NCBI RefSeq assembly: GCF_024498175.1
Contig: NZ_CP101823.1
Span: forward strand, 682,001-746,000
Direction of reading: 5' to 3'
Source: Haloplanus salinarum
GTDB lineage: Archaea; Halobacteriota; Halobacteria; Halobacteriales; Haloferacaceae
Length of the DNA: 64,000 nucleotides
A program made the translations under genes and the position numbers. Of this stretch, positions 1 through 64,000 are shown one piece after another. The number at the start of each line of letters is the position of its first letter. Within the stretch, counting starts at the first letter, position 1. The notes beneath the pieces are model-generated. The model did no database searches. It had not been told where the DNA came from and saw nothing but the letters and a program-made list of their open reading frames with translations.

Positions 1-279
1 ACCGACCCGGACGCCGGGACCGACGCGGAGACCGGCGTGACGGTCACTATCGGGGCGCTCGACGACGGCTTCTACGTCGCCGACGACGGCCTCGGCATCC
101 CCGACGCCGAGCGCGAGGACGTTTTCGACGCCGGCTACTCCACCGTCGAGGACGGCACCGGGTTCGGCCTCAGCATCGTCGAGGGGGTCGCCGACGCCCA
201 CGGGTGGGATATCCGCGTGGTCGACGGTCCCGACGGCGGCGCGCGCTTCGAGATCACCGGCGTCGAGATCGTCGAGTAG
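1..279 (+). CDS. Sensor histidine kinase, C-terminal end (partial)
   Basis: The reading frame is open from base 1, so the N-terminus lies outside the window. What remains is the ATP-binding half of a HATPase_c domain: the G1-type motif VADDGLGIP, an F-box-like stretch ending in AGYST, and the G2-type motif [10 protein letters not shown]. It closely resembles the ends of the kinases at 30586-32382 and 34480-35709, so it belongs to the same haloarchaeal soluble-kinase family. The sensory input domains cannot be seen. The stop is TAG at 277-279. Confidence 0.9.
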
Positions 280-347
280 GGTCCCGGGTCCATCGACGGC
301 GATCCACCACCGAGCGGGTTTTCCCCCCGACCGCCGTGCGTGTGGGT

Positions 348-710
348 ATGACGGATTGGACCGCGGTCCTCTGGGGGTTCGTTGCCGGAATCGTCGCCGG
401 CCTCCTGGCCTTCTTCGTCCCGATCATCGGGCACATCGGCGCGGGGCTCGTCGCCGGCGGCGTCGCCGGCTATCTCGCCGGCGGCGGCCTCGGCTCCGGT
501 GCGTGGCACGGCCTGCTCGCCGGCGCCCTCGACGGCATCGTCATCGTCCTCCTGATCGTCCCCCTCGCCACCCTCGTCGGCGGCATCGGGGCCGGACCAC
601 TCGGTGGCCTCGTCGGCGGGCTCGGCGTCCTGACCGTCGGACTCGTCATCGCGTTCGTCGTCGCGCTCGACAGCGCCATCGGCGGCGCCATCGGCGCGCT
701 GGTTTCGTAA
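348..710 (+). CDS. Small Gly-rich membrane protein, DUF5518-like
   Basis: This 120-residue protein is almost entirely hydrophobic, with about four predicted membrane segments rich in Gly, Ala and Val (e.g. GFVAGIVAGLLAFFVP and GGVAGYLAGGGLGSG). It resembles the small haloarchaeal DUF5518 family, whose function is unknown. The start is the ATG at 348, after the stop of the upstream kinase fragment; the frame is open further upstream, but that part is Arg-rich and looks like shadow translation. The glycine-zipper-like repeats suggest tight packing of helices. No operon partner is evident. Confidence 0.75.
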   Translation: MTDWTAVLWGFVAGIVAGLLAFFVPIIGHIGAGLVAGGVAGYLAGGGLGSGAWHGLLAGALDGIVIVLLIVPLATLVGGIGAGPLGGLVGGLGVLTVGLVIAFVVALDSAIGGAIGALVS

Positions 711-877
711 CCCGACGATCGATTCCGGTGACGACTGTGGAGTGTCCCGCCGAGCGTTCGAGCGTGGATCCATCCCCTGTTGTCGGCTTCCTCCCACGTT
801 CGCGGGAGCGACGTCCTCGTACAGCCCACCGGCACACGGAGCGTTCCGAGGACGGCTGCAGCCGTGGGCTTTCCCCT

Positions 878-890
878 GTGCATATAAGTG
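878..890 (+). promoter_or_regulatory. TATA-like element before the 945 ORF
   Basis: The AT-rich stretch CATATAAGTGGG stands out in GC-rich surroundings, about 55 bases before the small ORF at 945. It would place a transcription start near 910. This is an inference from composition only. Confidence 0.35.
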
Positions 891-944
891 GGTTATAGGC
901 TTAAGCTACAGAACGATGCGGTTACGTCCCTTCCGTTCGTTCGT

Positions 945-1082
945 ATGGGACAGCGAAACCATGCCGACGACCGAGACAGCGCGACCGACTCGAAATTCTA
1001 CCTCCCCGCCGGGATCAGCCCGTCGTCCGAGGCCAGTCGGGTCGAGTCCCTCCGGGCGATGCTGTTCAGTGATCGTCCCTAA
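945..1082 (+). CDS. Short hypothetical protein
   Basis: This encodes 45 residues, hydrophilic at the start and ending SLRAMLFSDRP. Third codon positions are strongly GC-rich in this frame, and an AT-rich TATA-like stretch lies upstream; both favour a real small gene. No domain or motif is recognised. It could be the remnant of a longer gene. An overlapping frame starting at 915 is Arg-rich and looks like a shadow. Confidence 0.35.
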   Translation: MGQRNHADDRDSATDSKFYLPAGISPSSEASRVESLRAMLFSDRP

Positions 1083-1336
1083 CACGGCGGGATAGCCGGG
1101 ACCGATTCCGGTGAGCGGAGCGGTCTCGGGGAGTCCCGCACTGCCTGTATCGATCCTCCGAGCCGGTCGTGACGTGAAAAAACGAACGGCACCCCCTCTT
1201 CGGAGCTCGCGACCGACTCAGTTAAGCCACCACACGGCCACCGTTACAGTTCCAGTAGCACGCACGACAACGTCGGTACCGATCGGCCGTCTGAAAGACC
1301 GTAACCGCGGAACCACAAATACCACGCGATGGAACA

Positions 1337-2005
1337 ATGACCGATATCAAAGCGGTCGTCCGAGTCGAGCATCCCGATATCGTCCTCACGGAGACAGTCA
1401 CTCACGATCGAAGTTCGAAGGTCACGTCGGTGTCGGAGGCGGGAACCGACCCGACGTCGGGGAGATTCTTCTATCACATAGAATCATCCGATTTCTGCCG
1501 GTTCGAAGACGGATTACGGCACGACAGTACTATTGGCGAATTCGAACGAGTCATCGAAACCAGGGACGACGAGGCGATCTATAGCTTCGAGTATACCGAC
1601 GACGCGAAGGTTCTCTCACCGGTCATCTCGGCTGCGAACGGTGTCATCCTCGACATGGAAAACGACGGACGCGCTTGGGTCCTAACGGTGTGGATGCCCG
1701 ACCGATCCGATCTGGTTCCCCTCTGGGAGTATGCACAACAGCATGACGTCGATATCGATCTACTGCGTGTGAACGAATACGCTAGTTTGGGAACGACCGA
1801 CGCCGGATTGACCGATAGCCAACGCGAAGCACTCCTCGTGGCACTCGAAACGGGATATTTCGAAGAACCACGGGACGTAACCCTCGGCGAGGTCGCCGCT
1901 GATCTGGATATCTCACAACCTGCAGCCAGTGGTCTCCTTCGGCGTGGAATCAAGCGACTCGTCATCTCGTCTCTGGTGGACGACGGTGACTCTCCGTCGG
2001 CGTGA
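1337..2005 (+). CDS. Bacterio-opsin-activator-like HTH_10 transcriptional regulator
   Basis: The protein has 222 residues. The N-terminal two thirds (about 1-155) resembles the Bat-associated sensory region of haloarchaeal regulators. The C-terminus (about 158-210) is the HTH_10 helix-turn-helix: LTDSQREALLVALETGYF, then LGEVAADLDISQPAASGLLRRGIKRL. Members of the family regulate opsin, carotenoid and other genes; the target here is unknown. Base composition is visibly lower in GC than its neighbours, and it lies directly beside the duplicated tRNA-Leu 3' ends, so recent acquisition is plausible. Confidence 0.85.
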   Translation: MTDIKAVVRVEHPDIVLTETVTHDRSSKVTSVSEAGTDPTSGRFFYHIESSDFCRFEDGLRHDSTIGEFERVIETRDDEAIYSFEYTDDAKVLSPVISAANGVILDMENDGRAWVLTVWMPDRSDLVPLWEYAQQHDVDIDLLRVNEYASLGTTDAGLTDSQREALLVALETGYFEEPRDVTLGEVAADLDISQPAASGLLRRGIKRLVISSLVDDGDSPSA

Positions 2006-2036
2006 TTCGTGCTGCTCGTTCGTTCAAGCCCAGAAG

Positions 2037-2058
2037 TGCGCGAGACCGGATTCGAACC
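2037..2058 (-). repeat. tRNA-Leu 3'-end copy 1 (distal)
   Basis: These 22 bases match the 3' end (T-arm and acceptor strand) of the tRNA-Leu at 2222-2305 with one mismatch. The copy lies 92 bases from the next one. There is no tRNA body attached, so it is not a functional tRNA. Confidence 0.8.
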
Positions 2059-2128
2059 ACGGTCACTCCGCATTGCTCCGTTCCCTGCTTCGAATCCGTT
2101 CCTGCTCTTCGCTCACTTCGTCCGCTCA

Positions 2129-2152
2129 TGCGCGGGACCGGATTCGAACCGG
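2129..2152 (-). repeat. tRNA-Leu 3'-end copy 2 (middle)
   Basis: These 24 bases are identical to bases 2222-2245 of the tRNA-Leu (T-arm and 3' acceptor strand). Copies 1, 2 and the real tRNA are spaced 92 and 93 bases apart, and similar CTGCTC/TTCGCT-rich sequence lies between them. The layout is that of an att-like or tandemly duplicated tRNA end. Confidence 0.85.
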
Positions 2153-2221
2153 ACGAAACCTCGCTTCGCTCGGTTTCTAGGGTTCAAACCGCTCCTGCTC
2201 GTTCGTCGCTTCGCTCCTCAC

Positions 2222-2305
2222 TGCGCGGGACCGGATTCGAACCGGCGGACCCCTACGGGACAGCGTCCTAAGCGCTGCGCCTTTTCCTGGCTTGGCTACC
2301 CGCGC
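2222..2305 (-). tRNA. tRNA-Leu (anticodon UAG)
   Basis: On the minus strand an 84-base cloverleaf can be folded. The 7-bp acceptor stem is GCGCGGG paired with CCCGCGC, followed by discriminator A; position 8 is U. The anticodon loop is CUUAGGA, giving UAG. The long class-II variable arm GUCCCGUAGGGGUC and the T-loop GGUUCGAAUCC are present. The long variable arm and discriminator A fit leucine. CCA is not encoded. Confidence 0.93.
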
Positions 2306-2383
2306 GCATCACCGACTTGCCGCCGAGCGGGGTAAGAAGCTGTCGCCTCGAAGATTAAGTAGCCGGACGGCGAAGGGTGACAC

Positions 2384-2692
2384 ATGTATCGCGCGCGGGA
2401 CCGCGTGGACAACGAGGAGTGGGTGGCCCGACTGACGCGGGCGGCCGACGGGCTGGACCTCGACACCGAGGCGCGGTCCAACGCGGTCGATCTCTTCCTC
2501 TCGAACGTCCCCGACGAGGAGCGCTCGAAGCCCGCCGTCGCGGCCGCCAGCCTCTACGCCGGCGCATTGATCGCCGGCGAGGAGCGCTCGCAGGGATCGG
2601 TCGCGGCGGCGATGGACGTGACGCGACTGAGCGTTCAGACGCGGTGGAAGGAGTTGCTTGCCGACTCGGGGTTTCGTCCTCCGGAGTGGTGA
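2384..2692 (+). CDS. TFB-like single cyclin-box protein
   Basis: This 102-residue protein looks like one cyclin fold of a transcription factor B: SNAVDLFLSNVP, then AAASLYAGALIAGEERSQGSVAAAMDVTRLSVQTRWKELL, which matches the TFB pattern of a recognition helix after a sugar-patch-like Ala/Gly helix. There is no zinc ribbon or second cyclin repeat, so it is not a full TFB. Similar short proteins are common in haloarchaea. It could modulate transcription or the cell cycle. The ATG at 2384 lies about 78 bases after the tRNA, close to the AT-rich element GATTAAGTAG. Confidence 0.75.
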   Translation: MYRARDRVDNEEWVARLTRAADGLDLDTEARSNAVDLFLSNVPDEERSKPAVAAASLYAGALIAGEERSQGSVAAAMDVTRLSVQTRWKELLADSGFRPPEW

Positions 2693-2720
2693 CACGTAGC
2701 GGGCGGAAGGACGTCGAGGG

Positions 2721-3203
2721 TCAGTCGGTCTCGGGGGTGCGCTCGGGCGTGAGGTTGCCGTGGCGGTCGATCTCGCCGCGGACGATTCGCGTCGAGGAGA
2801 TGCGCTCGCCGTCCTCGGCGGGGACGTGATCGACCACTTCGATCCGGAGTGGGGCGAGCCCGCGGGCCTCCCTGATCTCGTTGATGCGCTCGGCGCCGCT
2901 CCGGGTCTCCGGCGAGACGACGATGGCGTCGAATCCCGGTTCGGTGGCGATGCCGGTGGGTTCCTCGAGGCGTCGGATCCGGTAGGTGTGGTCGTACGCC
3001 GCGGCGAGGGCGTCGAGTTCGGCGTCGACGTCCGCACGCCGGTCCTCGAAGGGGCGCACGCGCCGGGGGACCTTCCGCGTCTCGGCGGCGAGGGCGTCGC
3101 TCGTGAGGCCGACAGTGACGTCGCCGAGTTCGAACGCACGGTCGAACAGGGCACGGTGTCCGTCGTGCACCGGGTCGAACGTCCCGCCAAGCGCGACCTG
3201 CAT
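2721..3203 (-). CDS. coaD: Phosphopantetheine adenylyltransferase (archaeal CoaD)
   Basis: This enzyme transfers AMP from ATP to 4'-phosphopantetheine to make dephospho-CoA, the penultimate step of CoA synthesis. It has 160 residues, the usual length for the archaeal form. The nucleotidyltransferase signature GGTFDPVHDGH (HxGH type) is at residues 6-16, and the ISSTRI motif is near residue 140. I chose the ATG at 3203, beginning MQVALGGTF; an in-frame start four codons earlier is less likely. It is convergent with the TFB-like gene. Confidence 0.92.
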   Translation of the reverse strand: MQVALGGTFDPVHDGHRALFDRAFELGDVTVGLTSDALAAETRKVPRRVRPFEDRRADVDAELDALAAAYDHTYRIRRLEEPTGIATEPGFDAIVVSPETRSGAERINEIREARGLAPLRIEVVDHVPAEDGERISSTRIVRGEIDRHGNLTPERTPETD

Positions 3204-3281
3204 GTCCGGGCCCACGACTCGGCGAGACTTAAACGGGTCGACTCGTGGGATCCGGCCGTCCCCGACCGCAGTCCGGCGGTG

Positions 3282-3782
3282 TTACTCGTCGGCGTCCTCG
3301 ACGGTGATTCGGACGGGGTCGGCGTCGCCGGCGTCGTTCGACTCCCCGTCCGATCCTCGCTCCAGGTTGAACACGGCGTTCAACTGCTCTTGCACCTGGC
3401 CGACGGCCCCCTGGACGAGCGTGCTCGGCGCGATGGCCTCGTACTCGTAGGGGTTGTTGCCGGCGCCCGCGCTCTCGCGCTTGTGGCGCTCGACGGTCCC
3501 CTCCTCGTGGAGCTGTGCCAGGGCCTCCCGGACCGTACTCGGGTAGAGACCGGTCCCATCCGCGACTTCGTCGCTCGTCGATCCGGGATGCTGCCTGAGG
3601 TAGACGTAGATCCGCGCGCGCGTCTCCGTGTCGAGGATCCACGCCAGCAGGTCGACGACGCCCTCGTCGAACTCCGTGACCGCGCGGTCCGCCTCGGCCT
3701 CCAGGCGCTCGCGAGGCGACACGTCGTCGTCGGTCGCCTCCGCGTCCGCGTCGAGCCGTTCGGAGCCGTTCTCTTCTGACAT
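3282..3782 (-). CDS. Winged-helix transcriptional regulator
   Basis: This is a 166-residue protein. An acidic N-terminus is followed by a winged helix at about 52-115: VDLLAWILDTETRARIYVYL, then GSTSDEVADGTGLYPSTVREALAQLHEEGTVERHK. The fold resembles ArsR/TrmB-like DNA-binding domains. The C-terminal 50 residues are acidic and disordered-looking. The start is ATG 3782 (MSEENGSERL), preferred over an upstream in-frame codon at 3854 that would run into gshA. The regulated genes are unknown; gshA just upstream on the same strand is a candidate. Confidence 0.8.
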   Translation of the reverse strand: MSEENGSERLDADAEATDDDVSPRERLEAEADRAVTEFDEGVVDLLAWILDTETRARIYVYLRQHPGSTSDEVADGTGLYPSTVREALAQLHEEGTVERHKRESAGAGNNPYEYEAIAPSTLVQGAVGQVQEQLNAVFNLERGSDGESNDAGDADPVRITVEDADE

Positions 3783-3831
3783 GTGTTCTCTAACGAAGGT
3801 CAGAACCCGGCGACCAAAAGGCTTGCTGCGC

Positions 3832-4908
3832 TCAGGCGAGCAACAGGGACTCACGGAGCGCCTCGGGCCCCTCCTCGCGGTTGAGGCGGCGCTGGCTGGC
3901 CGCGCCGCTGGGCGCGTCGAGCAGGTCGTGGAGGCCGTCGACGCCGAGGCGGTCGCACTCCCGGTCGACGAACGCGTCGAGCGAGACGGTGTCCTCGCCC
4001 GAGCGTTCGACGAAGTCGGCGTCGTGGCCGTAGCGCATGGCGCGCCACTTGTTCTCGTCGAGGAACTCGCGGCGGAGCGAGGGGAGCGTCTCCCCGTCGT
4101 CGTACCGGTCGGCTAGGTCGAGGACCAGCGCGTGGACGTACTCGGCGATGGCGAGGACCCGATCCGGGTCGGCCTGGGCGTCGGGTGTCCGCACCTCCAC
4201 GGTGCCGTGGCCCGTGTGCGGACGCACGTCGTACCAGAGTTCGCCGCGGTCGTTGATCGACCCCGTCTCGACCATCCGCCGCTCGAACCGCCGGTAGGCC
4301 TCGAAATCCTCGAACGCGGTGGGGATGCCCGTGTTCGGGAGGTTCTCGAACACCTTCGCCCGGGCCGAGGCCAGTCCGGTGTCGAAGCCGTTCCAGAACG
4401 GCGAGTTCGCCGACAGCGCGAGGATGGGTGGCAGGTACCACCGGAGGCGGTTGGCGATCCAGGTCGCCTTGTCCGCGTCGTCGACGCCGACGTGGACGTG
4501 GAGGCCCGCGGTCGTGTTGCGGTGCTGTGGGTACTGGATGCGGTCGAGTTGGGCGCGGTACCGCTCCTTGGTGGCGTGATCGAGTTCGCGCCACTTCGCC
4601 GTCGGGTGGAGGCCGGCCGCGGCGATCCGGTAGCCGTGGTCGGCGGCGTGGTCGACCAGCGCCGTCCGGACCGTCCCCAGCGCGTCGGCCGCGTCGTCCG
4701 GTCGCTCGATCAGCGGCGTCTGGGTCTCGATGGTGAACTGGAACAACTCGTGATCGAGGCGGTCGACGAGGGGTTCGGGCGGGTCGCTCCCGTAGACCAG
4801 GTCGTCGATGCCGGCGGTCGGTCGCCCCGCCTCGTCGACGATGTAGAACTCCTCTTCGATGCCGAGCGTGCCCATCCGCTCGAACGCGTCCCGCGAGCCG
4901 AGATCCAT
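3832..4908 (-). CDS. gshA: Glutamate-cysteine ligase (GCS2 family)
   Basis: This enzyme joins glutamate and cysteine into gamma-glutamylcysteine, which haloarchaea use as their major low-mass thiol. The 358-residue protein has the GCS2-family opening [13 protein letters not shown] (residues 14-26), [15 protein letters not shown]-type motifs near residue 135, and the [16 protein letters not shown] segment near 230. Length and motif order fit the family. The start is ATG 4908. The TTAAATAAG element at 4933-4941 is well placed as its TATA box. The next gene on the strand is a small regulator. Confidence 0.9.
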
Positions 4909-5312
4909 CGACGCGTCGTTCGAGGCGGTCGATTAAATAAGTCGTGGACGCCGATCGAACGCGGCGACGGCCGTGTTCCGAACTACTGTAAGTCTCCCGA
5001 GACGTCGCCGGAGGACGGCCGGACCCGGTGCCCGCCGACGTGGCCGCTCGTCACCGTCGCGCAGGCAACGGAATCGTCTTCGGTCCCCGACCGCTCAACG
5101 ACGGCCGGTGGGTGCCGACGAGAGGGCCCGATACCAGTATCAGCGGACGGTGACGTCGTCGGATTCCACCGTCGTTCCGAGCCCTCGGAATCCTCGGCCA
5201 CCGTCCACGAATCGGGCTCACGGGCGATTTCGACGGTCATTCGCCCGAACGGAACTTTTCGTGTCCCACCGCGGAAGACATATAAGTATCGAGAGATAAA
5301 TATAGGGCGACG
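4909..5312. other. Intergenic region between gshA and padR
   Basis: About 400 bases carry the divergent promoters of gshA and the PadR gene. A minus-strand TATA-like element is at 4933-4941, and plus-strand AT-rich elements are at 5280-5305. The middle part (5000-5260) is GC-rich with no convincing gene; open frames on both strands lack family resemblance. Confidence 0.5.
5279..5305 (+). promoter_or_regulatory. Promoter of the PadR gene
   Basis: Two AT-rich blocks, ACATATAAGTATC and GATAAATATAGGG, lie 8-34 bases before the ATG at 5313. The first is placed as a TATA box for a leaderless or short-leader transcript; the second could be an operator for the PadR protein itself. This is read from position and composition. 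Confidence 0.5.
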
Positions 5313-5612
5313 ATGCACGACTTGACCGGTTTCCAGCGAGATCTCCTGTACGTGATCGCCGGACTCGACGAACCACACGGACTCGCGATCAAAGAGGAAC
5401 TCGAGGATTACTACGAGAGCGAGATTCACCACGGCCGACTGTATCCGAATCTCGACACGCTCGTCGAGAAGGGACTCATCGACAAGGGCCAGCGGGACCG
5501 CCGCACCAACTACTATACGCTGACGCGCCGGGGGCGCCGGGAACTCGAGGCACGCCGCGAGTGGGAGGACCAGTACGTCGCCGACCTGATCGAAGAGGCG
5601 ACGCCGGCCTAA
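5313..5612 (+). CDS. PadR-family transcriptional regulator
   Basis: This 99-residue single-domain winged-helix protein has the pattern LTGFQRDLLYVIAGL, then GLAIKEELEDYY, HHGRLYPNLDTLVEKGLI and DRRTNYYTLTRRGRREL, typical of PadR. The short C-terminal helix probably dimerises. Family members are repressors of efflux or stress genes. It stands alone, with gshA divergent upstream and tenA convergent downstream. Autoregulation is plausible because the promoter AT blocks sit right at the start codon. Confidence 0.88.
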   Translation: MHDLTGFQRDLLYVIAGLDEPHGLAIKEELEDYYESEIHHGRLYPNLDTLVEKGLIDKGQRDRRTNYYTLTRRGRRELEARREWEDQYVADLIEEATPA

Positions 5613-5828
5613 CGGAAAAACAGCCGCGTCCGGGAGGGGGGGAAACTCCCGGGGCACCGTGCCCGTGACGCGGCACACCATCTAGATGCTCCGGACGCTT
5701 CAACTTCGCGGACGTGTGCATCGCCGTTACTCGACCCGATCGGCGAGGGTTCGCACTCGCCATCGACGGATCCTCGTCCCGCCGTAGTCTGCGGGTCCGG
5801 TGCTCGCTGGATCCGGTCGCGAACGCGG

Positions 5829-6488
5829 TTAGACTCCCCAGTCCTCCCGTGTGTAGGCCATCTCCCAGAATCGGTATTCGAGGCGGGCACTGGTCAGGAA
5901 CGCCTCGCGCATGGCGTCGTGCTCGCCCGGATACCGTTCACCACACCGGTCGACGAAACCCCGCATCAGGCCGACGACGTCGCGGAACTCGTCGCTGGTG
6001 TACGTCTCGATCCACGGCGTGTATCGGTGTTCCTCCGTCGCGAGTTCCGCCGTGTGTTCCCCGATATCGAGGAAGCCCTGTCCACACGGGAACAGTGCTG
6101 CACTGATCTCCGCGAGCGACCCCTCGTATGCCGTCCGAATCAGGAAGTTCGTGTACGCTTCGCAGGTCGGAGCCTTCCGAACGCCCTCAAGGTCCTCCCG
6201 TGACACCCCGTAGTCGGCGGCGAACTCCCGGTGTAGCTCCATCTCGTGACTGAGCGTGCTGTGGGCGACGCTCAGGAGGTCCGTCATCGTCCCCTCGTCG
6301 CGCGCCTTCGCCCCGGCGATGGCGAACAGTCGAGCGTAGTCGAGGAGATAGCGATAGTCCTGTTCGATCCAGTACTGGAACGCCGATTCGTCCAAGGTTC
6401 CCTCCGCGAGTTCCACGACGAACGGATGCTCCTTCTGTGCCTCCCAGAGGTGGTCACCCGCCTCGAGCAGTCGGTCGCTGAACGCCAT
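5829..6488 (-). CDS. tenA: TenA/thiaminase II family protein
   Basis: This 219-residue all-helical protein is of normal TenA length. Family marks include the N-terminal HPFVVELAEGTLDESAFQYWIEQDYRYL, the internal EMELHREFA, the central Cys in PTCEAYTNFL and the C-terminal LEYRFWEMAY. Most TenA enzymes hydrolyse aminopyrimidines to salvage thiamin. The central Cys (PTC) and the glutamate near the C-terminus (E of LEYRFWE) fit the catalytic pair of that group. There is no thiamin gene next to it. The ATG is at 6488. Confidence 0.88.
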   Translation of the reverse strand: MAFSDRLLEAGDHLWEAQKEHPFVVELAEGTLDESAFQYWIEQDYRYLLDYARLFAIAGAKARDEGTMTDLLSVAHSTLSHEMELHREFAADYGVSREDLEGVRKAPTCEAYTNFLIRTAYEGSLAEISAALFPCGQGFLDIGEHTAELATEEHRYTPWIETYTSDEFRDVVGLMRGFVDRCGERYPGEHDAMREAFLTSARLEYRFWEMAYTREDWGV

Positions 6489-6518
6489 CGTACGGACTCA
6501 CCTACCGAAGCCACCGTG

Positions 6519-6533
6519 ATATATATATTGGTG
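6519..6533 (-). promoter_or_regulatory. Promoter of tenA
   Basis: A strong alternating AT run, GATATATATATTGG, lies 31-45 bases upstream of the tenA start codon. It is the only AT-rich stretch between the fibrillarin gene and tenA and is well placed for a TATA box. Confidence 0.5.
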
Positions 6534-6648
6534 GTATAACCGTATTATCACAGTGTGCACGGCCGACGTCGCCGACCGTCGTCGCGTCCCGCCGAATCGG
6601 ACTCCGATCGGGGTCGATCGGTCGTGGTCCCGACGCCGCCGTCGGCGT

Positions 6649-7284
6649 CTACTCCTCCCGTGGACTGGCGACGACGACGAGGTGGTCGTCGTGGTGCCGG
6701 TCGAGCCGAGCCGTCTCCAGGATCTCGTAGTGCGCCCGCAGGTCGGCGAGGACGTCCTCGAAGACGGATGCGGGGTCGCGGGTCACGTCCTCGCTTCGGG
6801 CCTTGATCGCCGCGAGGAGTCGCCCGTCCGGGGCCAGAAAGCGCCGGTTGCGGGCCGCGACGCGGGCCTGGCCGCGGGTCGCCACGTCCTGGACGAGGGC
6901 GTCGAGATCCGACTCGACCACGTGGGCGTACGTCTCGGGCCGGCGGGCGTCCTTCAACAGCGGAAACAGGTTGGGGCGGGAGGCCGCCACATCGACCAGG
7001 TCGCGGGCGGGTCGGGGCGCGAACTCGACGGCGTAGGTCGGTCCCGCGAAGTCGGCGACGTGGCTGACCGTCGTCCCGCTCGCGGCGCCGAGATAGAGGA
7101 CGCTCTCCCCGCCGGTCAGGCCGGTGTCGAGGCCCAGTTCCAGGGTCGCGCCGAGTTTCGACCGACCGGCGTCCCACAGGCGCCACGGGCCGTCCGTCGG
7201 CTCGCCGTACACCGGCTCCCCGCGGGTGGCGAGGCGCTCCCGGCCGTCGACCCGGCGCCGCTCGACGCCGTCGGGGAGGCTCAT
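6649..7284 (-). CDS. flpA: Fibrillarin-like rRNA/tRNA 2'-O-methyltransferase
   Basis: This is the catalytic subunit of archaeal C/D-box RNPs, methylating ribose 2'-OH on rRNA and tRNA with SAM. The 211-residue protein has the SAM-binding motif LYLGAASGTTVSHVAD (about 60-75), the YAVEFAPRPARDL segment, and a lysine-bearing strand LLAAIKARSED near 160. Length and order match archaeal fibrillarin. Its start overlaps the end of the NOP5 gene by 4 bases, so the two are co-translated partners. Confidence 0.93.
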   Translation of the reverse strand: MSLPDGVERRRVDGRERLATRGEPVYGEPTDGPWRLWDAGRSKLGATLELGLDTGLTGGESVLYLGAASGTTVSHVADFAGPTYAVEFAPRPARDLVDVAASRPNLFPLLKDARRPETYAHVVESDLDALVQDVATRGQARVAARNRRFLAPDGRLLAAIKARSEDVTRDPASVFEDVLADLRAHYEILETARLDRHHDDHLVVVASPREE

Positions 7285-8126
7285 CGGTCGGCCCTCGCGC
7301 GGATGGTCGCGATGCGCTCGTCGAGTTCCTCGTGGAGCGACGGCCGGAGGTCGCCTGCGTAGTGGTCGATCCGCGCCGCGATGGTGAGTTTCCCTGCCAG
7401 CGCACGGGCGGCCGATCCGCGGTCCTCGGGCCGGGTGTTCCGGACGTAGTCGTGGGTGAAGATGACGCCGTGTTTCGGGGACGGTGCCCGTCCGGAGAGG
7501 TGGGCGAACAGCGCGTCCTCGGCGCCGAGCACCTGGACCGTTCCCGAGGGCTTCTTCGCGAGGGAACCGAGGCCGCCCGCGAGGGCGATCAACCGCGCGG
7601 CGAGCACCGGCCCGGCCATCCGGGTCAGGTTGGGCGCCACCGCCGGCGCCGCCCGCTCGATGTACGCGCGTAAGTCGTCGGCCTCGTCAGCCAGGTCGAC
7701 CACCCGCTCGGCGAGGGAGACGGCGCGACGCTCCGCCGCCGTCTCGGCGTCGTGTCCGGCGATCGATCGGGCGCCGTCGACGCCCGGCTGGGCGTCGTCG
7801 AACAGCGCGCCCGCCCACTCGGCGACCCGCTCCGCGAGTTCGTTCGCCGTCCGCTCGGCGTCGTCCATCGCCCGGACACAGTGGATCAACTGTCGGTCGT
7901 CGGCCCGCTCGCGCTCGCGGACGGCCTCCCGAGTCGCGTGTACCGTCGCTTCGTGCAGGCGCTCGTAATACTCGTCTCGGTCGGCGGCGAAACCCTCTTC
8001 GACGGCGCGGGCGGGCCAGTCGTTCGGTTCGTCCGCACTCCCGCCTTCGATGGTCTCGCGGGCCGCGTCCACGTCGCCCGGGTCGACGTCTCGGAACCAG
8101 GCGACACCCCCGGATTCGTCACTCAT
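7281..8126 (-). CDS. NOP5/NOP56-family C/D RNP core protein
   Basis: This is the scaffold that bridges L7Ae-bound C/D guide RNA to fibrillarin. The 281-residue protein has a central coiled-coil region and the NOP-domain signature GSLAKKPSGTVQVLGAEDA, followed by HGVIFTHDYVRNT and ARALAGKLTIAARIDHYAG. The N-terminal domain is shorter and more acidic than in thermophilic archaea, as usual for haloarchaea. It lies immediately upstream of flpA with a 4-base overlap. The ATG is at 8126. Confidence 0.93.
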   Translation of the reverse strand: MSDESGGVAWFRDVDPGDVDAARETIEGGSADEPNDWPARAVEEGFAADRDEYYERLHEATVHATREAVRERERADDRQLIHCVRAMDDAERTANELAERVAEWAGALFDDAQPGVDGARSIAGHDAETAAERRAVSLAERVVDLADEADDLRAYIERAAPAVAPNLTRMAGPVLAARLIALAGGLGSLAKKPSGTVQVLGAEDALFAHLSGRAPSPKHGVIFTHDYVRNTRPEDRGSAARALAGKLTIAARIDHYAGDLRPSLHEELDERIATIRARADR

Positions 8127-8196
8127 ATACGGGTCTTAGACACCCGGGTTGTAAATGCGCTTCCGATACGGCGCCTCGGAAGTCGCGTCGTCGGTT

Positions 8197-9336
8197 TCAG
8201 CCGTCTATCCGGTAGTCGGCCACCGCATCGAGGTCGACCTCCACGCCGAGACCGGGAGTGGACGGAATCGGTACCGTTCCGTCGTCCGGCGCCATACCGG
8301 GACCGGCGAGGGCGTCGCGGATCGGGTTCGGCGAGCGATCGTACTCCAACCACGGTCGGCCATCGACCGTCGCGATGAGGTGGAGGCTGGCTGCCAGTCC
8401 GACCGGCGTCCCCCACGCGTGTGGCACGACGTCGATCCCGTGTTCTTGGGCTCGGGTTACGATGCGCCGTCCGGGGGTGAGTCCCCCGACGATGCAGACG
8501 TCGGGTTGTGCGACGTCCACGCCGTGGACGTCGAACAGCCGAGTGAAGTCGGTCGGCGTGTGACATTCGCCTCCCGCGATCGGTACGTCCAGGTCGGCCC
8601 GAAGGGCGGCGTAGCCTTCGATATCTTCCGGTGCAACGGGCTCTTCGAACCATTGGACTCCCAGTTGGTCCAGCGCCCGTCCCACCCTCCGTGCTTCGCG
8701 CCGTGTGTAGGCGTAGTTGGCGTCCACCATCATCGTCACGTCGTCACCGACCCGCTCCCGGACGGTTCGCACGAGTTCGATGTCCTCGTCGGGCCCGTAT
8801 CCGAGAAGCGAGAGACCGGTCTTCAGTTTCAACGCGCCCAACTCCTCCGCGTTCGCCGCCGCTTCGTCGGCTATCTCGTCGTATTGAACCGAGAGGTCGT
8901 CGGTATCCCTGAAGTAGTGACCGGTGGCGTACGCGCGGACGTCCCCGCGTTCGCGGCCGCCCAAGAGCACGGAGACGGGTTCGTCCAGCAGCTTTCCCTT
9001 GAGGTCCCAGAGTGCGATGTCCAGCCCGCTGATCGCGGGCAGTGGGACGACCGTCTGGTACGTCGCCCGACCGGCATCGTAGAGGTGATCGTAGAGGCGT
9101 TCCACGTGCAGCGGATCCTCGCCGAGAACGGTCGGTGCCAGGACGTCCTCGACTGTCTCCCGCGTTCCAGCCACCGGGCCCCAGCACTCCCCCCATCCGA
9201 CCGTCCCGTCGTCCGCTTCGACCTTGACGAGGACCGCCGAACGGCGGTCCACCCACTCCTGTGCGTATCCGAACCGGTCTTCCAGCGGTGCCGATAGACC
9301 CACCGTCTCTACGCTCTCGATGGACACGTCGATCAT
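8197..9336 (-). CDS. Enolase-superfamily enzyme (mandelate racemase/muconate lactonizing type)
   Basis: This 379-residue protein has an N-terminal capping domain and a TIM barrel. Visible catalytic elements are the KxK motif in LGALKLKTG, metal ligands in VDANYAYTR, WFEEPVAP and IAGGECHT, and a late His in VPHAWGTPVG. That layout fits the mandelate-racemase subgroup, which includes sugar-acid dehydratases and racemases. The substrate cannot be told. The ATG at 9336 (MIDVSIESVE) starts the domain properly; an in-frame upstream extension has no family match. No sugar-catabolism neighbours are visible. Confidence 0.85.
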   Translation of the reverse strand: MIDVSIESVETVGLSAPLEDRFGYAQEWVDRRSAVLVKVEADDGTVGWGECWGPVAGTRETVEDVLAPTVLGEDPLHVERLYDHLYDAGRATYQTVVPLPAISGLDIALWDLKGKLLDEPVSVLLGGRERGDVRAYATGHYFRDTDDLSVQYDEIADEAAANAEELGALKLKTGLSLLGYGPDEDIELVRTVRERVGDDVTMMVDANYAYTRREARRVGRALDQLGVQWFEEPVAPEDIEGYAALRADLDVPIAGGECHTPTDFTRLFDVHGVDVAQPDVCIVGGLTPGRRIVTRAQEHGIDVVPHAWGTPVGLAASLHLIATVDGRPWLEYDRSPNPIRDALAGPGMAPDDGTVPIPSTPGLGVEVDLDAVADYRIDG

Positions 9337-9702
9337 GGAAGTGTGACGTCTACGAGGGTTCGTCCCGTCGTGTTGAAAACCCTGCCGACGGACGGGGTGG
9401 TCCCGCGACACGTCCACGCGCCGTCGCCGGGGCCGTGTCCCGAAACCGGGCGCCGTGGAAAACCCGCCGTGGACGGCCGGTACCAGCGCACCCGGCGGAG
9501 CGACCGCTGTCGGGGGTGTACGGAGGATCCGAGAGACGACGACGCTTTCGTGGGCGGGAGAGCGTTCCTGATCGGCATGGCATGTCGGTGGCAGTCATCC
9601 AACCCGGGCCCGCCGACACCGGCCGCCTCTCGTTCGGGAGGTGTAACTTCGGACGGTTAAATAACCGGGTCGATTCCCAGTAACGTTGGCTCGGGTGATT
9701 AC
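9337..9702. other. Intergenic region upstream of the enolase-superfamily gene
   Basis: About 365 bases carry no gene I can support. Near 9654-9668 lies a short AT-rich interrupted palindrome, GGTTA-AA-TAACC, just before the end of cbiO; it may be part of the termination or regulatory region. The stretch next to 9336 should hold the promoter of the minus-strand enzyme gene. Confidence 0.45.
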
Positions 9703-10446
9703 TCATTTCCGACCGCGATCGGTCACGTCACCCACCTCGAACCGCCGGAGGCCGAACCGCTCGGGGTCGACGCCGTCGAGCGATCGACCGTGGTACGCGA
9801 TCCGCCCCTCGTCGAGGACGCCGAAGCGGTCGCCGACGGCCGCGGCGAAGCCCGGGTAATGCGTGGAGACGACGAACGTGAGGCCCTCGTCGGCCAGGCC
9901 ACGGATCAGGTCGACGAGGGCGCGCGTGCCCGGCCCGTCGAGTCCCGCGGTCGGTTCGTCGAGGACGAGGTAGTCGGGATCCATCGCCAACACGCCCGCG
10001 AGCGCGACCCGCTTTCGCTCGCCGTTGCTCAGCCGGCTACAGAGCCGGTCCTCGTAGCCGTCGAGGCCGACCCGGGAGAGCGCCCGCTCGACGCGGGCCT
10101 CGGTCCCCGCGTCGCCGTCGCGGTTGGCCGGGCCGAAGGCGACGTCCTCGCCGACCGTCGGGGCGACGAGTTGGTCGTCGGGTCGCTGGAAGACGAACCC
10201 GACCCGGCGACGGAGCGAGCGGAGCGAAGCGGCGTCGTAGGCGACGCGCTCGCCGCCGACGACGACGTGGCCGCGGTCGGGTTCGAGCAGGCCGTTGAAC
10301 TGCTTCAGCAGGCTCGACTTGCCGGCCCCGTTGCGCCCGAGGAGGACGGTCACCGCCGCCGTCGGGGCGGTGAACTCCACCCCGCGGAGGACCGTCCGGT
10401 CGCCGTAGCCGAAGTGGAGGTCGACCGTTTCGATCACGCGACCCAC
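9703..10446 (-). CDS. cbiO: Cobalt ECF transporter ATPase CbiO
   Basis: This 247-residue ABC ATPase energises cobalt uptake with CbiM, CbiN and CbiQ. The Walker A LLGRNGAGKSS is near residue 37, the Q-loop is in FVFQRPDDQLV, the signature is the variant LSNGERKR, Walker B is YLVLDEPTAG, and the H-loop is VVSTHYP. The start overlaps the cbiQ end by 13 bases, so it is the last gene of cbiM-N-Q-O. The LSNGE signature differs from the usual LSGGQ but keeps the key Ser and Gly positions. Confidence 0.9.
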   Translation of the reverse strand: MGRVIETVDLHFGYGDRTVLRGVEFTAPTAAVTVLLGRNGAGKSSLLKQFNGLLEPDRGHVVVGGERVAYDAASLRSLRRRVGFVFQRPDDQLVAPTVGEDVAFGPANRDGDAGTEARVERALSRVGLDGYEDRLCSRLSNGERKRVALAGVLAMDPDYLVLDEPTAGLDGPGTRALVDLIRGLADEGLTFVVSTHYPGFAAAVGDRFGVLDEGRIAYHGRSLDGVDPERFGLRRFEVGDVTDRGRK

Positions 10447-11165
10447 CTCGCCGCGACGAGGGCGACGAGTACGACGCCGACGACGGCGTACCCCCCGCTC
10501 TCGTACTCGGGGACCGGCATCCGGCCGGCGTAGTTGCGCGACGCCATGGCGCGTTCGAACGCCTCCGCCCGGTCGATCGATCCCACCAGCAGCGAGGCGC
10601 CGACGAGTTTCGTCGTGCGAAACAGGGCGCGCCGCGAGTCGAACCCACCGCGGAGGCGGGCGGCCGTGTGGAGCCGTGCCGACCGCTCGACGAGGACCTG
10701 GATGCCGCGGTAGACGAGCAGGAGAAGTTCGATCACCGCCGACGGCAAGCGGAGGTCGTCGAGGGCGGCGACCAGTTCGGGGACCGTCGTCGTCAGCGCC
10801 AGAAAGGAGAGCACGGAGAGCGACGCCACCGCGCGCAGGCCCGTCCGCGCCGCGACGGCGAGGCCGCGGTCGGTGATGGTCACGGCCGGCAGGTCCAGAA
10901 CCGGCGCGCCGGGGGTGACGACGGCGACGACCAGCAGGCTCGGCACCAGGAAGGCGAGGGGATACCGGAGGAGCGCGACGTAGGCCCGCCCCGCGGCGTG
11001 GATCGACAGACAGGCGAAGGCGACGGTGGCGACGGCGTAGACGGCCGGTCGCGTCGTCGTCGCGGTGAGCAGGAGCGCGACGAGGACGAAGTACACCCGT
11101 AGCGGCCCCTCGACGACGGGCGTGGCGGTCACCTGGACGTCCTCAAGCGTCCGGTGCATCCCCAT
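10434..11165 (-). CDS. cbiQ: Cobalt ECF transporter permease CbiQ
   Basis: This is the T-component (about 243 residues) of the cobalt transporter, with five or six hydrophobic segments and the cytoplasmic helices that contact the ATPases. Near 170-205 lies the Arg/Ala-rich ARLHTAARLRGGFDSRRALFR, corresponding to the conserved ARG signature region. I chose ATG 11165 (MGMHRTLED), overlapping the cbiN end by 23 bases; ATG 11159 is an alternative. It is co-transcribed with cbiM, cbiN and cbiO. Confidence 0.88.
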   Translation of the reverse strand: MGMHRTLEDVQVTATPVVEGPLRVYFVLVALLLTATTTRPAVYAVATVAFACLSIHAAGRAYVALLRYPLAFLVPSLLVVAVVTPGAPVLDLPAVTITDRGLAVAARTGLRAVASLSVLSFLALTTTVPELVAALDDLRLPSAVIELLLLVYRGIQVLVERSARLHTAARLRGGFDSRRALFRTTKLVGASLLVGSIDRAEAFERAMASRNYAGRMPVPEYESGGYAVVGVVLVALVAARWVA

Positions 11166-11415
11166 CACTCGCTCGCAACCGGTCGAGGTACCGTCCGAGC
11201 AGGACCGCGCCAACGCCCCCCTGGAGAGCGAAGAGGAGGGCCTCGCCCGTCGCGTCGGGCGCCCAGGCGGGCGTCGCCCACCGGTCGTACGTCGGGGACC
11301 GCTCCTCGATTTCGGCAACGGCCTGCCCGTCGGTTCCCGCGAGGTCGCCGCCGGCCGTCGCGAGGAGGAAGACCACGGCGGCGACGACGCCGCCGAGCAG
11401 CAGGCTGCGTCTCAC
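11143..11415 (-). CDS. cbiN: Cobalt transport protein CbiN
   Basis: This is a 90-residue membrane protein with two transmembrane helices: SLLLGGVVAAVVFLLA at the start and GEALLFALQGGVGAVLLG near 65. The extracellular loop between them carries the family-like ERSPTYDRWATPAWAP. CbiN makes metal loading of CbiM possible. The start codon is GTG at 11415, overlapping the cbiM stop (GTGA), which is why ATG-only gene callers may miss or lengthen it. Confidence 0.88.
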   Translation of the reverse strand: MRRSLLLGGVVAAVVFLLATAGGDLAGTDGQAVAEIEERSPTYDRWATPAWAPDATGEALLFALQGGVGAVLLGRYLDRLRASDGDAPDA

Positions 11416-12074
11416 GACGCCACCCCCACCCGGCTCCCGTCGAGCGTGTCGAGACGGCACAGGTAGCCCACCATCGCCGCCGCGAGGAGGCCCTCGAGCA
11501 CGCCGATGGGGAGCTGTGTGACGGTGAACACCGCCGCGAAGTCGAGCGCCGACGCGAGGACGCCGCCCGGGTCCGCCCCCGCGGGAAAGGCCAGCCCGAG
11601 TTGGAACGAGGTGACGAGATACGTCGTCCAGTCGGTGACCGCCGCGGCGACGAAGGTGGACCGTTCGAGCGACAGTCGCGGCCGGACGAGCCGGTACGCC
11701 GTCCACCCGACGAAGGGGCCGACGACCCCCATCGAGAGGACGTTGGCACCGAGGGTCGTCACGCCCCCGTGGGCGAGGAGGAGCGCCTGGTAGAGGAGGA
11801 CCACGACCGAGACGAAGGCGGTGACGGCGGGGCCGAACAGCACGACGATGAGGCCCGTCCCGGTCGGATGCGAGGAACTCCCCGCCACCGAGGGGAGTTT
11901 GAGCGCCGAGAGGACGAACACGAACGCCGCACACACCGCGACCAGCGCCTTGGTGCGGGGATCGGTCCGAACGGCCGACAGCGTCCGCCGCGCGCCGTAC
12001 GCCACGAACGGGAGTGCGAGGACCGTCCAGACGACCGCCCAAACCGGTGGCAGGAATCCCTCCATGATGTGCAA
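11412..12074 (-). CDS. cbiM: Cobalt ECF transporter substrate-binding membrane protein CbiM
   Basis: This is the 220-residue S-component. It begins MHIMEGFLPP, the family's invariant N-terminus; the N-terminal amine and His2 coordinate cobalt, so the start is certain. The metal-site loop also includes the His in SSHPTGTGLIVVLFGP. Six hydrophobic segments follow. It is the first gene of cbiMNQO, divergent from cobA, so uptake and synthesis share one control region (12075-12218). Confidence 0.93.
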   Translation of the reverse strand: MHIMEGFLPPVWAVVWTVLALPFVAYGARRTLSAVRTDPRTKALVAVCAAFVFVLSALKLPSVAGSSSHPTGTGLIVVLFGPAVTAFVSVVVLLYQALLLAHGGVTTLGANVLSMGVVGPFVGWTAYRLVRPRLSLERSTFVAAAVTDWTTYLVTSFQLGLAFPAGADPGGVLASALDFAAVFTVTQLPIGVLEGLLAAAMVGYLCRLDTLDGSRVGVAS

Positions 12075-12218
12075 GTCGAGATCACTTCCCGTCGGTGCCG
12101 ACTACCTCCCGTGTAAAAACAATACCGCTTGCGATAACGAAACTGCACTTTGGAAACACCTCCCTTCCGCCAGAAACACAAGTAGATTGAAGTTACTGCA
12201 ATCAGCGCTTATCCACCG
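12075..12218. promoter_or_regulatory. Divergent control region of cbiM and cobA
   Basis: This 144-base AT-richer spacer drives the uptake operon (minus) and cobA (plus). Before cobA it holds ACAAGTAGATT (12178-12188) and TTACTGCAAT...TTATC (12193-12213). Similar elements precede cbiT, chlID and cobN. No cobalamin riboswitch-like structure was recognised. Confidence 0.5.
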
Positions 12219-13115
12219 ATGGAAGAGGACACCGCTCGGGGACCGGGAACGGGGAACGGACCGCCGGGACGCCCCCGGGACGCCGACGACGAGACGATCC
12301 GCCAGCCCTTCGACCGCGAGACGTCGACCCCGGAGCGGTCGCGGGCGACGGCGGGCCAGGTGTATCTGGTCGGCGCGGGGCCGGGCGATCCGGACCTGCT
12401 CACCGTCCGGGCGCGGCGGCTCATCGAGACCGCTGACGTGGTGTTTCACGACGCCCTCACCCGTGATACGCTGGTTCACCGCATCCCCGGAGCGGTTGAG
12501 GTCGTCGACGTCGGCAAGCGGGCCGACCGGAAGACGCCACAGGCGGAGATCAACGAGCGACTGGCCGACCGCGCGGCCGCCGGCGACGCCGTCGTCCGCC
12601 TGAAGGGCGGCGACCCGTTCGTCTTCGGCCGCGGCGGCGAGGAGGCCCAGTACCTCGCCGACCGCGACGTCGGGTTCGAGATCGTGCCGGGCGTCTCCAG
12701 CGTGATCGCCGCCCCCGGACTGGCCGGCATCCCGCTCACCCACCGCGACGTCTCCTCCCGCTTCACGGTCATCACGGGCCACGAGACGCCGGACAAGGGC
12801 GCGAGTACGCTCGACTGGGCCGCGCTCGCCGACGAGATCCGGAACGGGTCGACGCTCGTCATCCTCATGGGCGTCCGGACGCTGGAGCGCAACGTCACCG
12901 CCCTCCGGTCGCACGGCGTCGACGGCGACGTCCCCGTCGCCCTCGTCCAGAAGGCCGCCTGGGACGACCAGCGCGTCGTCCGGGGCTCCCTCGAGACCAT
13001 CGTCGACGACGCCGAGGACTCCGCGATCACGCCCCCCGCGACCACCGTCGTCGGCGACGTGGTCTCGATCCGCGACGACGTCGCCGCCGTCCTCGACGAG
13101 TTCGAACCGGCCTGA
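12219..13115 (+). CDS. cobA: Uroporphyrinogen-III C-methyltransferase (SUMT)
   Basis: This enzyme makes precorrin-2 from uroporphyrinogen III by two SAM methylations, the branch point into cobalamin. The 298-residue protein has the P-loop-like VYLVGAGPGDPDLLT at about 48-62, RLKGGDPFVFGRGGEEA near 130, PGVSSVIAAP and the GIPLTHR motif. The first 45 residues are an acidic, Arg-containing extension absent from bacterial SUMTs. It heads the plus-strand cobalamin genes. It could also feed siroheme or heme d1-type branches, but its place argues for B12. Confidence 0.9.
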   Translation: MEEDTARGPGTGNGPPGRPRDADDETIRQPFDRETSTPERSRATAGQVYLVGAGPGDPDLLTVRARRLIETADVVFHDALTRDTLVHRIPGAVEVVDVGKRADRKTPQAEINERLADRAAAGDAVVRLKGGDPFVFGRGGEEAQYLADRDVGFEIVPGVSSVIAAPGLAGIPLTHRDVSSRFTVITGHETPDKGASTLDWAALADEIRNGSTLVILMGVRTLERNVTALRSHGVDGDVPVALVQKAAWDDQRVVRGSLETIVDDAEDSAITPPATTVVGDVVSIRDDVAAVLDEFEPA

Positions 13116-13150
13116 GTCGCCGCGTGGGGTGAAACCCCGCTTTTTGTAGG

Positions 13151-13162
13151 ACAAGCAAAATT
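13151..13162 (+). promoter_or_regulatory. Shared ACAAGnA-type element before cbiT
   Basis: ACAAGCAAAATT lies 32-43 bases before the cbiT start. It resembles ACAAGTAGATT before cobA and ACAAGTAAACTT before chlID (minus strand). It may be a TATA-type element or an operator of the cobalamin regulon; the match was made by eye. Confidence 0.4.
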
Positions 13163-13193
13163 GTTTTCATCCGGCCCCGAAATTGTGGTGGTG

Positions 13194-13751
13194 ATGCCTC
13201 AGGTAGCGCTTCCGCACGACGCGAAGGCCGGGCCGACGAAAGCGGAGATACGTGGAGTGACGCTCCGGAAGTTGGACTTGCAGCCCACGGATCACTTCGT
13301 CGACGTCGGCTCCTGTACCGGCGCGGTCACCGTGGAGGCGGCCCGTCGCGCCGGCCGGGTGACGGCCGTCGAGCGAAAGCCCGACCGGCTGGAGGTGACC
13401 CGGAAGAACCTCGCCGCCAACGAGTACGACGCCGAGGTGTCGCTTCGCGAGGCGGAGGCGCCGGCGGGGCTTCCGGACGACGCGGACGCCATGTTCCTCG
13501 GTGGGAGTCGGAACTTCGAGGCCGTCCTCGATCACGCCGTGGAGACGGGCGTCGACCGGGTGGTGATGAACGTCTCCCGCGTCGAGGTGGCGGGCCGTGC
13601 CGTCGACGCCTTCCGCGACCGGGACCTCCTCTCGGAGGTCCTCCAGATCCAGGTGAACCACGGCTACGAACTCGCCGGCGCGACGAGCTTCCGGGCGGAC
13701 AACCCCGTCTACGTCGTCGTCGGGCGCCGCGACGGGGGCGGTCTCGCGTGA
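13194..13751 (+). CDS. cbiT: Cobalt-precorrin-6B C15-methyltransferase (decarboxylating) CbiT
   Basis: This enzyme methylates C15 and removes the C12 acetate carboxyl of the corrin precursor. The 185-residue Rossmann methyltransferase has the SAM motif DVGSCTGAVTVEAAR near residue 38, followed by VTAVERKPDRLEVTRKNL and LGGSRNFEAVLD. I chose the ATG at 13194 (MPQVALPHDA) because it begins the family's conserved P-x-T-K-x-EIR region. It overlaps cbiL at GTGA and is partner to CbiE further downstream. Confidence 0.9.
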   Translation: MPQVALPHDAKAGPTKAEIRGVTLRKLDLQPTDHFVDVGSCTGAVTVEAARRAGRVTAVERKPDRLEVTRKNLAANEYDAEVSLREAEAPAGLPDDADAMFLGGSRNFEAVLDHAVETGVDRVVMNVSRVEVAGRAVDAFRDRDLLSEVLQIQVNHGYELAGATSFRADNPVYVVVGRRDGGGLA

Positions 13752-14455
13752 CCGTCTACGGCGTCGGCCTCGGCCCCGGCGAGGCCGACCTGATCACCGT
13801 CCGCGGCAAGCGGGTCCTCGAATCCGCGTCGACCGTTCACTCGCCCGGCCGCCTCTCGCGGTCGGTCGCCCGCGAGTACGTTCCCGACTCCAAGCTCGGC
13901 GACCTCGACTTCCCGATGACCCGCGACCCCGAGAAACTCCGGCGGGCGTGGCGGACGGCCGCCGACGCCGTCGCCGAGACGGCGGCCGACGAGGACGTCG
14001 CCTTCGTCACCCTCGGCGACCCGAACGTCTACTCGACGTTCGGACACCTCCGGCGGACGCTGTCGGCCTTCCACCCCGACGTGGACGTGGCGGTGGTGCC
14101 GGGCGTCAGCGCCGTGACGGCCTTCGCGACGGCGCTCGGCGTCGAGATCGAGGCCGGGACCGGCCTCTCGCTCCGGGAGGCCGCCGACGGCGCGGCGCCG
14201 ACCGGCCCCGATCGGATGATCCTGTTCAAGGTCACCGACGCGGTGGCCACCCACGAGGGACTCGTCGACGCCGGCTACGACGTCCGCTACGGTCGCCGCC
14301 TGTTCATGGAACAGGGGGAGACCACCGTCACGAGCGACCCGACGGAGGTGGCCGAGCGCGACTACTACACGCTCGCGTACGCCGAACGGCGGGGGCTGGA
14401 GCGCGACCTGGCGACCGCCGCCTTCGAGGACGGCGAGCGGGAGGGGTCGGCGTGA
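13748..14455 (+). CDS. cbiL: Cobalt-factor II C20-methyltransferase CbiL
   Basis: This adds a methyl at C20 of cobalt-factor II. The 235-residue tetrapyrrole methylase opens VYGVGLGPGEADLITVRGKRVL, and ALGDPNVYSTF-type and PGVSAVTAFA motifs follow. The start is GTG at 13748, overlapping the cbiT stop. The cbiF start overlaps its end. Length and motifs fit CbiL. Confidence 0.88.
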   Translation: MTVYGVGLGPGEADLITVRGKRVLESASTVHSPGRLSRSVAREYVPDSKLGDLDFPMTRDPEKLRRAWRTAADAVAETAADEDVAFVTLGDPNVYSTFGHLRRTLSAFHPDVDVAVVPGVSAVTAFATALGVEIEAGTGLSLREAADGAAPTGPDRMILFKVTDAVATHEGLVDAGYDVRYGRRLFMEQGETTVTSDPTEVAERDYYTLAYAERRGLERDLATAAFEDGEREGSA

Positions 14456-15264
14456 GAAACGATCACACCGCCGGCGACGTCCGCGAGGGCGTCCCCTTTA
14501 TCGGCGCCGGCCCCGGCGACCCGGGGCTGCTCACCGTCACCGGGAAGCGCCTCGTCGAGGACGCGGACCTCGTCGTGCACGCCGGCTCGCTGGTCAACAG
14601 CGAACTGCTGGAGGCGTACTGCGACGACGCGGAGCAGGTCAACAGCGTCGGCAAGGACCTCGAAGAGTTGGTCCCGCTGATGGCCGAGGCCTACGAGGCC
14701 GGGCGGACGGTCGTGCGCCTGCACAGCGGCGACCCCGCCGTCTACGGCGCCGCCCTGGAGCAGATGGACGCCCTCGACGACGAGGGTGTCCCGTCCTACT
14801 TCGTGCCCGGCGTCACCTCCGCCTTCGCCGCCAGCGCGACCCTCGGGACGCAGTTGACGCTCAACGAGGTGGCCAACCACGTCGCCTTCACCCGGCCACA
14901 GGGCAAGACCCTCTCGGCCGAGGAGGACCACATCAGCGACTTCGTCGGCTTCGGCGACGTGACGACGTGCATCTACCTGGGGACCCACGCCGTCAGCGAC
15001 ACGATGGACCGCCTGCTCGACGACGGCCACGATCCCGAGACGCCCGTCGCGGTCGTCTACCACGCCTCCTGGCCCGACGAGGACGTGATCCGGGGCACCA
15101 TCGGAACCATCGGCGAGCAGGTCGAGGCGGCGGGCTACCGCGCCTCGGCGCTAGTGATAATCGGCGAGGCGGCCACCGGCGCCGGGTACGAGCGGTCGTA
15201 CCTGTACGGCGACTGGGCGAACGACGACGACAGCGACACCGAGAGCGACACGAACCATGACTGA
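14452..15264 (+). CDS. cbiF: Cobalt-precorrin-4 C11-methyltransferase CbiF
   Basis: This methylates C11 of cobalt-precorrin-4. The protein has 270 residues with the opening VPFIGAGPGDPGLLTVTGKRL at about 14, LVVHAGSLVNSELL, RLHSGDPAVYGAALEQM and VPGVTSAFAASATL, the classical CbiF/CobM signature. The C-terminus is an Asp/Ser tail. The start is GTG at 14452, inside the end of cbiL. A longer in-frame extension upstream is the shadow of cbiL and is not coding here. The stop overlaps the cbiG start. Confidence 0.9.
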   Translation: MRNDHTAGDVREGVPFIGAGPGDPGLLTVTGKRLVEDADLVVHAGSLVNSELLEAYCDDAEQVNSVGKDLEELVPLMAEAYEAGRTVVRLHSGDPAVYGAALEQMDALDDEGVPSYFVPGVTSAFAASATLGTQLTLNEVANHVAFTRPQGKTLSAEEDHISDFVGFGDVTTCIYLGTHAVSDTMDRLLDDGHDPETPVAVVYHASWPDEDVIRGTIGTIGEQVEAAGYRASALVIIGEAATGAGYERSYLYGDWANDDDSDTESDTNHD

Positions 15265-16225
15265 GAGCACTACCGACACGACGGACGACGGCTGTAGCAC
15301 CCCGGACAGCGACGGGGAGGTCGCCGACGAGATCGCGATCGTCAGCTTCGAGCGCAAACTCGACACGGCCGAGGAGATCGAAGCCGGCCTCGCGGCCGAC
15401 TACGACCGCATCGACATCCTCGAGTACCACGGCGACGTCTTCGCGGAGCACTGGGGCGAGTACGACTGCTTCGTCGGCCTGATGGCCAGCGGCATCGCCA
15501 TGCGCAAGACCGCACCCCTGCTCGACGACAAGTGGGACGACCCCGCGGTGGTCGTCGTCGACGAGGAGCTGACGTGGGCCATCCCGCTCACCGGCGGCCA
15601 CCACGGCGCGAACCAGGTAGCGAACGACCTCGCGGGCCTCGGCGCCGTGCCCGCGATGACGACGGCGTCGGAGGCGGCGGGCAAGCAGGGCGTCGAGAGC
15701 CGCGCGAAGGCCCTCGACACCCACGTCGTCAACGGCGACTCGACGGTGGCGACGAACCTCGCCGTCCTCGACGAGAACCTGGGACCGGTCGCCCGCCTCG
15801 ACGGGCCGCGGGCGGTCCTCGTCGGCGACGACGTGACCGTCCTCAAGCGGAACACGGAGGCGGGCGTCGTCCTCGGCACCGGCAGCGTCTCCGGCGCCGA
15901 CGCCGAACAGTTCCTGACCGCCTGGCGCGCGGCTCTCGACGAGGCGGACCTGACGCCCGACGACGTCGAGTTCGTCGCGACGGCGACCCGCAAGGAGGAC
16001 GAACCCGGCCTGATCGAGGCCGCACGGGAGTTCGGCGTCGGAGTGGCCTCCCTCGACAAGGAGACCCTGGAGGCCTTCGAGGGGCCGACCCCCTCCAAGT
16101 CGAAGGAGCTGATCGGCTGGCCGGGCATCGCGGAGGCGAGCGCCATCGCGGCCGGCCGCGACCACGAACTCCTCGTCGAGAAGCGGCGACACGACGACGC
16201 GGTCACCGTGGCGGTGGGCCGATGA
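15257..16225 (+). CDS. cbiG: Cobalt-precorrin-5A hydrolase CbiG
   Basis: This opens the delta-lactone of cobalt-precorrin-5A, releasing acetaldehyde, a step specific to the early-cobalt pathway. The 322-residue protein has an N-terminal domain with CFVGLMASGIAMRKTAPLL and IPLTGGHHGANQVA, and a C-terminal domain with VLGTGSVSGADAEQF, FVATATRKEDEPGLIEAA and the ending ASAIAAGRDHELLVEKRR, as in CbiG. A 22-residue acidic leader precedes the fold. It overlaps both neighbours. Confidence 0.9.
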   Translation: MTESTTDTTDDGCSTPDSDGEVADEIAIVSFERKLDTAEEIEAGLAADYDRIDILEYHGDVFAEHWGEYDCFVGLMASGIAMRKTAPLLDDKWDDPAVVVVDEELTWAIPLTGGHHGANQVANDLAGLGAVPAMTTASEAAGKQGVESRAKALDTHVVNGDSTVATNLAVLDENLGPVARLDGPRAVLVGDDVTVLKRNTEAGVVLGTGSVSGADAEQFLTAWRAALDEADLTPDDVEFVATATRKEDEPGLIEAAREFGVGVASLDKETLEAFEGPTPSKSKELIGWPGIAEASAIAAGRDHELLVEKRRHDDAVTVAVGR

Positions 16226-17034
16226 CCGATCACGGCACCCTCTACGTCGTCGGCATCGGGCCGGGGCTGCCCGCCCACATGACCCAGCGGGCGCGCGAGG
16301 TCATCACCGGCGCCGACTGTGTCATCGCCTCGAACCTCTACCAGGAGTTCCTCCGGCAGGACGGGACGCTCCCGCCCGAGGGCGAGGGCGGCGAGGCTGA
16401 CCCCGAGGTCGTCCGCTCGTCGATGGGACAGCAGGTCGAACTCACCCGCGAAGCCTTCGAGCGCGTCCGGGACGGCGAGGACGTCGCCAACGTCTCCGGG
16501 GGCGACCCGAACGTCTACGGCAAGTCCGACCTCGTCTTCACGATGGCCGACGCCGACGACGCCACGGACGTCCCGATCGAGATCGTCCCCGGCGTGACCG
16601 CGGCGCTCGGCGGCGCGGCGATGATGGGCGCGCCCCTCTCGAACGACTTCTGTACCGTGTCGCTGTCCGACAAGTGGCGCGGCTGGGACGAGATCGAGGA
16701 GAAACTCCGCGCGGCCGCGATCAGCGACTTCGTCGTCGTCCTCTACAACTGCTGGCGGAACTACGAGCGGGCGATCGGGATCCTCCGCGAGGAGCGGGCC
16801 GACGACGTGCCGGTCGGCATCTTCAACGACGCCGGCCGGGGCGACGCCGGCCGGAACGTCGACGGGGAGGCGTTCACCGTCACGACGCTCGGCGAGGCGG
16901 CGGCCCACGAGGAAGACGTCGGCGGCATGGGCACGTCCATCCTCGTCGGCACCCACGAGACCGACACCTGGCGCAACGACCACGAAACGTACCTCGTCAC
17001 CCCGCGCGGCGGGCGTGACGTCGAGGACTTCTAA
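16222..17034 (+). CDS. cbiH: Precorrin-3B/cobalt-factor III C17-methyltransferase, CbiH-type (copy 2)
   Basis: This 270-residue tetrapyrrole methylase has LYVVGIGPGLPAHMTQRARE at the N-terminus, NVSGGDPNVYGK, PIEIVPGVTAALGGAAMMGAPL and FVVVLYNCWRN, matching the CbiH/CobJ family (ring contraction and C17 methylation of cobalt-factor III). It starts at ATG 16222, overlapping the cbiG stop. A second CbiH follows directly. The motif GIGPGLPAHMT, with an inserted LPAH, is unusual compared with GxGPG(D/E) in the other copy, so the two may have different roles. Confidence 0.85.
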   Translation: MTDHGTLYVVGIGPGLPAHMTQRAREVITGADCVIASNLYQEFLRQDGTLPPEGEGGEADPEVVRSSMGQQVELTREAFERVRDGEDVANVSGGDPNVYGKSDLVFTMADADDATDVPIEIVPGVTAALGGAAMMGAPLSNDFCTVSLSDKWRGWDEIEEKLRAAAISDFVVVLYNCWRNYERAIGILREERADDVPVGIFNDAGRGDAGRNVDGEAFTVTTLGEAAAHEEDVGGMGTSILVGTHETDTWRNDHETYLVTPRGGRDVEDF

Positions 17035-17036
17035 CC

Positions 17037-18035
17037 ATGAGCGAGACCAACGCGAACGACGGATCGAGGTGTGGCGCGACGACCGATACCGACGCGGCGG
17101 CGACCGACACGTCGGAGTCGAAGTGCGGCGGATCGACGACGGAGACGTCGGAGTCGAAGTGCGGCGGGTCGAAGTCGGAGACGTCGGAGTCGAAGTGCGG
17201 CGGGTCGAAGTCGGAGACGACCGACGAGAACGTCACGGCGACGGCCGACGACTTCGACGCCGACCCCGGCCGACTCGTCGCCGTCGGCCTGGGCCCCGGC
17301 GAGGCGAGCGGGATGACCGCCCGGGCGACGGAGGCGCTCCGTGGCGTCGAGCATATCGTCGGCTACACGACGTACGTCGACCTCCTCCCCGACGACGTCG
17401 TCGAGGCTGCAGAGGACGTCTACTCGACGCCGATGTGCGGCGAGGTGTCGCGAACCGAGGAGGCGGTCGACCGGGCGCTCGCCGGCAACGAGGTGGCCAT
17501 CGTGGGGAGCGGCGACCCGAACGTCTACGCGCTCGGCGGCCTCGCGCTCGAGATCCTCGAATCCAAGGGTGGATCGGCGAGCGCCGTCGACTTCGAGGTG
17601 GTGCCCGGGGTGCCGGCCGCCCAGTCGTGTGCGGCCCGTCTGGGCGCCCCCCTCGTCAACGACACCGTCAGCATCAGCCTCTCCGATCACCTGACGCCGA
17701 TGCCGACCATCGAGTCCCGCCTGCACGCGGCCGCCAAGGAGGGGTTCACGATCGCGATATACAACCCCTGGAGCCGCAAGCGCCGGGAGAACTACCAGAA
17801 GTGTTGTGAGATCCTCCTCGAACACCGCGACCCCGAGACGCCGGTGGGGATCGTCCACGCCGCGGGCCGCGAGGACGAGGAGACCGAAATCGTGGAACTG
17901 CGCGACCTCCCGGAACTCGGCGAGTCCGACCTCGTCGACATGACGACGACGCTTCTGGTCGGCAACGACGAGACCTACGTCTGGGACGGTCGGATGGTGA
18001 CGCCGCGTGGCTACGAGCGGAAATACGAGTACTGA
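17037..18035 (+). CDS. cbiH: Precorrin-3B C17-methyltransferase CbiH (copy 1) with Cys-repeat N-terminus
   Basis: This 332-residue protein has its methylase domain at about 77-332: LVAVGLGPGEASGMTARATEAL, IVGSGDPNVYALGGLA, VVPGVPAAQSCAARLGAPL and FTIAIYNPWSRKR, a standard CbiH. The first 75 residues are a hydrophilic tail with Cys at 12, 30, 42 and 54; the last three lie in a 12-residue repeat ESKCGGS(T/K)(T/S)ETS. Evenly spaced Cys suggest metal or cluster binding, comparable to the Fe-S-bearing CbiH60 of bacilli, though that one is C-terminal. It starts 3 bases after the previous stop. Confidence 0.88.
   Translation: MSETNANDGSRCGATTDTDAAATDTSESKCGGSTTETSESKCGGSKSETSESKCGGSKSETTDENVTATADDFDADPGRLVAVGLGPGEASGMTARATEALRGVEHIVGYTTYVDLLPDDVVEAAEDVYSTPMCGEVSRTEEAVDRALAGNEVAIVGSGDPNVYALGGLALEILESKGGSASAVDFEVVPGVPAAQSCAARLGAPLVNDTVSISLSDHLTPMPTIESRLHAAAKEGFTIAIYNPWSRKRRENYQKCCEILLEHRDPETPVGIVHAAGREDEETEIVELRDLPELGESDLVDMTTTLLVGNDETYVWDGRMVTPRGYERKYEY
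17115..17222 (+). repeat. 36-bp tandem repeat encoding the Cys repeats of CbiH
   Basis: Three head-to-tail 36-base units encode ESKCGGSxxETS-like 12-mers. The units are nearly identical in DNA (core GAGTCGAAGTGCGGCGG), showing recent expansion or correction. The array keeps the reading frame. Confidence 0.85.
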
Positions 18036-18036
18036 G

Positions 18037-18279
18037 ATGTTCCGCGTCGAACTCGATCGGGAGGCCTGCGACGGCATCTTCGCCTGTCTCGTCCGCGACG
18101 ACCGCTTCGTCGAGGACGACGCCGGCCTCGCGACGGTCGATCCGACGGCCGAGGGCGTGGTCGACGTCGAGCGGGCGGGCGAGCGCGTGATCGCCACCTT
18201 CGACGGCGACGTCGAGGACGCGACCCTCGCCGCGCGGGCCTGCCCGCCCGACGCCATCACCGTCCGGGAGGAACCATGA
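18037..18279 (+). CDS. Ferredoxin-like protein, 3Fe-4S-type Cys pattern
   Basis: This 80-residue acidic protein has Cys at 11, 17 and 69 in the pattern CDGIFAC ... ARACPPDAI. The C-x5-C spacing with a late CP motif is that of small [3Fe-4S] ferredoxins. The start is ATG 18037, one base after the cbiH stop; an in-frame upstream start would sit inside cbiH. It lies between cbiH and cbiX genes, so it likely supplies electrons to corrin ring contraction or to another redox step of the pathway. Confidence 0.75.
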   Translation: MFRVELDREACDGIFACLVRDDRFVEDDAGLATVDPTAEGVVDVERAGERVIATFDGDVEDATLAARACPPDAITVREEP

Positions 18280-18935
18280 CCGCCGAGGCACCCGCCGACC
18301 TGCTCGAGTGTCACCCGGAGACGGCCTACTTCTGGGGCCACGTCGCCGGCGACGGCGACGTCCGGGCGGACGGCCTCACCGTCCGGGCGCCGGACGAGGG
18401 CTGTGCCGACCGCCTCGTCGAAATCGCGGGCGGCGGCGACGTCGACCACCGCCGGACGGAACGCGAGTACGCCCACGATACGTCGATCACCCGGACCGAG
18501 GACGAGTACCGCGTCACCGTCGCCGGCGACGTGGCCGCACGCGGGAGCGCCGCCTTCGGCCTCCCGACGGGCGACGAGCGGGGCGGCTACCGCTTCGACG
18601 CCCTCGCGGACGCCCACCGGCAACTCCTCCGGGGACTCCTGGAGAGCTGCGGGACGGTCTGTTTCAAGTCCTCCTCGGGGACCGTGGGCATCTCCTTCGT
18701 CCACGACGACCGGACGCTGCTGGAGGCGGTCCAGGGGCACCTCGCGGACTGCCCGGTCGACGCCCCGGCCGACGACATCGGGGAGACGTCCTCCGGCGGC
18801 TACTGGTTCGGGATCGACGACGCGGCCGCCGGTCCGTTCGGCCGCTGGGTGTACGAGGGGAGCGAGGCGAGCGAGCTGTTCGCGCCGACGCGGCGGCGCA
18901 AGTTGCTCCGGAGCCTGGAGCAGGTGGAGGGATGA
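18276..18935 (+). CDS. Cobalamin-operon protein with LAGLIDADG-like motifs
   Basis: This 219-residue protein lies between the ferredoxin and cbiX genes, overlapping both. It carries two helices that look like LAGLIDADG motifs: AYFWGHVAGDGDV (17-29) and LLRGLLESCGTVCF (117-130). Each is followed by a strand-rich stretch, and the C-terminus ends FAPTRRRKLLRSLE, like homing endonucleases. The first keeps the acidic residue (D26), while the second has Cys (C125) there. It is not an intein or free-standing nuclease by context. Likely a domesticated fold with a B12-related role, unknown which. Confidence 0.65.
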   Translation: MTAEAPADLLECHPETAYFWGHVAGDGDVRADGLTVRAPDEGCADRLVEIAGGGDVDHRRTEREYAHDTSITRTEDEYRVTVAGDVAARGSAAFGLPTGDERGGYRFDALADAHRQLLRGLLESCGTVCFKSSSGTVGISFVHDDRTLLEAVQGHLADCPVDAPADDIGETSSGGYWFGIDDAAAGPFGRWVYEGSEASELFAPTRRRKLLRSLEQVEG

Positions 18936-20143
18936 TCGACGAGCAGCCGCTCGACGACGACGCGGTCCTGCTCGTCGGCCACGGCTCCCGCCGCGAGAAG
19001 TCGAACGAGCAGGTGCGCACGCTGGCGGCGGACCTGGAGGCCGAACTCGACCTGCCGGTCGACGCGGCCTACCTCGAACTCGCCGACCCGCCCATCGGGG
19101 AGGCCATCGAGACGCTCGCGCCCGCCTGCCGGACGCTGACCGTCGTCCCGCTGTCGCTGTTCGGCGCGAGCCACGTCAAAAACGACGTGCCGCTTGCCGT
19201 CCAGACGGCGCGGGCCCGACACGACGACCTGACGATCCACTACGGCTCGCATCTGGGCGTCCACCCGTCGCTCGTGGACCTGCTCGACGACCGCGTCCGC
19301 GCCGTCGAGGCCGACCTCGGTGTCGATCGGACCGAGGACGACGTGGCCGTCGTCGTCTGTGCCCGCGGGTCGAGCGATCCGGACTCGAACGCCGACGTGC
19401 ACAAACTCGCGCGGCTCCTCTACGAGGGCCGCGAGTTCGACCGCGTCGAGGCCTCGTTCATCGGCGTGACGTCGCCGCTCCTCGACGAGACGCTCCACAC
19501 CGTCACGAAGAGCCGCCCCGACGCGGTGGTCGTCGTCCCGTACATGCTCGGCGACGGGACGCTGACGGGGCGCATCGTCGACACGGCCGAGTCCTTCGAC
19601 GACGAGTACCCCTACGTCGCAGCGGGCGCGGGCGCCCCGCTCGGGGTCGACGACCGGGTCGTCGACGTCCTCGTCGACCGCTGGCGGGCGGCCCGCTCGG
19701 ACAGCGTCGAGATGTCCTGTGACACCTGCAAGTACAAGGTCGAACTCTCGGGCTACGAGGAGGACCAGGGCGGGGCACGCGCCATGCTGCGCTCGCTCGT
19801 CCATCAGGCGGAACACGCCGACCGTGAGGACGTCGGCGACGACCCGCACGTCCACGACGCGCCCGAAAAGCACGTGGCGGTCTGCACCAACCAGACGTGT
19901 GCCGAGAGCGGATCGGCGGCGGTCATCGAGGGACTCCGGCAGGGCGTCCGCGACGCCGAAGACTGCGACGCCCGGATCACCCGCACCTCCTGTCTCGGAC
20001 AGTGCGGGGACGGCCCGATGGTCGCCGTTTACCCCGACGGCGTCTGGTACGGCGGCGTCACCGCCGACGACACCGACCGCATCGTCTCGTCCCACCTCGA
20101 CCGGGACCGCATCGTCTCCGAACTCGTCCACCAAACGCTATAA
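18932..20143 (+). CDS. cbiX: Sirohydrochlorin cobaltochelatase CbiX with C-terminal thioredoxin-like ferredoxin domain
   Basis: This inserts Co2+ into sirohydrochlorin at the start of the early-cobalt branch. The protein has 403 residues. The chelatase (about 1-245) is a duplicated CbiX fold with LLVGHGSRREKSNEQ and the second-half VVVCARGSSDPDSN. A linker with CDTCK (about 260-264) and a His/Asp-rich DDPHVHDAPEKH follows. The end (about 315-395) has CTNQTC ... TSCLGQCGDGPMVAVYPDGVWYGGV, a thioredoxin-like [2Fe-2S] ferredoxin. The start is ATG 18932. The fused domain may be redox or metallochaperone-like. Confidence 0.9.
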   Translation: MIDEQPLDDDAVLLVGHGSRREKSNEQVRTLAADLEAELDLPVDAAYLELADPPIGEAIETLAPACRTLTVVPLSLFGASHVKNDVPLAVQTARARHDDLTIHYGSHLGVHPSLVDLLDDRVRAVEADLGVDRTEDDVAVVVCARGSSDPDSNADVHKLARLLYEGREFDRVEASFIGVTSPLLDETLHTVTKSRPDAVVVVPYMLGDGTLTGRIVDTAESFDDEYPYVAAGAGAPLGVDDRVVDVLVDRWRAARSDSVEMSCDTCKYKVELSGYEEDQGGARAMLRSLVHQAEHADREDVGDDPHVHDAPEKHVAVCTNQTCAESGSAAVIEGLRQGVRDAEDCDARITRTSCLGQCGDGPMVAVYPDGVWYGGVTADDTDRIVSSHLDRDRIVSELVHQTL

Positions 20144-20520
20144 TGGCTTGCGCAGAACTCGAAGCGCTTCGACTCGCACTGATGAACATGACCGGTACCG
20201 TCGACGAGAGCGTCAAACAGCACGCCGAGGCCGAAATCGGCGACGAACTGGAGGCCGGCGGCCCCATCGCGGCGCTGGCCGCGGCCGAGACGCTCGACGA
20301 GATACAGCGCCACCTCGAAGCGGCCCTGATCGACCTCGAAGAGGAGGCGATGGCGGCCGACGCCACCGACCCAGACGGGGCCTACCTCCGGGGACGGGTC
20401 GTCGCCGTCCGCGACGCCGAACGCACCGTGCGCCGGCTCCGTGAGCGGACCGACGCCGTGCTCGACGACCTCGGCGAGGCCCACCACACGCTCCACGAGA
20501 CGTTCCCGACGGAGGAGTGA
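20143..20520 (+). CDS. DUF3209-family protein
   Basis: This is a 125-residue, all-helical, acidic protein beginning MACAELEALRLALMNMTG; the pattern ending in DDLGEAHHTLHETFP is typical of DUF3209. The ATG overlaps the cbiX stop (TAATG), so translation is coupled to the chelatase. The Cys, His and Glu residues could hold metal, and a role as cobalt chaperone to CbiX is conceivable; no activity is established from sequence. Confidence 0.8.
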   Translation: MACAELEALRLALMNMTGTVDESVKQHAEAEIGDELEAGGPIAALAAAETLDEIQRHLEAALIDLEEEAMAADATDPDGAYLRGRVVAVRDAERTVRRLRERTDAVLDDLGEAHHTLHETFPTEE

Positions 20521-21758
20521 TGCCCGAACTCGTCGACCCGGCGCGGCGGTCGCTGGGCGACCTGTCCCCTGCGGGGAGCCGCCACAACCGGGCGCGCTCC
20601 GGGGCGGCTATCGCCGACGACCGTCTCTTCGCGGGCGGGGCCGACGGACGCGTGGCCGCGCACCGCCCCGACGCGACGCCCTTGGAGGGCTGGGCGGGCC
20701 CGGGCGACCAGTCGACGGCCGACGAGCGGTACGCCGTGTCGCTGGCGGCGACGGCGGATACGCTCGTCGTCGGCGAACGCGGCCCCGACGGCCGCGTCGC
20801 CGCGCTGTCGCCGGCCACGGGCGAGGTCCGGTGGCGCTACGCCACCGCGGCGGACGTCGGGACGGCGACTCGGGAGTCGCTTCTCTTCCAACCGTACGTG
20901 GTCGACGCGGCCGTGATCGACGACACGGCCGTCGTCGCCGCCCGGCGGTACGACCGTGACGGCGACGACCGGACGTGGCCGAGCGTCGTCCTCGGGGTCG
21001 ACCCCGACGGCGGCGTCCAGTGGCGCTACGCCGCCCACGCCTCGCCCATCGCCGTGGACGTCGGCGACGGGCGCGTCGTCGTCGCGTACAACCGCTGTAC
21101 GGCCGACCACGTGTACGGTCTGGTCGTCCTCGACGCCGATTCGGGGGCCCTCCTCGCCAACTGGGACCCCGGAACCGAGGGTGACCGCCGCGTCGGCGAC
21201 GTGGCCGTCGTCGACGACGGCATCGCCGTCGCGAGCCACGGCGACAAACACGGCTACCTGCTCGATTTCGACGGCGGCGAGCGGTGGCGGGTCGACCTGG
21301 CGAGCGAGCGGTCGGTCGACGGCGACACGGTCTACGCCTACCCGAACCACGTCGCCGTCGCCGACGGAACCGCCGTCTTCGTGACGGGCAACACCTACGC
21401 CGCGTCGACCCGCGACCCGGACGCCCGCCACCCGCGGGAACATACGGCCGTCGCCGTCGACGGCGGCGACGTCGCCTGGACCCACGACGTCGGCGGGTTC
21501 GCCCGCGGCGTCGCGGCCAACGGGTCGTTCGTCGCCGTCCCCTCGGCACAGCACTTCCGGGAGCGGTCGGCCGACACCCACGCGGTCCACCTCCTCGACG
21601 CGACCCGGGGCCACCTCGATTCACGGTCGCTGCCGGGCGTCGCCGCGGCCGTGGCGCTCGGTGACGACGCCCTCGCCGTCGTCGAGGAACCCGTCGAGTA
21701 CCACGACGAGGGCGTCACGCACGGGACCCACCGCCTGCACGCGTGGCGGGTCCGTTAG
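20520..21758 (+). CDS. PQQ/WD-type beta-propeller protein of the cobalamin cluster
   Basis: The protein has 412 residues, with at least five blade-like repeats carrying tryptophans such as GEVRWRYATA, GVQWRYAAHA and GERWRVDL and interspersed LVVLDADSGALL-like strands. It has no signal peptide or anchor, so it should be cytoplasmic. The start is ATG 20520; a GTG one codon earlier (20517) overlaps the DUF3209 stop. It is the last plus-strand gene before the convergent chlID, with which it overlaps by 4 bases. Function is not known; a scaffold or sensor of the pathway is a guess. Confidence 0.7.
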   Translation: MPELVDPARRSLGDLSPAGSRHNRARSGAAIADDRLFAGGADGRVAAHRPDATPLEGWAGPGDQSTADERYAVSLAATADTLVVGERGPDGRVAALSPATGEVRWRYATAADVGTATRESLLFQPYVVDAAVIDDTAVVAARRYDRDGDDRTWPSVVLGVDPDGGVQWRYAAHASPIAVDVGDGRVVVAYNRCTADHVYGLVVLDADSGALLANWDPGTEGDRRVGDVAVVDDGIAVASHGDKHGYLLDFDGGERWRVDLASERSVDGDTVYAYPNHVAVADGTAVFVTGNTYAASTRDPDARHPREHTAVAVDGGDVAWTHDVGGFARGVAANGSFVAVPSAQHFRERSADTHAVHLLDATRGHLDSRSLPGVAAAVALGDDALAVVEEPVEYHDEGVTHGTHRLHAWRVR

Positions 21759-23923
21759 TCCCGCTCGACCGACGCCGCGGCGTCGGCGACGACGTCGGCG
21801 GTGAGGTCCGACAGGGGAATCCGTCGCCCGCCGGTCTCCTCCTCGATGATTCCCGTCACGCCCGTTCCGCCGCCGGCGTCGACGGGGGCCGAAGACTCTC
21901 CGCCCCCACCCGGACGACGTTCGGCGGCGTCGACGAGGACGACCGACGCGTCGCTTTCCGCCAGCCGGCGGGCCGCGGCGCGGGTCGCCGCCGTGGGGCT
22001 CCCCTCGGCGACGTTCGCGCGCCCGTCGGTCACGACGACGACGAGTCCGGCGTCCGCGTCGGATCGCGTCACGAGTCGGGTCGCCGTGTCGAGTCCGTCC
22101 GGGAGGGGCGTCCGGTCGCCGGTCGGCAACTCCTTCAGGTGGCGGGCCGCGAGCGTGACGCTGTCCGTCGGCGGGAGCAACACCTCCGCCTCGTCGCCGG
22201 CGACGGCGACGAACGCCACCTCGTCCCGCCGCTCGTAGGCGTCGCGCAGGAGCGCCATGACCGTCCCCTTGGCCTCGCGCATCGCCGGGCGCATCGACGC
22301 GCTCGCGTCGACGACGAAGACGACGAGCGTCCCCGCACTCCCGCGCCGGACGGACCGCCGCAGGTCGTCCTCGCCCACGTCGGCCCGTCCCGCGGCCGCG
22401 GCGGCCCGGACCGACGCCGCCGCGTCCACGTCGTCGCCCGGGCCCGCGCGCTCGGTCCGCACCCGCGAGCCACGCGACCCCGCGGCGGCGTCGGTCCGGG
22501 CGCGGGACCCGCTCCCGTCGCTCGTCGACGCCGTCACGTCGTCGGCGGGCGGGCGCTCGGCGTCGCCCACCTCGGCCCGCCGCTGACCGGGGACCAGCGG
22601 CGTCGCCTCGTCCTCCGCGTCGCCGTCGCTTCCGCCGTCGCCGTCGCTTCCGCCGTCGCCGTCGGATCCGTCGCCGCCGCCCTCGCCACCGCCGCCAGCC
22701 GGTCCCGACCCCTCGGCGCTCGACGGCGCCGACTCCCGGGTCGGGCCGTCGCCCTCGGCGTCCCCCTCGCCGCCGGGCCCGTCCCCGCTCGACCCGTCGT
22801 CCGCCCCGCCGGTGTCGGCGTCACCCTCGCCGTTTTCGTCGCCGTCTGCGTCACCCTCGCCGTTTTCGTCGCCGTCTGCGTCACCCTCGCCGTTTTCGTC
22901 GCCATCGCCGTCGCCATCGCCGTCGAAGTGATCGTCGAGGACGTCGTCGGGGTCGGGTTCGTCGTCGAAGGGACGGCGCCGGAGACGGTGGGGGAGCGCG
23001 AACGCCGCCGCCTCGCGGACGTCCGAGCGGAGCACCTTCGCCCGGCCGTCGAGCGCCGCGAGCGTTCGCGCGGTGCGGGCGGTGGCGATGTCGGCCCGGT
23101 GGCCGTCGACGCCCGCGTCGCGGCACAGTTCGGCGATGTCGGTTTTGAACTCCTCGGGGAGGGTCACGTCGCCGACGCGTCGCCGCGCGTCGCGCAGTCG
23201 CTCGCGGAGGGTGTCGGTCTCGTCGTCGTACGCGGCGGCGAACGTCTCGGGGTCGGCGTCCCGGTCGAGGGCGCGGTCGATGACCTCGACCCGGTCGTCG
23301 ACGGCCTCACAGCCCGTGACCGTCGCCTGGAGGGCGAACCGGTCGCGGAGCTGTGGGCGGAGGTCGCCCTCCTCGGGGTTCATCGTCCCGACGAGCGTGA
23401 ACTCCGCGGGGTGGGTCCGACTCACGCCGTCGCGCTCGACCCGGTTGACGCCGCTCGCGGCCGCGTCGAGGAGGACGTCCACCAGGTGGTCGTCGAGGAG
23501 GTTCACCTCGTCGACGTAGAGGATCCCCCGGTTGGCGCGGGCGAGGAGGCCGGGGTCGAACGCGGCGTCGCCGTCCAAGGCGTCGGCCACCGACAGCGTC
23601 CCGACCACGCGCTCGCGGGTCGCGCCGAGCGGGAGGGTCACCAACGGGACCGACCGCGTCTCGACCGGCGGGTCGGCCCGCTCCCGACACGACGCACACT
23701 GCCTGTCCGGGTCGGCCGGCGGACAGCCGTACGGACAGTCCGCGACCGCGCGCTGCTCGGGCAACAAGTCGACCAGCGCCCGGACGGCCGTGGACTTGGC
23801 CGTCCCCTTCTCCCCGCGGACCAGCAGACCGTCGAGCGCGTCGTTCGCCGTGACGGCCAGCAACGCCCGCTTCAACTCCTCCTGCCCGACGATGGCCGGG
23901 AACGGTGTGTGGTGACGCTCCAT
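21755..23923 (-). CDS. chlID: ChlI-ChlD fusion, ATPase/VWA subunit of CobN-type cobaltochelatase
   Basis: This is a 722-residue fusion of AAA+ and von Willebrand A domains that would power metal insertion by CobN. AAA+ marks are Walker A RGEKGTAKST (near 38), the Cys-rich insert CPYGCPPADPDRQCASC typical of BchI/ChlI, Walker B GILYVDEVNLL, and GTMNPEEGDLRPQL. The middle is a long acidic linker (about 335-450) with DENGEGDADG repeats. The VWA domain has the MIDAS FVVDASASMRPAM near 540. It is divergent from cobN with only 49 bases between the chosen start codons. Confidence 0.9.
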   Translation of the reverse strand: MERHHTPFPAIVGQEELKRALLAVTANDALDGLLVRGEKGTAKSTAVRALVDLLPEQRAVADCPYGCPPADPDRQCASCRERADPPVETRSVPLVTLPLGATRERVVGTLSVADALDGDAAFDPGLLARANRGILYVDEVNLLDDHLVDVLLDAAASGVNRVERDGVSRTHPAEFTLVGTMNPEEGDLRPQLRDRFALQATVTGCEAVDDRVEVIDRALDRDADPETFAAAYDDETDTLRERLRDARRRVGDVTLPEEFKTDIAELCRDAGVDGHRADIATARTARTLAALDGRAKVLRSDVREAAAFALPHRLRRRPFDDEPDPDDVLDDHFDGDGDGDGDENGEGDADGDENGEGDADGDENGEGDADTGGADDGSSGDGPGGEGDAEGDGPTRESAPSSAEGSGPAGGGGEGGGDGSDGDGGSDGDGGSDGDAEDEATPLVPGQRRAEVGDAERPPADDVTASTSDGSGSRARTDAAAGSRGSRVRTERAGPGDDVDAAASVRAAAAAGRADVGEDDLRRSVRRGSAGTLVVFVVDASASMRPAMREAKGTVMALLRDAYERRDEVAFVAVAGDEAEVLLPPTDSVTLAARHLKELPTGDRTPLPDGLDTATRLVTRSDADAGLVVVVTDGRANVAEGSPTAATRAAARRLAESDASVVLVDAAERRPGGGGESSAPVDAGGGTGVTGIIEEETGGRRIPLSDLTADVVADAAASVERD
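22821..22910 (-). repeat. 30-bp tandem repeat in the ChlID acidic linker
   Basis: Three nearly identical 30-base units code for 10-residue EGDADGDENG-type repeats in the linker between AAA+ and VWA domains. The frame is kept. Repeat number probably varies between strains. Confidence 0.85.
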
Positions 23924-23972
23924 GTGAATACGAAAGTTTACTTGTAGTACCGCAATAATGCTTTATCAACTC
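23924..23972. promoter_or_regulatory. Divergent control region of chlID and cobN
   Basis: In 49 bases there is ACAAGTAAACTT on the minus strand (23934-23945) facing chlID, and GTACCGCAAT...TTATC (23947-23967) facing cobN. The second has the same spacing to the ATG at 23973 as a similar element has to cobA (5 bases). This supports ATG 23973 rather than 23958 as the cobN start. Confidence 0.5.
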
Positions 23973-26900
23973 ATGCCGACGATCGGGCTGTACACGGCGA
24001 CCGAGAACGAATTGGGAGCGGTCCAGCGGGCGGCTGGACGTCTCGACGACGTCGACCTCGTGGTCCGCTCCGAGAGCGACCTCGACGACGGGACCGATAC
24101 CGACGCGTTCGTCGACGAGGTCGAGTCCGCGACCGCCGTGGTGCTCTGGTTGCACGGCTCGGAGGGGAGCATGCCGGGCTACGACCACGCCGTCGAGCGA
24201 CTTCGGGACGCGGGCGTCCCGCTGATCGTCAAGGCGACGGGCGACGCCTTCGCGTTCGAGGACACGACCGTTACCGCGGACGACCGGGACCGTGTGTACG
24301 AGTATCTCGACGGCGGCGGCGTGGTGAACCTCGCCAACTGCTGTCGGTTCCTCGCCGCCACCTACGACGACGTCGACGTCGCGTACGACGACCCGGTCGA
24401 CCTCCCGACCGAGGGCGTCTACCACCCCGATCACCCCGGGATCGAGTACGAGGAGCTCCTGGCGACACACGACGAGGGCAAGCCCACCGTCGGCGTCTGG
24501 TTCTACGAGTCCCACTGGACGCACGCGAACACGCGGTACGTTGATGCGCTCGTCCGAAAGTTGGAGGAACTGGGAGCGAACGTCCTCCCCGCCTTTTGCA
24601 ACCCGGCGAGCGACGAGGCGGGCCAGGAGAACGCGGAGTGGGTCGCGCGCAACTGGTTCAGCGACGACGACGGCCCCGTGGTCGACGCCGTCGTGAGTTC
24701 GTTCATGTTCTCGCTGTCGATGAGCGAACGTGGACGGGCAGCGAGCGACGAGGGCGAGGGCGCCGAGGACGTCTTCCTCACGGAACTGGGCGTCCCCGTG
24801 TTGCAGGCCATCACGACCATGCGCTCCCGGTCGCGCTACGAGTCGAACGACACGGGCGTGATGGGCTTCGAACTCGCGCTGTCGGTCGCACTCCCCGAGT
24901 TCGACGGCAACGTCATCACCCACCCGATCAGCGGCAAGGAGCGCATGGACGACGAGGCGGGCATCGGGAGCGCCCCGAAACAACATTTCCCCATCGACGA
25001 CCGGATCGACCACGTCTCCCGGCTGGCGGTCAACTGGGCGCGGCTCCGAGACGTCCCCAACGACGAGAAATCGGTAGCGGTCGTCCTCCACAACTACCCG
25101 CCGAGCGACGACGGCATCGGGACTGCCTTCGGCCTCGACAGCCCCGAGAGCACCGTCAACCTGCTCGACGAACTCGACGCGCGGGGCTACGCCGTCGAGG
25201 ACTCGCCGACCGACGGCGCGGAACTCATCGACCGGCTCACCGCCCAGTTGACCCTCGATTCGCGGTGGGTCGCCCCGGAAGACGTCCGGGAGCTGAGCGT
25301 CGACACCGTCTCGCCCGAGCGGTACGCCGAGTGGTTCGCGACCGCCGACGAACGGTTTCGGGAGAACGTCATCGAGGAGTGGGGCGACCCTCCCGACCGG
25401 CCCTTCGCCATCCCCGGCGTCGAGTACGGGAACGTCCTCGTGACCGTCCAGCCGCCCCGCGGGTTCGGGATGGACCCCTCGAAGGTCTACCACGACTCGG
25501 ACCTCCAGCCGCCACACGACTACTTCGCCTTCTACGCGTGGCTGCGCGAGGCGTACGACGCCGACGCCGTCGTCCACCTCGGCACCCACGGGAGCCTGGA
25601 GTGGCTCCCCGGCAAGACCGTCGGCCTGAACGGGGCGAGCGCGCCGGATAGGCTGATCGACGACCTGCCGAACGTCTACCCCTACATCGTCAACAACCCG
25701 GGCGAGGGGACACAGGCCAAGCGCCGCTCCTACGCGGCGGTCGTCGACTACCTGACGCCGGTGATGAGCAACGCCGGGACCTACGACGAACTCGCGGAAC
25801 TCGAGGAGCTGGCCGACCAGTACCGCGAGGCCGGGATGGAGGACGCCCGCAGCGACGACGGCGAGCACCTCGAAACCCTCCTGCGCGAGAAGGTGGACGA
25901 CCTCGACCTCGCGGTAGAACTCGGGATCGCCGGCGGGATCGACGACCGAGCCGACGTCCGCGGTCCGGACGCGGCCGGCTCCACGCTGGCCGAGGGGGCG
26001 GTCGCCGGCGACGACCTCTCGGTCGACGAACTGGTCGAGCGGGTACACGAGTACCTCACCGACGTGAAGACGACCCAGATCCGGATGGGGCTGCACACGA
26101 TGGGTGAACCCCCGGAGGACGACCGGCTCGTCGAGTACCTCGTCGCGCTCACGCGTCTGGAGAATCCCGGCGGACCCAGCCTCCGGGAGAGCGTCGCGGG
26201 CGTCCTCGGCGTCGACTACGGGCGGATGCTCGACGAACCGGGCGCGTACGACGAACGGCTGGGCATGACCCTCTCGGAGGCGGCCGACGAGGTGTACGAA
26301 ACCAGCCTCGACCTCGTCGGGACGCTTGCAGCCAACGACTTCGACGTGCCGGAGTCGGAGGCGACGGCCGACCCCGACGACGAGGTGAACATGAACCTCT
26401 TGGTCGTGGATATCGACCCGCTGGGCGACGCCCGTGCCAAGCGGGGCGCCCACGACGACCTGCGCGAGGCGCTGTCGTTCATCCGTGACGTGGCCGCGCC
26501 ACGGGTCCGGGGCGCCGAAGCCGAGATCCCCCGGACGGCGGACGCCCTGGCCGGCGGGTACGTCCCCCCGGGCGGCAGCGGCGCCCCGACCCGCGGCGGC
26601 GTCGACCTGCTGCCGACGGGGCGGAACTTCTACACGCTCGACCCACGGAAGGTGCCGGCCAGGAGCGCCTGGCAGGTGGGCAAGGAGGTGGCGACGGGGA
26701 CTCTCGAACGCCACCACGCCGAACACGACGAGTACCCCGAGGAGGTGGGCGTCGTCGCGTGGGGGACGCCGACGGTGCGGACCCGCGGCGAGACGGTCGC
26801 ACAGGTGCTCGCGCTGATGGGCGTCGAGCCGACCTGGACCGACGCCGGCCGCGTCGACGACGTCGAACCGATCCCGCTGGAGGAGCTCGGGCGCCCTCGC

Positions 26901-27851
26901 GTCGACGTGACGACGCGGGTCTCCGGCCTCTTCCGGGACGCCTTCCCGCAGGCCGCGAGCGTCGTCCACGACGCGGTGGACGCCGTCGTCGAACTCGACG
27001 AACCCCACGACAGGAACTACGTCAAGAAACACGTCGAGGAGGAGGCGGCCGACCTCGAAGCCGAGGGCGTGGACGAAGACGAGGCCGACGACCTGGCGAG
27101 ACGGCGCGTCTTCACGACGAAACCCGGCGGCTACGGCGCCGGGACGAACAAGGCCGTCGACGAGGGCGAGTGGGACGACCGCTCGGACCTCGCGGACGTC
27201 TACGTCCAGTGGGGCGGGTACGCCCTCGGCTCCCGCGGCCGGGTCTCCGAGGCCCACGACAGCTTCGAGCGGCGACTCGGCTCCGTCGAGGCGACGGTGA
27301 AAATCGAGGACACGGCCGAACAGGACGAGTTCGACAGTTCGGACTGGTACGCCTTCCACGGCGGGTTCATCACCGCCGTCTCGGAGATCGCGGGCGAGGA
27401 GCCGGCCTCCTACGTCGGCGACTCTAGCGACCCCGACAACGTCGACGTCTACACCAACGAGGAGAAGGTGCGCAAGACGATGCGGGCCCGCGTGCTCAAC
27501 CCCGACTGGCTCGACAGCATGGAGGAACACGGCTACAAGGGCGCGGGCGACCTCTCGACGACCGTCGACGTGGCCCTCGGCTGGGACGCGACGACCGGCG
27601 TCGTGAGCGACGCGCTCTGGGCCGACCTGGCGGACGCCTACGCGTTCGACGAGGATCGACGGGAGTGGATGCGGGACGTGAACCCGTGGGCGCTGGAGAG
27701 CATCACCGCGACGCTGCTCGAGGCGATCGGCCGCGACCTGTGGGACGCCGCCCCCGAGGTGGCGGACCGACTGCGCGACATCAACCTCTCGGTCGAGGGC
27801 GACCTGGAGGCCGAGACGACCGACCGAAACGAGGCCATCACCCATGACTGA
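23973..27851 (+). CDS. cobN: Cobaltochelatase subunit CobN
   Basis: This is a large ATP-dependent chelatase subunit of about 1292 residues. The H-subunit fold is evident from VVLWLHGSEGSMPGYD, NLANCCRFLA, HPDHPGIEYEELL and, centrally, VHLGTHGSLEWLPGKTVGL (metal-binding His) and YPYIVNNPGEGTQAKRRSYA. The C-terminus has WGGYALGSRGRVSEAHDSF and VDVALGWDATTGVVSDALW. I prefer ATG 23973 (MPTIGLYTATENEL); an ATG five codons earlier lies within a shared promoter element. The stop overlaps cbiC. It works with ChlID on the opposite strand. Confidence 0.93.
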   Translation: MPTIGLYTATENELGAVQRAAGRLDDVDLVVRSESDLDDGTDTDAFVDEVESATAVVLWLHGSEGSMPGYDHAVERLRDAGVPLIVKATGDAFAFEDTTVTADDRDRVYEYLDGGGVVNLANCCRFLAATYDDVDVAYDDPVDLPTEGVYHPDHPGIEYEELLATHDEGKPTVGVWFYESHWTHANTRYVDALVRKLEELGANVLPAFCNPASDEAGQENAEWVARNWFSDDDGPVVDAVVSSFMFSLSMSERGRAASDEGEGAEDVFLTELGVPVLQAITTMRSRSRYESNDTGVMGFELALSVALPEFDGNVITHPISGKERMDDEAGIGSAPKQHFPIDDRIDHVSRLAVNWARLRDVPNDEKSVAVVLHNYPPSDDGIGTAFGLDSPESTVNLLDELDARGYAVEDSPTDGAELIDRLTAQLTLDSRWVAPEDVRELSVDTVSPERYAEWFATADERFRENVIEEWGDPPDRPFAIPGVEYGNVLVTVQPPRGFGMDPSKVYHDSDLQPPHDYFAFYAWLREAYDADAVVHLGTHGSLEWLPGKTVGLNGASAPDRLIDDLPNVYPYIVNNPGEGTQAKRRSYAAVVDYLTPVMSNAGTYDELAELEELADQYREAGMEDARSDDGEHLETLLREKVDDLDLAVELGIAGGIDDRADVRGPDAAGSTLAEGAVAGDDLSVDELVERVHEYLTDVKTTQIRMGLHTMGEPPEDDRLVEYLVALTRLENPGGPSLRESVAGVLGVDYGRMLDEPGAYDERLGMTLSEAADEVYETSLDLVGTLAANDFDVPESEATADPDDEVNMNLLVVDIDPLGDARAKRGAHDDLREALSFIRDVAAPRVRGAEAEIPRTADALAGGYVPPGGSGAPTRGGVDLLPTGRNFYTLDPRKVPARSAWQVGKEVATGTLERHHAEHDEYPEEVGVVAWGTPTVRTRGETVAQVLALMGVEPTWTDAGRVDDVEPIPLEELGRPRVDVTTRVSGLFRDAFPQAASVVHDAVDAVVELDEPHDRNYVKKHVEEEAADLEAEGVDEDEADDLARRRVFTTKPGGYGAGTNKAVDEGEWDDRSDLADVYVQWGGYALGSRGRVSEAHDSFERRLGSVEATVKIEDTAEQDEFDSSDWYAFHGGFITAVSEIAGEEPASYVGDSSDPDNVDVYTNEEKVRKTMRARVLNPDWLDSMEEHGYKGAGDLSTTVDVALGWDATTGVVSDALWADLADAYAFDEDRREWMRDVNPWALESITATLLEAIGRDLWDAAPEVADRLRDINLSVEGDLEAETTDRNEAITHD

Positions 27852-28521
27852 CGACGACTACGCCGACCTCGGCGCGACGACGGAGCAAGCGATGGATATC
27901 GCGGAGACGAGCATGGACATCGTCCGTTCGTTCGTCCCCACGGAGACGCTGAACGACCGGCTGCGGGCGAAGGCGGTCCACTCGACCGGCTCCCCGGACT
28001 TCCAGCATCTCATGCGGTTCCAGAACGACCCCGTGGTCGCGGGCGCCCGGGCCGTCCTCGACGAGCGGCCCATCGTGACGGACATCACGATGGTCAAGTC
28101 GGGGATCACGGGGCGGGGTCACGACTGTCGGGTGCGGAAGGCCATCGGCAACGGGACGGAACTGGCCGCCGAGACGGGGATGACCCGGACGGCGGCCTCG
28201 GTCCTCGAACTCGACCGCGAGGGGGTCTACGACGGCGCCATCGCCGTCGTCGGCAACGCCCCCACCGGCGCCCTGGCGCTCTGTGACTGCATCGAGGACG
28301 GCACCCGGCCGGCCGTCGTCGTCGCGACGCCCGTGGGGTTCGTCAAGGCGGCCGACAGCCGCAAGCGGGTGCGCTCTGTCGCCGCGGAGCACGGGGTCCC
28401 CGCCGTCACGAACGTCGGCACCCGCGGCGGGAGCGGCCTCGGCGCGGCGCTCGTGAACGAACTGATCCACGTCGCCCGCGACGTCCGTGAGGGCGACGTG
28501 ACACTCCCCGGCGATGAGTGA
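27844..28521 (+). CDS. cbiC: Precorrin-8X methylmutase CbiC
   Basis: This moves the methyl group from C11 to C12, giving (cobalt-)hydrogenobyrinate. The 225-residue protein has the catalytic His in KAVHSTGSPDF near 40, MVKSGITGRG near 80, VVGNAPTGALAL, and ATPVGFVKAADSRKRV followed by TRGGSGLGAALVNEL, the standard CbiC/CobH set. It overlaps cobN and cbiE by 8 bases each, so it is tightly coupled. Confidence 0.92.
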   Translation: MTDDDYADLGATTEQAMDIAETSMDIVRSFVPTETLNDRLRAKAVHSTGSPDFQHLMRFQNDPVVAGARAVLDERPIVTDITMVKSGITGRGHDCRVRKAIGNGTELAAETGMTRTAASVLELDREGVYDGAIAVVGNAPTGALALCDCIEDGTRPAVVVATPVGFVKAADSRKRVRSVAAEHGVPAVTNVGTRGGSGLGAALVNELIHVARDVREGDVTLPGDE

Positions 28522-29281
28522 GGACTACGACCTCGACGCCGGCCCGGACCCGGCGGCGGTCGCCGCCGCGACGCCGGAGCCGGACCCCGACGCCCTCGAC
28601 GACCCGGTTCACGCCGTCGGGATCGGTCCCGGCAACCCGGACTACCTCACCCGCCGGGGCGCGCGGGCGATCCGCGAGGCGGACGTCGTCGTCGGCTTCG
28701 AGACGGTCGTCGACTTCGTCGCCGACGGGACCGAGGCCGATCTGCTCACCTGTGGCTACGCCGACGAGGCGGCGACGCTGTCGGTGTTCGCGGACCGCGT
28801 GGCCGCCGGCGACCACGGGACGGCCGTCCTGATGGGCGATCCGAACCACTCGGGCTACCAGTTCCTCGGCAAGGTCGAACGGGCCGTCGATGCGCCCGTG
28901 ACCGTGGTGCCGGGAATCTCGTCGCTCCAGGTCGCCGCGAGTCGGGCACGGACGCCGATGGAGGACGCCGCGTTCGTCACCCTCCACAAGAGCGGCGACC
29001 TCGACCCTGATCTCGACCGCCTCGTCGACGCCGTCGGCGACCGACACCTGCTCGTGCTCCCGCGGCCGTTCGACTGGATGCCCGGCGACGTCGCCGACCT
29101 GCTCGTCGAGTCGGGCGCCGATCCCGCGCTCGACGCGCTCGTGTTCGAACACCTGACACACCCGGAGGAGCGGGTGACACGGACGACACTCGGCGACCTC
29201 CGCGGATCGGCGGGCGGGGGCGACCGCGAGTCGACACCGTACTCCGACCTCTCCGTGCTCGTCGTGCGGGCCGACCCATGA
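28514..29281 (+). CDS. cbiE: Cobalt-precorrin-7 C5-methyltransferase CbiE
   Basis: This methylates C5 (the separate CbiT handles C15). The 255-residue protein has an acidic Asp/Pro leader (about 1-30), then VHAVGIGPGNPDYLTRRGARAI, VVVGFETVVDF, VLMGDPNHSGYQFL and VVPGISSLQVAASRARTPMED, followed by LLVLPRPFDWMP, typical of CbiE/CobL-N. The start codon overlaps cbiC by 8 bases, and the end overlaps the cbiA start (4 bases). Confidence 0.88.
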   Translation: MSEDYDLDAGPDPAAVAAATPEPDPDALDDPVHAVGIGPGNPDYLTRRGARAIREADVVVGFETVVDFVADGTEADLLTCGYADEAATLSVFADRVAAGDHGTAVLMGDPNHSGYQFLGKVERAVDAPVTVVPGISSLQVAASRARTPMEDAAFVTLHKSGDLDPDLDRLVDAVGDRHLLVLPRPFDWMPGDVADLLVESGADPALDALVFEHLTHPEERVTRTTLGDLRGSAGGGDRESTPYSDLSVLVVRADP

Positions 29282-30585
29282 AAGGAGTCGTCCTCGGCGG
29301 CACGAAGTCGGGCGTCGGCAAGACCGTCGCGACCCTCGCGGTCCTCCGTGCCCTGGCGGCCGACGGCTATGACGTCCAGCCGGCGAAGGCCGGCCCCGAC
29401 TTCATCGATCCGAGCCACCACGAGGCCGTGACGGACACCCCCTCCCGGACCCTCGACCTGTGGCTCGAAGGTCGCGAGGGTCTGCGCCGTAACTACGCGC
29501 GCGGCGACGGGGACGTCTGCGTCGTCGAGGGGGTGATGGGCCTCTACGACGGCGACCGGTCGAGCACGGCGATGGTCGCCGAGGCTCTCGATTTGCCGGT
29601 GGTGCTCGTCGTCGACGCGAAAGCGGGCATGGAGAGCGTCGCCGCGACGGCCCACGGCTTCCGCGAGTACGCCACCCACGCGGGCCGGGACGTCGACGTC
29701 GTCGGCGTGATCGCCCAGCGTGCCCACGGCGGCCGCCACGAGTCGGGGATCCGGGAGGCCCTGCCCGACGACTTGGCCTACCTCGGCCGGATCCCGCCCC
29801 GCGAGGACCTGGAGATTCCGGAGCGACACCTCGGGCTCCACATGGGCGCGGAGGCGCCACTGGACGGTGACGCCCTCGACGCCGCCGCGGCGGGCATCCG
29901 GACGGATCGGCTGCTGGACCTGGCGCGGACGCCGCCGCGGACCGCTCCCGCCCCGGTCGGCGGTCCGACCGGGGCACGGATCGCCGTCGCCCGCGACGCC
30001 GCCTTCGGCTTCGTCTACCCGGCGACGGTCGAGCGCCTGCGCGACCGGGCGACGGTCGTCACCTTTTCGCCGCTCGCGGGCGACGACCTGCCCGCCTGCG
30101 ACGGGGTCTACCTGCCGGGGGGGTACCCGGAGCTCCACGCCGCCGACCTCGAAGCGAGTCCGACGACGGACGCCCTCGCGGCGGCGGCGGCCGAGGGCAC
30201 CGCCGTCCTCGGGGAGTGCGGGGGGCTCATGGCCCTCGCCGAGTCGCTGACCACGACCGAGGGGGAGCGCCACGCCATGGCCGGCGTCCTGCCCGCCGAC
30301 GTCCGGATGCACGACCGGTATCAGGCGCTCGATCACGTCGAGTTGCGGGCACGGCGGGACACCCTGACCGCCGCGGCCGGCGACCGGCGGCGCGGCCACG
30401 AGTTCCACTACTCCAGCGCGACCGTCGACGACGACGCCCGCTTCGCCTTCGACGTGGTCCGGGGATCCGGCATCGACGACGAGCGGGACGGCCTGGTCGA
30501 ACACCGGACGCTCGGCACCTACTGTCACCTCCACGCCGAGAGCGGGGCTATCGACGCGTTCGTGGCACGGGCGGTCGAGGACTGA
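29278..30585 (+). CDS. cbiA: Cobyrinate a,c-diamide synthase CbiA
   Basis: This ATP- and glutamine-dependent enzyme amidates the a and c side chains. The 435-residue protein has the N-terminal dethiobiotin-synthetase-like P-loop VVLGGTKSGVGKTVA, KAGPDFIDPSHHEAV and VVEGVMGLYDG. The C-terminal class-I-like glutaminase has YLPGGYPELHA and the nucleophile Cys in VLGECGGLMAL, ending TYCHLHAESGAIDAF. It is the last gene of cobN-cbiC-cbiE-cbiA and is convergent with the LOV kinase at a distance of zero bases. Confidence 0.93.
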   Translation: MKGVVLGGTKSGVGKTVATLAVLRALAADGYDVQPAKAGPDFIDPSHHEAVTDTPSRTLDLWLEGREGLRRNYARGDGDVCVVEGVMGLYDGDRSSTAMVAEALDLPVVLVVDAKAGMESVAATAHGFREYATHAGRDVDVVGVIAQRAHGGRHESGIREALPDDLAYLGRIPPREDLEIPERHLGLHMGAEAPLDGDALDAAAAGIRTDRLLDLARTPPRTAPAPVGGPTGARIAVARDAAFGFVYPATVERLRDRATVVTFSPLAGDDLPACDGVYLPGGYPELHAADLEASPTTDALAAAAAEGTAVLGECGGLMALAESLTTTEGERHAMAGVLPADVRMHDRYQALDHVELRARRDTLTAAAGDRRRGHEFHYSSATVDDDARFAFDVVRGSGIDDERDGLVEHRTLGTYCHLHAESGAIDAFVARAVED

Positions 30586-32382
30586 TCAGGTGGCGTCCAC
30601 GCCCCGCACGTCGAAGCGGGCGCCGCCGTCGGCGCTCTCGGTCACGTCGACCGTCCACCCGTGGACGTCGACGAACTCGCGGACGATTTCGAGGCCGAAA
30701 CCCGTCCCACCCTCGTCCGTGGAGTAGCCCGCCTCGAAGATCCGATCCCGTTCGGATTCGGGGATTCCGGGGCCGTCGTCGGCGACGTAGAAGCCGCCGT
30801 CCGTCTCGCCCACGGTGACGACGACGTCGTCGCCGCCGTGTTCCACCGCGTTGCCGAGGAGGTTCGTCAGGAGTCGCCGGAACCGGCGCGACTCGGCGTT
30901 GACGGTCCGCTCGGTCTCGACCCGGAGCGTCGCGTCCCGCGTCTCGATGTCGGACCAGCACCGCGTAACCATCGTCGGCAGCGACAGGGCCTCCCGATCC
31001 ATGTCGCCGTCGGTGTCCCGGGCCAGCGTGAGGAGGTCGTCGATCAGCGCCTCGATCCGGGCGTGGGCGTCGGCGACCGCGTCGAGGTGTTCGTGGCCGG
31101 CCTCGGTCGCACACTTGGCGAGTTCGAGTTCCCCCGCCGCCACCGTCAGCGGGTTCCGGAGGTCGTGGGAGAGCACGCCAGCGAAGCGTTCGAGGCGCTC
31201 GTTCTGCCGTTCGAGACGGCGACGGTACCGGCGGTACTCGGTCACGTCCTCCTGGAAGCCGACCCAGCGGGCCACCTCGCCGTCGTCGTCCCGGAGCGGG
31301 GCGATGCTCACCCGGTTCCAGAACGGTTCGCCATCCCTCCGGTAGTTCCGGAGGGTGACCGTCGCGGGTTCGCCGGCCTCGATGGCCTCGTTCAGCGTCT
31401 CGACGGGCTCCGAGTCGGTGTCCGGCCCCTGGAGGAACCGGCAGTTGCGGTCGAGGGCCGCCTCGCGGTCGTAGCCCGTCATCTCGACGAACGCGTCGTT
31501 GACGTAGATCATCGGGTTGTCCGCCCGCGAGGGGTCGGTCATCGTGATGCCCGTCGGCGCCTCGTCCATGGCGCGGGTCCTGTAGTCGAGTTCGCGGCGT
31601 CGCCGGCGCTCCGCCGAGACGTCGCGGAGGATGCCGACGCTCCCCTCGAAACACTCGCCGTCGTAGGGCAGGGCGGCCATGTGGTCGCGACACCGGATCG
31701 GGTCGCCCTCCTTCGGGACGATGTCGACCTCGAACTGACTGCTGTCGGGGCCGTCCGCCGAGAGGATCCCCCCGAGTTCCGATTCGGCCCGCTCGACGGC
31801 CGCATCGTCCTTGATGAGCGAGGGTAGACTGCCGATGATCGTCTCCCGATCGTAGCCAGTCAGCTCCGCGAAGGACTCGTTGACGAACTCGAACCGTCCG
31901 TCCGCGTCGACGACGTAGACGGGGTAGCCGAGGGCCTCGATCACCGTCGAGTAGCGGTCGGCGACGGCCTGCGTCCGGCGGTCGTCGAGGACCTGTTCGA
32001 CGCGGTTGGCGAGGCGGCGCTGCTGGTCGGGTCCACCCTTCTGGAAGTAGCCGGTGACGCCGGCGTTGAGCGCCCGGCTGGCGATCTCCTCGCTCCCCTT
32101 GCCCGTATAGAGGATAAAGGGCGTCGTGATCCCGTGCTCGCGGGCGGCCTCGAAGAAGGCCAGCCCGTCCATCGCGGGCATGTCGTAATCGCTGATGATA
32201 CAGTCGACGTCGGCGCCGGCGTCGGCGTCGTCGGCGACCCGCGAGAGCGCCGCCTCGGGCGACGTTTCGGTCAGCGTCGTGACCTCCCAGCCGAGCTCTC
32301 GATCGAGGAACGACGACGTGAGATCCAGCACCGCCGGATCGTCGTCGACGTGTAACAGCCGAAACGTGTCGGTCGCGCTCAT
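30586..32382 (-). CDS. REC-PAS-LOV sensor histidine kinase (putative blue-light sensor)
   Basis: This soluble kinase has about 598 residues. REC is at 8-130 with phosphoacceptor Asp65 (IISDYDMP). A PAS domain is at about 142-258. A second PAS, at about 268-385, has the LOV signature DRNCRFLQG with Cys314, NYRRDGEPFWNRVSIAPL and the glutamine of VGFQEDVTE, all matching flavin-binding LOV domains. HisKA contains LSHDLRNPL, and HATPase has NLLGNAVEHG, VADDGPGIP and GTGFGLEIV. The start is ATG 32382 (MSATDTFRLL). Light input and the output partner are inferred. Confidence 0.88.
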   Translation of the reverse strand: MSATDTFRLLHVDDDPAVLDLTSSFLDRELGWEVTTLTETSPEAALSRVADDADAGADVDCIISDYDMPAMDGLAFFEAAREHGITTPFILYTGKGSEEIASRALNAGVTGYFQKGGPDQQRRLANRVEQVLDDRRTQAVADRYSTVIEALGYPVYVVDADGRFEFVNESFAELTGYDRETIIGSLPSLIKDDAAVERAESELGGILSADGPDSSQFEVDIVPKEGDPIRCRDHMAALPYDGECFEGSVGILRDVSAERRRRRELDYRTRAMDEAPTGITMTDPSRADNPMIYVNDAFVEMTGYDREAALDRNCRFLQGPDTDSEPVETLNEAIEAGEPATVTLRNYRRDGEPFWNRVSIAPLRDDDGEVARWVGFQEDVTEYRRYRRRLERQNERLERFAGVLSHDLRNPLTVAAGELELAKCATEAGHEHLDAVADAHARIEALIDDLLTLARDTDGDMDREALSLPTMVTRCWSDIETRDATLRVETERTVNAESRRFRRLLTNLLGNAVEHGGDDVVVTVGETDGGFYVADDGPGIPESERDRIFEAGYSTDEGGTGFGLEIVREFVDVHGWTVDVTESADGGARFDVRGVDAT

Positions 32383-32523
32383 GCGGTCGCGGTGAATCGC
32401 AGTCGGTTCGCCATCGTTCGGGTATCCTATGGGCGCCGGAATCAAATACGCATCCCCGTGATTACCAGCCGTGAAAACGGGAGCGACAAAGGACTAAGTG
32501 CGCGCCTCGGCAGTGTCGACCGG

Positions 32524-34038
32524 ATGCCACCGAACCGACGGATCTCCCTTGCACTGCTGTCCGGGATCGGAGCGATACTGACCGGCGTGTTGCTGTTCGA
32601 CGTCTACGAGGACTGGCAGGTGCAGGGCAACAGCCTCGCGTCGACGGCCGTCGAGAACGCCCTCCCGTTCGTGCTCGTCCTGGGGTTGTACTACTCGATC
32701 CATCGGCTCCGCCGCGGGTCGTACGACGACGCGTTCGTGGGGACCGTGACGAAGTGGACGGTGGCGGGCGTCCTGATGATGGGGGGGTTGACGGCCTGGG
32801 TCGTCGGCATCCAGGTCGTGCAAAACGAGGTAAAACCCGTCATCATCGTGTTACAGACGGCGGTGGTCGGCACCGTGGCGGGGCTGATCGTCGGGCAACG
32901 GACCGCCAGCGTCCGGCGGGAGCGGGATCGGACCCGACGCGAGAAGGAGCGCTTCCAAGCCCTGTTCGAGAACGATCCTTCGGGGATCGTCTCGCTCCGT
33001 CGACACGGCGACCGCCTCGTCGCCGAGTCGGCGAACCCGAGCTTCGAGTCCCTGTTCGGCTCGGTCGAGGGCCAGGGGCTGGGGACGGCGCTCCCGCAAC
33101 TGGATGACGGGACCATCCGGGCGTTCCGGACGCATACGGACGACCACGAGCGGTTCACGGCGGAGACGACGCTCCGGACCGAGGATGGGACGAAACACTT
33201 CGTGGTCGAGCTGGTGCCGTTCGGCGTCGAACAGGTGGCGGAGTCGCGGAGTTACGCCATCTTCCAGGACGTGACCGAGATCAGGGAGACGGAGGCGGAA
33301 CTCGAACGGACCGTCCAGCAGCTCGAACGCTCCAACGAACAGCTCCAGCAGTTCGCCTACGTCGCCTCCCACGACCTCCAGGAGCCGCTGCGGATGGTCT
33401 CCAGCTACGTCGACCTGCTCGACTCGGAGTACGGGAGCGAACTCGACGAGGAGGCCGACGAGTACATCGAGTTCGCGGTCGACGGTGCCCAGCGGATGCA
33501 GGCCATGATCGACGACCTCCTGCAGTACTCCCGGGTCCACACGAAAGGCAAGAAGTTCGAGGAGACCGATCCCGAGGCTGCCCTCGAACGGGTGTTGCGG
33601 GACCTCGAACTCCTGATCGAGGAACGGGACGCGACCGTCACGTACGGCGACCTGCCGTCTGTCGTCGCCGACGCGAACCAGCTCGGCCAGCTCTTCCAGA
33701 ACCTGATCGACAACGCCATCGAACACGGCGGCGACGGCGACGACCCGCCGACGGTCCACGTCGCGGGCGAGGAACGCGAGGATTCGGTCGTGTTCTCCGT
33801 CGCCGACGACGGTCCGGGCATCCCGGCGGACCAGCAGGACCGCGTGTTCGAACTCTTCGAGCAGTCCAGCCGGGACGACGAGGGGACGGGCATCGGCCTC
33901 GCCATCTGTCGACGGATCGTCGACCGCCACGGGGGGGATATCTGGATCGAATCCGAGGAAGGTGAGGGAACGACGTTCCACGTCGAGTTCCCCACGCGCC
34001 CGCCCCAACAGTCAACACACAGCGGTCGAATGGAGTGA
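32524..34038 (+). CDS. Membrane sensor histidine kinase with PAS domain
   Basis: This is a 504-residue protein. Four hydrophobic segments fill about 8-130 (LALLSGIGAILTGVLLF, ALPFVLVLGLYYSI, WTVAGVLMMGGLTAWVVGI, VIIVLQTAVVGTVAGLIVG). A PAS-like region (about 145-260), a coiled coil, HisKA with FAYVASHDLQEPLRMV, and HATPase with NLIDNAIEHG, VADDGPGIP and GTGIGLAICRRIVDRHGG follow. The start is ATG 32524 (MPPNRRISL). The next gene is an Rcp1-type response regulator 2 bases downstream, which is probably its target. Confidence 0.9.
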   Translation: MPPNRRISLALLSGIGAILTGVLLFDVYEDWQVQGNSLASTAVENALPFVLVLGLYYSIHRLRRGSYDDAFVGTVTKWTVAGVLMMGGLTAWVVGIQVVQNEVKPVIIVLQTAVVGTVAGLIVGQRTASVRRERDRTRREKERFQALFENDPSGIVSLRRHGDRLVAESANPSFESLFGSVEGQGLGTALPQLDDGTIRAFRTHTDDHERFTAETTLRTEDGTKHFVVELVPFGVEQVAESRSYAIFQDVTEIRETEAELERTVQQLERSNEQLQQFAYVASHDLQEPLRMVSSYVDLLDSEYGSELDEEADEYIEFAVDGAQRMQAMIDDLLQYSRVHTKGKKFEETDPEAALERVLRDLELLIEERDATVTYGDLPSVVADANQLGQLFQNLIDNAIEHGGDGDDPPTVHVAGEEREDSVVFSVADDGPGIPADQQDRVFELFEQSSRDDEGTGIGLAICRRIVDRHGGDIWIESEEGEGTTFHVEFPTRPPQQSTHSGRME

Positions 34039-34040
34039 CC

Positions 34041-34478
34041 ATGTCGGAACGCGAGCCCGTGGAAATCCTCCTGGCGGAGGACAACCCCGGCGACGTCAAG
34101 CTGACGCGGAAGGCCCTGGAGAAGGGTCGACTGGCGAACAATCTCCACGTCGTCACCGACGGCGTCGAGACGATGCAGTTCCTCCGGGGCGAGGAGCCGT
34201 ACACCGACACGCCACGGCCGGATCTCGTCTTGCTCGATTTGAACATGCCCCGGAAGGACGGGAGAGAGGTGCTCGCGGAGGTGAAAAAGAGCGAGGACCT
34301 CCGGCGCATTCCGGTGGTCGTCCTGACGAGTTCGGAGGCCGAGGAGGACGTGATCAAATCCTACGAACACCACGCGAACGCCTACCTGACCAAACCCGTC
34401 GACTTCGACGGCTTTATCGACGTCGTCGGCACCCTCGAGGAGTTCTGGCTGCAGGTGGTCAAACTTCCGCCCGAGTGA
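34041..34478 (+). CDS. Rcp1-type single-domain response regulator
   Basis: This 145-residue receiver domain has the acidic pocket LLAEDNPGDVKL, phosphoacceptor in VLLDLNMPRKDG, VVLTSSEAEED and the Lys of YLTKPVDFDGF. This longer receiver form (Rcp1/CheY-like) usually partners with phytochrome-like kinases. The start is ATG 34041. It sits between two kinases; phosphotransfer from the upstream membrane kinase is the simplest reading. There is no output domain. Confidence 0.9.
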   Translation: MSEREPVEILLAEDNPGDVKLTRKALEKGRLANNLHVVTDGVETMQFLRGEEPYTDTPRPDLVLLDLNMPRKDGREVLAEVKKSEDLRRIPVVVLTSSEAEEDVIKSYEHHANAYLTKPVDFDGFIDVVGTLEEFWLQVVKLPPE

Positions 34479-34479
34479 G

Positions 34480-35709
34480 ATGTCGAGCGAGCCGGCGAAC
34501 GGGTTGGACGTCCTCCTCGTCGAGGACAACGAGGGCGACGCACGGCTGATCCGCCACCACCTCCGGGTCGACACCAGCAGCGTCTTCGACCCGCCGAACC
34601 TGACACACGTCGACAGCCTCCCCGCGGCCGTCGATCGGCTGGCCGAGTCGGCGTTCGACCTCGTCTTGCTGGATCTCGGCCTCGCCGACAGCCAAGGCAT
34701 CGAGACGCTAGAACGACTCAAAGACCGTATCGAGGCCGAGGAACTCCAGTCGGTGCCGGTCGTGGTGTTGACCGGCCTCTCCGACGACGAGACGGCGCTC
34801 CGGGCCATCGAGGCCGGGGCGCAGGATTACCTCCTCAAGGACAACCTCGACGGCGCCCTGCTCGAACGGGCCATCCGCTACGCGATGGAGCGCCACCGAC
34901 AGGAGCGCCTGCTGAAACGACAGAACGAGCGCCTCGAACGCTTCGCCAGCATCGTCTCCCACGACCTCCGGAACCCGCTGAACGTCGCGAAGGGACGGCT
35001 CTCCCACGAGATGGGACTGCGCGAGGGGACCGACGTCTCGACCGAACACGTCGAGGAGGCGGTCGACGCGCTCGATCGGATGGAGGAACTCGTCGACGAC
35101 CTGCTGGCGCTCGCCCGCGACGGCCGGTCGGTCGACGAACTGGAGACGGTGGCCCTCGACACGTCCGTTCGATCGGCCTGGGAGAACGTCCCGGCGCCGG
35201 CGAGCCAACTTCGCGTGGACGTCTCGGGGACCGTCGAGGCCGACCCCGCGCGACTAGCGCAGCTGTTCGAGAACCTGTTTCGGAACAGCGTCGAACACGG
35301 TTCGACGGGCAACCGGACGGAGTCCGGCGACAGCGTCGAACACGGTTCCACGAGCAACCGGACGGAGTCCGGCGACAGCGTCGAACACGGTTCCACGAGC
35401 AACCGGACGGAGTCCGGCGACAGCGTGGAACACGGTTCGACGGACACCCGATCGGAGGCCGACGGGGTGACGATCACGGTCGGGCGAGTCGGGGACGGTC
35501 TCTACGTCGCCGACGACGGTCCCGGGATCCACGAGGACGACCACGACGACGTCTTCGAGGCGGGCTACTCGACGAGTGTGGACGGGACCGGCTTCGGCCT
35601 CGATATCGTCCGCGAGATCGCCGAGGCCCACGGGTGGACGGTCGACGTGACCGAGAGCGCCGACGGCGGCGCCCGCTTCGAGATCACCGGCATGGGACTC
35701 GACGGGTAG
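34480..35709 (+). CDS. REC-histidine kinase hybrid with repeat insertion in the ATPase domain
   Basis: This is a 409-residue protein. REC is at 6-130 (LLVEDNEGDARLI, phosphoacceptor in VLLDLGLADS, VVLTGLSDDE, LKDNLDGALLERAI). A HisKA-like region is at about 150-215 with SIVSHDLRNPLNVAKG. The HATPase domain has NLFRNSVEHG, then a 45-residue insertion of three 15-residue repeats, then VADDGPGIHEDD and GTGFGLDIV. It starts one base after the response regulator. The insertion lies just after the N-box, so it may alter the ATP lid region. Confidence 0.9.
   Translation: MSSEPANGLDVLLVEDNEGDARLIRHHLRVDTSSVFDPPNLTHVDSLPAAVDRLAESAFDLVLLDLGLADSQGIETLERLKDRIEAEELQSVPVVVLTGLSDDETALRAIEAGAQDYLLKDNLDGALLERAIRYAMERHRQERLLKRQNERLERFASIVSHDLRNPLNVAKGRLSHEMGLREGTDVSTEHVEEAVDALDRMEELVDDLLALARDGRSVDELETVALDTSVRSAWENVPAPASQLRVDVSGTVEADPARLAQLFENLFRNSVEHGSTGNRTESGDSVEHGSTSNRTESGDSVEHGSTSNRTESGDSVEHGSTDTRSEADGVTITVGRVGDGLYVADDGPGIHEDDHDDVFEAGYSTSVDGTGFGLDIVREIAEAHGWTVDVTESADGGARFEITGMGLDG
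35290..35463 (+). repeat. 45-bp tandem repeat inside the kinase ATPase domain
   Basis: Three full 45-base units (from 35290, 35335 and 35380) and a partial fourth unit (from 35425) encode VEHGSTSNRTESGDS. Units two and three are identical in DNA. The unit duplicates the end of the N-box (VEHG), so the array probably grew from that motif. Confidence 0.9.
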
Positions 35710-35776
35710 CCGTCGATGTCGCTCCGCTCACAGTTCGTGGTAAGGTTTAACATGGACAATCTCGTACGGTCTCGTG

Positions 35777-35893
35777 ATGACGGAAGGGTCGCCGTTCGAG
35801 TGTGAGTCGTGTAACGAACGCGTGAGCCCCATCTCCTACCGAGCGACGTGTCCCGACTGTGGCGGCACGTTGCGCCGCACACCGGTACAGTAG
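35777..35893 (+). CDS. Small zinc-ribbon protein (rubrerythrin-like domain)
   Basis: This 38-residue protein has two CxxC knuckles, FECESCNERV and ATCPDCGGTLR, the four-Cys pattern of haloarchaeal rubrerythrin-like zinc ribbons. The start is ATG 35777; an AT-rich element (GGTTTAACATGG) lies about 30 bases upstream. It is short and easily missed. Its function is not known; members of this group are widespread, single-domain, presumably Zn-binding proteins. Confidence 0.8.
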   Translation: MTEGSPFECESCNERVSPISYRATCPDCGGTLRRTPVQ

Positions 35894-35931
35894 CCGAGAC
35901 GTTTTCCTCCGGCGGTCCCTACGGACGGCCG

Positions 35932-36357
35932 ATGGCGGACGACGACGCGGCCGCCGCCGATCCGACGGCCATCACGGTGCTCGCGGTGACCGTCGAGGAC
36001 GTAGTGGCGGCCCTCGAAACCAACTGGCGAAGCGACCGCCACACCGTCCTCCGGGTTACCCCACCTTTCTCCGGGCGCATGCGCGCCCGCATCCATCGGC
36101 CCGGCGCTGCCGACGATACCGGGGCTCTCCACCTCGATCCGTCGACGTTCGTCGACGACCCGCCGGCCTACCCCCACCCGGACGAGACGGCGGACCGCCT
36201 CCGCGAGGCGGGCCGGTACACCACCGAACGCCACCACGACCGACACACCGCGGCCGTCGCGGCGTGGCGAGACGACGTTCGGGACGCCCTCGTCGACGCC
36301 GTCGATTTGCCAACCGACGAGGGCCCCCATCGCGTCGACGTCGCGTATCTGGGCTGA
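35932..36357 (+). CDS. Haloarchaeal hypothetical protein
   Basis: This 141-residue acidic soluble protein contains VLAVTVEDVVAALETNWRSDRHTVLRVTPPFSGRMRARIH and a C-terminal HRVDVAYLG. The middle has Pro/His-rich segments (DDPPAYPHPDETADRL). I recognise the look of a conserved haloarchaeal family but no defined domain. I chose ATG 35932 (MADDDAAAAD); upstream in-frame codons overlap the zinc-ribbon gene. It is convergent with the recombinase gene. Confidence 0.65.
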   Translation: MADDDAAAADPTAITVLAVTVEDVVAALETNWRSDRHTVLRVTPPFSGRMRARIHRPGAADDTGALHLDPSTFVDDPPAYPHPDETADRLREAGRYTTERHHDRHTAAVAAWRDDVRDALVDAVDLPTDEGPHRVDVAYLG

Positions 36358-36423
36358 GCGGTGAGCCGCGGTACGGATTTAGTATAGCGACATGGGATTT
36401 ATCGACCCTCCGCTCCGGGCAGG

Positions 36424-37437
36424 TCACGTCAACTCGTAGATGTTCCCTTCGTACGTCCGACGGACGCGGTCCCCCCAGTCGTGGGTGTAGGTGTCGATGA
36501 CGTCGCTGGCGACGTCCCCGCGGAGGTACTTGACGATGCCCCGGTCACCGGTGCGGTCCCGGAGGTGGGTGGTGAAGAAGTGCCGGAAGTAGTGAGGGGT
36601 GACGTTCTCCTCGGCGCCGCCGCCGTCGCGGTGCCAGCCGTGTTCGCTCGCGTGGGTCTCGACGACGTGGTGGACGACGTGTGGGGTCACCCGGCGCCCC
36701 CAGCTGTCGCCGGTGCCCACGAACAGGGGGTCAGCCCGGGAGACGGGATCGGGACGGACGGCCAGCCAGCGAACGAGCGTCCGGCGGAGTTCGTCGTCGA
36801 CGGGGATCACCGTCGCACGCTTGCGTTTGTTGGCCGCCGTCCGGCGTTCGCCCTCGGTGACGTCGCCCACGGAGCGGTCGGCGGCGACGAACAGCGCGTC
36901 GCCCCGCCCGTCGAGTTGTGGACGGACGGAGACGTCGAGTGTCTCGCGGGTCTCCGGGATCGAGAGATCCCGCAGGTCCAGGTTACAGAGTTCGCCGACA
37001 CGGACGCCGGTTTTGAGCATCGTCACCACGAGCGCGCGGTCGAGCGGGTGGGCGATGTCGGCGAGGAAGGTCCGCATCTCGGGGACGGAGATCTCGCGGC
37101 GCGTCGGGTCGGTGTTGATCCGCTCGTCCATCTCCTCGACGACGAGGGTCATCGGGTTGTCGTCGAAGGTCCCTACCTGCGTCATGTAAGCATAAAAGCG
37201 GTGGAGGTAGGCCGCGTAGGTCGCGACGGTACTCCCCGCGACGGTGCCGCGCAACCGGTGAATCCACGCCATACAGTCCCGATGTTCGGCCGCGGCGGGC
37301 CCAACGCCGCGCTCGTCGGCGAGGAACGTCTCGAAGTCCCGCAGGACGCGTTCGTAGGCCGCACGCGTGCGGTCGGTCTTCCCGTGGTAGGTCATGTCCT
37401 GTAGGAAGTACCCGACGGGATCCTCGCCGTCGCTCAC
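36424..37437 (-). CDS. XerC/D-like tyrosine recombinase
   Basis: This 337-residue integrase has an N-terminal SAM-like domain (about 8-95: YHGKTDRTRAAYERVLRDF) and a catalytic domain with Arg in LKTGVRVGELCNL, the box-II HxxR in HYFRHFFTTHL, and the C-terminal DTYTHDWGDRVRRTY with the nucleophile Tyr. Its start is GTG at 37437, overlapping the stop of the DUF5805 gene (GTGA), so the two are coupled. No obvious att sites flank it, so a chromosome- or plasmid-resolution role is as likely as mobility. Confidence 0.88.
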   Translation of the reverse strand: MSDGEDPVGYFLQDMTYHGKTDRTRAAYERVLRDFETFLADERGVGPAAAEHRDCMAWIHRLRGTVAGSTVATYAAYLHRFYAYMTQVGTFDDNPMTLVVEEMDERINTDPTRREISVPEMRTFLADIAHPLDRALVVTMLKTGVRVGELCNLDLRDLSIPETRETLDVSVRPQLDGRGDALFVAADRSVGDVTEGERRTAANKRKRATVIPVDDELRRTLVRWLAVRPDPVSRADPLFVGTGDSWGRRVTPHVVHHVVETHASEHGWHRDGGGAEENVTPHYFRHFFTTHLRDRTGDRGIVKYLRGDVASDVIDTYTHDWGDRVRRTYEGNIYELT

Positions 37438-37811
37438 GGGTCCTCCACCAGACGGTAGCCACCCGCCCGTCCGCTGTACTGGATCGCGTTTCGCTCCTGC
37501 AGGTCCGAGAGCGTCTCTTCGAGGCGGTCCTCGATGTCTTCGGTGACCGCGCCCAGGAGCTCGTCCCACGAACGGCCGTCCTCCCCGTCGAGGGCGTCTT
37601 TCACCAGGGGTTCGAGCCCCGAACTCCCACCTTCACCGGCTTCCTCGCGTTCGGTCAGGTCGGGCACCTCGAAGTCCCGGCGTCCGGCTTGGACCATCGT
37701 CCGGACGAACTCGCTCTGACTCATCCCCAGCCGGTCGGCGTGTTCGCGCCAGCGATCCTTCTGGTAGGGAGGCACGTACGTCTTCACCGCGACGCTGTCA
37801 GTGTTGCCCAT
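37434..37811 (-). CDS. DUF5805 protein (RHH-like), partner of the recombinase
   Basis: This is a 125-residue protein. The N-terminus VAVKTYVPPYQKDRWREHADRLGMSQSEFVRTMVQAG has the layout of a ribbon-helix-helix DNA-binding fold. The C-terminus (about 80-125) looks like a small winged helix: ERLEETLSDLQERNAIQYSGRAGGYRLV-like. It resembles the haloarchaeal DUF5805 family found beside this type of recombinase. It may bind the recombination site or regulate the pair. The ATG is at 37811; an AT-rich stretch follows upstream. Confidence 0.8.
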   Translation of the reverse strand: MGNTDSVAVKTYVPPYQKDRWREHADRLGMSQSEFVRTMVQAGRRDFEVPDLTEREEAGEGGSSGLEPLVKDALDGEDGRSWDELLGAVTEDIEDRLEETLSDLQERNAIQYSGRAGGYRLVEDP

Positions 37812-37986
37812 ACCACCCCCTGTATGGCCGGGGACTTCAAAGTGGTCCCACTCACCGAGATAAGGGCCTTTATTTGGTTCTGTGGGACCTATCTTACGCC
37901 GGGGAAACTAGGTTATTTGTGATACTAGGTCCAATATTCCCGCGAGTATAGTACCAAATTCACAAATACAATATTTCTCGGTCTCC

Positions 37987-38676
37987 CTACGCCTCGGCCG
38001 GTTCGATCAGGTCCGGCGCGTCGTTCCGCGGATCGTTCACGCGCTGGGAGACGGGGTGGGTCTCCATCTCCGCGGCCGGGCACGGCTCGAGGAGCGCCGC
38101 CGCCTCCTCGACGGATCCGTGGAGCCACGTCGACTCGGCCTCCCGATCCAGGATCACCGCCATGCGGTGGTGGAGGTCGCTCACGAGTTCGTTCGGCTCA
38201 GTCGTTACGACGGCGAAGGACTCCACCGGGTCCGGATCGGCCGAGACGTCGCCCGTGCGGAACTCGCCGAGGCCGGTCTGCCGGGACGGCGGCTCCCAGC
38301 GTGACCAGATTCCAGCCATCGCGAACGGCCGGTCGTCCTCGAAGGCGACGCGATACGGGCGCTTGCCCGCCGAGCGATCCACCCACTCGTAGAACCCGTC
38401 GGCCGGAACCAGACACCGACGCCGTTCGAACGCGTCCGCGAAACTCGGCTTCCGGGTTATGGTTTCCGCGCGCGCGTTGATCAGATCCGTCGAGGCCTCG
38501 TCGGCCCACGAGGGGATCAGCCCCCACTGTTGGGTCCGCATCCGATCGGCCCCGGACGTCACGACCGGCAAGGCCTGCCCCGGAGCGCAGTTGTACCGCG
38601 GCTCCCACTCCACGTCCACGTCGAACCTGTCCGCCAGTTCTTCCGCCGGCGTGAACAGGGTGTACCGCCCACACAT
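37987..38676 (-). CDS. YedK/HMCES-type SOS response-associated peptidase
   Basis: This protein forms covalent shields on abasic sites in single-stranded DNA. It begins MCGRYTLF, with the catalytic Cys2 exposed after Met removal; PRYNCAPGQALPVV, GFYEWVD and HHRMAVIL carry the other conserved residues (Asn, Glu, His). At 229 residues it has normal family length. The IS element at 38774 lies just upstream of its promoter region. Confidence 0.92.
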   Translation of the reverse strand: MCGRYTLFTPAEELADRFDVDVEWEPRYNCAPGQALPVVTSGADRMRTQQWGLIPSWADEASTDLINARAETITRKPSFADAFERRRCLVPADGFYEWVDRSAGKRPYRVAFEDDRPFAMAGIWSRWEPPSRQTGLGEFRTGDVSADPDPVESFAVVTTEPNELVSDLHHRMAVILDREAESTWLHGSVEEAAALLEPCPAAEMETHPVSQRVNDPRNDAPDLIEPAEA

Positions 38677-38773
38677 GTCCTCCGATCGGGTCGCGGTTCG
38701 TATAAACCGTCCGACCGCGGACGTCTCCCCAGATGATAAACCATATCACGCTATACAGAATGATGGTGCCATG

Positions 38774-40672
38774 GAAGTTGAGACCACAGCGGGTTTAGCG
38801 GGGCTGTGATGCGTAGTATCGGCCGATTCAGTGAACCGAAACTAACTCAGATTGCTCTCCAAACGGCCATGCTTGTTGAACTGACAACCGTATACGCGAA
38901 TTTCGGCGACTTCCGGTAGCGTTGCCACTCAGACGCCGCGCTACCACGGGGAGAGTCCCGTCACTATCCGATTCCGGTTTCCTTCTTCAACAGCGTCAGC
39001 GTGTTGTCGGCCGTCACAATTGGCGAGTGTTCGTATTCACCAGTCAATTCGACCTGCACAAGCAGGTCCACCGCTCGCCAGATCGAGTACAGCAGACACG
39101 CGAACGCGAAGTAAAAGAACCGGAGACCGAAGTCTTTCGACGTCGTTGCGGCCATGAACCGCTTGATCGATTTGTAGCCACTTTCGATCTCCCAGCGATA
39201 GCCGTACTCGGTAAGGAACCCACTACTGCGATTCGTCATAAACACCGAGTACTGCCGGTGATCCTCGTGCTCAGTGTTCTCTTTCCGGCGGTAGATCAGC
39301 GTCGTCTCGTGCCATTCGTTCTTCCCGAGGTGGAGCTTCCGGTCGGTCTCGTATCGATCCCGATCTCGTTGGAGCAACCGGTTGGCCTGGGCTTTCTCAC
39401 TGGTTTGCATTCGTTTCGGGACGACGTATGAGAGCCCACGTAGGCTGAGCATCTCCAAGACGTGCTGACTGTCGAACTCCCGATCCATCAGTACGTTATC
39501 GACGTGAACCATCTCCTCGGCAGAATCCAAGAGGTCCTCGACGATTTCTAAGCGGGACTCTCCCTTCCGAACTGGCCGTGCGTCTAGCACAATCGGCACG
39601 GCATTCCCTACTAACTGGACGGTGGCCCACTGGTAGGCGTACTCGTCAGTTTTCTCCTTCGTGCCGATGATTTCGTCTTCGTGGCCCGTTCTATCACCAG
39701 TGAAGGGGTCTGCTTCGGTGATATCGATGGCGATGATTCCGGCTCGGAAGAACTCCTCAGTCTCCGCGACTTCGCCCAGGAGCCTGTTGACGGCCTGTCG
39801 GTACATCTCGCGGATCTTCGCGATTGAGAGGTCACGAATGTGTTCTCGATGGGAGTGACCTAACGGTGTCCGCTCACGAGTCGACTCGTAGGTGAAGCTC
39901 CGAGCGCCCTCGTTGGCCGCGAGGCGCTCACGAAGTCCGAGATACGTCTGTAAGTCCCAGTAAGCGTTCTCGTGAATCTCACAGCCCTCACCTCGATCCA
40001 GTGAGAATGCCGGGAAGACAACGCGACTGACGTGCTCCGTAATTGTTGCTGCTTCGTTGAGGACAGCTTGATCGTCTGGGTCCGATTCGTCCTCCTCGTC
40101 ACCATGAGATGGTAGGTGTCGCTCTGGTTTCCGCGGGACTGCAACATCCGCGTTCTGGGCTTTGATCAGAATCGTCCGGGCGGCTGTCTCGACTGTACTG
40201 CGAAGTTCGGCGGGGAATCGTTTGTGCCAACTTCGCCACAGCGTCGACTGGTTCGGGACACTTTCTAAGCCCAACTGCTCGCAGAGCGCCGGGCGACACC
40301 CGAGATACTCGACCAGCGCTGTTTCGTGGGGCCACCCGTGGAGCTCTTTCAAGATAAAGACGCGAAAGAGAGTATCCATCTCGTAGCGAGTTGACCCTGC
40401 GTATCGATCATGCGCGTCGAATTCGAAATACGCCAGCGGAAGTGCGCAGATGAAGTTCTCGACCGACTCGTGGCGGTCGTGTCTGAACCAGGTCTGCGAG
40501 ACAACTCTGATATCCGATTCCAGCCCGTCTAGCGAGCTTCGCTCGTACAGCGGTGTCGAATCGTACACTGGCCAATCAGCGTGTGGTTGGTCGGCGATCC
40601 GTCGAAAGACGGTTCTGCGAGACTCACGAGTTGGGATCACTACGAGACGCTGAACACGACTCGCTCAAAAAC
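38774..40672 (-). mobile_element. IS4-type insertion sequence, copy 1
   Basis: This 1.9-kb element has the transposase on the minus strand. The left end begins GAAGTTGAGACCACAG and is nearly the same as the left end of copy 3 (58291). The right end, around 40640-40672 (GCTGAACACGACTCGCTCAAA), matches the complement of the left end imperfectly, so I take these as the terminal inverted repeats. Exact ends are accurate to about 5 bases. No target duplication was found. Confidence 0.75.
38964..40640 (-). CDS. IS4-superfamily DDE transposase (copy 1)
   Basis: This is a 558-residue transposase. Catalytic Asp residues are visible in IIAIDITEADPFTG and VHVDNVLMDREFD. The last motif, YGYRWEIESGYKSIK, fits the Y-x2-R-x3-E-x6-K signature of IS4 exactly. 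A hydrophobic helix follows (RFFYFAFACLLYSIWRAVDLL). It is very similar to the copy at 58404. It lacks the last 25 residues of that copy because of an earlier stop just after KKETGIG. Probably functional, as the catalytic core is whole. Confidence 0.9.
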   Translation of the reverse strand: MIPTRESRRTVFRRIADQPHADWPVYDSTPLYERSSLDGLESDIRVVSQTWFRHDRHESVENFICALPLAYFEFDAHDRYAGSTRYEMDTLFRVFILKELHGWPHETALVEYLGCRPALCEQLGLESVPNQSTLWRSWHKRFPAELRSTVETAARTILIKAQNADVAVPRKPERHLPSHGDEEDESDPDDQAVLNEAATITEHVSRVVFPAFSLDRGEGCEIHENAYWDLQTYLGLRERLAANEGARSFTYESTRERTPLGHSHREHIRDLSIAKIREMYRQAVNRLLGEVAETEEFFRAGIIAIDITEADPFTGDRTGHEDEIIGTKEKTDEYAYQWATVQLVGNAVPIVLDARPVRKGESRLEIVEDLLDSAEEMVHVDNVLMDREFDSQHVLEMLSLRGLSYVVPKRMQTSEKAQANRLLQRDRDRYETDRKLHLGKNEWHETTLIYRRKENTEHEDHRQYSVFMTNRSSGFLTEYGYRWEIESGYKSIKRFMAATTSKDFGLRFFYFAFACLLYSIWRAVDLLVQVELTGEYEHSPIVTADNTLTLLKKETGIG

Positions 40673-40793
40673 GCCGCTCTCTCGAGGAGCCATACTGATC
40701 GATCGATTCTCTCTCGATATTCACAATCGTTGATTCTGTATCACGTAGTTCGTCGTTGAGGATTTCTTTCAGGATAGCGTAGAAGCGCCAGAA

Positions 40794-41320
40794 ATGATCG
40801 TCTGCGAGGCTCATATCGTCACGTCAGACACCTTCAGCAGGCTTGCGATTATCGATGCGACGTACCGCTTGGGGTTGTCGGCCAGCCCGTACCGTGAAGA
40901 CGGTCGTGAGGAGTATATTTTTCACTCACTGGTGTTCCGGTTGGGGTCGACTGGCAGGATCTTGCTGCTCACGGTGTCGTTGACTACCCGGAGGTGTGGG
41001 TCTATCTGTATACGACGAACCGACAGCGAAAGGAGGACATCAAGGAGTTCGCGGCGAACAAGCCGGGTCAGGGGCTCATCTACTGTGATTCCCTCGAAGA
41101 TGGCGAGAAGTTAGCGGATGAGTTGAGTGTTCCGTTTGTGAACGGGGAGACGCCGCCGGACGAGCGTATCGAGACGATTCGCAAGAACAAGGTGGCCATC
41201 ATCTCTCGCGTCGGGGATGAAGGGCTGTCGCTGTCGAATATTGACTGGACGACTGAGTATGACTACCTCGGCCAGTCTCGACGCCAAGGGATCCAGCGCG
41301 CGGACGCCGAGTTCCCCCTC
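40794..41320 (+). pseudogene. Decayed XPB/Rad25-type DNA repair helicase fragment
   Basis: This is the middle part of an archaeal XPB helicase in two frames. Frame one (from 40794) has VTSDTFSRLAIIDATYRLGLSASPYREDGREEYIF. After a frameshift near 40920 the second frame reads VWVYLYTTNRQRKEDIKEFAANKPGQGLIYCDSLEDG, VPFVNGETPPDERI and ISRVGDEGLSLSNIDW, up to GQSRRQGIQRA. The DEAH box is mutated to CEAH. The N-terminal Walker A half and the C-terminus are missing. It lies next to IS copy 1. Confidence 0.8.
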
Positions 41321-41440
41321 GGCGATCCGGTGGACTGCGGTATCGAGCCGTTCGTCCGTCCGGACCCAACCGCCGGGGACGAATCACTCGCACTCCAGCC
41401 GGTTCGTCCGTTCCCCGAGGACGTGGCGACTGGGAAACGC
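41321..41440. other. Short region after the helicase fragment
   Basis: The helicase reading frame stays open to 41473, but the translation after 41320 no longer resembles a helicase, so an unrelated piece of DNA seems to have been joined here. No gene is supported. Confidence 0.4.
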
Positions 41441-41719
41441 CTATCGGGTGGGACGGCGGGTCAAGGACGCTAGAATGAACAGCAGGCCGCTCGAAACGAT
41501 GAGCGCCTGCATGATCGCGGCCGACTGGAGGGAGGTTCCGAACAGGCGGTAGATGAGCCCCTCACATATCGTCCCTACGCCGATGAACACGAAGCCCACC
41601 GCGACGTAGAGCATCGGCGCACTTTCGTTTCGCCGATAGCCGTGATACGCGAGATAGGCGACGACCAGACTCAAAACGAGGGTGATCAGCTTGACGATCA
41701 GCACCGGGGGAGCGATCAT
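41441..41719 (-). CDS. Small membrane protein (DUF7521-like)
   Basis: This 92-residue protein has three hydrophobic helices: VLIVKLITLVLSLVVAYLAYHGYR, PMLYVAVGFVFIGVGTICEGLIY and SAAIMQALIVSSGLLFILASL. It resembles small haloarchaeal membrane proteins of the DUF7521 type that commonly sit behind a winged-helix regulator. The start is ATG 41719, overlapping the regulator stop (ATGA), so they are translationally coupled. Function unknown. Confidence 0.75.
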   Translation of the reverse strand: MIAPPVLIVKLITLVLSLVVAYLAYHGYRRNESAPMLYVAVGFVFIGVGTICEGLIYRLFGTSLQSAAIMQALIVSSGLLFILASLTRRPTR

Positions 41720-42069
41720 CGCTCCTCTCGCATGTTCGTCCACAGCGAGGTGAAGTTGTCCGCCAGTTCGTCCCGTGTCTCCACCGACAGCGAGAGTTCG
41801 CCGTCGGACACCGCGACGTGGAGTTCTTCGAGCGTCGTTTCGAACTGGCTTCGGTGCTTGCCGTCGGCACCGACGGTCGAGTGCTCTCGGATGAGGTCGT
41901 ACTCCTGCAGCGTCGACACCCGACGATAGATCGTCGTGAGCGAGGCATCACAGATGTCACTGAGATCTTTCGCCGTCCGTGGCTCCTGGTCGGCCACGAG
42001 GAGGATCCGTCGTGAGTACTCGTCCGCGAGGACTTGAAAGATTGTCACGTCGATCTCGCCACGTCCCAT
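41716..42069 (-). CDS. ArsR-type winged-helix regulator
   Basis: This 117-residue protein has the winged helix at about 5-70: TIFQVLADEYSRRILLVADQEPRTAKDLSDICDASLTTIYRRVSTLQEYDLI. A C-terminal dimerisation part follows. No clear metal-binding Cys pair is seen; one Cys is in the recognition region (ICDASL). I chose ATG 42069 (MGRGEIDVTI); a further upstream start would run through the promoter region. It is probably a repressor of itself and the small membrane protein, or of the divergent gene at 42191. Confidence 0.8.
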   Translation of the reverse strand: MGRGEIDVTIFQVLADEYSRRILLVADQEPRTAKDLSDICDASLTTIYRRVSTLQEYDLIREHSTVGADGKHRSQFETTLEELHVAVSDGELSLSVETRDELADNFTSLWTNMREER

Positions 42070-42190
42070 ACATCCATTCACGAGTGCGACTGTCAAAGTA
42101 GCGACGGTTCGACCTGTCGTGCCGGGAGCCTCCCGGCGTAGATAGCTGTGCGTCGTTTGCACAATCGTGTAAACCGTCACCGTCATTTTG

Positions 42191-42655
42191 ATGATCGAAG
42201 ACAGATCGATCGGCGTGTTCTCCGCACGACGCTGTCTCGCGACCGCCTCGCTCGTCGGCGCCGGGTCGTTCGTCCTCTTCGGCGCCGTGACGGGGCTACT
42301 CCCGAATCCGATCTACATCCGGCAGATCCCACGGACGCCACTTGACTACCTCTTTTTCGTCCTCATCGCCGGATTCCTCGGCGGCTACACGCTACAGCGG
42401 ACTCCCGACGGGGTGAACGACAATGGAGCGGCGACGGCGAGCGCTGCCGTCGGATTCCTCGCGTTCGGCTGTCCGATCTGTAACGCCGCGTTGCTCGCAC
42501 TGTTCAGTAGCTCCACGCTGATAACGTATTTCGACCCACTTCGGCCGCTGCTGGGCGCCGTGAGCGTCGTCCTCTTTTGCTGGTTGCTCTACGCCCGTTC
42601 TCGCCGCGGGTGTGACGACTGTGCCGGGAGCCGGCCGGGGTCGCGATTCGGGTGA
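42191..42655 (+). CDS. Membrane protein with GCPICN motif
   Basis: This 154-residue protein has about four hydrophobic segments: LATASLVGAGSFVLFGAVTGLL, LDYLFFVLIAGFLGGYTL, ASAAVGFLAFGCPICNAALLALFSS and RPLLGAVSVVLFCWLLY. A Cys pair GCPIC lies in the third segment, and CDDC is at the tail. The Cys pattern resembles that of the membrane protein at 42864-43412 (GCASCG). The ATG is at 42191; a TTG one codon before is less likely. It is divergent from the ArsR gene. It may handle thiols or metal, unproven. Confidence 0.65.
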   Translation: MIEDRSIGVFSARRCLATASLVGAGSFVLFGAVTGLLPNPIYIRQIPRTPLDYLFFVLIAGFLGGYTLQRTPDGVNDNGAATASAAVGFLAFGCPICNAALLALFSSSTLITYFDPLRPLLGAVSVVLFCWLLYARSRRGCDDCAGSRPGSRFG

Positions 42656-42863
42656 CCCGCGCACAGCCGGCACGTCTCCTACGTGTCGACGGACTCGGAT
42701 GCCAGCCGGGGCGGGGGCGAGCCCCCACCGGCTACTCCTCGGCATCGGCGGCGCCCGGCGCCGGTCCCGTTCGGACCCCCGTCTCGGCCGACACCCGGTG
42801 TGATGTGGCTGTCGACCCGGTACCGGACCGGGTCGCGTCCCCGTGAGGATCGAGGCGGATCGG

Positions 42864-43412
42864 TTACGCCTCCTCGCCCGTCGGCGCGAGCTCGCATCGA
42901 CGGGGATGCCCGGTCCGCGAGAGATAGCCGACGAGGAGGACGAGACCGCCGAGACGGAGCAGATTCCCGTCGAACGGCATTGCGGCGAGTGCCCCGACGA
43001 ACCCGAGTAGCCCGAGCACGCCCGCCCCACAGCTCGCACAGCCCGACGCGACGAGGCCAGGCAGGACGCTCCACAGACTTCGGGCGCCGGTGGGACCGGC
43101 GTCGCGAACCCGTGCGACGGTGGTCGTGAGGGCGACGCCGGTCGCAACCGCGTAGACGACGATCAGGCCGAGGCCGGTCCCCCCGACCGTCCGGTACGTG
43201 TTCGCGGTGAGCGCGAGGAGCGCGTCGTCGGCGTAGCCGGGACCCGCCCCGAGCATCTGCATCGAGTACGTCGGGAACGCACTCAACACCAGCACGCAGT
43301 ACGTCGTGACGGCGAAGCCGACCGTCGCGAGCGTTCGGCGGACGGTGGTGAACGGGTAGCCGAACGCCGCGAGTAGCCGCGAGACGTGGGCACCGAGTGC
43401 AGACCCGCTCAT
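42864..43412 (-). CDS. Membrane protein with GCASCG motif
   Basis: This 182-residue membrane protein has about five helices, including TLATVGFAVTTYCVLVLSAF, GGTGLGLIVVYAVATGVAL and SVLPGLVASGCASCGAGVLGLLG. The Cys pair is in a membrane segment, and one more Cys is near the C-terminus (PRRCEL). Its start overlaps the stop of the DsbA-like gene by 4 bases, so the two form a unit and probably cooperate in thiol-disulfide transfer across the membrane. Confidence 0.7.
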   Translation of the reverse strand: MSGSALGAHVSRLLAAFGYPFTTVRRTLATVGFAVTTYCVLVLSAFPTYSMQMLGAGPGYADDALLALTANTYRTVGGTGLGLIVVYAVATGVALTTTVARVRDAGPTGARSLWSVLPGLVASGCASCGAGVLGLLGFVGALAAMPFDGNLLRLGGLVLLVGYLSRTGHPRRCELAPTGEEA

Positions 43413-44146
43413 GCGTTCTGTATCCTCGAGATGGCGGTTTCGAAGCGGTCGTACGGCTGGGCGCCGACGAGTTTCCCCGCCGCTTCGCTCGCGGTGTCGA
43501 AGAGGATGAATACCGGCGAGCCACGGATGTCGAACGCGGCCGCCTGCGCGACGTCGGCGCGAATCGACGACTCGATTTCGCGTCCCCGTTGCCGCATACA
43601 GGTGTCGACGGCCGCCGCGTCGACGCCGTCGACTCGCCTCGTTATCCCGAGGAGGTTCGACCTAGACGCCCATCCCGATCCTTTCTCGCCCTGTGCTTCG
43701 AACACCGCCGAGTGCCACGGCCAGTACCGAGACGGCTCCTCATCGCGCACCTGCCGCCAGACGCATCGATCCATCACGGCCGCCGTCATCGACGCCTCGC
43801 TGAGATAGGGGTATTCGATGAATACGATACGAACGGTGCCCGTTCGGACGTGGTTCTCGACGAGTTCCGGGAGCGTCTCCCGCTCGAACCGTCGACAGAA
43901 CGGACACTGGTAATCGCTCCAGTAGTACAGGTCGAGCGGCGCGTCCGGCGTCCCCATGATCGGATGGCCCGTCAGGTCGATGCCGAAGTCCGTCGACTGC
44001 GAACTCCCGTGAAACGGCACGGTCGTCAACGTCGTCGACCCGGCATCAAGGTGAGAAGCTCCGTAGACCACGCCACCACCGGCAAGCGTCGTCCCGATAC
44101 CGCCCAGTACCGCACGACGTGTCACAAGCGAGTCCGGTCGGTCCAT
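43409..44146 (-). CDS. DsbA-like thioredoxin-fold protein with Tat signal
   Basis: This is a 245-residue protein. It starts with a twin-arginine signal (TRRAVLGGIGTTLAGGG, residues 9-25) that should take it outside the cell. A thioredoxin fold follows with the active site DYQCPFCRRFE near residue 92 and a cis-Pro in RGSPVFILFD near 215. The structure is of the DsbA/DSBA_F2 type with a helical insertion. The start is ATG 44146. It is coupled to the GCASCG membrane protein. It may keep cytochrome c Cys in order with the ccm genes nearby. Confidence 0.85.
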   Translation of the reverse strand: MDRPDSLVTRRAVLGGIGTTLAGGGVVYGASHLDAGSTTLTTVPFHGSSQSTDFGIDLTGHPIMGTPDAPLDLYYWSDYQCPFCRRFERETLPELVENHVRTGTVRIVFIEYPYLSEASMTAAVMDRCVWRQVRDEEPSRYWPWHSAVFEAQGEKGSGWASRSNLLGITRRVDGVDAAAVDTCMRQRGREIESSIRADVAQAAAFDIRGSPVFILFDTASEAAGKLVGAQPYDRFETAISRIQNA

Positions 44147-44219
44147 ACGGTATACGCGGCGGACGGACAGTAAATGACGTTCGGCGATATGCCGAGTCCG
44201 AAAACGCGGCGTCCGAACG

Positions 44220-44470
44220 CTATCCGAGCGACGGCTCGACCGTCTCCAGTGCCGCCTCGAAGTAGGCGGGCGAGAGCGACACCTCGTCGGTGTGCTCGTT
44301 CGCCTCGGGACCGGGGTAGGCGTCGGCCACTGCCCGCACCACGAACATGGCAACCTCCCGGCAGACGGCCGTGAGGTCGGCGCCGGAGTAGCCTGCCGTC
44401 CGCGCCGCGAGGTCGTCGAGGTCGGCGGCGGCGAGGGGCTTCTCGCGGGTGTGGACGCCGAGGATGACGG
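44220..44470 (-). pseudogene. C-terminal fragment of a Cdc48-like AAA+ ATPase
   Basis: The last ~80 residues of an AAA ATPase can be read: VHTREKPLAAADLDDLAARTAGYSGADLTAVCREVAMFVVR, then VSLSPAYFEAALETVEPS and a stop. The GYSGADL...C-RE pattern is the sensor-2/helical-lid region of Cdc48/VCP-type proteins. The rest of the gene, including Walker motifs, is absent; sequence upstream of 44470 is unrelated. It is a remnant. Confidence 0.75.
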
Positions 44471-44498
44471 CGGCGGGGACGACACCGATCCAGCAGGC

Positions 44499-44915
44499 AT
44501 GGCTGCTCCCGACCCGACCGAGGCAGTCGGTCCCGAATCGAGCGACGCTCCGGCACCCGACCCGTCCGAGCACGCGGCCCCCGACCCGACCTCGTCGTCG
44601 CCGGGCCAGCGCCCGACTCCGACGACTTACTCGCGGAGGCGATGGGCGGATCCGAAGGCGGCGAGCAGCCGCCAGCCCCCAGCCGACGAGTCGCCGACGC
44701 CTGACGAGGACACCGCCGCGGCGTCCGAACCGGCGCCAGACCGTAGCGCTGAGACCGATACCGAGCGGACCACCCTTCGGATCACCCGCGACGTCGGCGA
44801 GATATTTGGCGTTGACGAACGAGAGTACGAACTCGCCAGCGGGGACGTGGTGACGTTCCCGACGCCGAACGCCGAGCAGCTACTCGATCGGGACGCCGCC
44901 GAACGGCTGGACTAG
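44499..44915 (+). pseudogene. Remnant resembling the C-terminal end of a GINS (Gins51-type) replication protein
   Basis: The frame from ATG 44499 codes for 138 residues: an Asp/Pro/Ser-rich linker, then TERTTLRITRDVGEIFGVDEREYELASGDVVTFPTPNAEQLLDRDAAERLD. The latter half looks like the small beta-rich B-domain at the end of archaeal GINS proteins. Part of the linker region reads better in another frame (DSDDLLAEAMGGSEGGE), so a frameshift is likely. The N-terminal A-domain is missing. Family assignment is from memory of the pattern and not certain. Confidence 0.5.
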
Positions 44916-44957
44916 CCGAGCCGTCCGACCGACGCTCGAAACTCGTAAGCGACGCGT

Positions 44958-46205
44958 CTAGTCGCCGCGGGAGAGCAGGCGCGGGCCGAGGAGTCCGACA
45001 ACCACCATCCCGGCGACGGCGCCGAGGATCGACAGCCCTGGGAACGGCGGGATGGAGGCACCGGCGGAGGGCTCCGTCTCCGCCACGGCGTCGCCCGTGC
45101 CCGCGACCGACTCGCTCCCGCTGGACGCACTCGCGCCCGTCGCGTTCTGCGTGCGTGCGCCGTCGAGGTCGAACCGAACCGTCTCACCCGCCTCGATCGC
45201 CCCGTCGGAGGTGAGTAGTGGGATCGGCGCCTCACCGAGGCGGAGGTTCTCGGAGCGGTCGACCGCGTTCGGGTCGTACCCCTGCATGACGATGGCGAGC
45301 GACCGCGTGTCCCGAAGCGGCGCCGTCTCGATCCGCGTGCCGTCGAGGTCGGCGGCGACCCCGACCCGTGTGGTGCCGTTCGCGGGAACGGAGACGTTGA
45401 TCCTGACGCCGGCGTCGGTCCGCCGGTACTCGGCCGCTTGTCCCCCTGCCATCGCCGCGTACGGCGTGGCGTTTGCCGGCACGGGGAGTTCGACCAGCCC
45501 CACGAACGGCCGGTCGGTCGGGTTCCGGAGGGTGATCGTCCCGATCACGCTCGGCACGGTCGTCTCGTTCGCCGGCGGCACGACCTGCAACACGTACGGC
45601 GTCTGGCTGTCGTTGGCGACCCGAAGAACCGATTCGTCCGTGGTCGGCGGGCGTGCCACGAGGGCGGCGGTCCCGTTTCCGGACGCTTCCACCGTCGTCC
45701 GGTAGCCGACGCCGTCGACGGTCGCCCGGACGCGATAGGTCTCCGTCGATTCGACCGGGGCGACGGTGAACCGGCCGTTGCCGTCGGTTTCGGTTTCCGT
45801 CACGACGAACCCTCGATCGTCGATAACTTGGATGGGGACGCCGGACAGCGGCGTTCCCGACGCGTTCGTGACGCGCCCGTCGATCGCTCCCGAGAGGCTG
45901 ATCGACGCGCTCGTCGTGTTCCGAAGCACCTCGTAGTGGGTCGTGTTGCCGTACGCAACCCGGACGGCGTACGCCGACGCCTCGTCGACGTCGACCGAGA
46001 ACGACGAGCCCCGTACCGTCGTCCGTGCGGGTGTGCCGGCGCGTTGCTGGTTCGCGGTGACGGGGACGACGGTCACCTGTGCCCCGTCGGCGCTACCGCC
46101 GTCGACGGTGACGGTCCCGGAGACGGACACCGTCGACTGTGCCGTGGCGACCGGGACGGCGGCGACGCAGGCCAGCACGACGACGAGCGCGAGGAGACGG
46201 TTCAT
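44958..46205 (-). CDS. Membrane-anchored exported protein with carboxypeptidase-regulatory-like repeats
   Basis: This 415-residue protein has a Sec signal peptide (LLALVVVLACVAAVPVATA, about 4-22). Beta-sandwich repeats follow: VSVSGTVTVDGGSADGAQVTVVP and IDGRVTNASGTPLSGVPIQVIDDRG, typical of carboxypeptidase-regulatory domains. A middle part has N-glycosylation-type NxT/S sites, and the C-terminal helix is LSILGAVAGMVVVGLLGP with a basic end. Its start overlaps the ccmF stop by one base, so it is part of the ccm operon. No CcmH-like Cys is present. It may help cytochrome handover, a guess. Confidence 0.75.
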   Translation of the reverse strand: MNRLLALVVVLACVAAVPVATAQSTVSVSGTVTVDGGSADGAQVTVVPVTANQQRAGTPARTTVRGSSFSVDVDEASAYAVRVAYGNTTHYEVLRNTTSASISLSGAIDGRVTNASGTPLSGVPIQVIDDRGFVVTETETDGNGRFTVAPVESTETYRVRATVDGVGYRTTVEASGNGTAALVARPPTTDESVLRVANDSQTPYVLQVVPPANETTVPSVIGTITLRNPTDRPFVGLVELPVPANATPYAAMAGGQAAEYRRTDAGVRINVSVPANGTTRVGVAADLDGTRIETAPLRDTRSLAIVMQGYDPNAVDRSENLRLGEAPIPLLTSDGAIEAGETVRFDLDGARTQNATGASASSGSESVAGTGDAVAETEPSAGASIPPFPGLSILGAVAGMVVVGLLGPRLLSRGD

Positions 46206-48604
46206 CAGTCCGCAACCTCCGGATTCGTCTCGTGGGCCGGCTCCCGAATCGCCGTGTCGGTCACCGCGCCGTGGCGCGGGTCGAAGAGGGCGACGAGGCT
46301 CATCCCGAGAAGCAGCGCGACGATGGCGACCCGCATCAGCGTGACGAACGGCACCTGCTTAACCGTAATCGAGGCGGTGCCGTCACTGACGCCCGCGATG
46401 ACGTACGTATCGGTGACGAGGCCGCGGTCGATGACGACATCCCTGACCTGCATCCCGCCCTGTTCGGGGTAGCGCCGCTGCCCGGCAATTCCGGACGCAC
46501 GGAGTTGGTTCCCCTCGTACACCGCGAGCGAGACGCCCTCCGCGACGACACGAGTCGGGACGACATTCTCCGGTGGGTCGGCCGTCGGCCCGACCGTCTC
46601 CGCCCTCGCGAGGACGACGGCGTCCGCGCTCGGCACGAAGTTCCACATCAGGCGTCCTCGAGCGACGATGCGCTCGCCGGTCGTCGCCGTGGTCGCCGTC
46701 CCGTTGCCGGCGAGGCCGACCCAGACGCTCGATCCGTCGAGTTGGACGACCGTCGCCCGCGGCCCTTCGCGGATGTCTGTCACCGTCCCGTGGACCGTCT
46801 GAACGGAGCCGTTCAACGAGGAGCCGCGCCGCACCACCTGATCGGTCGAGAGCGCGTACGTCCCGACCGCCGGATCCTGCGGGAACTCGGTTCGGGAGTG
46901 ACCGAGGACCCGCACCGAGTAGTCGGAGCCGGGAACCGCCTGCCGGGTGGTGTCCATCGATCCGTCCCCGACGCCGGTCGCCATCACGGACGCCTGACCG
47001 GCCAGCACGTACATGAACGGCAAGGAGAGGACGAGAAGCGCCGCGCCGACGTGGATGAGGGTGATCCCCGTCTGCTTCAGTTTCGCGTCGCGGGACGCCG
47101 CCGCCCGGATACGGCCGCCGGTCCGTTTCACCGTCCCGAGGATGGCGTAGGCGACCGGTGGCAACACCGACGCGGCGCTCGCCGATCCGACGAGTTCGTA
47201 GACGAGGGCGTCGTTCGGTCGCGTCGACGCCAGTTGCCACGTCTCGGATGGGAAGACGAACGCGCCGACGATAGTCGCGGCGGTGAAGACGCCGAGTCCA
47301 GCGAGCGCCCGCGTGCGTCCGTCGGCATCGTAATCCATGTAGAACCCGAGGAGCAGGAGGAGTCCGAGGACGAGCGGGTAGCTCCAGAGGTTGTAGTAGC
47401 GCGCCTCGACCGAGACTTCAAGTCCGGTGATCGCGTTTCGCAAGAGCGGGAAGGAGAGCCCCCAGAGCGAGACGAACGTCAAGAGGCCGAAGCCGAGGAC
47501 GGCGAGGTGAACGAGATTCGCGCGGCGGAGCCACCGGTCGTCGCCACCATCTCCGTCCCCGTCGTCCGTTTCGAGGAGCCAGTAGGTGACCGGGAGGACG
47601 ACGCCGAGCGCGGCGGTCAGACCCATGAGAACGAGGAAGGCTGCACCGATGCCGCCGTCGGCGAACGAGTGGACGCTTCGGAAGACGCCGCTTCGGACGA
47701 CCGACGTGGTGTACACCACGAGCGCGAACACCGTCGCGGTCATCGCCGGAGCGAGGACGCGATAGCGACCGGTCGGTTCGTAGGCAGTGACGGCGTGGAG
47801 CGTCGCGGTCAGGAAGAGCCACGGGATGAGAATCGCCGTCTCCACGGGGTCCCACGCCCAGATGCCGCCCCACCCGAGGACCGTGTACGACCAGAGGCCG
47901 CCGAGCGCGACGGCGGCGGTCAGGAACAGCCAGCTCAGGCGGAGCCAGCGCGTGACGCTCCCGTGCCACGTCGGAAAGACGCCGCCGTTCCCGCGGAACA
48001 GCGAGACGAAATGCGCCGACCCGATGGCGAACGGCATCGCCAGTAGCGCGTAGGATATGAACATCACCGGCGGATGGATGGCCATGTAGGGATCGACCAG
48101 GAGGGCGTTCAACCCCTGCCCCGACGTCGGCACGAAGCCCGGCGGGGCGCCGGGGAACGCCGTCCGAATCGACGCGAACGGGCTCTGCGCCAGCAGCATG
48201 CCAGTGAAGTACGCGACGAGGCCGAGGGTGAGACCGTGGACCAGTTTCGCGTGTTGGTCGGAGATGCCGCGAACCGTCCCTGCGATCATCGCCACGATTG
48301 AGACGATAGCCGCCCACAGCAACACCGATCCCTCGTTGGCGGCGTAGACGCCCGTTACCCGGTAGAGAAGCGGCAGGTAGGATGCGGTGTTCTCCCAGAC
48401 GTAGGCGTTCGAGTAGTCGGTGGTGACGAACTGGTAGGTGAGATGCAGCAACGCCGAGACGAGCAACACCGCGGCGGCCGCGGTGAGTTTCGGGACGTGT
48501 GCGACGTACGCGTCGTCGTCGGCGACGTAGGCACGGCCCAGAATACCGACTCCCGACAGCGCCGCACCGAAGGCCAGTCCGAGCAGGACCGTTCCGACGT
48601 TCAT
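46205..48604 (-). CDS. ccmF: Cytochrome c maturation heme-lyase subunit CcmF
   Basis: This is a 799-residue polytopic protein with about 15 membrane segments, the core of the CcmF heme ligase that attaches heme to apocytochrome c. The Trp-rich WWD-type motif is present as GWGGIWAWDPVETAILIPWL, with further signature HPPVMFISYALLAMPFAIG and FSFPLLRNA-like segments. A large extracellular domain lies near the C-terminus (about 500-760). It is larger than most CcmF, as in other archaea. It overlaps the ccmG-like gene by 4 bases upstream and the exported-protein gene by 1 base downstream. Confidence 0.92.
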   Translation of the reverse strand: MNVGTVLLGLAFGAALSGVGILGRAYVADDDAYVAHVPKLTAAAAVLLVSALLHLTYQFVTTDYSNAYVWENTASYLPLLYRVTGVYAANEGSVLLWAAIVSIVAMIAGTVRGISDQHAKLVHGLTLGLVAYFTGMLLAQSPFASIRTAFPGAPPGFVPTSGQGLNALLVDPYMAIHPPVMFISYALLAMPFAIGSAHFVSLFRGNGGVFPTWHGSVTRWLRLSWLFLTAAVALGGLWSYTVLGWGGIWAWDPVETAILIPWLFLTATLHAVTAYEPTGRYRVLAPAMTATVFALVVYTTSVVRSGVFRSVHSFADGGIGAAFLVLMGLTAALGVVLPVTYWLLETDDGDGDGGDDRWLRRANLVHLAVLGFGLLTFVSLWGLSFPLLRNAITGLEVSVEARYYNLWSYPLVLGLLLLLGFYMDYDADGRTRALAGLGVFTAATIVGAFVFPSETWQLASTRPNDALVYELVGSASAASVLPPVAYAILGTVKRTGGRIRAAASRDAKLKQTGITLIHVGAALLVLSLPFMYVLAGQASVMATGVGDGSMDTTRQAVPGSDYSVRVLGHSRTEFPQDPAVGTYALSTDQVVRRGSSLNGSVQTVHGTVTDIREGPRATVVQLDGSSVWVGLAGNGTATTATTGERIVARGRLMWNFVPSADAVVLARAETVGPTADPPENVVPTRVVAEGVSLAVYEGNQLRASGIAGQRRYPEQGGMQVRDVVIDRGLVTDTYVIAGVSDGTASITVKQVPFVTLMRVAIVALLLGMSLVALFDPRHGAVTDTAIREPAHETNPEVAD

Positions 48605-49083
48605 GCCGACCCACCCGAGGCGTAGCGTTGCTCGGCCGCGTCGAGGTAGGAGAGGAAGTCGTCGGTCCCGGCGTAGCCGTTGACCCGGACCAGCACCTCG
48701 CCGTCGGGCGTGATGATGACGTGCTGGGGCGGGTAGTTGACGTTGTACTCCTGTTGCATCCGGGCCGACTCGCCACCGTCGTCGTCCAAGTTCACCGCCA
48801 CCTTGACGAAGTCGTCGAGTTTCGACTGCACCGCCGGATCGGCGTACGCCTCCCGGTTGTAGTCCTCACAGTAGGTACACCACGTCGTCCAGAAGTAGAC
48901 GACGATGGGTTTCCCCTCGGCTGCCGCAGTCTCCTCCGCGGCCGTCACGTTCGTCTGCCAGCGCGTGTCCCCGTGATACGAGTAGTTCTCGTCGCTCAGC
49001 GTAGGTGCTGCATGCATCGAAAAATACCCAATACTGAGCAAGACCACGAAGAAGGCGAGCGTCATCGCCTTTCGAGGCTTCAT
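48601..49083 (-). CDS. CcmG/TlpA-like membrane-anchored thioredoxin
   Basis: This 160-residue protein has an N-terminal anchor (MTLAFFVVLLSIGYF, about 6-22) and a thioredoxin fold with the active site FWTTWCTYCEDY near residue 70 and the cis-Pro region NYPPQHVIITPDGE. It should reduce CxxCH thiols of apocytochromes outside the membrane, receiving electrons from CcdA. The start is ATG 49083. It is the first gene of the minus-strand unit with ccmF, divergent from tsdA. Confidence 0.88.
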   Translation of the reverse strand: MKPRKAMTLAFFVVLLSIGYFSMHAAPTLSDENYSYHGDTRWQTNVTAAEETAAAEGKPIVVYFWTTWCTYCEDYNREAYADPAVQSKLDDFVKVAVNLDDDGGESARMQQEYNVNYPPQHVIITPDGEVLVRVNGYAGTDDFLSYLDAAEQRYASGGSA

Positions 49084-49406
49084 TGGTGACCGGCAGTAAC
49101 GGCTTCCCCTAGTAAAACCTACTGTCTCGTCCCTCGATCTGAAAAACTCGAACTGTGCCGAGGGCCGTCTAGATGCCCGATACACCCGGAAATCGTCGAT
49201 CTCCAGTTTCGACTGCCCGCGGATCGTCCGCGACCAAATCGACTCCGTTTTTCGCAGCAAGAAAAGACACCAAGAGTATTTATAGGATTAAATCTCGCCG
49301 AGAAAAACGGAGAAAGCTTTATGTGGTGTGTGTAGATATGGCGACTTACTGCACACGAGCGGAATACAGATATGATAGGTACATTGGATCGGTTGACGGA
49401 ACACGC
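49084..49406. promoter_or_regulatory. Divergent promoter region between ccmG-like and tsdA genes
   Basis: These 323 bases are AT-richer than the surroundings and contain no gene. A minus-strand TATA-like GTTTTACTAGG lies near 49108-49119. A plus-strand TATTTATAGGATTAAATC lies near 49277-49294 and would leave a 100-base leader for tsdA; another AT-rich stretch lies near 49365-49380. Confidence 0.5.
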
Positions 49407-50891
49407 ATGAGTCGGGAAGACTCAAATCGCCCGAGTGGGGGAGATTCGACGCTCCTGCTCAAGCCCGCGCTGGGCGTCGTCGGGATCGTGGTCGCTGCCG
49501 TCGTTCTGGTGTTCGCTCTCAACGGCGTTCTCGCGTACCTCGGTGTCGGTGCGATCGGCCCGGGGGCGCCGGCAGCCCAAACCGGCGGTCAGCCGGCGGC
49601 GGCTGCGAGCAACGCCAGCGGCGGGGGCGACGGTGGCGGTGGTGCCGCCAACACCGGTAGCGTTCGAGCGCTTCCGGCGACGTTCAGCGGGCAGAAGTGG
49701 TACAGCGAGGACCTGCGCGACCAAGAGTTCGCCTACAGGGACCCGAACGCAGGCGAGGAGATCAAGTTCCAGCCCAAGAAGATGAACAACTCGACGTTGC
49801 CCGAAAACGAAAAGCGGGCCGAACTCGTCCGGGAGGGGCGTAGCCTGTTCGCCAACACCTCGGAGGAGATGCCCGAACACGTCGGCAACGACCTGTCGTG
49901 TGCGAACTGTCACGGCGGCGGTGACCTGCCGACGACGACGGGTATGGTCGGGCAGGACATCAACCTAATTCCGCTGGTCGGCACCGCCGCAGGCTACCCC
50001 GAGTGGACGGGCCGCACCGAGCGCATGCGCGACATGCGCCAGCGGATCATGGGTTGCTTCCTCCGGAGCATGAACTCGCCCGGCTCCGCGGAGGGTATGC
50101 CCGCCTACGACAGCCGCGAGATCCAGGCGATGGAGTCGTACATGGTCTGGCTGAACAAGGGAACCCCCAGCAGTCGCGTCCCCTACTGGCGGCATCTGGA
50201 GAAGCCGGAGGGCGACGAGAAGGTGCCGGTACCCGAGGTCAATCCCGTCCGTGGGGCGGAGCTCTACCTCGAGAACTGTGCGTCCTGCCACGGGGCGGAC
50301 GGACAGGGTATCGAAGGGCAGTACCCGCCGCTGTGGGGTGAGGGCTCGTACAACGACGGCGCCGGCATGGGTCGGATGTACACATCAGCCGCGTTCATTC
50401 GCGAGGCGATGCCCTACGGCGCGGGTCATACGTTCTCCAACTGGGAGGACGTCCAGGACGTCGCCGGGTACATGAACGCCCACAAGCGGCCGCATCTGCC
50501 GCGCCAGCCCAAAGACTGGGCCGTGTCGGGTGCCCCCGACGAGGGGATCTACTACGACCGCGTCCAGCAACGTCACGGCTACGACATGAATCCGATGACA
50601 AAGAAGCTGATGCTGGCCGGTATCCCCATCGACGACTCGGAGCTCACCGAGGACATGATCCCGGAGGACACGAGTCGGTACGACCAACCGCTCCGCAACG
50701 AGTCGGTCGACGGCTCGTGGCAGACCACCTGGATCCGGACGTACGAGAACGTCGGGAACGAGACGGCGACAAACGCGACGGCGACGAACGCGACGACGAC
50801 GAATACGACGGCCTCGAACCAGTCGGCGATCACGCCGCAGGCTGCGGTCACGTCGGCGATAGCGGACGAGGAGTCGCACGCGGCCAGCTGA
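49407..50891 (+). CDS. tsdA: Diheme cytochrome c of thiosulfate dehydrogenase (TsdA) type
   Basis: TsdA oxidises two thiosulfates to tetrathionate. This 494-residue protein has an N-terminal anchor (about 16-50), a Gly/Ala linker and two heme sites: SCANCH (Cys165/Cys168/His169) and SCH in CASCH (Cys291/Cys294/His295). Between them, RIMGCFLRSMN has Cys217 at the place of the heme-1 Cys ligand of TsdA; FIREAMP has Met335 for heme 2. ELYLENCASCHGADGQG, YPPLWGEGSYNDGAGMGR and DVAGYMNAHKRP are further matches. A NATATN-rich tail ends it. The start is ATG 49407. Confidence 0.85.
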   Translation: MSREDSNRPSGGDSTLLLKPALGVVGIVVAAVVLVFALNGVLAYLGVGAIGPGAPAAQTGGQPAAAASNASGGGDGGGGAANTGSVRALPATFSGQKWYSEDLRDQEFAYRDPNAGEEIKFQPKKMNNSTLPENEKRAELVREGRSLFANTSEEMPEHVGNDLSCANCHGGGDLPTTTGMVGQDINLIPLVGTAAGYPEWTGRTERMRDMRQRIMGCFLRSMNSPGSAEGMPAYDSREIQAMESYMVWLNKGTPSSRVPYWRHLEKPEGDEKVPVPEVNPVRGAELYLENCASCHGADGQGIEGQYPPLWGEGSYNDGAGMGRMYTSAAFIREAMPYGAGHTFSNWEDVQDVAGYMNAHKRPHLPRQPKDWAVSGAPDEGIYYDRVQQRHGYDMNPMTKKLMLAGIPIDDSELTEDMIPEDTSRYDQPLRNESVDGSWQTTWIRTYENVGNETATNATATNATTTNTTASNQSAITPQAAVTSAIADEESHAAS

Positions 50892-50916
50892 CGTGCCGCA
50901 CCGAACTACGGACTAA

Positions 50917-51597
50917 ATGCTCGAAACACCCTCCACGGTCGCGGTCTTTTTCGCTGGCGTCCTGACGATACTGACACCGTGCTGTCTACCGATGATCCCC
51001 GTCCTCGTCGTCGGCGCGAACGGGCACCGTCTCCGCCCGGTCCTCATCGTCGCGGGCAGTACGATGACCTTCACCGCGCTGGGCGTGGTGACGGGGTCGG
51101 TCGGGTCGATAACGCCGGCGACGATCCGCGCCCCCTTCGCCGTCCTCATGCTCGCGTTCGGGGTCGTACTCGCGGACGACGACGTGAACGCGGCGTACAG
51201 CCGGTACGCCTCGCGGCTCGCCGGGCGGGCGACGGCCCTGACTGGACGGGTCGACGAGGACCGCCACCCGCTCGCGAACGCCTTCGTGGTCGGCCTGTTG
51301 CTTGGCGTCATCTGGCTGCCCTGTGTCGGTCCTGTCCTCGGCGGCGTCCTCGCGTACGTCGGCTCGACCGCGGGCATCGTCGGCGGCGCCGGCCTGCTGT
51401 TCACTTACGGCGTCGGCTTCTCGCTACCGCTACTCGGGGTCGCCTACGCCGGCCGGTCGGGCGGGCGGCGACTGCTCGACTGGGAGCCCGGGGAGGGCTT
51501 CCGAACCGCCACCGGGTACGCGTTCGTCCTGCTCGGACTGGCCGTTCTCTTCGATATCGACAAACTCGCGCTCGCGTCGCTCACGGACATGCTCTAA
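50917..51597 (+). CDS. ccdA: CcdA thiol-disulfide transmembrane protein
   Basis: This 226-residue membrane protein has six segments and the two Cys-Pro motifs of CcdA/DsbD-beta: ILTPCCLPMIPVLVVG and VIWLPCVGPVLGGVLAYVG. It carries electrons from cytoplasmic thioredoxin to the outside for CcmG. The first motif has a Cys doublet (PCC). It starts 25 bases after tsdA, in one operon with it. Confidence 0.9.
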   Translation: MLETPSTVAVFFAGVLTILTPCCLPMIPVLVVGANGHRLRPVLIVAGSTMTFTALGVVTGSVGSITPATIRAPFAVLMLAFGVVLADDDVNAAYSRYASRLAGRATALTGRVDEDRHPLANAFVVGLLLGVIWLPCVGPVLGGVLAYVGSTAGIVGGAGLLFTYGVGFSLPLLGVAYAGRSGGRRLLDWEPGEGFRTATGYAFVLLGLAVLFDIDKLALASLTDML

Positions 51598-51602
51598 TAG
51601 CC

Positions 51603-52370
51603 ATGCCTACAGATCAACGAAACGAACGGAACCGATCACGGTCGAATCGCTTCAGTGCCGCGCGGATCGTCGGCCGAATCACTGGGATACTCCACCGTGT
51701 CACGCGGAGCCGCGCCGTGAAGTGGGGGACGTTGCTGTTCGGCACGCTCTCGTTCGTCCTAGTGTTTGGCTACGCATCGAAGACGATGTACGGCATCGAA
51801 CACGGTGGCAACCTGCTCGCCTACTGGCACATCGCTCTCGCGTGGGTCGCCTCGGCGGCGCTCGGCACGACGTTCGTCGGGAGTGTACTCTTCCTGCGCT
51901 ATCGGGGGCACTTCTGGAGCCGCCTCGCCCACAGCGCTGGGGAGCTCGGCTTCCTCTTCGCGACGCTGACGCTCCTGCTAGGGAGCGCGTGGGGCAAAGT
52001 CATCTGGAACTCGTGGTGGGAGTGGACGGACGTTCGTCTCGTCACCTTCCTGATCGTGTGGTTCATCTACGCGGGCTATCTCGTGGTGTCGTCGGCGACG
52101 GACCCGAACACGGGTGACCGCTACACCGCGGTGTACGGCGTCGTCGGCTTCGTCACGGTGCCTATCTCCTACGCCTCGACGCGGCTGTGGACGCCCACTT
52201 TCCACGAGACGACCATCGGGAATCCGGAGGTCAGTGCGAACATTGACCCGACGACGCTGCTCGTGACCGTCGTCGCGGCAACGTTCCTGTACGTCTACCT
52301 TCTCGGCGTCCGGATCCAGGTGCACGAAGTCGAAGACCGTCTCCGCGGACACACCGGTGGAAGGAGGTGA
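51603..52370 (+). CDS. ccmC: Heme exporter protein CcmC
   Basis: This is a 255-residue protein with six membrane helices after a basic N-terminus. The WWD-type heme-handling motif is seen as SAWGKVIWNSWWEWTDVRLVTFL; conserved His residues flank it (AYWHIALAWVAS and RLAHSAGELGFL). CcmC gives heme to CcmE. I chose ATG 51603, five bases after the ccdA stop; upstream in-frame translation is the shadow of ccdA. It is followed by ccmD. Confidence 0.92.
   Translation: MPTDQRNERNRSRSNRFSAARIVGRITGILHRVTRSRAVKWGTLLFGTLSFVLVFGYASKTMYGIEHGGNLLAYWHIALAWVASAALGTTFVGSVLFLRYRGHFWSRLAHSAGELGFLFATLTLLLGSAWGKVIWNSWWEWTDVRLVTFLIVWFIYAGYLVVSSATDPNTGDRYTAVYGVVGFVTVPISYASTRLWTPTFHETTIGNPEVSANIDPTTLLVTVVAATFLYVYLLGVRIQVHEVEDRLRGHTGGRR
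52361..52370 (+). promoter_or_regulatory. Strong Shine-Dalgarno before ccmD
   Basis: AAGGAGGTGA lies at the end of ccmC, 4-14 bases before the ccmD ATG at 52375. A full anti-SD match is notable in haloarchaea, where many genes are leaderless, and it confirms the ccmD start. Confidence 0.7.
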
Positions 52371-52374
52371 TCGT

Positions 52375-52491
52375 ATGGAACCACTGCTCCTGTTCGGCTA
52401 CACGGCGTTGTTCGTCGCGTTCTTCGGGTACGCGGCGTATCTCCAGCGCAAGCTGAGCCGCGTCGAGCGACGACTGAACGACCTTCGCTAG
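52375..52491 (+). CDS. ccmD: CcmD-like small membrane protein
   Basis: This 38-residue protein has one membrane helix (LLLFGYTALFVAFFGYAAYL) and a basic coiled tail (QRKLSRVERRLNDLR), the hallmark layout of CcmD, which helps release holo-CcmE from CcmABC. A strong ribosome binding site lies just upstream. It is too short for most gene finders but fits the operon exactly between ccmC and the convergent ccmB. Confidence 0.85.
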   Translation: MEPLLLFGYTALFVAFFGYAAYLQRKLSRVERRLNDLR

Positions 52492-52496
52492 GCCGG

Positions 52497-53171
52497 CTAC
52501 TCCTCGACGACGAAATCGAACGTGGCGAGGCCCGCAAGTAACAGGACCGCGGTGTATATGACGAGCAGACGGAGCCACGACCCGGTCGGAGCGCCCGCCG
52601 TGAGCGCCGCCGTCAGTTCGACGCCCGCGAGCAACACGGGGACGACGAGCGGAACGAGCAACAGCGGCAAGGCGAGCTCGTCGAGGCCGGCGCGGAAGGT
52701 GAGCGTCGCGACGACGACGCCGACGGCAGCGAATCCGACTGCCGCGACGGCGAGGACGCCGAGCAGGGCGAGCGCCGTTCGGAGCGTCGGGGCGTAGCCG
52801 AGCAACACCGCCGTCGCCCCGAGTGTCAGCACGTTCACGGTGAAGACGAACAGCGACGTGCTCGTCACTTTGCCCAGATAGATGGCGGATCGGTCCACTG
52901 GTGCAAGCAGGATGCCGTCGAGGGCGGCGTCGTCGTCCTCGACGGTAGCCGTCTTCGTCACGCCGAGTGTCCCGCCGAAGACGAACGCGATCCAGAGGGC
53001 GCCCCGGCCGAGTACCGCCGGATTCCGGAACGTTTTGACGAAGCTGAACGCGAAGGCGAGGACGATCAGTAGGGCGAACATCGCCATCGTCGTCGTGACG
53101 CGTCGGGAGCGGCTCTCGATGCGGAGATCCTTCCGGACGATTCGGAAGACTGCGGCGAGAAACGACCTCAC
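52497..53171 (-). CDS. ccmB: Heme ABC exporter permease CcmB
   Basis: This 224-residue protein has six membrane segments. It starts RSFLAAVFRIVRKDLRIESRSR, the typical CcmB N-terminus, with VEDDDAALDGILLAPVDRSAIYLGK as the conserved loop and LLLVPLVVPVLLAG as a later segment. The start is GTG at 53171, overlapping ccmA (GTGA). The operon here is ccmE-ccmA-ccmB on the minus strand, facing ccmC-ccmD. Confidence 0.9.
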   Translation of the reverse strand: MRSFLAAVFRIVRKDLRIESRSRRVTTTMAMFALLIVLAFAFSFVKTFRNPAVLGRGALWIAFVFGGTLGVTKTATVEDDDAALDGILLAPVDRSAIYLGKVTSTSLFVFTVNVLTLGATAVLLGYAPTLRTALALLGVLAVAAVGFAAVGVVVATLTFRAGLDELALPLLLVPLVVPVLLAGVELTAALTAGAPTGSWLRLLVIYTAVLLLAGLATFDFVVEE

Positions 53172-53929
53172 CGGTCGAGGCCCTCGTTCGATCCGTTGTC
53201 GACGCCGATCGTCCGGCGGTACGTCGTTTCGAACGCCGCTGCCGACGTTTCGCCGAGGTCGACATCCGCCCGTAGCCGGCCGCGGTCGACGACGAGTGCC
53301 CGATCACACCGACCGACTCCCCGGTCGAGGTCGTGAGTCGTCAGGAGGACGGTCCGGTCGTCGAACCCGTCCAGGATCGTCGCGAGGTCGGCCACGGACC
53401 GCTGGTCGAGGCCGGCGTACGGTTCGTCGAGCAAGAGCACGTCGGGACGGTGAAGGAGCGCCCGGGCAAGCGACAGCCGTTTGCGGAGACCGTGTGAGAA
53501 CGCCCCGGGGTACTGACTCGTCCGTCCGCCCAGGTTCACGGCGTCGAGTACCGCCTCGCAGCGCGCCGCGGGGTCATCGACTCCGTGGAGATCGGCGTGA
53601 AATCGGAGGTTCTCGCGCGCGCTGAGGTCGTCGTACAGCATCGACTCGTGGGTCACGATGCCGACCGTCCGGTGGACGCCGTGGTCACCGGGCACGAGTT
53701 CCGCGCCGCCGAGGGTGATGGTTCCGCTCGAGGGGCGGGCGAGCCCAGCGAGCATACGCAGGAGGGTCGACTTGCCGGCCCCGTTCGGGCCGAACAGGCC
53801 GACCGTCTCGCCCGGTTCGACGGCGAACGAGACGCCATCAACGGCCGTGACCCGACCGTACACCTTCGTAACGTCGTCGGTTCGTACCGCCGACGGCGCC
53901 GTGGGATCCGATCGGGCGTCTGCCGTCAT
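53168..53929 (-). CDS. ccmA: Heme ABC exporter ATPase CcmA
   Basis: This 253-residue ABC ATPase has Walker A LFGPNGAGKST near residue 47, signature FSHGLRKRLSLARAL, Walker B VLLLDEPYAG and H-loop LLTTHDLDRG. It powers release of heme-loaded CcmE. The signature SHGLRKR differs from LSGGQ but is common in CcmA. It overlaps the ccmE end by 4 bases and ccmB by 4. Confidence 0.9.
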   Translation of the reverse strand: MTADARSDPTAPSAVRTDDVTKVYGRVTAVDGVSFAVEPGETVGLFGPNGAGKSTLLRMLAGLARPSSGTITLGGAELVPGDHGVHRTVGIVTHESMLYDDLSARENLRFHADLHGVDDPAARCEAVLDAVNLGGRTSQYPGAFSHGLRKRLSLARALLHRPDVLLLDEPYAGLDQRSVADLATILDGFDDRTVLLTTHDLDRGVGRCDRALVVDRGRLRADVDLGETSAAAFETTYRRTIGVDNGSNEGLDR

Positions 53930-54309
53930 CGAGTGTCGTCCGGACGCTCGGAGCCCTCGTGGGCACGGACCGAGAGCTGTTTGGCGACGAGTCTGTCACC
54001 CTCGACCTGCCCTTTCGCGACGACGATCCGGCCCTCGGCCATCGTGTCCGGGAGCGTCCCCTCGTAGACGACGGTCATCGAGTGGTTGCCGTCGGTCACC
54101 TCGAACGTCGCCGTCCGGCCCCCCGTCTCGAGGTTCTGCACCGATCCTTCGAGGTTCACCCACTCGCCCTCGTACTCGTCCTCGGAGAGCTGTGTCGGAC
54201 TCACGAACGCGGCGGAGGCGTTCATGCTCGTCGCGCCCAGCACACCCAGGAGCACGAGGATTGCCACCGTCGTGACGAGAAGTTTGTTCTTCCGTCGCAC
54301 TACGCTCAT
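53926..54309 (-). CDS. ccmE: CcmE-like heme chaperone, divergent
   Basis: This 127-residue protein has an N-terminal anchor (KLLVTTVAILVLLGVLGATSM, about 8-29) and an OB-fold: VNLEGSVQNLETGGRTATFEVTDGNHSMTVVYEGTLPDTMAEGRIVVAKGQVEGDRLVAKQL. The usual heme motif (LAKHDENY in bacteria, CxxxY in archaeal types) is not present; the tail reads LSVRAHEGSE with one His (117) and no following Tyr or Cys. Its start codon lies directly against the decayed IS copy 2, so the original upstream sequence is lost. Confidence 0.8.
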   Translation of the reverse strand: MSVVRRKNKLLVTTVAILVLLGVLGATSMNASAAFVSPTQLSEDEYEGEWVNLEGSVQNLETGGRTATFEVTDGNHSMTVVYEGTLPDTMAEGRIVVAKGQVEGDRLVAKQLSVRAHEGSERPDDTR

Positions 54310-55760
54310 ATCATATGCCGGCGCTCTTGATTGTGTCGGATGGTTTCCGACTGCCGCCGGTGAGAGCCGTGCGTGCCCCGTCCACGATCATCCACCAGCC
54401 ACTCATTGTCGTCGAGATGCGGTTTTCGATCAGTCTCGTAGCGGTCCGTTCCCTTCTTGAGGAGCCGTTTCGCTTGCGCTTTCTCACTCGCCTGCATCCG
54501 CTTCGGGACGACGTAGTACAGCCCGCGCTGGCTGAGCATCTCAAGGATGTGCTGGCTATCGAACTCCCGATCCATCAAGACGTTATCGACATGAACAGCC
54601 GCCTCTGCCGAGTCCAAGAGGTCCTCGACAATCTCCTTGCGCGTATCGCCTTTGCGTACCGGCCGCGTGTCTAACACGATTGGAACAGCATTTCCGACCA
54701 GCTGGACCGTCGCCCACTGGTAGGCGTACTCGTCCAATTGCACCTTCGTCCCGATAATCTCGTCTTCGTGGCCGATTCGATTATCAGTAAACGGGTCTGA
54801 CTCCGTAATATCGATAGCGATGATACCAGCCCGGAAGAACTCCACTGTGTCTGCTACCCGGTCCAGCAGGCGGCCAACAGCTTGCCGGTACATTTCCCGA
54901 ATCTGTTCGATGGAGAGGTCACGAATGTGCTCGCGGTGGGCGTGACCGAGCGGCGTCAGCTCCCGATTAGACTCGTGGACGAAGCTCCGAGCGCCCTCAT
55001 TGACGGCTAAGCTTTCTCGAAGCCCCAGATACGTCTGAAGGTCCCAGTAGGCGTTTTCGTGGATTTCACAGCCCTCGCCACGTCCAGTGAGAACGCTGGG
55101 ACCGCAACACGGTTAACATTCTCAGTGATGGTCTCGGCCTGCTCTAATACGGTCTGGTCATCGGGGTTCGATTCCGTATGCTCGTCACCGTGTCTACGGC
55201 TCTGTCGGTCTGGCCCACGCGGGACTGAGACGCCCACATTTTGCGCTTTAATGAGGAGGATTCGCGCTGCTGTCTCGGCGGTATTTTGGAGTTCAGCAGT
55301 GAACCGTTTGTGCCAGCTGCGCCACAATGTTGACTGATCCGGTACAGACTCTAGGCCAAGTCGGTCGCAGAGACCAGGGTGCTGGGTGAGGTATTCGATG
55401 AGGGCGGTCTCGTGGCCCCAGCCATGGCATTCTTTCAGCAGGAACAGGCGAAACAGTGTCTCCATCTCGTAGCTCGTTGAGCCTGCGTATCGGTCGTGGG
55501 GATCGAACTGGACGTATGCGAGCGGTAATGCTTGGACGAATGGTTCGACGGTCTCGTGATCGTCATGCTGGAACCAGGTTTCCGCAACGAGACGAATATC
55601 CGATTCTACTCCGGGGAGTGACGTCCGATCGAACAGCGGGCTCGACTCGTACGTTGGCCAGTCAACGTAGGATAGCTGGACGATCCGGCAGAAGACAGTG
55701 CGACGAGACTCACGGGTTGGGGCCACAGAGGAATGCTGAACCCGGGATGTTCAAGTATTC
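54310..55760 (-). pseudogene. Decayed IS4-type element, copy 2
   Basis: This is the remains of the same transposase as copies 1 and 3. The N-terminal part is read from 55726 to about 55085, ending in a frameshift at FSLD-VARAV (where the other copies have DRGEGCEIHENAY). The frame then shifts and continues through IREMYRQA (54890) to a broken end near 54395 after HLDDNEW. The C-terminal YREK catalytic region and the left terminal repeat are gone. The right end (TGTTCAAG near 55749) is like those of the other copies. Confidence 0.85.
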
Positions 55761-55890
55761 GTTCAACTGCTCAATACAGGTGAGATACTCATCCCCGTAC
55801 AGATAGAGCGCCCAGCCACCCTCTAGACCATTCCTGCCGCACGACAGGCCCGGCAGTCGTTCGGCGAATCGGCCTGACGGATCGGCTCTC

Positions 55891-56667
55891 TCAGTGTAGG
55901 GCGATATACGGCCCCAGCAGCAGCATCAGAACCGCGAGGAACCGCGTCAACCTGTCGGCGTCGACCGCCTGTGCGACCCGCCAGCCGAGCACGACGCCGA
56001 CGAGTTCGGGGACGCCGATGGCGACCACTAGGGCCCAAGAAACTGCGTCGCGCACGACGTAGCCCAGGGTCGCGAACGCCGCGATGAAGATGGACTGGAC
56101 CTGCGCGACGCCGACGGCGAACAGCATCGGCACGCCGAGTGCGACCAGTAGCGGGACCGTGAGTACGGGGCCGCCGACGCCGAGGAGGCCTCCAGAAATA
56201 CCGACGAATGTGCCAACGGCGGCGACGCCGAGCGTCCCTCGCGTCGAGGTCGTGTCGTAGCTGGCACCGCCTGTGCCGTAGCCAGACCGGTAGAACACGA
56301 GCACGCCCGTCACCATCACCAGTCCACCAAGCAACAGCCCGAAAGCACCTCTCGAGACGAACGCGCTGAGCCGGACGCCGCTGAGTGCGCCGACGAGCCC
56401 GGTGACGCTCAGGACGCCGGCGGAGCGCGGGCCGCCGTGGGAGCCGAGTTCTCCGGAGCGGTAGTATCCTGCCGTGCCGACAAGTCCCGTGGCGATGAAC
56501 GTCGCGCTGGCGGTGCCGACGATGGTCGCCGGCGGCAGGTCGGTTAGCGCGTACAGCGCGATGGTGACGAAGATACCACCCGGTCCGACGGCGGTGATGC
56601 CGATTCCGGACAGCAGCGAGATGACCAGCAGGAGAGCGAGGGTTCCAGCGGGGATGCCAGCGGGCAT
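55891..56667 (-). CDS. TauE/SafE-family transporter
   Basis: This 258-residue membrane protein has eight or so helices. Two internal repeats carry LSGIGITAVGPGGIFVTIAL and VGISGGLLGVGGPVLTVPLL, the Gly-rich duplicate motif of TauE/SafE. The family exports sulfite, sulfoacetate and similar anions. Beside a TsdA-type gene, a role in moving sulfur oxyanions is plausible but not shown. The ATG is at 56667, 3 bases after the stop of the upstream Nramp-like gene, so they share an operon. Confidence 0.88.
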   Translation of the reverse strand: MPAGIPAGTLALLLVISLLSGIGITAVGPGGIFVTIALYALTDLPPATIVGTASATFIATGLVGTAGYYRSGELGSHGGPRSAGVLSVTGLVGALSGVRLSAFVSRGAFGLLLGGLVMVTGVLVFYRSGYGTGGASYDTTSTRGTLGVAAVGTFVGISGGLLGVGGPVLTVPLLVALGVPMLFAVGVAQVQSIFIAAFATLGYVVRDAVSWALVVAIGVPELVGVVLGWRVAQAVDADRLTRFLAVLMLLLGPYIALH

Positions 56668-56670
56668 TCC

Positions 56671-57945
56671 TCAGAGCCCGCCAGACAAGATGGCGTTGAT
56701 GACGAACCGACCGGCACTCCACGCGGAGTAGACAGCCAGTAGGATGAGCGCGCTATTGAGGATGTTCAGTTTCCAGCCGTTCGTGTACTCACCCATGACA
56801 TCGCTATCGTTGACCGCCCAGAATAGCAGCAGAGCGGTTATCGGGAGTCCGATAACTCCGTTGTACGCGGGGAAGAGAATAATCATATTGATGACACTCA
56901 GTCCGAGATACTGGTGGACGAGCGGCGAGAGGCTCCCGACCCCGACGCCGACGACATAAATGAGCTTGAACAGGCGAGTGCTCTCGGCGAACTCCTCGCC
57001 CATCGCTTCCGGGATCATGTACGCGGGCGCCCACATGATCGGAACGATGCTGTTGAACGCGGCCGCGAGCGTCCCGACGAGGAAGACAACCATCGCCCAC
57101 TCGCCGAGAACGTTCGCGAGGGCCTTCCCCGGTGTGAGGAAGGTCTCAAGGTGGGTGTAGCCAGCCGGCCGCAGCACGGCGGCAGCTGCGACGACGATGG
57201 CGATCGTGGTGACGCCACCGACGGCGTAGCCGATGGAGAGGTCGCGGCGCATCGTCGGCACGTCGGACTTACTTGTCCAGCCCTTGTTTTCAACGAGCTG
57301 TGACTCGAGAAAGAAGTTCGGCCAGAGCGCGGTCGTCCCGAGGATACTCACCGCGAGCGCCATCGCCCCGGCCGATTCGATTGCGGGAACGAATCCCTTC
57401 GATACGGCGACGAGGTCGGGGCTACTCACGCCCGCGACGACGACGTACGCGATGAGGAGACCGAACATCATCGTGACCATCACCTTCTCAACCATGTCGT
57501 AGCCGAGGATACCGATGACCATGGCTGTCAGTCCGGTCAGGTAGGCGAACGGATGCCAGCCGATTCCGTGGAGACCGAGGAGGACGACGATCCCCTTCCC
57601 GACGGCCGCTGTGAGTTCGAGGGTCCACGCGATACAGCCGACCGCCAGCAGAACCATCAGGATGGTCGCGACGGTCGAGCCGAGTCTCTTCCGTGCGAAC
57701 GCCGCGAGCGACTCGCCGAAGATGCCGAGTCGGGCGCTCATGTCCTGTGCCATGAACCCGAGGAGGACGGCGCCGACGACGGCCCACAGGAGACCGTACC
57801 CGTAGCGGACCCCGGCGGAACTCGCGATGAAGACCGACCCCGAGCCGAAGTAGCTCGCGACCATCACGAATGCGAGACCGTACTGCTGGAAGAGTTCGGT
57901 GATTGTGAGGTCTGGCGCTAATCCGGTGAATGATTTGGTTTCCAT
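56671..57945 (-). CDS. Atypical Nramp-like transporter
   Basis: This 424-residue membrane protein has about 11 helices and an Nramp layout: first helix VMVASYFGSGSVFIASSAG, sixth-helix region ILGTTALWPNFFLESQLVENKGW. In true Nramp proteins these hold the DPGN and MPH metal-binding motifs; here they read FGSGS and WPN, so both metal ligands are lost. The substrate is therefore probably not a classical Mn2+/Fe2+. It is co-transcribed with the TauE-type gene. The ATG is at 57945, followed upstream by AT-rich sequence. Confidence 0.8.
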   Translation of the reverse strand: METKSFTGLAPDLTITELFQQYGLAFVMVASYFGSGSVFIASSAGVRYGYGLLWAVVGAVLLGFMAQDMSARLGIFGESLAAFARKRLGSTVATILMVLLAVGCIAWTLELTAAVGKGIVVLLGLHGIGWHPFAYLTGLTAMVIGILGYDMVEKVMVTMMFGLLIAYVVVAGVSSPDLVAVSKGFVPAIESAGAMALAVSILGTTALWPNFFLESQLVENKGWTSKSDVPTMRRDLSIGYAVGGVTTIAIVVAAAAVLRPAGYTHLETFLTPGKALANVLGEWAMVVFLVGTLAAAFNSIVPIMWAPAYMIPEAMGEEFAESTRLFKLIYVVGVGVGSLSPLVHQYLGLSVINMIILFPAYNGVIGLPITALLLFWAVNDSDVMGEYTNGWKLNILNSALILLAVYSAWSAGRFVINAILSGGL

Positions 57946-58290
57946 ATGTGACTAGTCGAAATTATTGGTTTTTAGCCGATTCGAGAGCAGTCGCTCCCAC
58001 GGAGTATTCTGGCACGTTGCCCCGAAACTGCCGAGACTAAGCGCAGAATGTAGGTATTCAATCCATACGGAAATATGCTGTGAAATCCTGCCGCGACTAC
58101 TGCCGTATCTGACCACACCCGGCCTTCTGGAGCGTCCGCTTGAGCCAGTTGCGACAGTCATTCGGGACTTTGCCGGACGATGTATTCGCAGATACACTGA
58201 GAAGTCACGCAATCCGCGTTTCCTGAATGAACTCTGGACTTTCGGACCATATGCATTGAGAGTCCCAGTCTCAACTACTGTGAGCCGGGG
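57946..58290. other. Intergenic region upstream of the Nramp-like gene
   Basis: These 345 bases have lower GC than the surroundings. The minus-strand AT-rich GGCTAAAAACCAATAATTTC near 57962-57985 is a likely promoter for the Nramp-like gene. The remainder shows open frames on both strands, but nothing with recognisable family features. Confidence 0.45.
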
Positions 58291-60187
58291 GAAGTTGAGA
58301 CTACAGCAGGTTTAGCGGGGCTGTGATGCGTGGTTTCGGGCGAATCGATAGTAGAACCTGCTTCAGATCTCTCTCCAAACGATCATTCTTGTTGAGATAG
58401 AAACTAATTCGGAGTGTTTCCGTGGCCTCGGATAGTGTAGCCACTCAGACGCTTCGCTAACCCAGACGGAGTGTCTCTCTCCCCGACTCCGGTTTCCTTC
58501 TTCAGCAGCGTCAGCGTATTGTCGGCTGTCACAATGGGCGAGTGCTCGTACTCTCCAGTCAACTCCACCTGCACGAGTAGATCGACTGCTCGCCAAATCG
58601 AGTACAGCAGACACGCGAACGCGAAGTAGAAGAACCGCAGTCCAAAATCCTTCGACGTCGTGGCGGCCATGAATCGCTTGATCGACTTGTAGCCGCTTTC
58701 GATCTCCCACCGGTAGCCATACTCGGTGAGGTGGCCGGTCCCCCCGTTCGTCATAAACACTGAGTACTGCCGGTGGTCGTCGTGCTCTGTGTTCTTTTTG
58801 CGGCGATAGATCAGCGTCGTCTCGTGCCACTTGTTCTGTCCGAGATGCAATTTCCGATCAGTTTCGTATCGGTCCTTTCCCCGTTTGAGGAGGCGCTTGG
58901 CCTGGGCTTTCTCGCTGGTCTGCATCCGCTTGGGAACGACGTACGACAGGCCACGCTGGCTGAGCATTTCCAGGACCTGCTGGCTGTCGAACTCTCGGTC
59001 CATCAGTACGTTATCGACGTGAACCAGCTCCTCGGCTGAATCCAAGAGGTCCTTGACGATTTCCAAGCGGGACTCCCCCTTCCGAACTGGCCGTGCGTCC
59101 AGTACAATCGGAACGGCATTCCCTACTAACTGGACGGTAGCCCACTGATAGGCGTACTCGTCAGTCTTCTCCTTCGTCCCGATGATCTCGTCTTCGTGGC
59201 CCGTTCTATCACCGGTGAAGGGGTCAGCCTCGGTGATATCGATGGCGACGATCCCGGCTCGGAAGAACTCCTCTGTCTCCGCGACTTCGCTCAGGAGCCT
59301 GTTGACGGCCTGTCGGTACATCTCGCGGATTCCTGATACTGAAAGGTCACGAATGTGCTCTCGGTGGGCGTGGCCCAACGGCGTCTGATCCCGAGTCGAT
59401 TCGTAGACGAAACTGCGAGCCCCTTCATTAGCAGCCAATCTCTCGCGAAGCCCCAGATACGTCTGTAAGTCCCAGTAGGCGTTCTCGTGGATTGCACATC
59501 CGTCGCCACGATTTAGTGAGAACGCCGGGAAAACGACGCGGCTGACGTGATCGGTGATCGTTGCCGCCTCGTTGAGGATAGCTTGATCGTCTGGGTCTGG
59601 TTCGTCCTCTTCGTCACCGTGAGATGGGAGGTGCCGTTCTGGTTCGCGCGGAACAGCGACATCTGCGTTCTGGGCTTTAATCAGTATGGTCCGCGCAGCT
59701 GTCTCGACGGTACTGCGAAGCTCGGCAGTGAACCGTTCGTGCCAACTGCGCCATAGCGTCGACTGGTCCGGAACACTCGCCAAGCCCAACTGCTCACTGA
59801 GTGCTGAGCGGCACTCGAGGTGCTCAACGAGGGCAGTTTCGTGGTCCCATCCGTAGAGTTCTTTCAGCAGAAACAGACGAAACAGCGTCGCCATTTTGTA
59901 GCTCGTTGAGCCCGTGTACTGATCGTGGGCGTCAAACCGGACATATGCGAGCGGCAACGAGTGGACGAATGATTCGACTACCTCGTGTTCATTGTGGCTG
60001 AACCATGTTTCCGCGACGGTACGAATATCCGATTCCAACGCAGGAAGCGAAGAGCGATCGAACAGCGGCGTGGACTCGTATACAGGCCAGTTGGCGTAGG
60101 TCCGTTGTGCAATCTGTTGGAAAACAGTGCGGCGAGACTCACGTGTTGAGGGCACGAAAGAACGGTGATTACGACACGTTCAAGAAT
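58291..60187 (-). mobile_element. IS4-type insertion sequence, copy 3
   Basis: This 1.9-kb full element is in the same orientation as copy 1. The left end begins GAAGTTGAGACTACAGC at 58291 and matches copy 1 for about 40 bases. The right end near 60165-60187 (TTACGACACGTTCAAGAAT) is an imperfect complement. Ends are approximate. Copies 1 and 3 are direct repeats 19.5 kb apart. Confidence 0.75.
58404..60155 (-). CDS. IS4-superfamily DDE transposase (copy 3)
   Basis: This is a 583-residue protein, 25 residues longer at the C-terminus than copy 1 but otherwise very similar. Catalytic residues are visible in GIVAIDITEADPFTG, VHVDNVLMDREFDS and YGYRWEIESGYKSIK. The start MPSTRESRRTVFQQIA matches the other copies. 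The intact frame suggests an active transposase. Confidence 0.92.
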   Translation of the reverse strand: MPSTRESRRTVFQQIAQRTYANWPVYESTPLFDRSSLPALESDIRTVAETWFSHNEHEVVESFVHSLPLAYVRFDAHDQYTGSTSYKMATLFRLFLLKELYGWDHETALVEHLECRSALSEQLGLASVPDQSTLWRSWHERFTAELRSTVETAARTILIKAQNADVAVPREPERHLPSHGDEEDEPDPDDQAILNEAATITDHVSRVVFPAFSLNRGDGCAIHENAYWDLQTYLGLRERLAANEGARSFVYESTRDQTPLGHAHREHIRDLSVSGIREMYRQAVNRLLSEVAETEEFFRAGIVAIDITEADPFTGDRTGHEDEIIGTKEKTDEYAYQWATVQLVGNAVPIVLDARPVRKGESRLEIVKDLLDSAEELVHVDNVLMDREFDSQQVLEMLSQRGLSYVVPKRMQTSEKAQAKRLLKRGKDRYETDRKLHLGQNKWHETTLIYRRKKNTEHDDHRQYSVFMTNGGTGHLTEYGYRWEIESGYKSIKRFMAATTSKDFGLRFFYFAFACLLYSIWRAVDLLVQVELTGEYEHSPIVTADNTLTLLKKETGVGERDTPSGLAKRLSGYTIRGHGNTPN

Positions 60188-60386
60188 CTCATCAGTGTTG
60201 TATGCTCTTCATGAAATCAACTCGTATAGAGTGGGCTCTACTCCCAAGCACTTCATCCCATATCATCGAACGGCATATTTCGACAACAGAAACAACAGCT
60301 ACTACCAGGATCCATCGTAACCAGTTATCAAAGAGATAATTTCGATTATTGTTAGAAAGTGAGAACAGTGCATTTCTTTCATTACT

Positions 60387-60818
60387 ATGTCGTTAGCACC
60401 ATCAATTGTGACTGCCCAATCAGCTACACGGCAGGGAGAATCGATATTTAACCCCCCATCGAATCCAGTTGGGTATCTCGCAATCCTTGCAGCGTTGGTT
60501 ACCGGAGTAATACACCTCCTGTTGGGACCGCGCGTGATGGGTTTCAGTCAGTTAATGGGGATCTTGTTCATCCTGAATGGACTCGGATTTTTGGGTGGGG
60601 CTGTATTATATGTGACATCATACTGGCAGAGGGAACTGTATCTCGTTGCAGCGGGCTATGCCATCGTGACAGTAATCGCGCTGTTTGTCTTCCAAGGGTT
60701 CAGCCTCGATGCTTTCTATATGCAGGGCTCACTCAATCCGATGGCTGTCGGATCAAAAGCTGCTGAGCTCGTCCTTGCGGCCTGTGCAAGCTATCTGTAC
60801 ACGCAGGTCACGCCCTGA
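60387..60818 (+). CDS. Hypothetical membrane protein
   Basis: This 143-residue protein has four membrane helices: VGYLAILAALVTGVIHLLLGP, MGILFILNGLGFLGGAVLYV, LYLVAAGYAIVTVIALFVFQG and KAAELVLAACASYLYTQV. The composition is noticeably lower in GC than in the neighbours, and it lies next to IS copy 3, so it may be recently acquired. An AT-rich block upstream (60330-60360) could be the promoter. No function is known to me. Confidence 0.7.
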   Translation: MSLAPSIVTAQSATRQGESIFNPPSNPVGYLAILAALVTGVIHLLLGPRVMGFSQLMGILFILNGLGFLGGAVLYVTSYWQRELYLVAAGYAIVTVIALFVFQGFSLDAFYMQGSLNPMAVGSKAAELVLAACASYLYTQVTP

Positions 60819-60885
60819 TTGTTGTAGAAAATTAAAACGCACCACCGCCGTGGGAGAACTCGGGACCGGGTTCAGGATTCTTGCC

Positions 60886-61035
60886 TCACTCGTGAGGACG
60901 TCGTTCGAGTGTAATCTCTCCGATACCTGCCCTTGCGGAACAATTGGGACAGGCATACACACGACCGGTCTCATCACCAAATACCCGAATAAATCGTTCA
61001 GAGACGTGTTTGCCGCAGTTTTCACACACTGGCAT
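60886..61035 (-). CDS. Small zinc-finger protein (DUF7563-like)
   Basis: This 49-residue protein starts MPVCENCGKHVSERFIRVFG and contains VYACPNCSARAG: two CxxC pairs 25 residues apart, forming a zinc ribbon. It resembles the small haloarchaeal DUF7563 zinc-finger family. The start (61035) overlaps the end of the DCC-like gene by 14 bases, so it is probably co-transcribed. It is too short for automatic calls with a high length cut-off. The role is unknown; nucleic-acid or protein binding is likely. Confidence 0.8.
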   Translation of the reverse strand: MPVCENCGKHVSERFIRVFGDETGRVYACPNCSARAGIGEITLERRPHE

Positions 61036-61540
61036 ATGTCTCTCTCACTGCTGATTGGCGCGATTCTCCCGTCCCGAGGGTACTGTAAACATTCCGGACG
61101 AAGTTATCATACTTCGCCGTTGCAGCGTCACTGAGCGAACGAGTGCCACCGAGGTTGGCGGCGTATCGTGTCGAACCAACGGCTACGCACATCGTGTCAG
61201 CGATACGCTCAAACTTGTCTTCGACAAGGTCCTGAACGAACGTCGAGAGACTAGCACGGCCGCACAACTCACCGGCAGCAGCCTGACCGAGCCACATTTG
61301 GTCTGCAGTCACTTCGACAAATGCCAGTGTAAACGGTGGCTCGTCGAACTGGGCAGTGAGGAACTGCTGTGCAGCATCACCGTTCCACGCGAGGACACCG
61401 ACTTTAGGGAGTCGCCGGAGTACCGACGCTGCTGCCGAACAGAATGGATACCCCCCATCGAAGATGAGGACTGCTTCGTACGCTGGCTCTACGCGGTCTC
61501 GATCTGCTGTTTGGGCCGGCTGTGAGTCGTTTGTACTCAT
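61022..61540 (-). CDS. DCC-family (DUF393-like) thiol oxidoreductase-like protein, active-site Cys lost
   Basis: This is a 172-residue protein of thioredoxin-like fold. The family start YEAVLIFDGGYPFCSAAASVLRRLPKVGVLAW should have DGxCxxC; here the first Cys is Tyr (GGYPFC). The rest fits (WLGQAAAGELC, FVQDLVEDKFERIADTMC). Without the CxxC pair it cannot be a standard dithiol oxidoreductase, though one Cys remains. It follows the ferredoxin gene by 8 bases and precedes the zinc-finger gene, all on the same strand. Confidence 0.75.
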   Translation of the reverse strand: MSTNDSQPAQTADRDRVEPAYEAVLIFDGGYPFCSAAASVLRRLPKVGVLAWNGDAAQQFLTAQFDEPPFTLAFVEVTADQMWLGQAAAGELCGRASLSTFVQDLVEDKFERIADTMCVAVGSTRYAANLGGTRSLSDAATAKYDNFVRNVYSTLGTGESRQSAVRETYASV

Positions 61541-61548
61541 AGGTCCGT

Positions 61549-61932
61549 CTAGCCGTTCAGTTTTGAGTTGCCTGGCGGTCGGTCGTTAGCGGCTCTAAAT
61601 TCGAGGAAATCGTCGTGTTGGTCAACGACAATGGTCGTGTCAGTCCGTGGCTTTGCAGTGCAGGGCAGTATGTAGCCGGCCTCGTCGTCCTCGTCGTAGT
61701 ACCGACGCGCGTTCGGGTGGACAACGTCGCCGTCGACGAGGCGGGCAGCACAGGTAGTGCACCAGCCCTGCTGACAGTCGGCCGGCAGCCACACACCCGC
61801 CGAACGCGCGGTCGCGAGGATCGTCTCGTCTGTGCCCACTTCGAGATCGTAGGTCTCACCGGCCTCGTCCAGCGACGAGCCCTCGGGGACCACGATCGTG
61901 ACGGTCCACATTTCGTTCGACGATTGTGTCAT
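61549..61932 (-). CDS. [2Fe-2S] ferredoxin
   Basis: This 127-residue plant-type ferredoxin has the cluster motif ADCQQGWCTTCAARL (C-x4-C-x2-C) near 52-63 and the fourth Cys in GYILPCTAKP near 90. N- and C-terminal extensions are acidic, but it lacks the large halophilic insertion of the main haloarchaeal ferredoxin. It lies between the ferritin-like gene and the DCC-like gene. It may reduce ferritin iron or donate to a thiol system; this is inference from neighbours. Confidence 0.88.
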   Translation of the reverse strand: MTQSSNEMWTVTIVVPEGSSLDEAGETYDLEVGTDETILATARSAGVWLPADCQQGWCTTCAARLVDGDVVHPNARRYYDEDDEAGYILPCTAKPRTDTTIVVDQHDDFLEFRAANDRPPGNSKLNG

Positions 61933-61968
61933 GACAGTGGGTTGGGGTGGGAGCGTCGACTATTGAGG

Positions 61969-62628
61969 TCAGGCCGAGTCGTTGAACCGGTTGTTCGTCG
62001 AGTAAGGCGCGTCGCCGGGTTCGCCGCGGGCGAAGTGGCCGGCCGGGTTGATCTCGTCGTCCCGTTCCTTGCTTAGTAGCTCGATGAACCAAGCTTCGTG
62101 GTCCATCTCCTCGTTGAGGATCCGCTGGGCCATGTCGTAGGTGCGTGGATCGGCACCACGGGTCATGTCACAGATCTCGCTCCATGTCCGGATGGCACAC
62201 CGCTCTGCCTCCAGCAACACTTCAAGAATGTCCTCTACCTCCAACTCGGACGTGTCGAACCCGCCGCTGTCGTCCATCGGCGTCGGCACTTCAGCGTCGG
62301 GACAGGAGGCTCGATCCGCGAAATCGCGGATATCGTTGGGCAACGACCCTTCGAGTTCGTAGATCCGAGGCACGACAAGTTCGAAGTGTGCCCGATCTTC
62401 GAGACGCGCGTCTTCGGTGATCTCCTTGTAGTCTTCCTCACCAGCGAGATGCATTCGCAGATTGGTGTAGTAGTAGTAGGTCGTGAACTCCGCACCGATG
62501 GCGTCGATCAGTTTTTCGCGGAGCTCCTCGGGATCGAGTCCGCGCTCACGGATTACCTCCATGCCGACTCGTTTGCTCGTGTCACCCGGTTCGACGGTTC
62601 CGGTGGCGTGGGATTTCTCTTCAGACAT
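61969..62628 (-). CDS. Ferritin-like (Dps/DUF-type) diiron protein
   Basis: This 219-residue four-helix protein has [27 protein letters not shown] (first helix, with Glu ligand), [40 protein letters not shown] and [16 protein letters not shown] (ExxH). The Glu and ExxH pairs fit a ferritin-like diiron site, similar to haloarchaeal DPS-like proteins. I chose ATG 62628 ([10 protein letters not shown]); an in-frame start at 62682 lies within the AT-rich promoter. It is the first gene of the redox group on this strand. Confidence 0.85.
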
Positions 62629-62734
62629 CGCATGTCGTACAAGGATGGGATTATACATCAGATTAGTTTTGTCCTGCGACAACTATAGTTTTGAATTCCG
62701 AAATGTGTTGTTGAGTGGTATGAGTGGAAAGGTC

Positions 62735-62742
62735 GAGTGTCA
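62735..62742 (+). repeat. 8-bp target-site duplication, left
   Basis: GAGTGTCA directly precedes the left end of the IS6-type element and is repeated exactly at 63442-63449. Confidence 0.9.
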
Positions 62743-63441
62743 GGTCGCGTTAACTTTGGCATCGATTCCACCAGACGGCGAGGGCTTGGAGCCACGATTC
62801 TGCGGTCGTCGGCTCCACGTGGCTGAACGTATTTGAAAACGAAGAGGTTCGTCGTTTTACTTCTCTAAATAGACGTTCGACAGCATTCCGATTGCCATGG
62901 AGTTCGTATCTGCAATCGAGGCCGTGTCGATCGAGGGCAGTTTTGAGCCACTGAGCATCGTCGACGAGAAACACGGCGGTTTCGACGTCGTGTTTCTCAC
63001 GTAATTCACTCAGGAAGATTTCGGTGAGACCGGTCGTATACGTGCTAAAGAGCCGGATATGAAGGAATGTGTTCGTTTCAGGATCGATGGCGGCGTACAG
63101 CCAGTATTGCTGATCGTTGATTCGAATCACAGTTTCGTCGAGTGCAACGTGATTCGGGCTCGCACCGCCTTCGGGCTGTAGATCGGCCTTCTGTACCCAG
63201 TTGTGGACGGCCGTTCGAGAGCGTTCGACACCCAACCTCTCAAGAATCGAGATGGTATTCGAAAGTGATAGTCCTGCCACGTGCATCTGAATACCGAGTC
63301 GCATCGCGAACTCGGGTGTCCGCTGACGCTCCACAAAATCTAATTCGATCCAGTCGCTATCGTCGCTGAGGCGTGTGATTTCTGGCATAGAGCACTACGA
63401 AATCATCACGCCTCACTCTTCACGCTTAACTTGACACGACC
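62743..63441 (-). mobile_element. IS6-type insertion sequence (699 bp), intact
   Basis: The element starts GGTCGCGTTAACTTTG and ends, on the complementary strand, GGTCGTGTCAAGTTAAG: imperfect terminal inverted repeats. It is flanked by an exact 8-bp duplication (GAGTGTCA), the usual size for IS6. A single transposase gene fills it. The length fits small haloarchaeal IS6 elements of the ISH14/ISH15 type. Confidence 0.9.
62750..63388 (-). CDS. IS6-family DDE transposase
   Basis: This 212-residue transposase has an N-terminal HTH (GLSLSNTISILERLGVERSRTAVHNWVQKA) and a DDE core: HVALDETVIRIN (first Asp), AVFLVDDAQWLKTAL (second Asp) and ELHGNRNAVERLFREVKRRTSSF (Glu). All catalytic residues are present and the element has a clean target duplication, so it may be active. 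The start is ATG 63388. Confidence 0.93.
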   Translation of the reverse strand: MPEITRLSDDSDWIELDFVERQRTPEFAMRLGIQMHVAGLSLSNTISILERLGVERSRTAVHNWVQKADLQPEGGASPNHVALDETVIRINDQQYWLYAAIDPETNTFLHIRLFSTYTTGLTEIFLSELREKHDVETAVFLVDDAQWLKTALDRHGLDCRYELHGNRNAVERLFREVKRRTSSFSNTFSHVEPTTAESWLQALAVWWNRCQS

Positions 63442-63449
63442 GAGTGTCA
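63442..63449 (+). repeat. 8-bp target-site duplication, right
   Basis: GAGTGTCA follows the right end of the IS6-type element directly and is identical to the left copy at 62735-62742. Confidence 0.9.
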
Positions 63450-63521
63450 AAGTATCAACTAGCAGCGCTCGTCTTTATTCTCAGCACACGTCGATGAAGC
63501 GGGTCAGTCCGTCAGGAGCGT

Positions 63522-64000
63522 TCAGTTATTCCGCCGGAGGTTTTTTTCACGCAGTTCGTCGCTCGCGTGCCACACCCGAGGACGAAGGCCAAGGAGAATC
63601 GCACCGAGCATAAGGAGTCCAACTAATCCCGTGACGACGGCTCCTGGGATGATACCGACCCGAGCACTCGCGGGCCACGTATCGCCGGCAAACGCCGTAA
63701 CGCGCAACAACCACGCTCCATTCAAAATAATGAAGAGCGGCAAGTACACCCGGCGGAGTCGATGGGCAATTGCCTCCTCCATCGTAATTTTGAGCGTCGG
63801 ACGCGCGTAATCCGACGCAAGTTTCTGGCGCCACTGTTGATCCTCAAGCGATCGGTTTGGATCGAGACCAGGCGCCCAGACGTTTTGCTGGAGTGAACGA
63901 ACCCGACTCCGCCAGATATCGTATGCCCGGTATCGGCGTGCCTCGATGCTGAGGAACAATCCCACCGCGGCGTTTCCGATGAGAATGACGTAATGTGGGT
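63522..64000 (-). CDS. DUF2270 membrane protein (N-terminus beyond the window)
   Basis: The frame is open through the last base of the window, so the protein is partial here. The visible 150-odd residues have a helix GNAAVGLFLSIEARRYRAYDIWRSRVRSLQQNV, a soluble part WRQKLASDYARPTLKI, the typical RLRRVYLPLFIILNGAWLLRVTAF and a last helix IIPGAVVTGLVGLLMLGAILL. This order matches DUF2270 predicted membrane proteins. The IS6 element is inserted about 70 bases downstream of its stop. Confidence 0.85.
   Translation of the reverse strand, partial: PHYVILIGNAAVGLFLSIEARRYRAYDIWRSRVRSLQQNVWAPGLDPNRSLEDQQWRQKLASDYARPTLKITMEEAIAHRLRRVYLPLFIILNGAWLLRVTAFAGDTWPASARVGIIPGAVVTGLVGLLMLGAILLGLRPRVWHASDELREKNLRRNN

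Follow-up and report, generated by a model that had tools for sequence, protein, structure and literature searches.

An open reading frame at positions 18276-18935 (forward strand) of the window, by which we mean the whole stretch of 64,000 nucleotides of Haloplanus salinarum analysed here, is present as the earlier note had it and codes for a predicted nuclease-dead LAGLIDADG protein of 219 residues. The protein is a domesticated LAGLIDADG member, and in the cobalt-early B12 operon of haloarchaea its gene is conserved as a single block together with those for a ferredoxin and for the cobaltochelatase CbiX. We infer, tentatively and with a probability of about 0.38, that it may act as a thiol-based metal-handling accessory of the cobalt-insertion (CbiX) step by means of the residues E123, C125 and C129.

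A structure was predicted with confidence (mean pLDDT 92.7, pTM 0.90) from an alignment of 80 sequences, in which the window protein is joined by 79 relatives from public genomes. The model has two lobes related by pseudo-symmetry, which meet at the two LAGLIDADG helices and show the alpha-beta-beta-alpha-beta-beta-alpha core, the first lobe being composed of helix 14-26, strands 27-30 and 33-38, helix 41-51, strands 55-65 and 68-83 and helix 86-94, and the second of helix 107-125, strands 126-131 and 136-143, helix 146-157, strand 176-180 and helix 182-193. The two LAGLIDADG helices recognised in the earlier note are therefore present in the model, at 14-26 and 107-125, with D26 and C125 as their last residues. 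The best Foldseek match in the PDB is I-Tsp061I (E 9.8e-8), to which VIA-align superposes the model with a Z score of 16.2 (184 residues, 3.1 A); the scores are 15.6 over 167 residues for I-DmoI and 14.7 for the LAGLIDADG domain of WhiA, so the structural comparison that had been advised as a check came out in favour of this fold. The whole model of 219 residues falls within the LAGLIDADG alignment, with a terminal helix at 204-218, and no helix-turn-helix (HTH) domain such as the C-terminal one of WhiA was found in the protein. At the sequence level, 14 of 30 family members searched singly match the Pfam family LAGLIDADG_3 (best E 1.9e-5); the window protein alone has no significant match in Pfam or NCBIfam, and neither the single protein nor the family profile gave anything but chance matches when searched against the PDB sequences. 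Judged on the model, the protein is a LAGLIDADG fold and the fold match is unambiguous. It shares the whole fold and the two lobes with I-Tsp061I and I-DmoI, which are archaeal monomeric LAGLIDADG homing endonucleases, but differs from them in the replacement of the catalytic acids (D, S, G or N at position 26, Cys at position 125) and in the fixed place of its gene within a biosynthetic operon. A domesticated, catalytically dead LAGLIDADG domain likewise occurs in WhiA (DUF199); there, however, DNA is bound by a C-terminal HTH, which the window protein lacks, and the window protein carries an invariant Cys pair.

In homing nucleases the metal-binding acids sit at the last residue of each LAGLIDADG helix. 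Such an acid does not end each helix in the present family. The first motif (residues 17-29, AYFWGHVAGDGDV, 18324-18362, forward strand) keeps Asp26 in the window sequence, as previously noticed, but this residue is not conserved, position 26 being Asp in 36 of the 80 aligned sequences, Ser in 31, Gly in 8 and Asn in 5. The stretch covering the second motif and the beginning of the following strand (residues 117-130, LLRGLLESCGTVCF, 18624-18665, forward strand) harbors a Cys at position 125, that of the catalytic acid, and here the initial observation extends to all 80 sequences. Since Cys125 has replaced the catalytic acid throughout and Asp26 occurs in 36 of 80 only, the family is, as read from the alignment, nuclease-dead and its nuclease metal site is gone. 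E123, C125, G126, T127, C129, K131, H67, Y65, W20, W177 and others are invariant (80/80), and the LRGLLESCGTICYKK core with its CxxxC pair is kept in the most divergent homologue found (genome G069, 33% identity). In the model, His67 belongs to a beta-hairpin rather than to the former active site, and its role may differ from that of E123, C125 and C129.

The gene overlaps the ferredoxin gene upstream and cbiX downstream through ATGA junctions. The small ferredoxin (Fer4_15; 18007-18279, forward strand), which may really begin at the ATG at 18037, has three cysteines only (CDGIFAC and RACP); its cluster may therefore be of the 3Fe-4S type, or of the 4Fe-4S type if another ligand takes part. 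On the same strand, cbiX (18932-20143) codes for a bilobal cobaltochelatase with an MSCDTC motif and a C-terminal thioredoxin-like [2Fe-2S] ferredoxin domain (residues 311-386; 19862-20089), and is followed by two co-occurring accessory genes, coding for a DUF3209 protein (20143-20520; HVO_B0053 by synteny) and a PQQ/BamB-like beta-propeller protein (20517-21758; HVO_B0052 by synteny). Upstream lie the cobalt-early pathway genes cbiT, cbiL, cbiF, cbiG, cbiH1 and cbiH2 (13194-18035, forward strand), and the operon neighbourhood also includes cobA/sumT, a ChlID-like chelatase subunit, cobN and cbiC, chlID and cobN being named by position after PMC8305020. A divergent cobalt ECF transporter (cbiM, cbiO) is located at 9703-12074, and an Rfam search of positions 9000-29000 found no riboswitch. 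The product of cbiH2 (17037-18035, forward strand) bears an N-terminal extension of Cys-Gly-Gly/Ala-Ser repeats (17037-17260) that co-varies with the accessory module and may bind metal or a cluster. At least two of these Cys repeats are present in 76 of the 80 upstream stretches read from genomes with the LAGLIDADG gene and also in G369, a genome without it, and they are absent from the remaining genomes read that do not have the gene. Nearly every cluster read, also in genomes without CbiD, has two tandem CbiH paralogues (16222-18035 in the window, forward strand).

The order ferredoxin, LAGLIDADG gene, cbiX is found in 80 of 80 loci, with the ferredoxin directly upstream and cbiX directly downstream, so that the description of the gene as a fixed operon member stands, as does that of a domesticated nuclease fold. 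Among 392 genomes of the order, CbiG is present in 199, the LAGLIDADG family in 193 and both in 192; the only genome with the family and no CbiG is G488, an 88% complete assembly. A search of 393 sampled genomes of the phylum gave no match to the family beyond the order. In G016, where the cluster is split, the LAGLIDADG gene remains with CbiX and not with the ferredoxin. A free-standing homing endonuclease, decaying or still active, that happens to be parked in the operon would account for the fold, but hardly for anything else: the catalytic acids are lost across the family, the sequence is strongly conserved, the position is fixed over the order in co-occurrence with CbiG, and the gene neither interrupts a host gene as part of an intron or intein nor shows a sporadic distribution. 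We consider it extremely improbable. In G069 the genes that are clustered elsewhere are scattered over contigs, and the divergent homologue is found among closely packed genes on one strand, in the order CDF cation transporter, homologue, rhodanese and second CDF cation transporter (L130, 6445-9454), an apparent operon that provides, in one genome, an independent context for metal or sulfur handling. On the same contig, an open reading frame (11362-13443) looks like a dCTP deaminase split by an intein that carries LAGLIDADG motifs of its own. It lies 3 kb away from the domesticated homologue, and this closeness is probably a coincidence.

The Haloferax loci that we read have the order CbiH2, ferredoxin, LAGLIDADG protein, CbiX, and HVO_B0055 of Haloferax volcanii occupies the same spot of the same gene cluster, between the ferredoxin and cbiX1. 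The window gene is assigned to the HVO_B0055 family by synteny, from the locus tags of PMC8305020 and a comparison with Haloferax loci other than that of H. volcanii. Pfeiffer and Dyall-Smith listed HVO_B0052, B0053, B0055 and B0056 as unassigned genes of the cluster and obvious candidates for the CbiD and CbiJ gaps (PMC8305020); the two enzymes are reported to be missing in Halonotius too (PMC6719526). RefSeq names the homologues, including orthologues on other replicons, "cobalamin biosynthesis protein". Neither these names nor the main text of PMC8305020 mention LAGLIDADG for HVO_B0055, and searches of the main texts of papers for LAGLIDADG together with cobalamin or chelatase found none linking them; the LAGLIDADG link of the family appears to be undescribed so far. 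One of the four unassigned haloarchaeal B12 candidate genes is thus given a fold and a testable site. WhiA and HO are known domesticated LAGLIDADG proteins, and to our knowledge the characterised ones all act on DNA. With a clearly dead family of this fold tied to the synthesis of a cofactor, the fold would have a use that does not involve nucleic acids.

Nine genomes with CbiG do not harbor the LAGLIDADG gene (G026, G049, G068, G070, G095, G369, G541, G615 and G659). Eight of them keep cbiT-L-F-G-H1-H2, and in the regions read these eight have no ferredoxin, LAGLIDADG gene, DUF3209 protein, PQQ protein or [2Fe-2S] tail of CbiX. All nine possess a short CbiX with a His-rich tail, whose place is occupied by the [2Fe-2S] domain in 76 of the 77 readable loci with the LAGLIDADG gene (of 80, three being unreadable for the tail owing to contig ends or an N run). 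The exception is L078, in which the LAGLIDADG gene, the ferredoxin and the PQQ protein stand alongside a His-tailed CbiX. Conversely, G369 retains the ferredoxin, [2Fe-2S] CbiX, DUF3209 and PQQ genes, and a second, short His-tailed CbiX (L137, 10703-11644) is found exactly where four congeners have the LAGLIDADG gene. A strict coupling of the gene to the [2Fe-2S] type of CbiX is broken by these two cases. In a tree of the CbiX core, whose root is an assumption based on CbiX-L of Bacillus megaterium, known to be His-rich (PMC7689651), one branch (100/98) separates all the [2Fe-2S] types from the rest, with L078 adjoining them; the [2Fe-2S]-tailed CbiX has one origin, and L078 resembles an intermediate. 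On this tree the tail changes once and the LAGLIDADG gene twice, and a test on independent pairs is without power; a contingency test of the gene against the tail ignores shared descent and was not counted as evidence. The pattern, which amounts to about one event with two exceptions, fits an order of events in which the LAGLIDADG gene and the ferredoxin came in first and the His tail was lost later.

These observations lead us to place the protein tentatively at the CbiX step, which the earlier note had not considered, because genomes without the gene have the short His-tailed CbiX and those with it the [2Fe-2S]-tailed one, and because in G369 a His-tailed CbiX takes its very place. E123, C125 and C129 are found where the second LAGLIDADG helix ends, the place at which homing nucleases use acids to hold Mg2+, and could form a putative metal site. 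Such a site would bind a soft metal, either Co2+ or an Fe-S/Fe species, and the protein would hand metal to the [2Fe-2S]-tailed CbiX, or gate metal for it, and so take over what has been proposed in the literature as the function of the His-rich tail in the older CbiX-L type, namely to store and deliver metal. In B. megaterium CbiX-L, whose layout is the same as that of the His-tailed haloarchaeal CbiX, the C-terminal extension comprises a 4Fe-4S centre (MXCXXC) and a His-rich region that has been proposed to store and deliver metal, and deletion of the extension leaves cobalt insertion unaffected, so that the tail is not needed for catalysis (PMC7689651). CbiX-L acts at the cobalt-insertion step to which the LAGLIDADG gene is tied; it is a chelatase and no homologue of the LAGLIDADG protein, and is named here only for the function that the latter may complement. 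The fold, the invariant residues, the fixed gene order, the co-occurrence with CbiG, the pattern of CbiX tails and the CDF context in G069 all point to a role at this step. On the other side, the correlation between tail and gene comes down to about one switch with two informative exceptions, and thus to few independent evolutionary events, and L078 shows that the gene and a His-tailed CbiX are not mutually exclusive. Moreover, the same co-variation is seen for the ferredoxin, the DUF3209 protein, the PQQ protein and the Cys repeats of CbiH2, so that the protein may serve the ferredoxin or another partner. As a possible but rather doubtful scenario, the Mg2+ site would have turned into a thiol site, the gene would have joined the B12 operon together with the ferredoxin, and the His tail of CbiX would then have been lost in favour of the [2Fe-2S] domain, L078 representing an intermediate and G369 a reversal. 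If true, the fold of a selfish DNA nuclease would have become a metal-handling partner of a cobaltochelatase.

A further reading is that of an Fe-S or redox partner: the protein would help to assemble the [2Fe-2S] domain of CbiX or to reduce it, or would carry electrons between CbiX and the ferredoxin, and so shield an oxygen-sensitive pathway in aerobic cells. Two Fe-S proteins flank the gene in 80 of 80 loci, the CxxxC pair is invariant, the CbiH2 Cys repeats follow the same distribution and a rhodanese adjoins the G069 homologue; in addition, four genomes without the gene (G068, G070, G095 and G541) show no haem-copper oxidase and may belong to anaerobes. However, the oxidase is present in the five others (G026, G049, G369, G615 and G659), for which reason a distribution restricted to aerobes was rejected, L078 pairs the gene with a CbiX devoid of the [2Fe-2S] domain, and G369 retains the ferredoxin and the [2Fe-2S] CbiX without it. 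We regard a redox partner as unlikely. Even less probable is the suggestion of the earlier note that the protein replaces CbiD (C1-methylation) or CbiJ (reduction). Both families are absent (Pfam PF01888 and PF02571) from all 99 relatives' genomes searched, and HVO_B0055 is among the four candidates for these gaps; yet the window protein itself matches neither Pfam family, its fold is LAGLIDADG and no SAM- or nucleotide-binding fold, and the nine genomes listed above run the CbiG pathway without the gene. Five of these nine were among the 99 searched and have neither enzyme, and the persistence of the pathway genes without the LAGLIDADG gene, CbiD or CbiJ disfavours such a replacement. CbiH1, found in all clusters read, is the likelier methylase and likely substitutes for CbiD, as also suggested in PMC8305020. 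The evidence against HVO_B0055 being CbiD or CbiJ narrows the search for those enzymes.

The earlier note had also thought of a regulator; this would be a DNA-binding regulator of the cobalamin operon, in which the LAGLIDADG saddle would still recognise a long DNA site without cutting it, by a domestication of the WhiA type. The part of this idea that holds is the closeness of the fold to the WhiA domain (Z 14.7), together with the ability of LAGLIDADG proteins to bind DNA and the presence of a very conserved motif in the operon promoter. The motif ACAAnCAAAATTGTTTT (13151-13168, forward strand) lies upstream of cbiT, whether or not a genome has the LAGLIDADG gene: AAAACAATT occurs in 47 of 48 diverse cbiT upstream regions of 300 bases each, while shuffled regions give no 9-mer in more than 5. 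The window copy, ACAAGCAAAATTGTTTTC, is the only match within two mismatches genome-wide and, at 26-43 bases upstream of the ATG at 13194, overlaps the place where a TATA element is expected; it is likely the operator of the cobalamin operon. Nevertheless, its core ATTGTTTT is also present upstream of cbiT in genomes without the gene, so that the conservation of this motif, the sole strongly conserved one found in the promoter, does not depend on the LAGLIDADG protein; something else presumably reads it, and the regulatory role is weakened. The protein further lacks an HTH, which the degenerate LAGLIDADG protein WhiA needs for DNA binding (PMC3781837), its gene sits between the ferredoxin and the chelatase and not beside a promoter, and its catalytic acid has given way to an invariant Cys instead of drifting. 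A regulator thus seems to us an unlikely explanation, on a par with a redox partner, and the metal-handling role at the CbiX step is preferred. The mechanically predicted start of the cbiT open reading frame (TTG at 13161) falls inside the promoter motif, and the real start of cbiT is probably the ATG at 13194.

Follow-up and report, generated by a model that had tools for sequence, protein, structure and literature searches.

Does the histidine kinase encoded on the minus strand of the window (the whole 64,000-nucleotide stretch of Haloplanus salinarum DNA analysed here) receive its signal from blue light, and is it coupled to the genes that surround it? A two-component kinase with blue-light input is the best reading, with flavin binding and the light response as predictions; it is the best inference because a complete flavin-LOV signature precedes an intact histidine kinase and the N-terminal receiver is intact as well. 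In particular, the sequence and a structural model make it probable that the protein is a soluble histidine kinase regulated by blue light via its flavin LOV domain.

Gene and domain organization

According to Pfam and the translation, the 598-amino-acid protein has the order REC-PAS-LOV-HisKA-HATPase (Table 1), and its start, MSA, is common to relatives in the orthologue comparison. The Response_reg match scores 60.2 bits against a cut-off of 30.2, and both HisKA and HATPase_c exceed their cut-offs. In an alignment of 18 orthologue rows, the acidic pocket (D13-D15), the phospho-accepting D65, T93, and K115 of the receiver are invariant, as are the H, N, G1, and G2 boxes of the kinase (H406, N511, D535-G537, G561-G563). 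The receiver that the earlier note had placed in front of the sensor domains is thereby found intact with its catalytic residues.

Table 1. Features of the LOV kinase gene and its neighbours (positions in the window).
Feature	Position	Strand	Basis
cbiA, cobyrinic acid a,c-diamide synthase; convergent neighbour outside the kinase system	29278..30585	+	NF010471, 786.6 bits, cut-off 693
LOV histidine kinase gene, 598 aa + stop	30586..32382	-	open frame, translation; orthologues
HATPase_c kinase domain, residues 498-592	30607..30891	-	E 5.4e-21
HisKA, residues 397-457, phospho-acceptor His406 (HDLRNP)	31012..31194	-	E 4.2e-12; His406 invariant
28-residue helical linker, Gln377 to His406	31168..31251	-	model helix 381-425; spacing
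Trp373 codon, aromatic position four before Gln377	31264..31266	-	invariant in aligned orthologues
LOV domain, residues about 265-390	31213..31590	-	YF1 sequence match, Foldseek, model
Cys314 codon, predicted flavin-adduct cysteine	31441..31443	-	NCRFLQ motif; conservation
First PAS domain, residues about 143-250	31633..31956	-	PAS_9/PAS_8; without NCRFLQ
N-terminal receiver domain, residues 10-117; phospho-acceptor Asp65, Lys115	32032..32355	-	Response_reg, E 2.7e-16
4TM-PAS histidine kinase, divergent neighbour	32524..34038	+	HisKA_4TM, HisKA, HATPase_c
Single-domain response regulator, in the 4TM kinase operon	34041..34478	+	Response_reg, E 3.2e-19
REC-HisKA-HATPase protein, last in the 4TM kinase operon	34480..35709	+	Pfam

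Predicted flavin site and structural model

The second PAS domain, matched over residues 277-382, contains RNCRFLQG (residues 312-319, Cys314 within), NYRRDG at 346, FWN at 354-356, and FQED at 376, and all four flavin-bonding residues are present (Gln318, Asn346, Asn356, and Gln377). The complete signature claimed in the earlier note could thus be located from Cys314 through N346/RRDG and FWN to the Gln of the last strand, and the blue-light input to two-component signalling that it proposed holds as the best inference from signature, kinase, and receiver. Among the 18 aligned rows, Q318, N356, and Q377 are invariant, and N346 is kept in at least 90%. At the first Gly of GXNCRFLQ, which belongs to the consensus but is not taken as a defining residue, the protein has Asp311; Asp is also found at this position in Haloplanus ruber, Glu in one relative (L059), and Gly in most orthologues. 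The motif is not a chance match, since the genome has 93 PAS_9 matches and NCRFLQ in only 6 PAS domains, and a reversed-pattern control gave no match in any of the 148 genomes of the family. Two NCBIfam models fall below threshold, so that the protein is filed under neither: BluLightHisKinLov (NF052306; 142.7 bits over residues 268-516, threshold 450) and YtvA_fam (NF052652; 163 bits, threshold 250).

Among solved structures, sequence comparison ranks the LOV kinases YF1 (4gcz, E 3.1e-41) and SB2F1 first, followed by many LOV domains, and LOV-kinase chimaeras occupy Foldseek ranks 1-8. An AlphaFold2 model built from 18 orthologue rows has a pLDDT of mostly 90-94 across the LOV domain, which adopts the LOV (PAS) fold as judged by Foldseek and fits MrLOVe (9vf7) with a TMt of 0.94 and an rmsd of 1.0 over 135 columns. 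The model contains a continuous helix, residues 381-425, between LOV and HisKA; the pTM of the whole chain is only 0.38, and the relative placement of the domains is not to be trusted.

Conservation and distribution of the LOV kinase

The window protein is 85% identical to its orthologue in Haloplanus ruber and 58-66% identical to those in Halorubrum. Peptide patterns that left out the Cys motif were used to find relatives in named genomes, and the adduct Cys is kept in all 28 close relatives so obtained (1 Haloplanus ruber, 26 Halorubrum, and 1 Natronomonas MAG). It is also kept in three of four further genus members (L105-L108; L104, a likely duplicate of the H. ruber locus L045, was left out of the count), which gives 32 of 33 orthologues with the window protein included. 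One relative (L062) reads NCLFLQ and has His for N346, another (L107) reads DCLFLQ, and in a Halorubrum copy (L069) the kinase frame is lost directly downstream of the LOV domain, possibly through a sequencing error.

Within the genus, an orthologue occurs in 6 of 12 genomes at E values up to 1e-150, and the other six are without the gene; the group is present in most sampled Halorubrum genomes. A LOV tree of 113 columns places the six Haloplanus rows and the 36 Halorubrum rows each in a supported group; the two together may form one clade. The L108 row in this tree is the decayed copy described below.

The receiver, first PAS domain, and kinase are conserved about as well as the LOV domain. 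Moreover, three relatives (L073, L074, and L075) have a receiver, a PAS domain like the first one here, a kinase, and another PAS domain, without LOV. The module can therefore work without light, and light input in these relatives would, on comparison of the sequences, have been gained or lost by domain exchange. Both observations are in keeping with a LOV domain that serves as a structural PAS relay and has no role in light sensing, the kinase responding instead to the first PAS domain or to the receiver. Such a relay is nevertheless very unlikely, given that the flavin signature is complete and conserved and that the flavin residues vanish together in the one copy devoid of a kinase.

That copy is found in the Haloplanus genome G106 (L108 / L112), where the orthologue stops behind its LOV domain and has lost the kinase; the adjoining REC-kinase gene is the principal remaining match to the kinase region. 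Its LOV domain carries the substitutions C314L, Q318R, N346T, N356T, and Q377H. Compared with the copy in G046, identity is 90% in the receiver, 91% in the first PAS domain, and 70% in the LOV domain, with dN/dS values of 0.17, 0.14, and 0.59, respectively. The excess of LOV change over the receiver and first PAS domain is significant against three control pairs (Fisher p 0.0008, 0.026, and 0.0035) but not against a fourth, L106-L107 (p 0.11), and the intact pair L105-L106 also shows a LOV dN/dS of 0.59. The sequence of the G106 copy, a single event, fits the idea that flavin residues are held only while a kinase is attached, and hints at it weakly.

A tryptophan at the predicted flavin site

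The residue four before Gln377 is Trp in the window protein and Phe in YtvA/YF1. Trp373 is kept in all 28 named orthologues and in L105-L108. In the alignment, the SB2F1 chimaera has Tyr at this position, so Phe is not universal outside archaea. From its spacing, the position is taken to be position 116 of Valle et al., a flavin-contacting site that is Trp or Tyr in most Lake Diamante LOVs and whose role these authors leave open (PMC12202551). The 148 family genomes contain about 248 LOVs with the NCRFLQG pattern; 38 of them, in 37 genomes, have the Trp, and this type occurs in 27 of the 30 genomes of genus g14, taken to be Halorubrum. When 30 of the 38 Trp loci were fetched, 25 proved to be full-length orthologues (the window's own included) and five did not (L118, L119, L120, L123, and L126); Trp thus marks this orthologous group without being exclusive to it. 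In the LOV tree, at least three changes of the Trp label are required by the starred branches.

Trp373 might quench the flavin or steer it towards photoreduction. An alternative to a canonical photoreceptor is a flavin domain that serves mainly as a redox or light-plus-redox sensor via the semiquinone, with Trp373 as electron donor and the Cys adduct as a minor branch. The invariance of a Trp in place of Phe beside the flavin is in line with this. The site of the CrLOV1-F41Y variant is presumably a different position from that of Trp373. In this variant, an aromatic residue introduced near the flavin favours photoreduction despite the Cys (PMC5645311), and in Cys-less VVD and YF1 the semiquinone is enough for signalling (PMC4682037). 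A redox-only sensor would not, however, need the cysteine that nearly all orthologues retain, and ALovD-1, which has extra Tyr residues near its flavin, still forms the adduct with a yield of 0.49 (PMC12202551). A redox or light-plus-redox sensor of this kind is unlikely. It is a speculative notion, and a doubtful one, that the Trp373 orthologues form a distinct photochemical class in which Trp electron transfer and the Cys adduct let light and redox be read together, with a coiled-coil phase of 1 modulo 7 unlike that of YF1.

Proposed signalling and the sign of the light response

For the preferred reading, a blue-light-regulated kinase, we infer flavin binding, adduct formation, and kinase switching from the domains, residues, conservation, and modelled LOV fold. 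FMN held by Gln318, Asn346, Asn356, and Gln377 would absorb near 450 nm, and light would lead to a covalent flavin adduct with Cys314. A change at Gln377 and in the beta-sheet would then travel along the continuous helix 381-425, which presumably forms a coiled coil in the dimer, to the HisKA helix and alter autophosphorylation at His406. Phosphate would be handed to a response regulator and might also move, in either direction, between the kinase and its own receiver at Asp65. It is possible that another kinase feeds this receiver.

The spacing from Gln377 to the His is 29 in all 40 measured rows, most of them orthologues; these 40 are the rows, out of 61 distinct LOV rows, in which the His of the HDL..P box was placed by pattern. 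A manual count of seven further rows gave 22 in four and 29 or 36 in three, each of them 1 modulo 7; of the other 14, 13 continue into another sensor domain beyond LOV, and one is L069. The measured haloarchaeal LOV kinases thus have spacings of 22, 29, or 36, a heptad series that is always 1 modulo 7. YF1 and SB2F1 have a spacing of 38, so that the linker here is 9 shorter than in the blue-light-repressed YF1. Heptad periodicity of LOV kinases and a 7n / 7n+1 rule for the sign of the light effect have been published (PMC6798134). That rule is not transferable to a spacing 9 off that of YF1; as the linker phase differs, the sign of the light response is not predictable from it. Natural bacterial LOV kinases are typically light-activated, and on this analogy we lean slightly towards a kinase that is activated by light.

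Genomic context

The gene order is common to the window and H. ruber over 17 kb. The cluster of 4TM kinase, response regulator, and REC-kinase lies divergent to the LOV kinase in all six genus carriers (H. ruber L045 represents G024 in this comparison), and in G074 and G062 the cluster is present with no LOV kinase at that place. An intergenic block within 32383-32523 is conserved in eight genus genomes, even where the LOV kinase is missing. A divergent promoter shared with the 4TM kinase was considered and rejected since G074 and G062 also have the block without the LOV kinase; for the same reason, the block probably serves the 4TM kinase operon as its promoter. The REC-kinase gene at the end of that operon has several near-identical copies of SVEHGST..TESGD in its ATPase region.

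On the other side, cbiA directly adjoins the LOV kinase gene, and cbiE-like, cbiC, and cobN genes lie beyond it in both the window and H. ruber, an arrangement that had led the earlier note to link the kinase to B12. Control of the neighbouring cobalamin genes by light through this kinase is, however, extremely improbable. The genes are convergent, cbiA ending on the opposite strand one base before the kinase gene, and there is no shared promoter. The adjacency also fails outside part of the genus: cbiA was found in the flanks of three of the six genus carriers, convergent in the window and H. ruber but sharing the strand of the LOV kinase, at a distance of about 2 kb, in L110; it was not found in the flanks of L109, L111, and L112. 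Among 31 relatives' loci (L045-L075, several cut by contig ends), it was found only at that of H. ruber and not at the other 30. A B12 coupling was rejected on the grounds of orientation and missing synteny.

In H. sodomense, a Y-family polymerase gene (IMS; L058, 6366-7826, minus strand) is divergent to the LOV kinase, and 22 of the other 30 loci in L045-L075 contain a match to it. It was rejected as a conserved partner because the Haloplanus gene has other neighbours, and was treated as genus synteny; a link of light and DNA repair via this polymerase is possible and may be plain synteny. Across genera, no neighbour common to the LOV kinase orthologues and no cognate regulator was found.

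Relation to known LOV proteins

LOV kinases of archaea that also carry receiver and PAS domains are already known, and novelty is low. In a 2014 survey, Halobacteria and Methanomicrobia account for 167 archaeal LOV proteins; those without HTH are kinases whose extra units are only RR, GAF, and PAS, the same architecture as that of the window protein (PMC4844311). Receiver, PAS, LOV, and kinase architectures are likewise described by Valle et al., whose 2025 study of an isolated LOV domain from Halonotius terms it, as ALovD-1, the first canonical archaeal LOV (PMC12202551). ALovD-1 binds FMN via Q50, N78, N88, and Q109, has C46 as its adduct cysteine in the text (numbered 57 in a figure legend), and undergoes its photocycle at salt concentrations of up to 3 M (PMC12202551). 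Counted from the Cys, its Gln/Asn/Asn/Gln set sits at +4, +32, +42, and +63, exactly as in the window protein, and ALovD-1 and the group A Lake Diamante LOVs are, like the window protein, halobacterial LOVs in multi-PAS histidine kinases. Group A shares with it the FWN followed by Arg, the R-R-D-G turn, and, according to Valle et al., a Trp or Tyr for Phe at the pocket position; of the group markers, the window protein has FWNR and RRDG (an R-x-D-G turn), and its loop reads EAGE rather than the acidic DXEE. ALovD-1 differs in its species, in having measured photochemistry, and in a Tyr in the LOV motif where the window protein has Phe; the latter has Asp311 for Gly.

YF1, a fusion of the YtvA LOV domain to the FixL kinase, is the best match in both sequence and structure and likewise has the order LOV-helix-HisKA-HATPase. 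Unlike the window protein, it is engineered, is without a receiver, and has Phe at the Trp373 position and a spacing of 38 rather than 29. Among halobacterial LOV-like flavin domains, BAT-LOV* of Halorubrum, with Pro for Cys, was studied in 2015, and Cys-less BAT LOVs are known (PMC4682037). As described there, it is part of a DNA-binding activator, whereas the window protein has the Cys and a kinase.

A literature search of open-licence PMC papers found no study of this protein group. Its less ordinary features are the invariant Trp373 and a heptad LOV-to-His spacing in a phase unlike that of YF1. They raise two questions, namely the role of a tryptophan at the flavin wall and whether, in a natural kinase, it is coiled-coil phase that decides between activation and repression by light. 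Full-length archaeal LOV kinases have been little tested, and natural controls are at hand in the kinase-less copy with its erased flavin site and in genomes with the same neighbours and no LOV kinase.

Other light-related genes of the genome

The genome encodes six LOV domains with the Cys; the five besides this one are in other kinases with varied PAS, GAF, and REC units. One further LOV-like domain has His for Cys. Four rhodopsins and two photolyase-type proteins over the cut-off are also present. A Bat-like activator gene (BAT, HTH_10; L165 3713-7726, plus strand, at about 59212-63225 of contig C1) with NHRFLQG in its LOV-like domain sits between two rhodopsin genes, and NHRFLQG is also found in G083, G111, G024, and G046. 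Elsewhere (L164 623-5608, plus strand), a chemotaxis transducer gene (MCPsignal, HAMP) is followed in an operon-like arrangement, with a 4-base overlap, by a rhodopsin gene, and a REC-PAS-GAF-histidine kinase lies 40 bases past the latter. This rhodopsin may be of the sensory type and have two partners, one for taxis and one a kinase.
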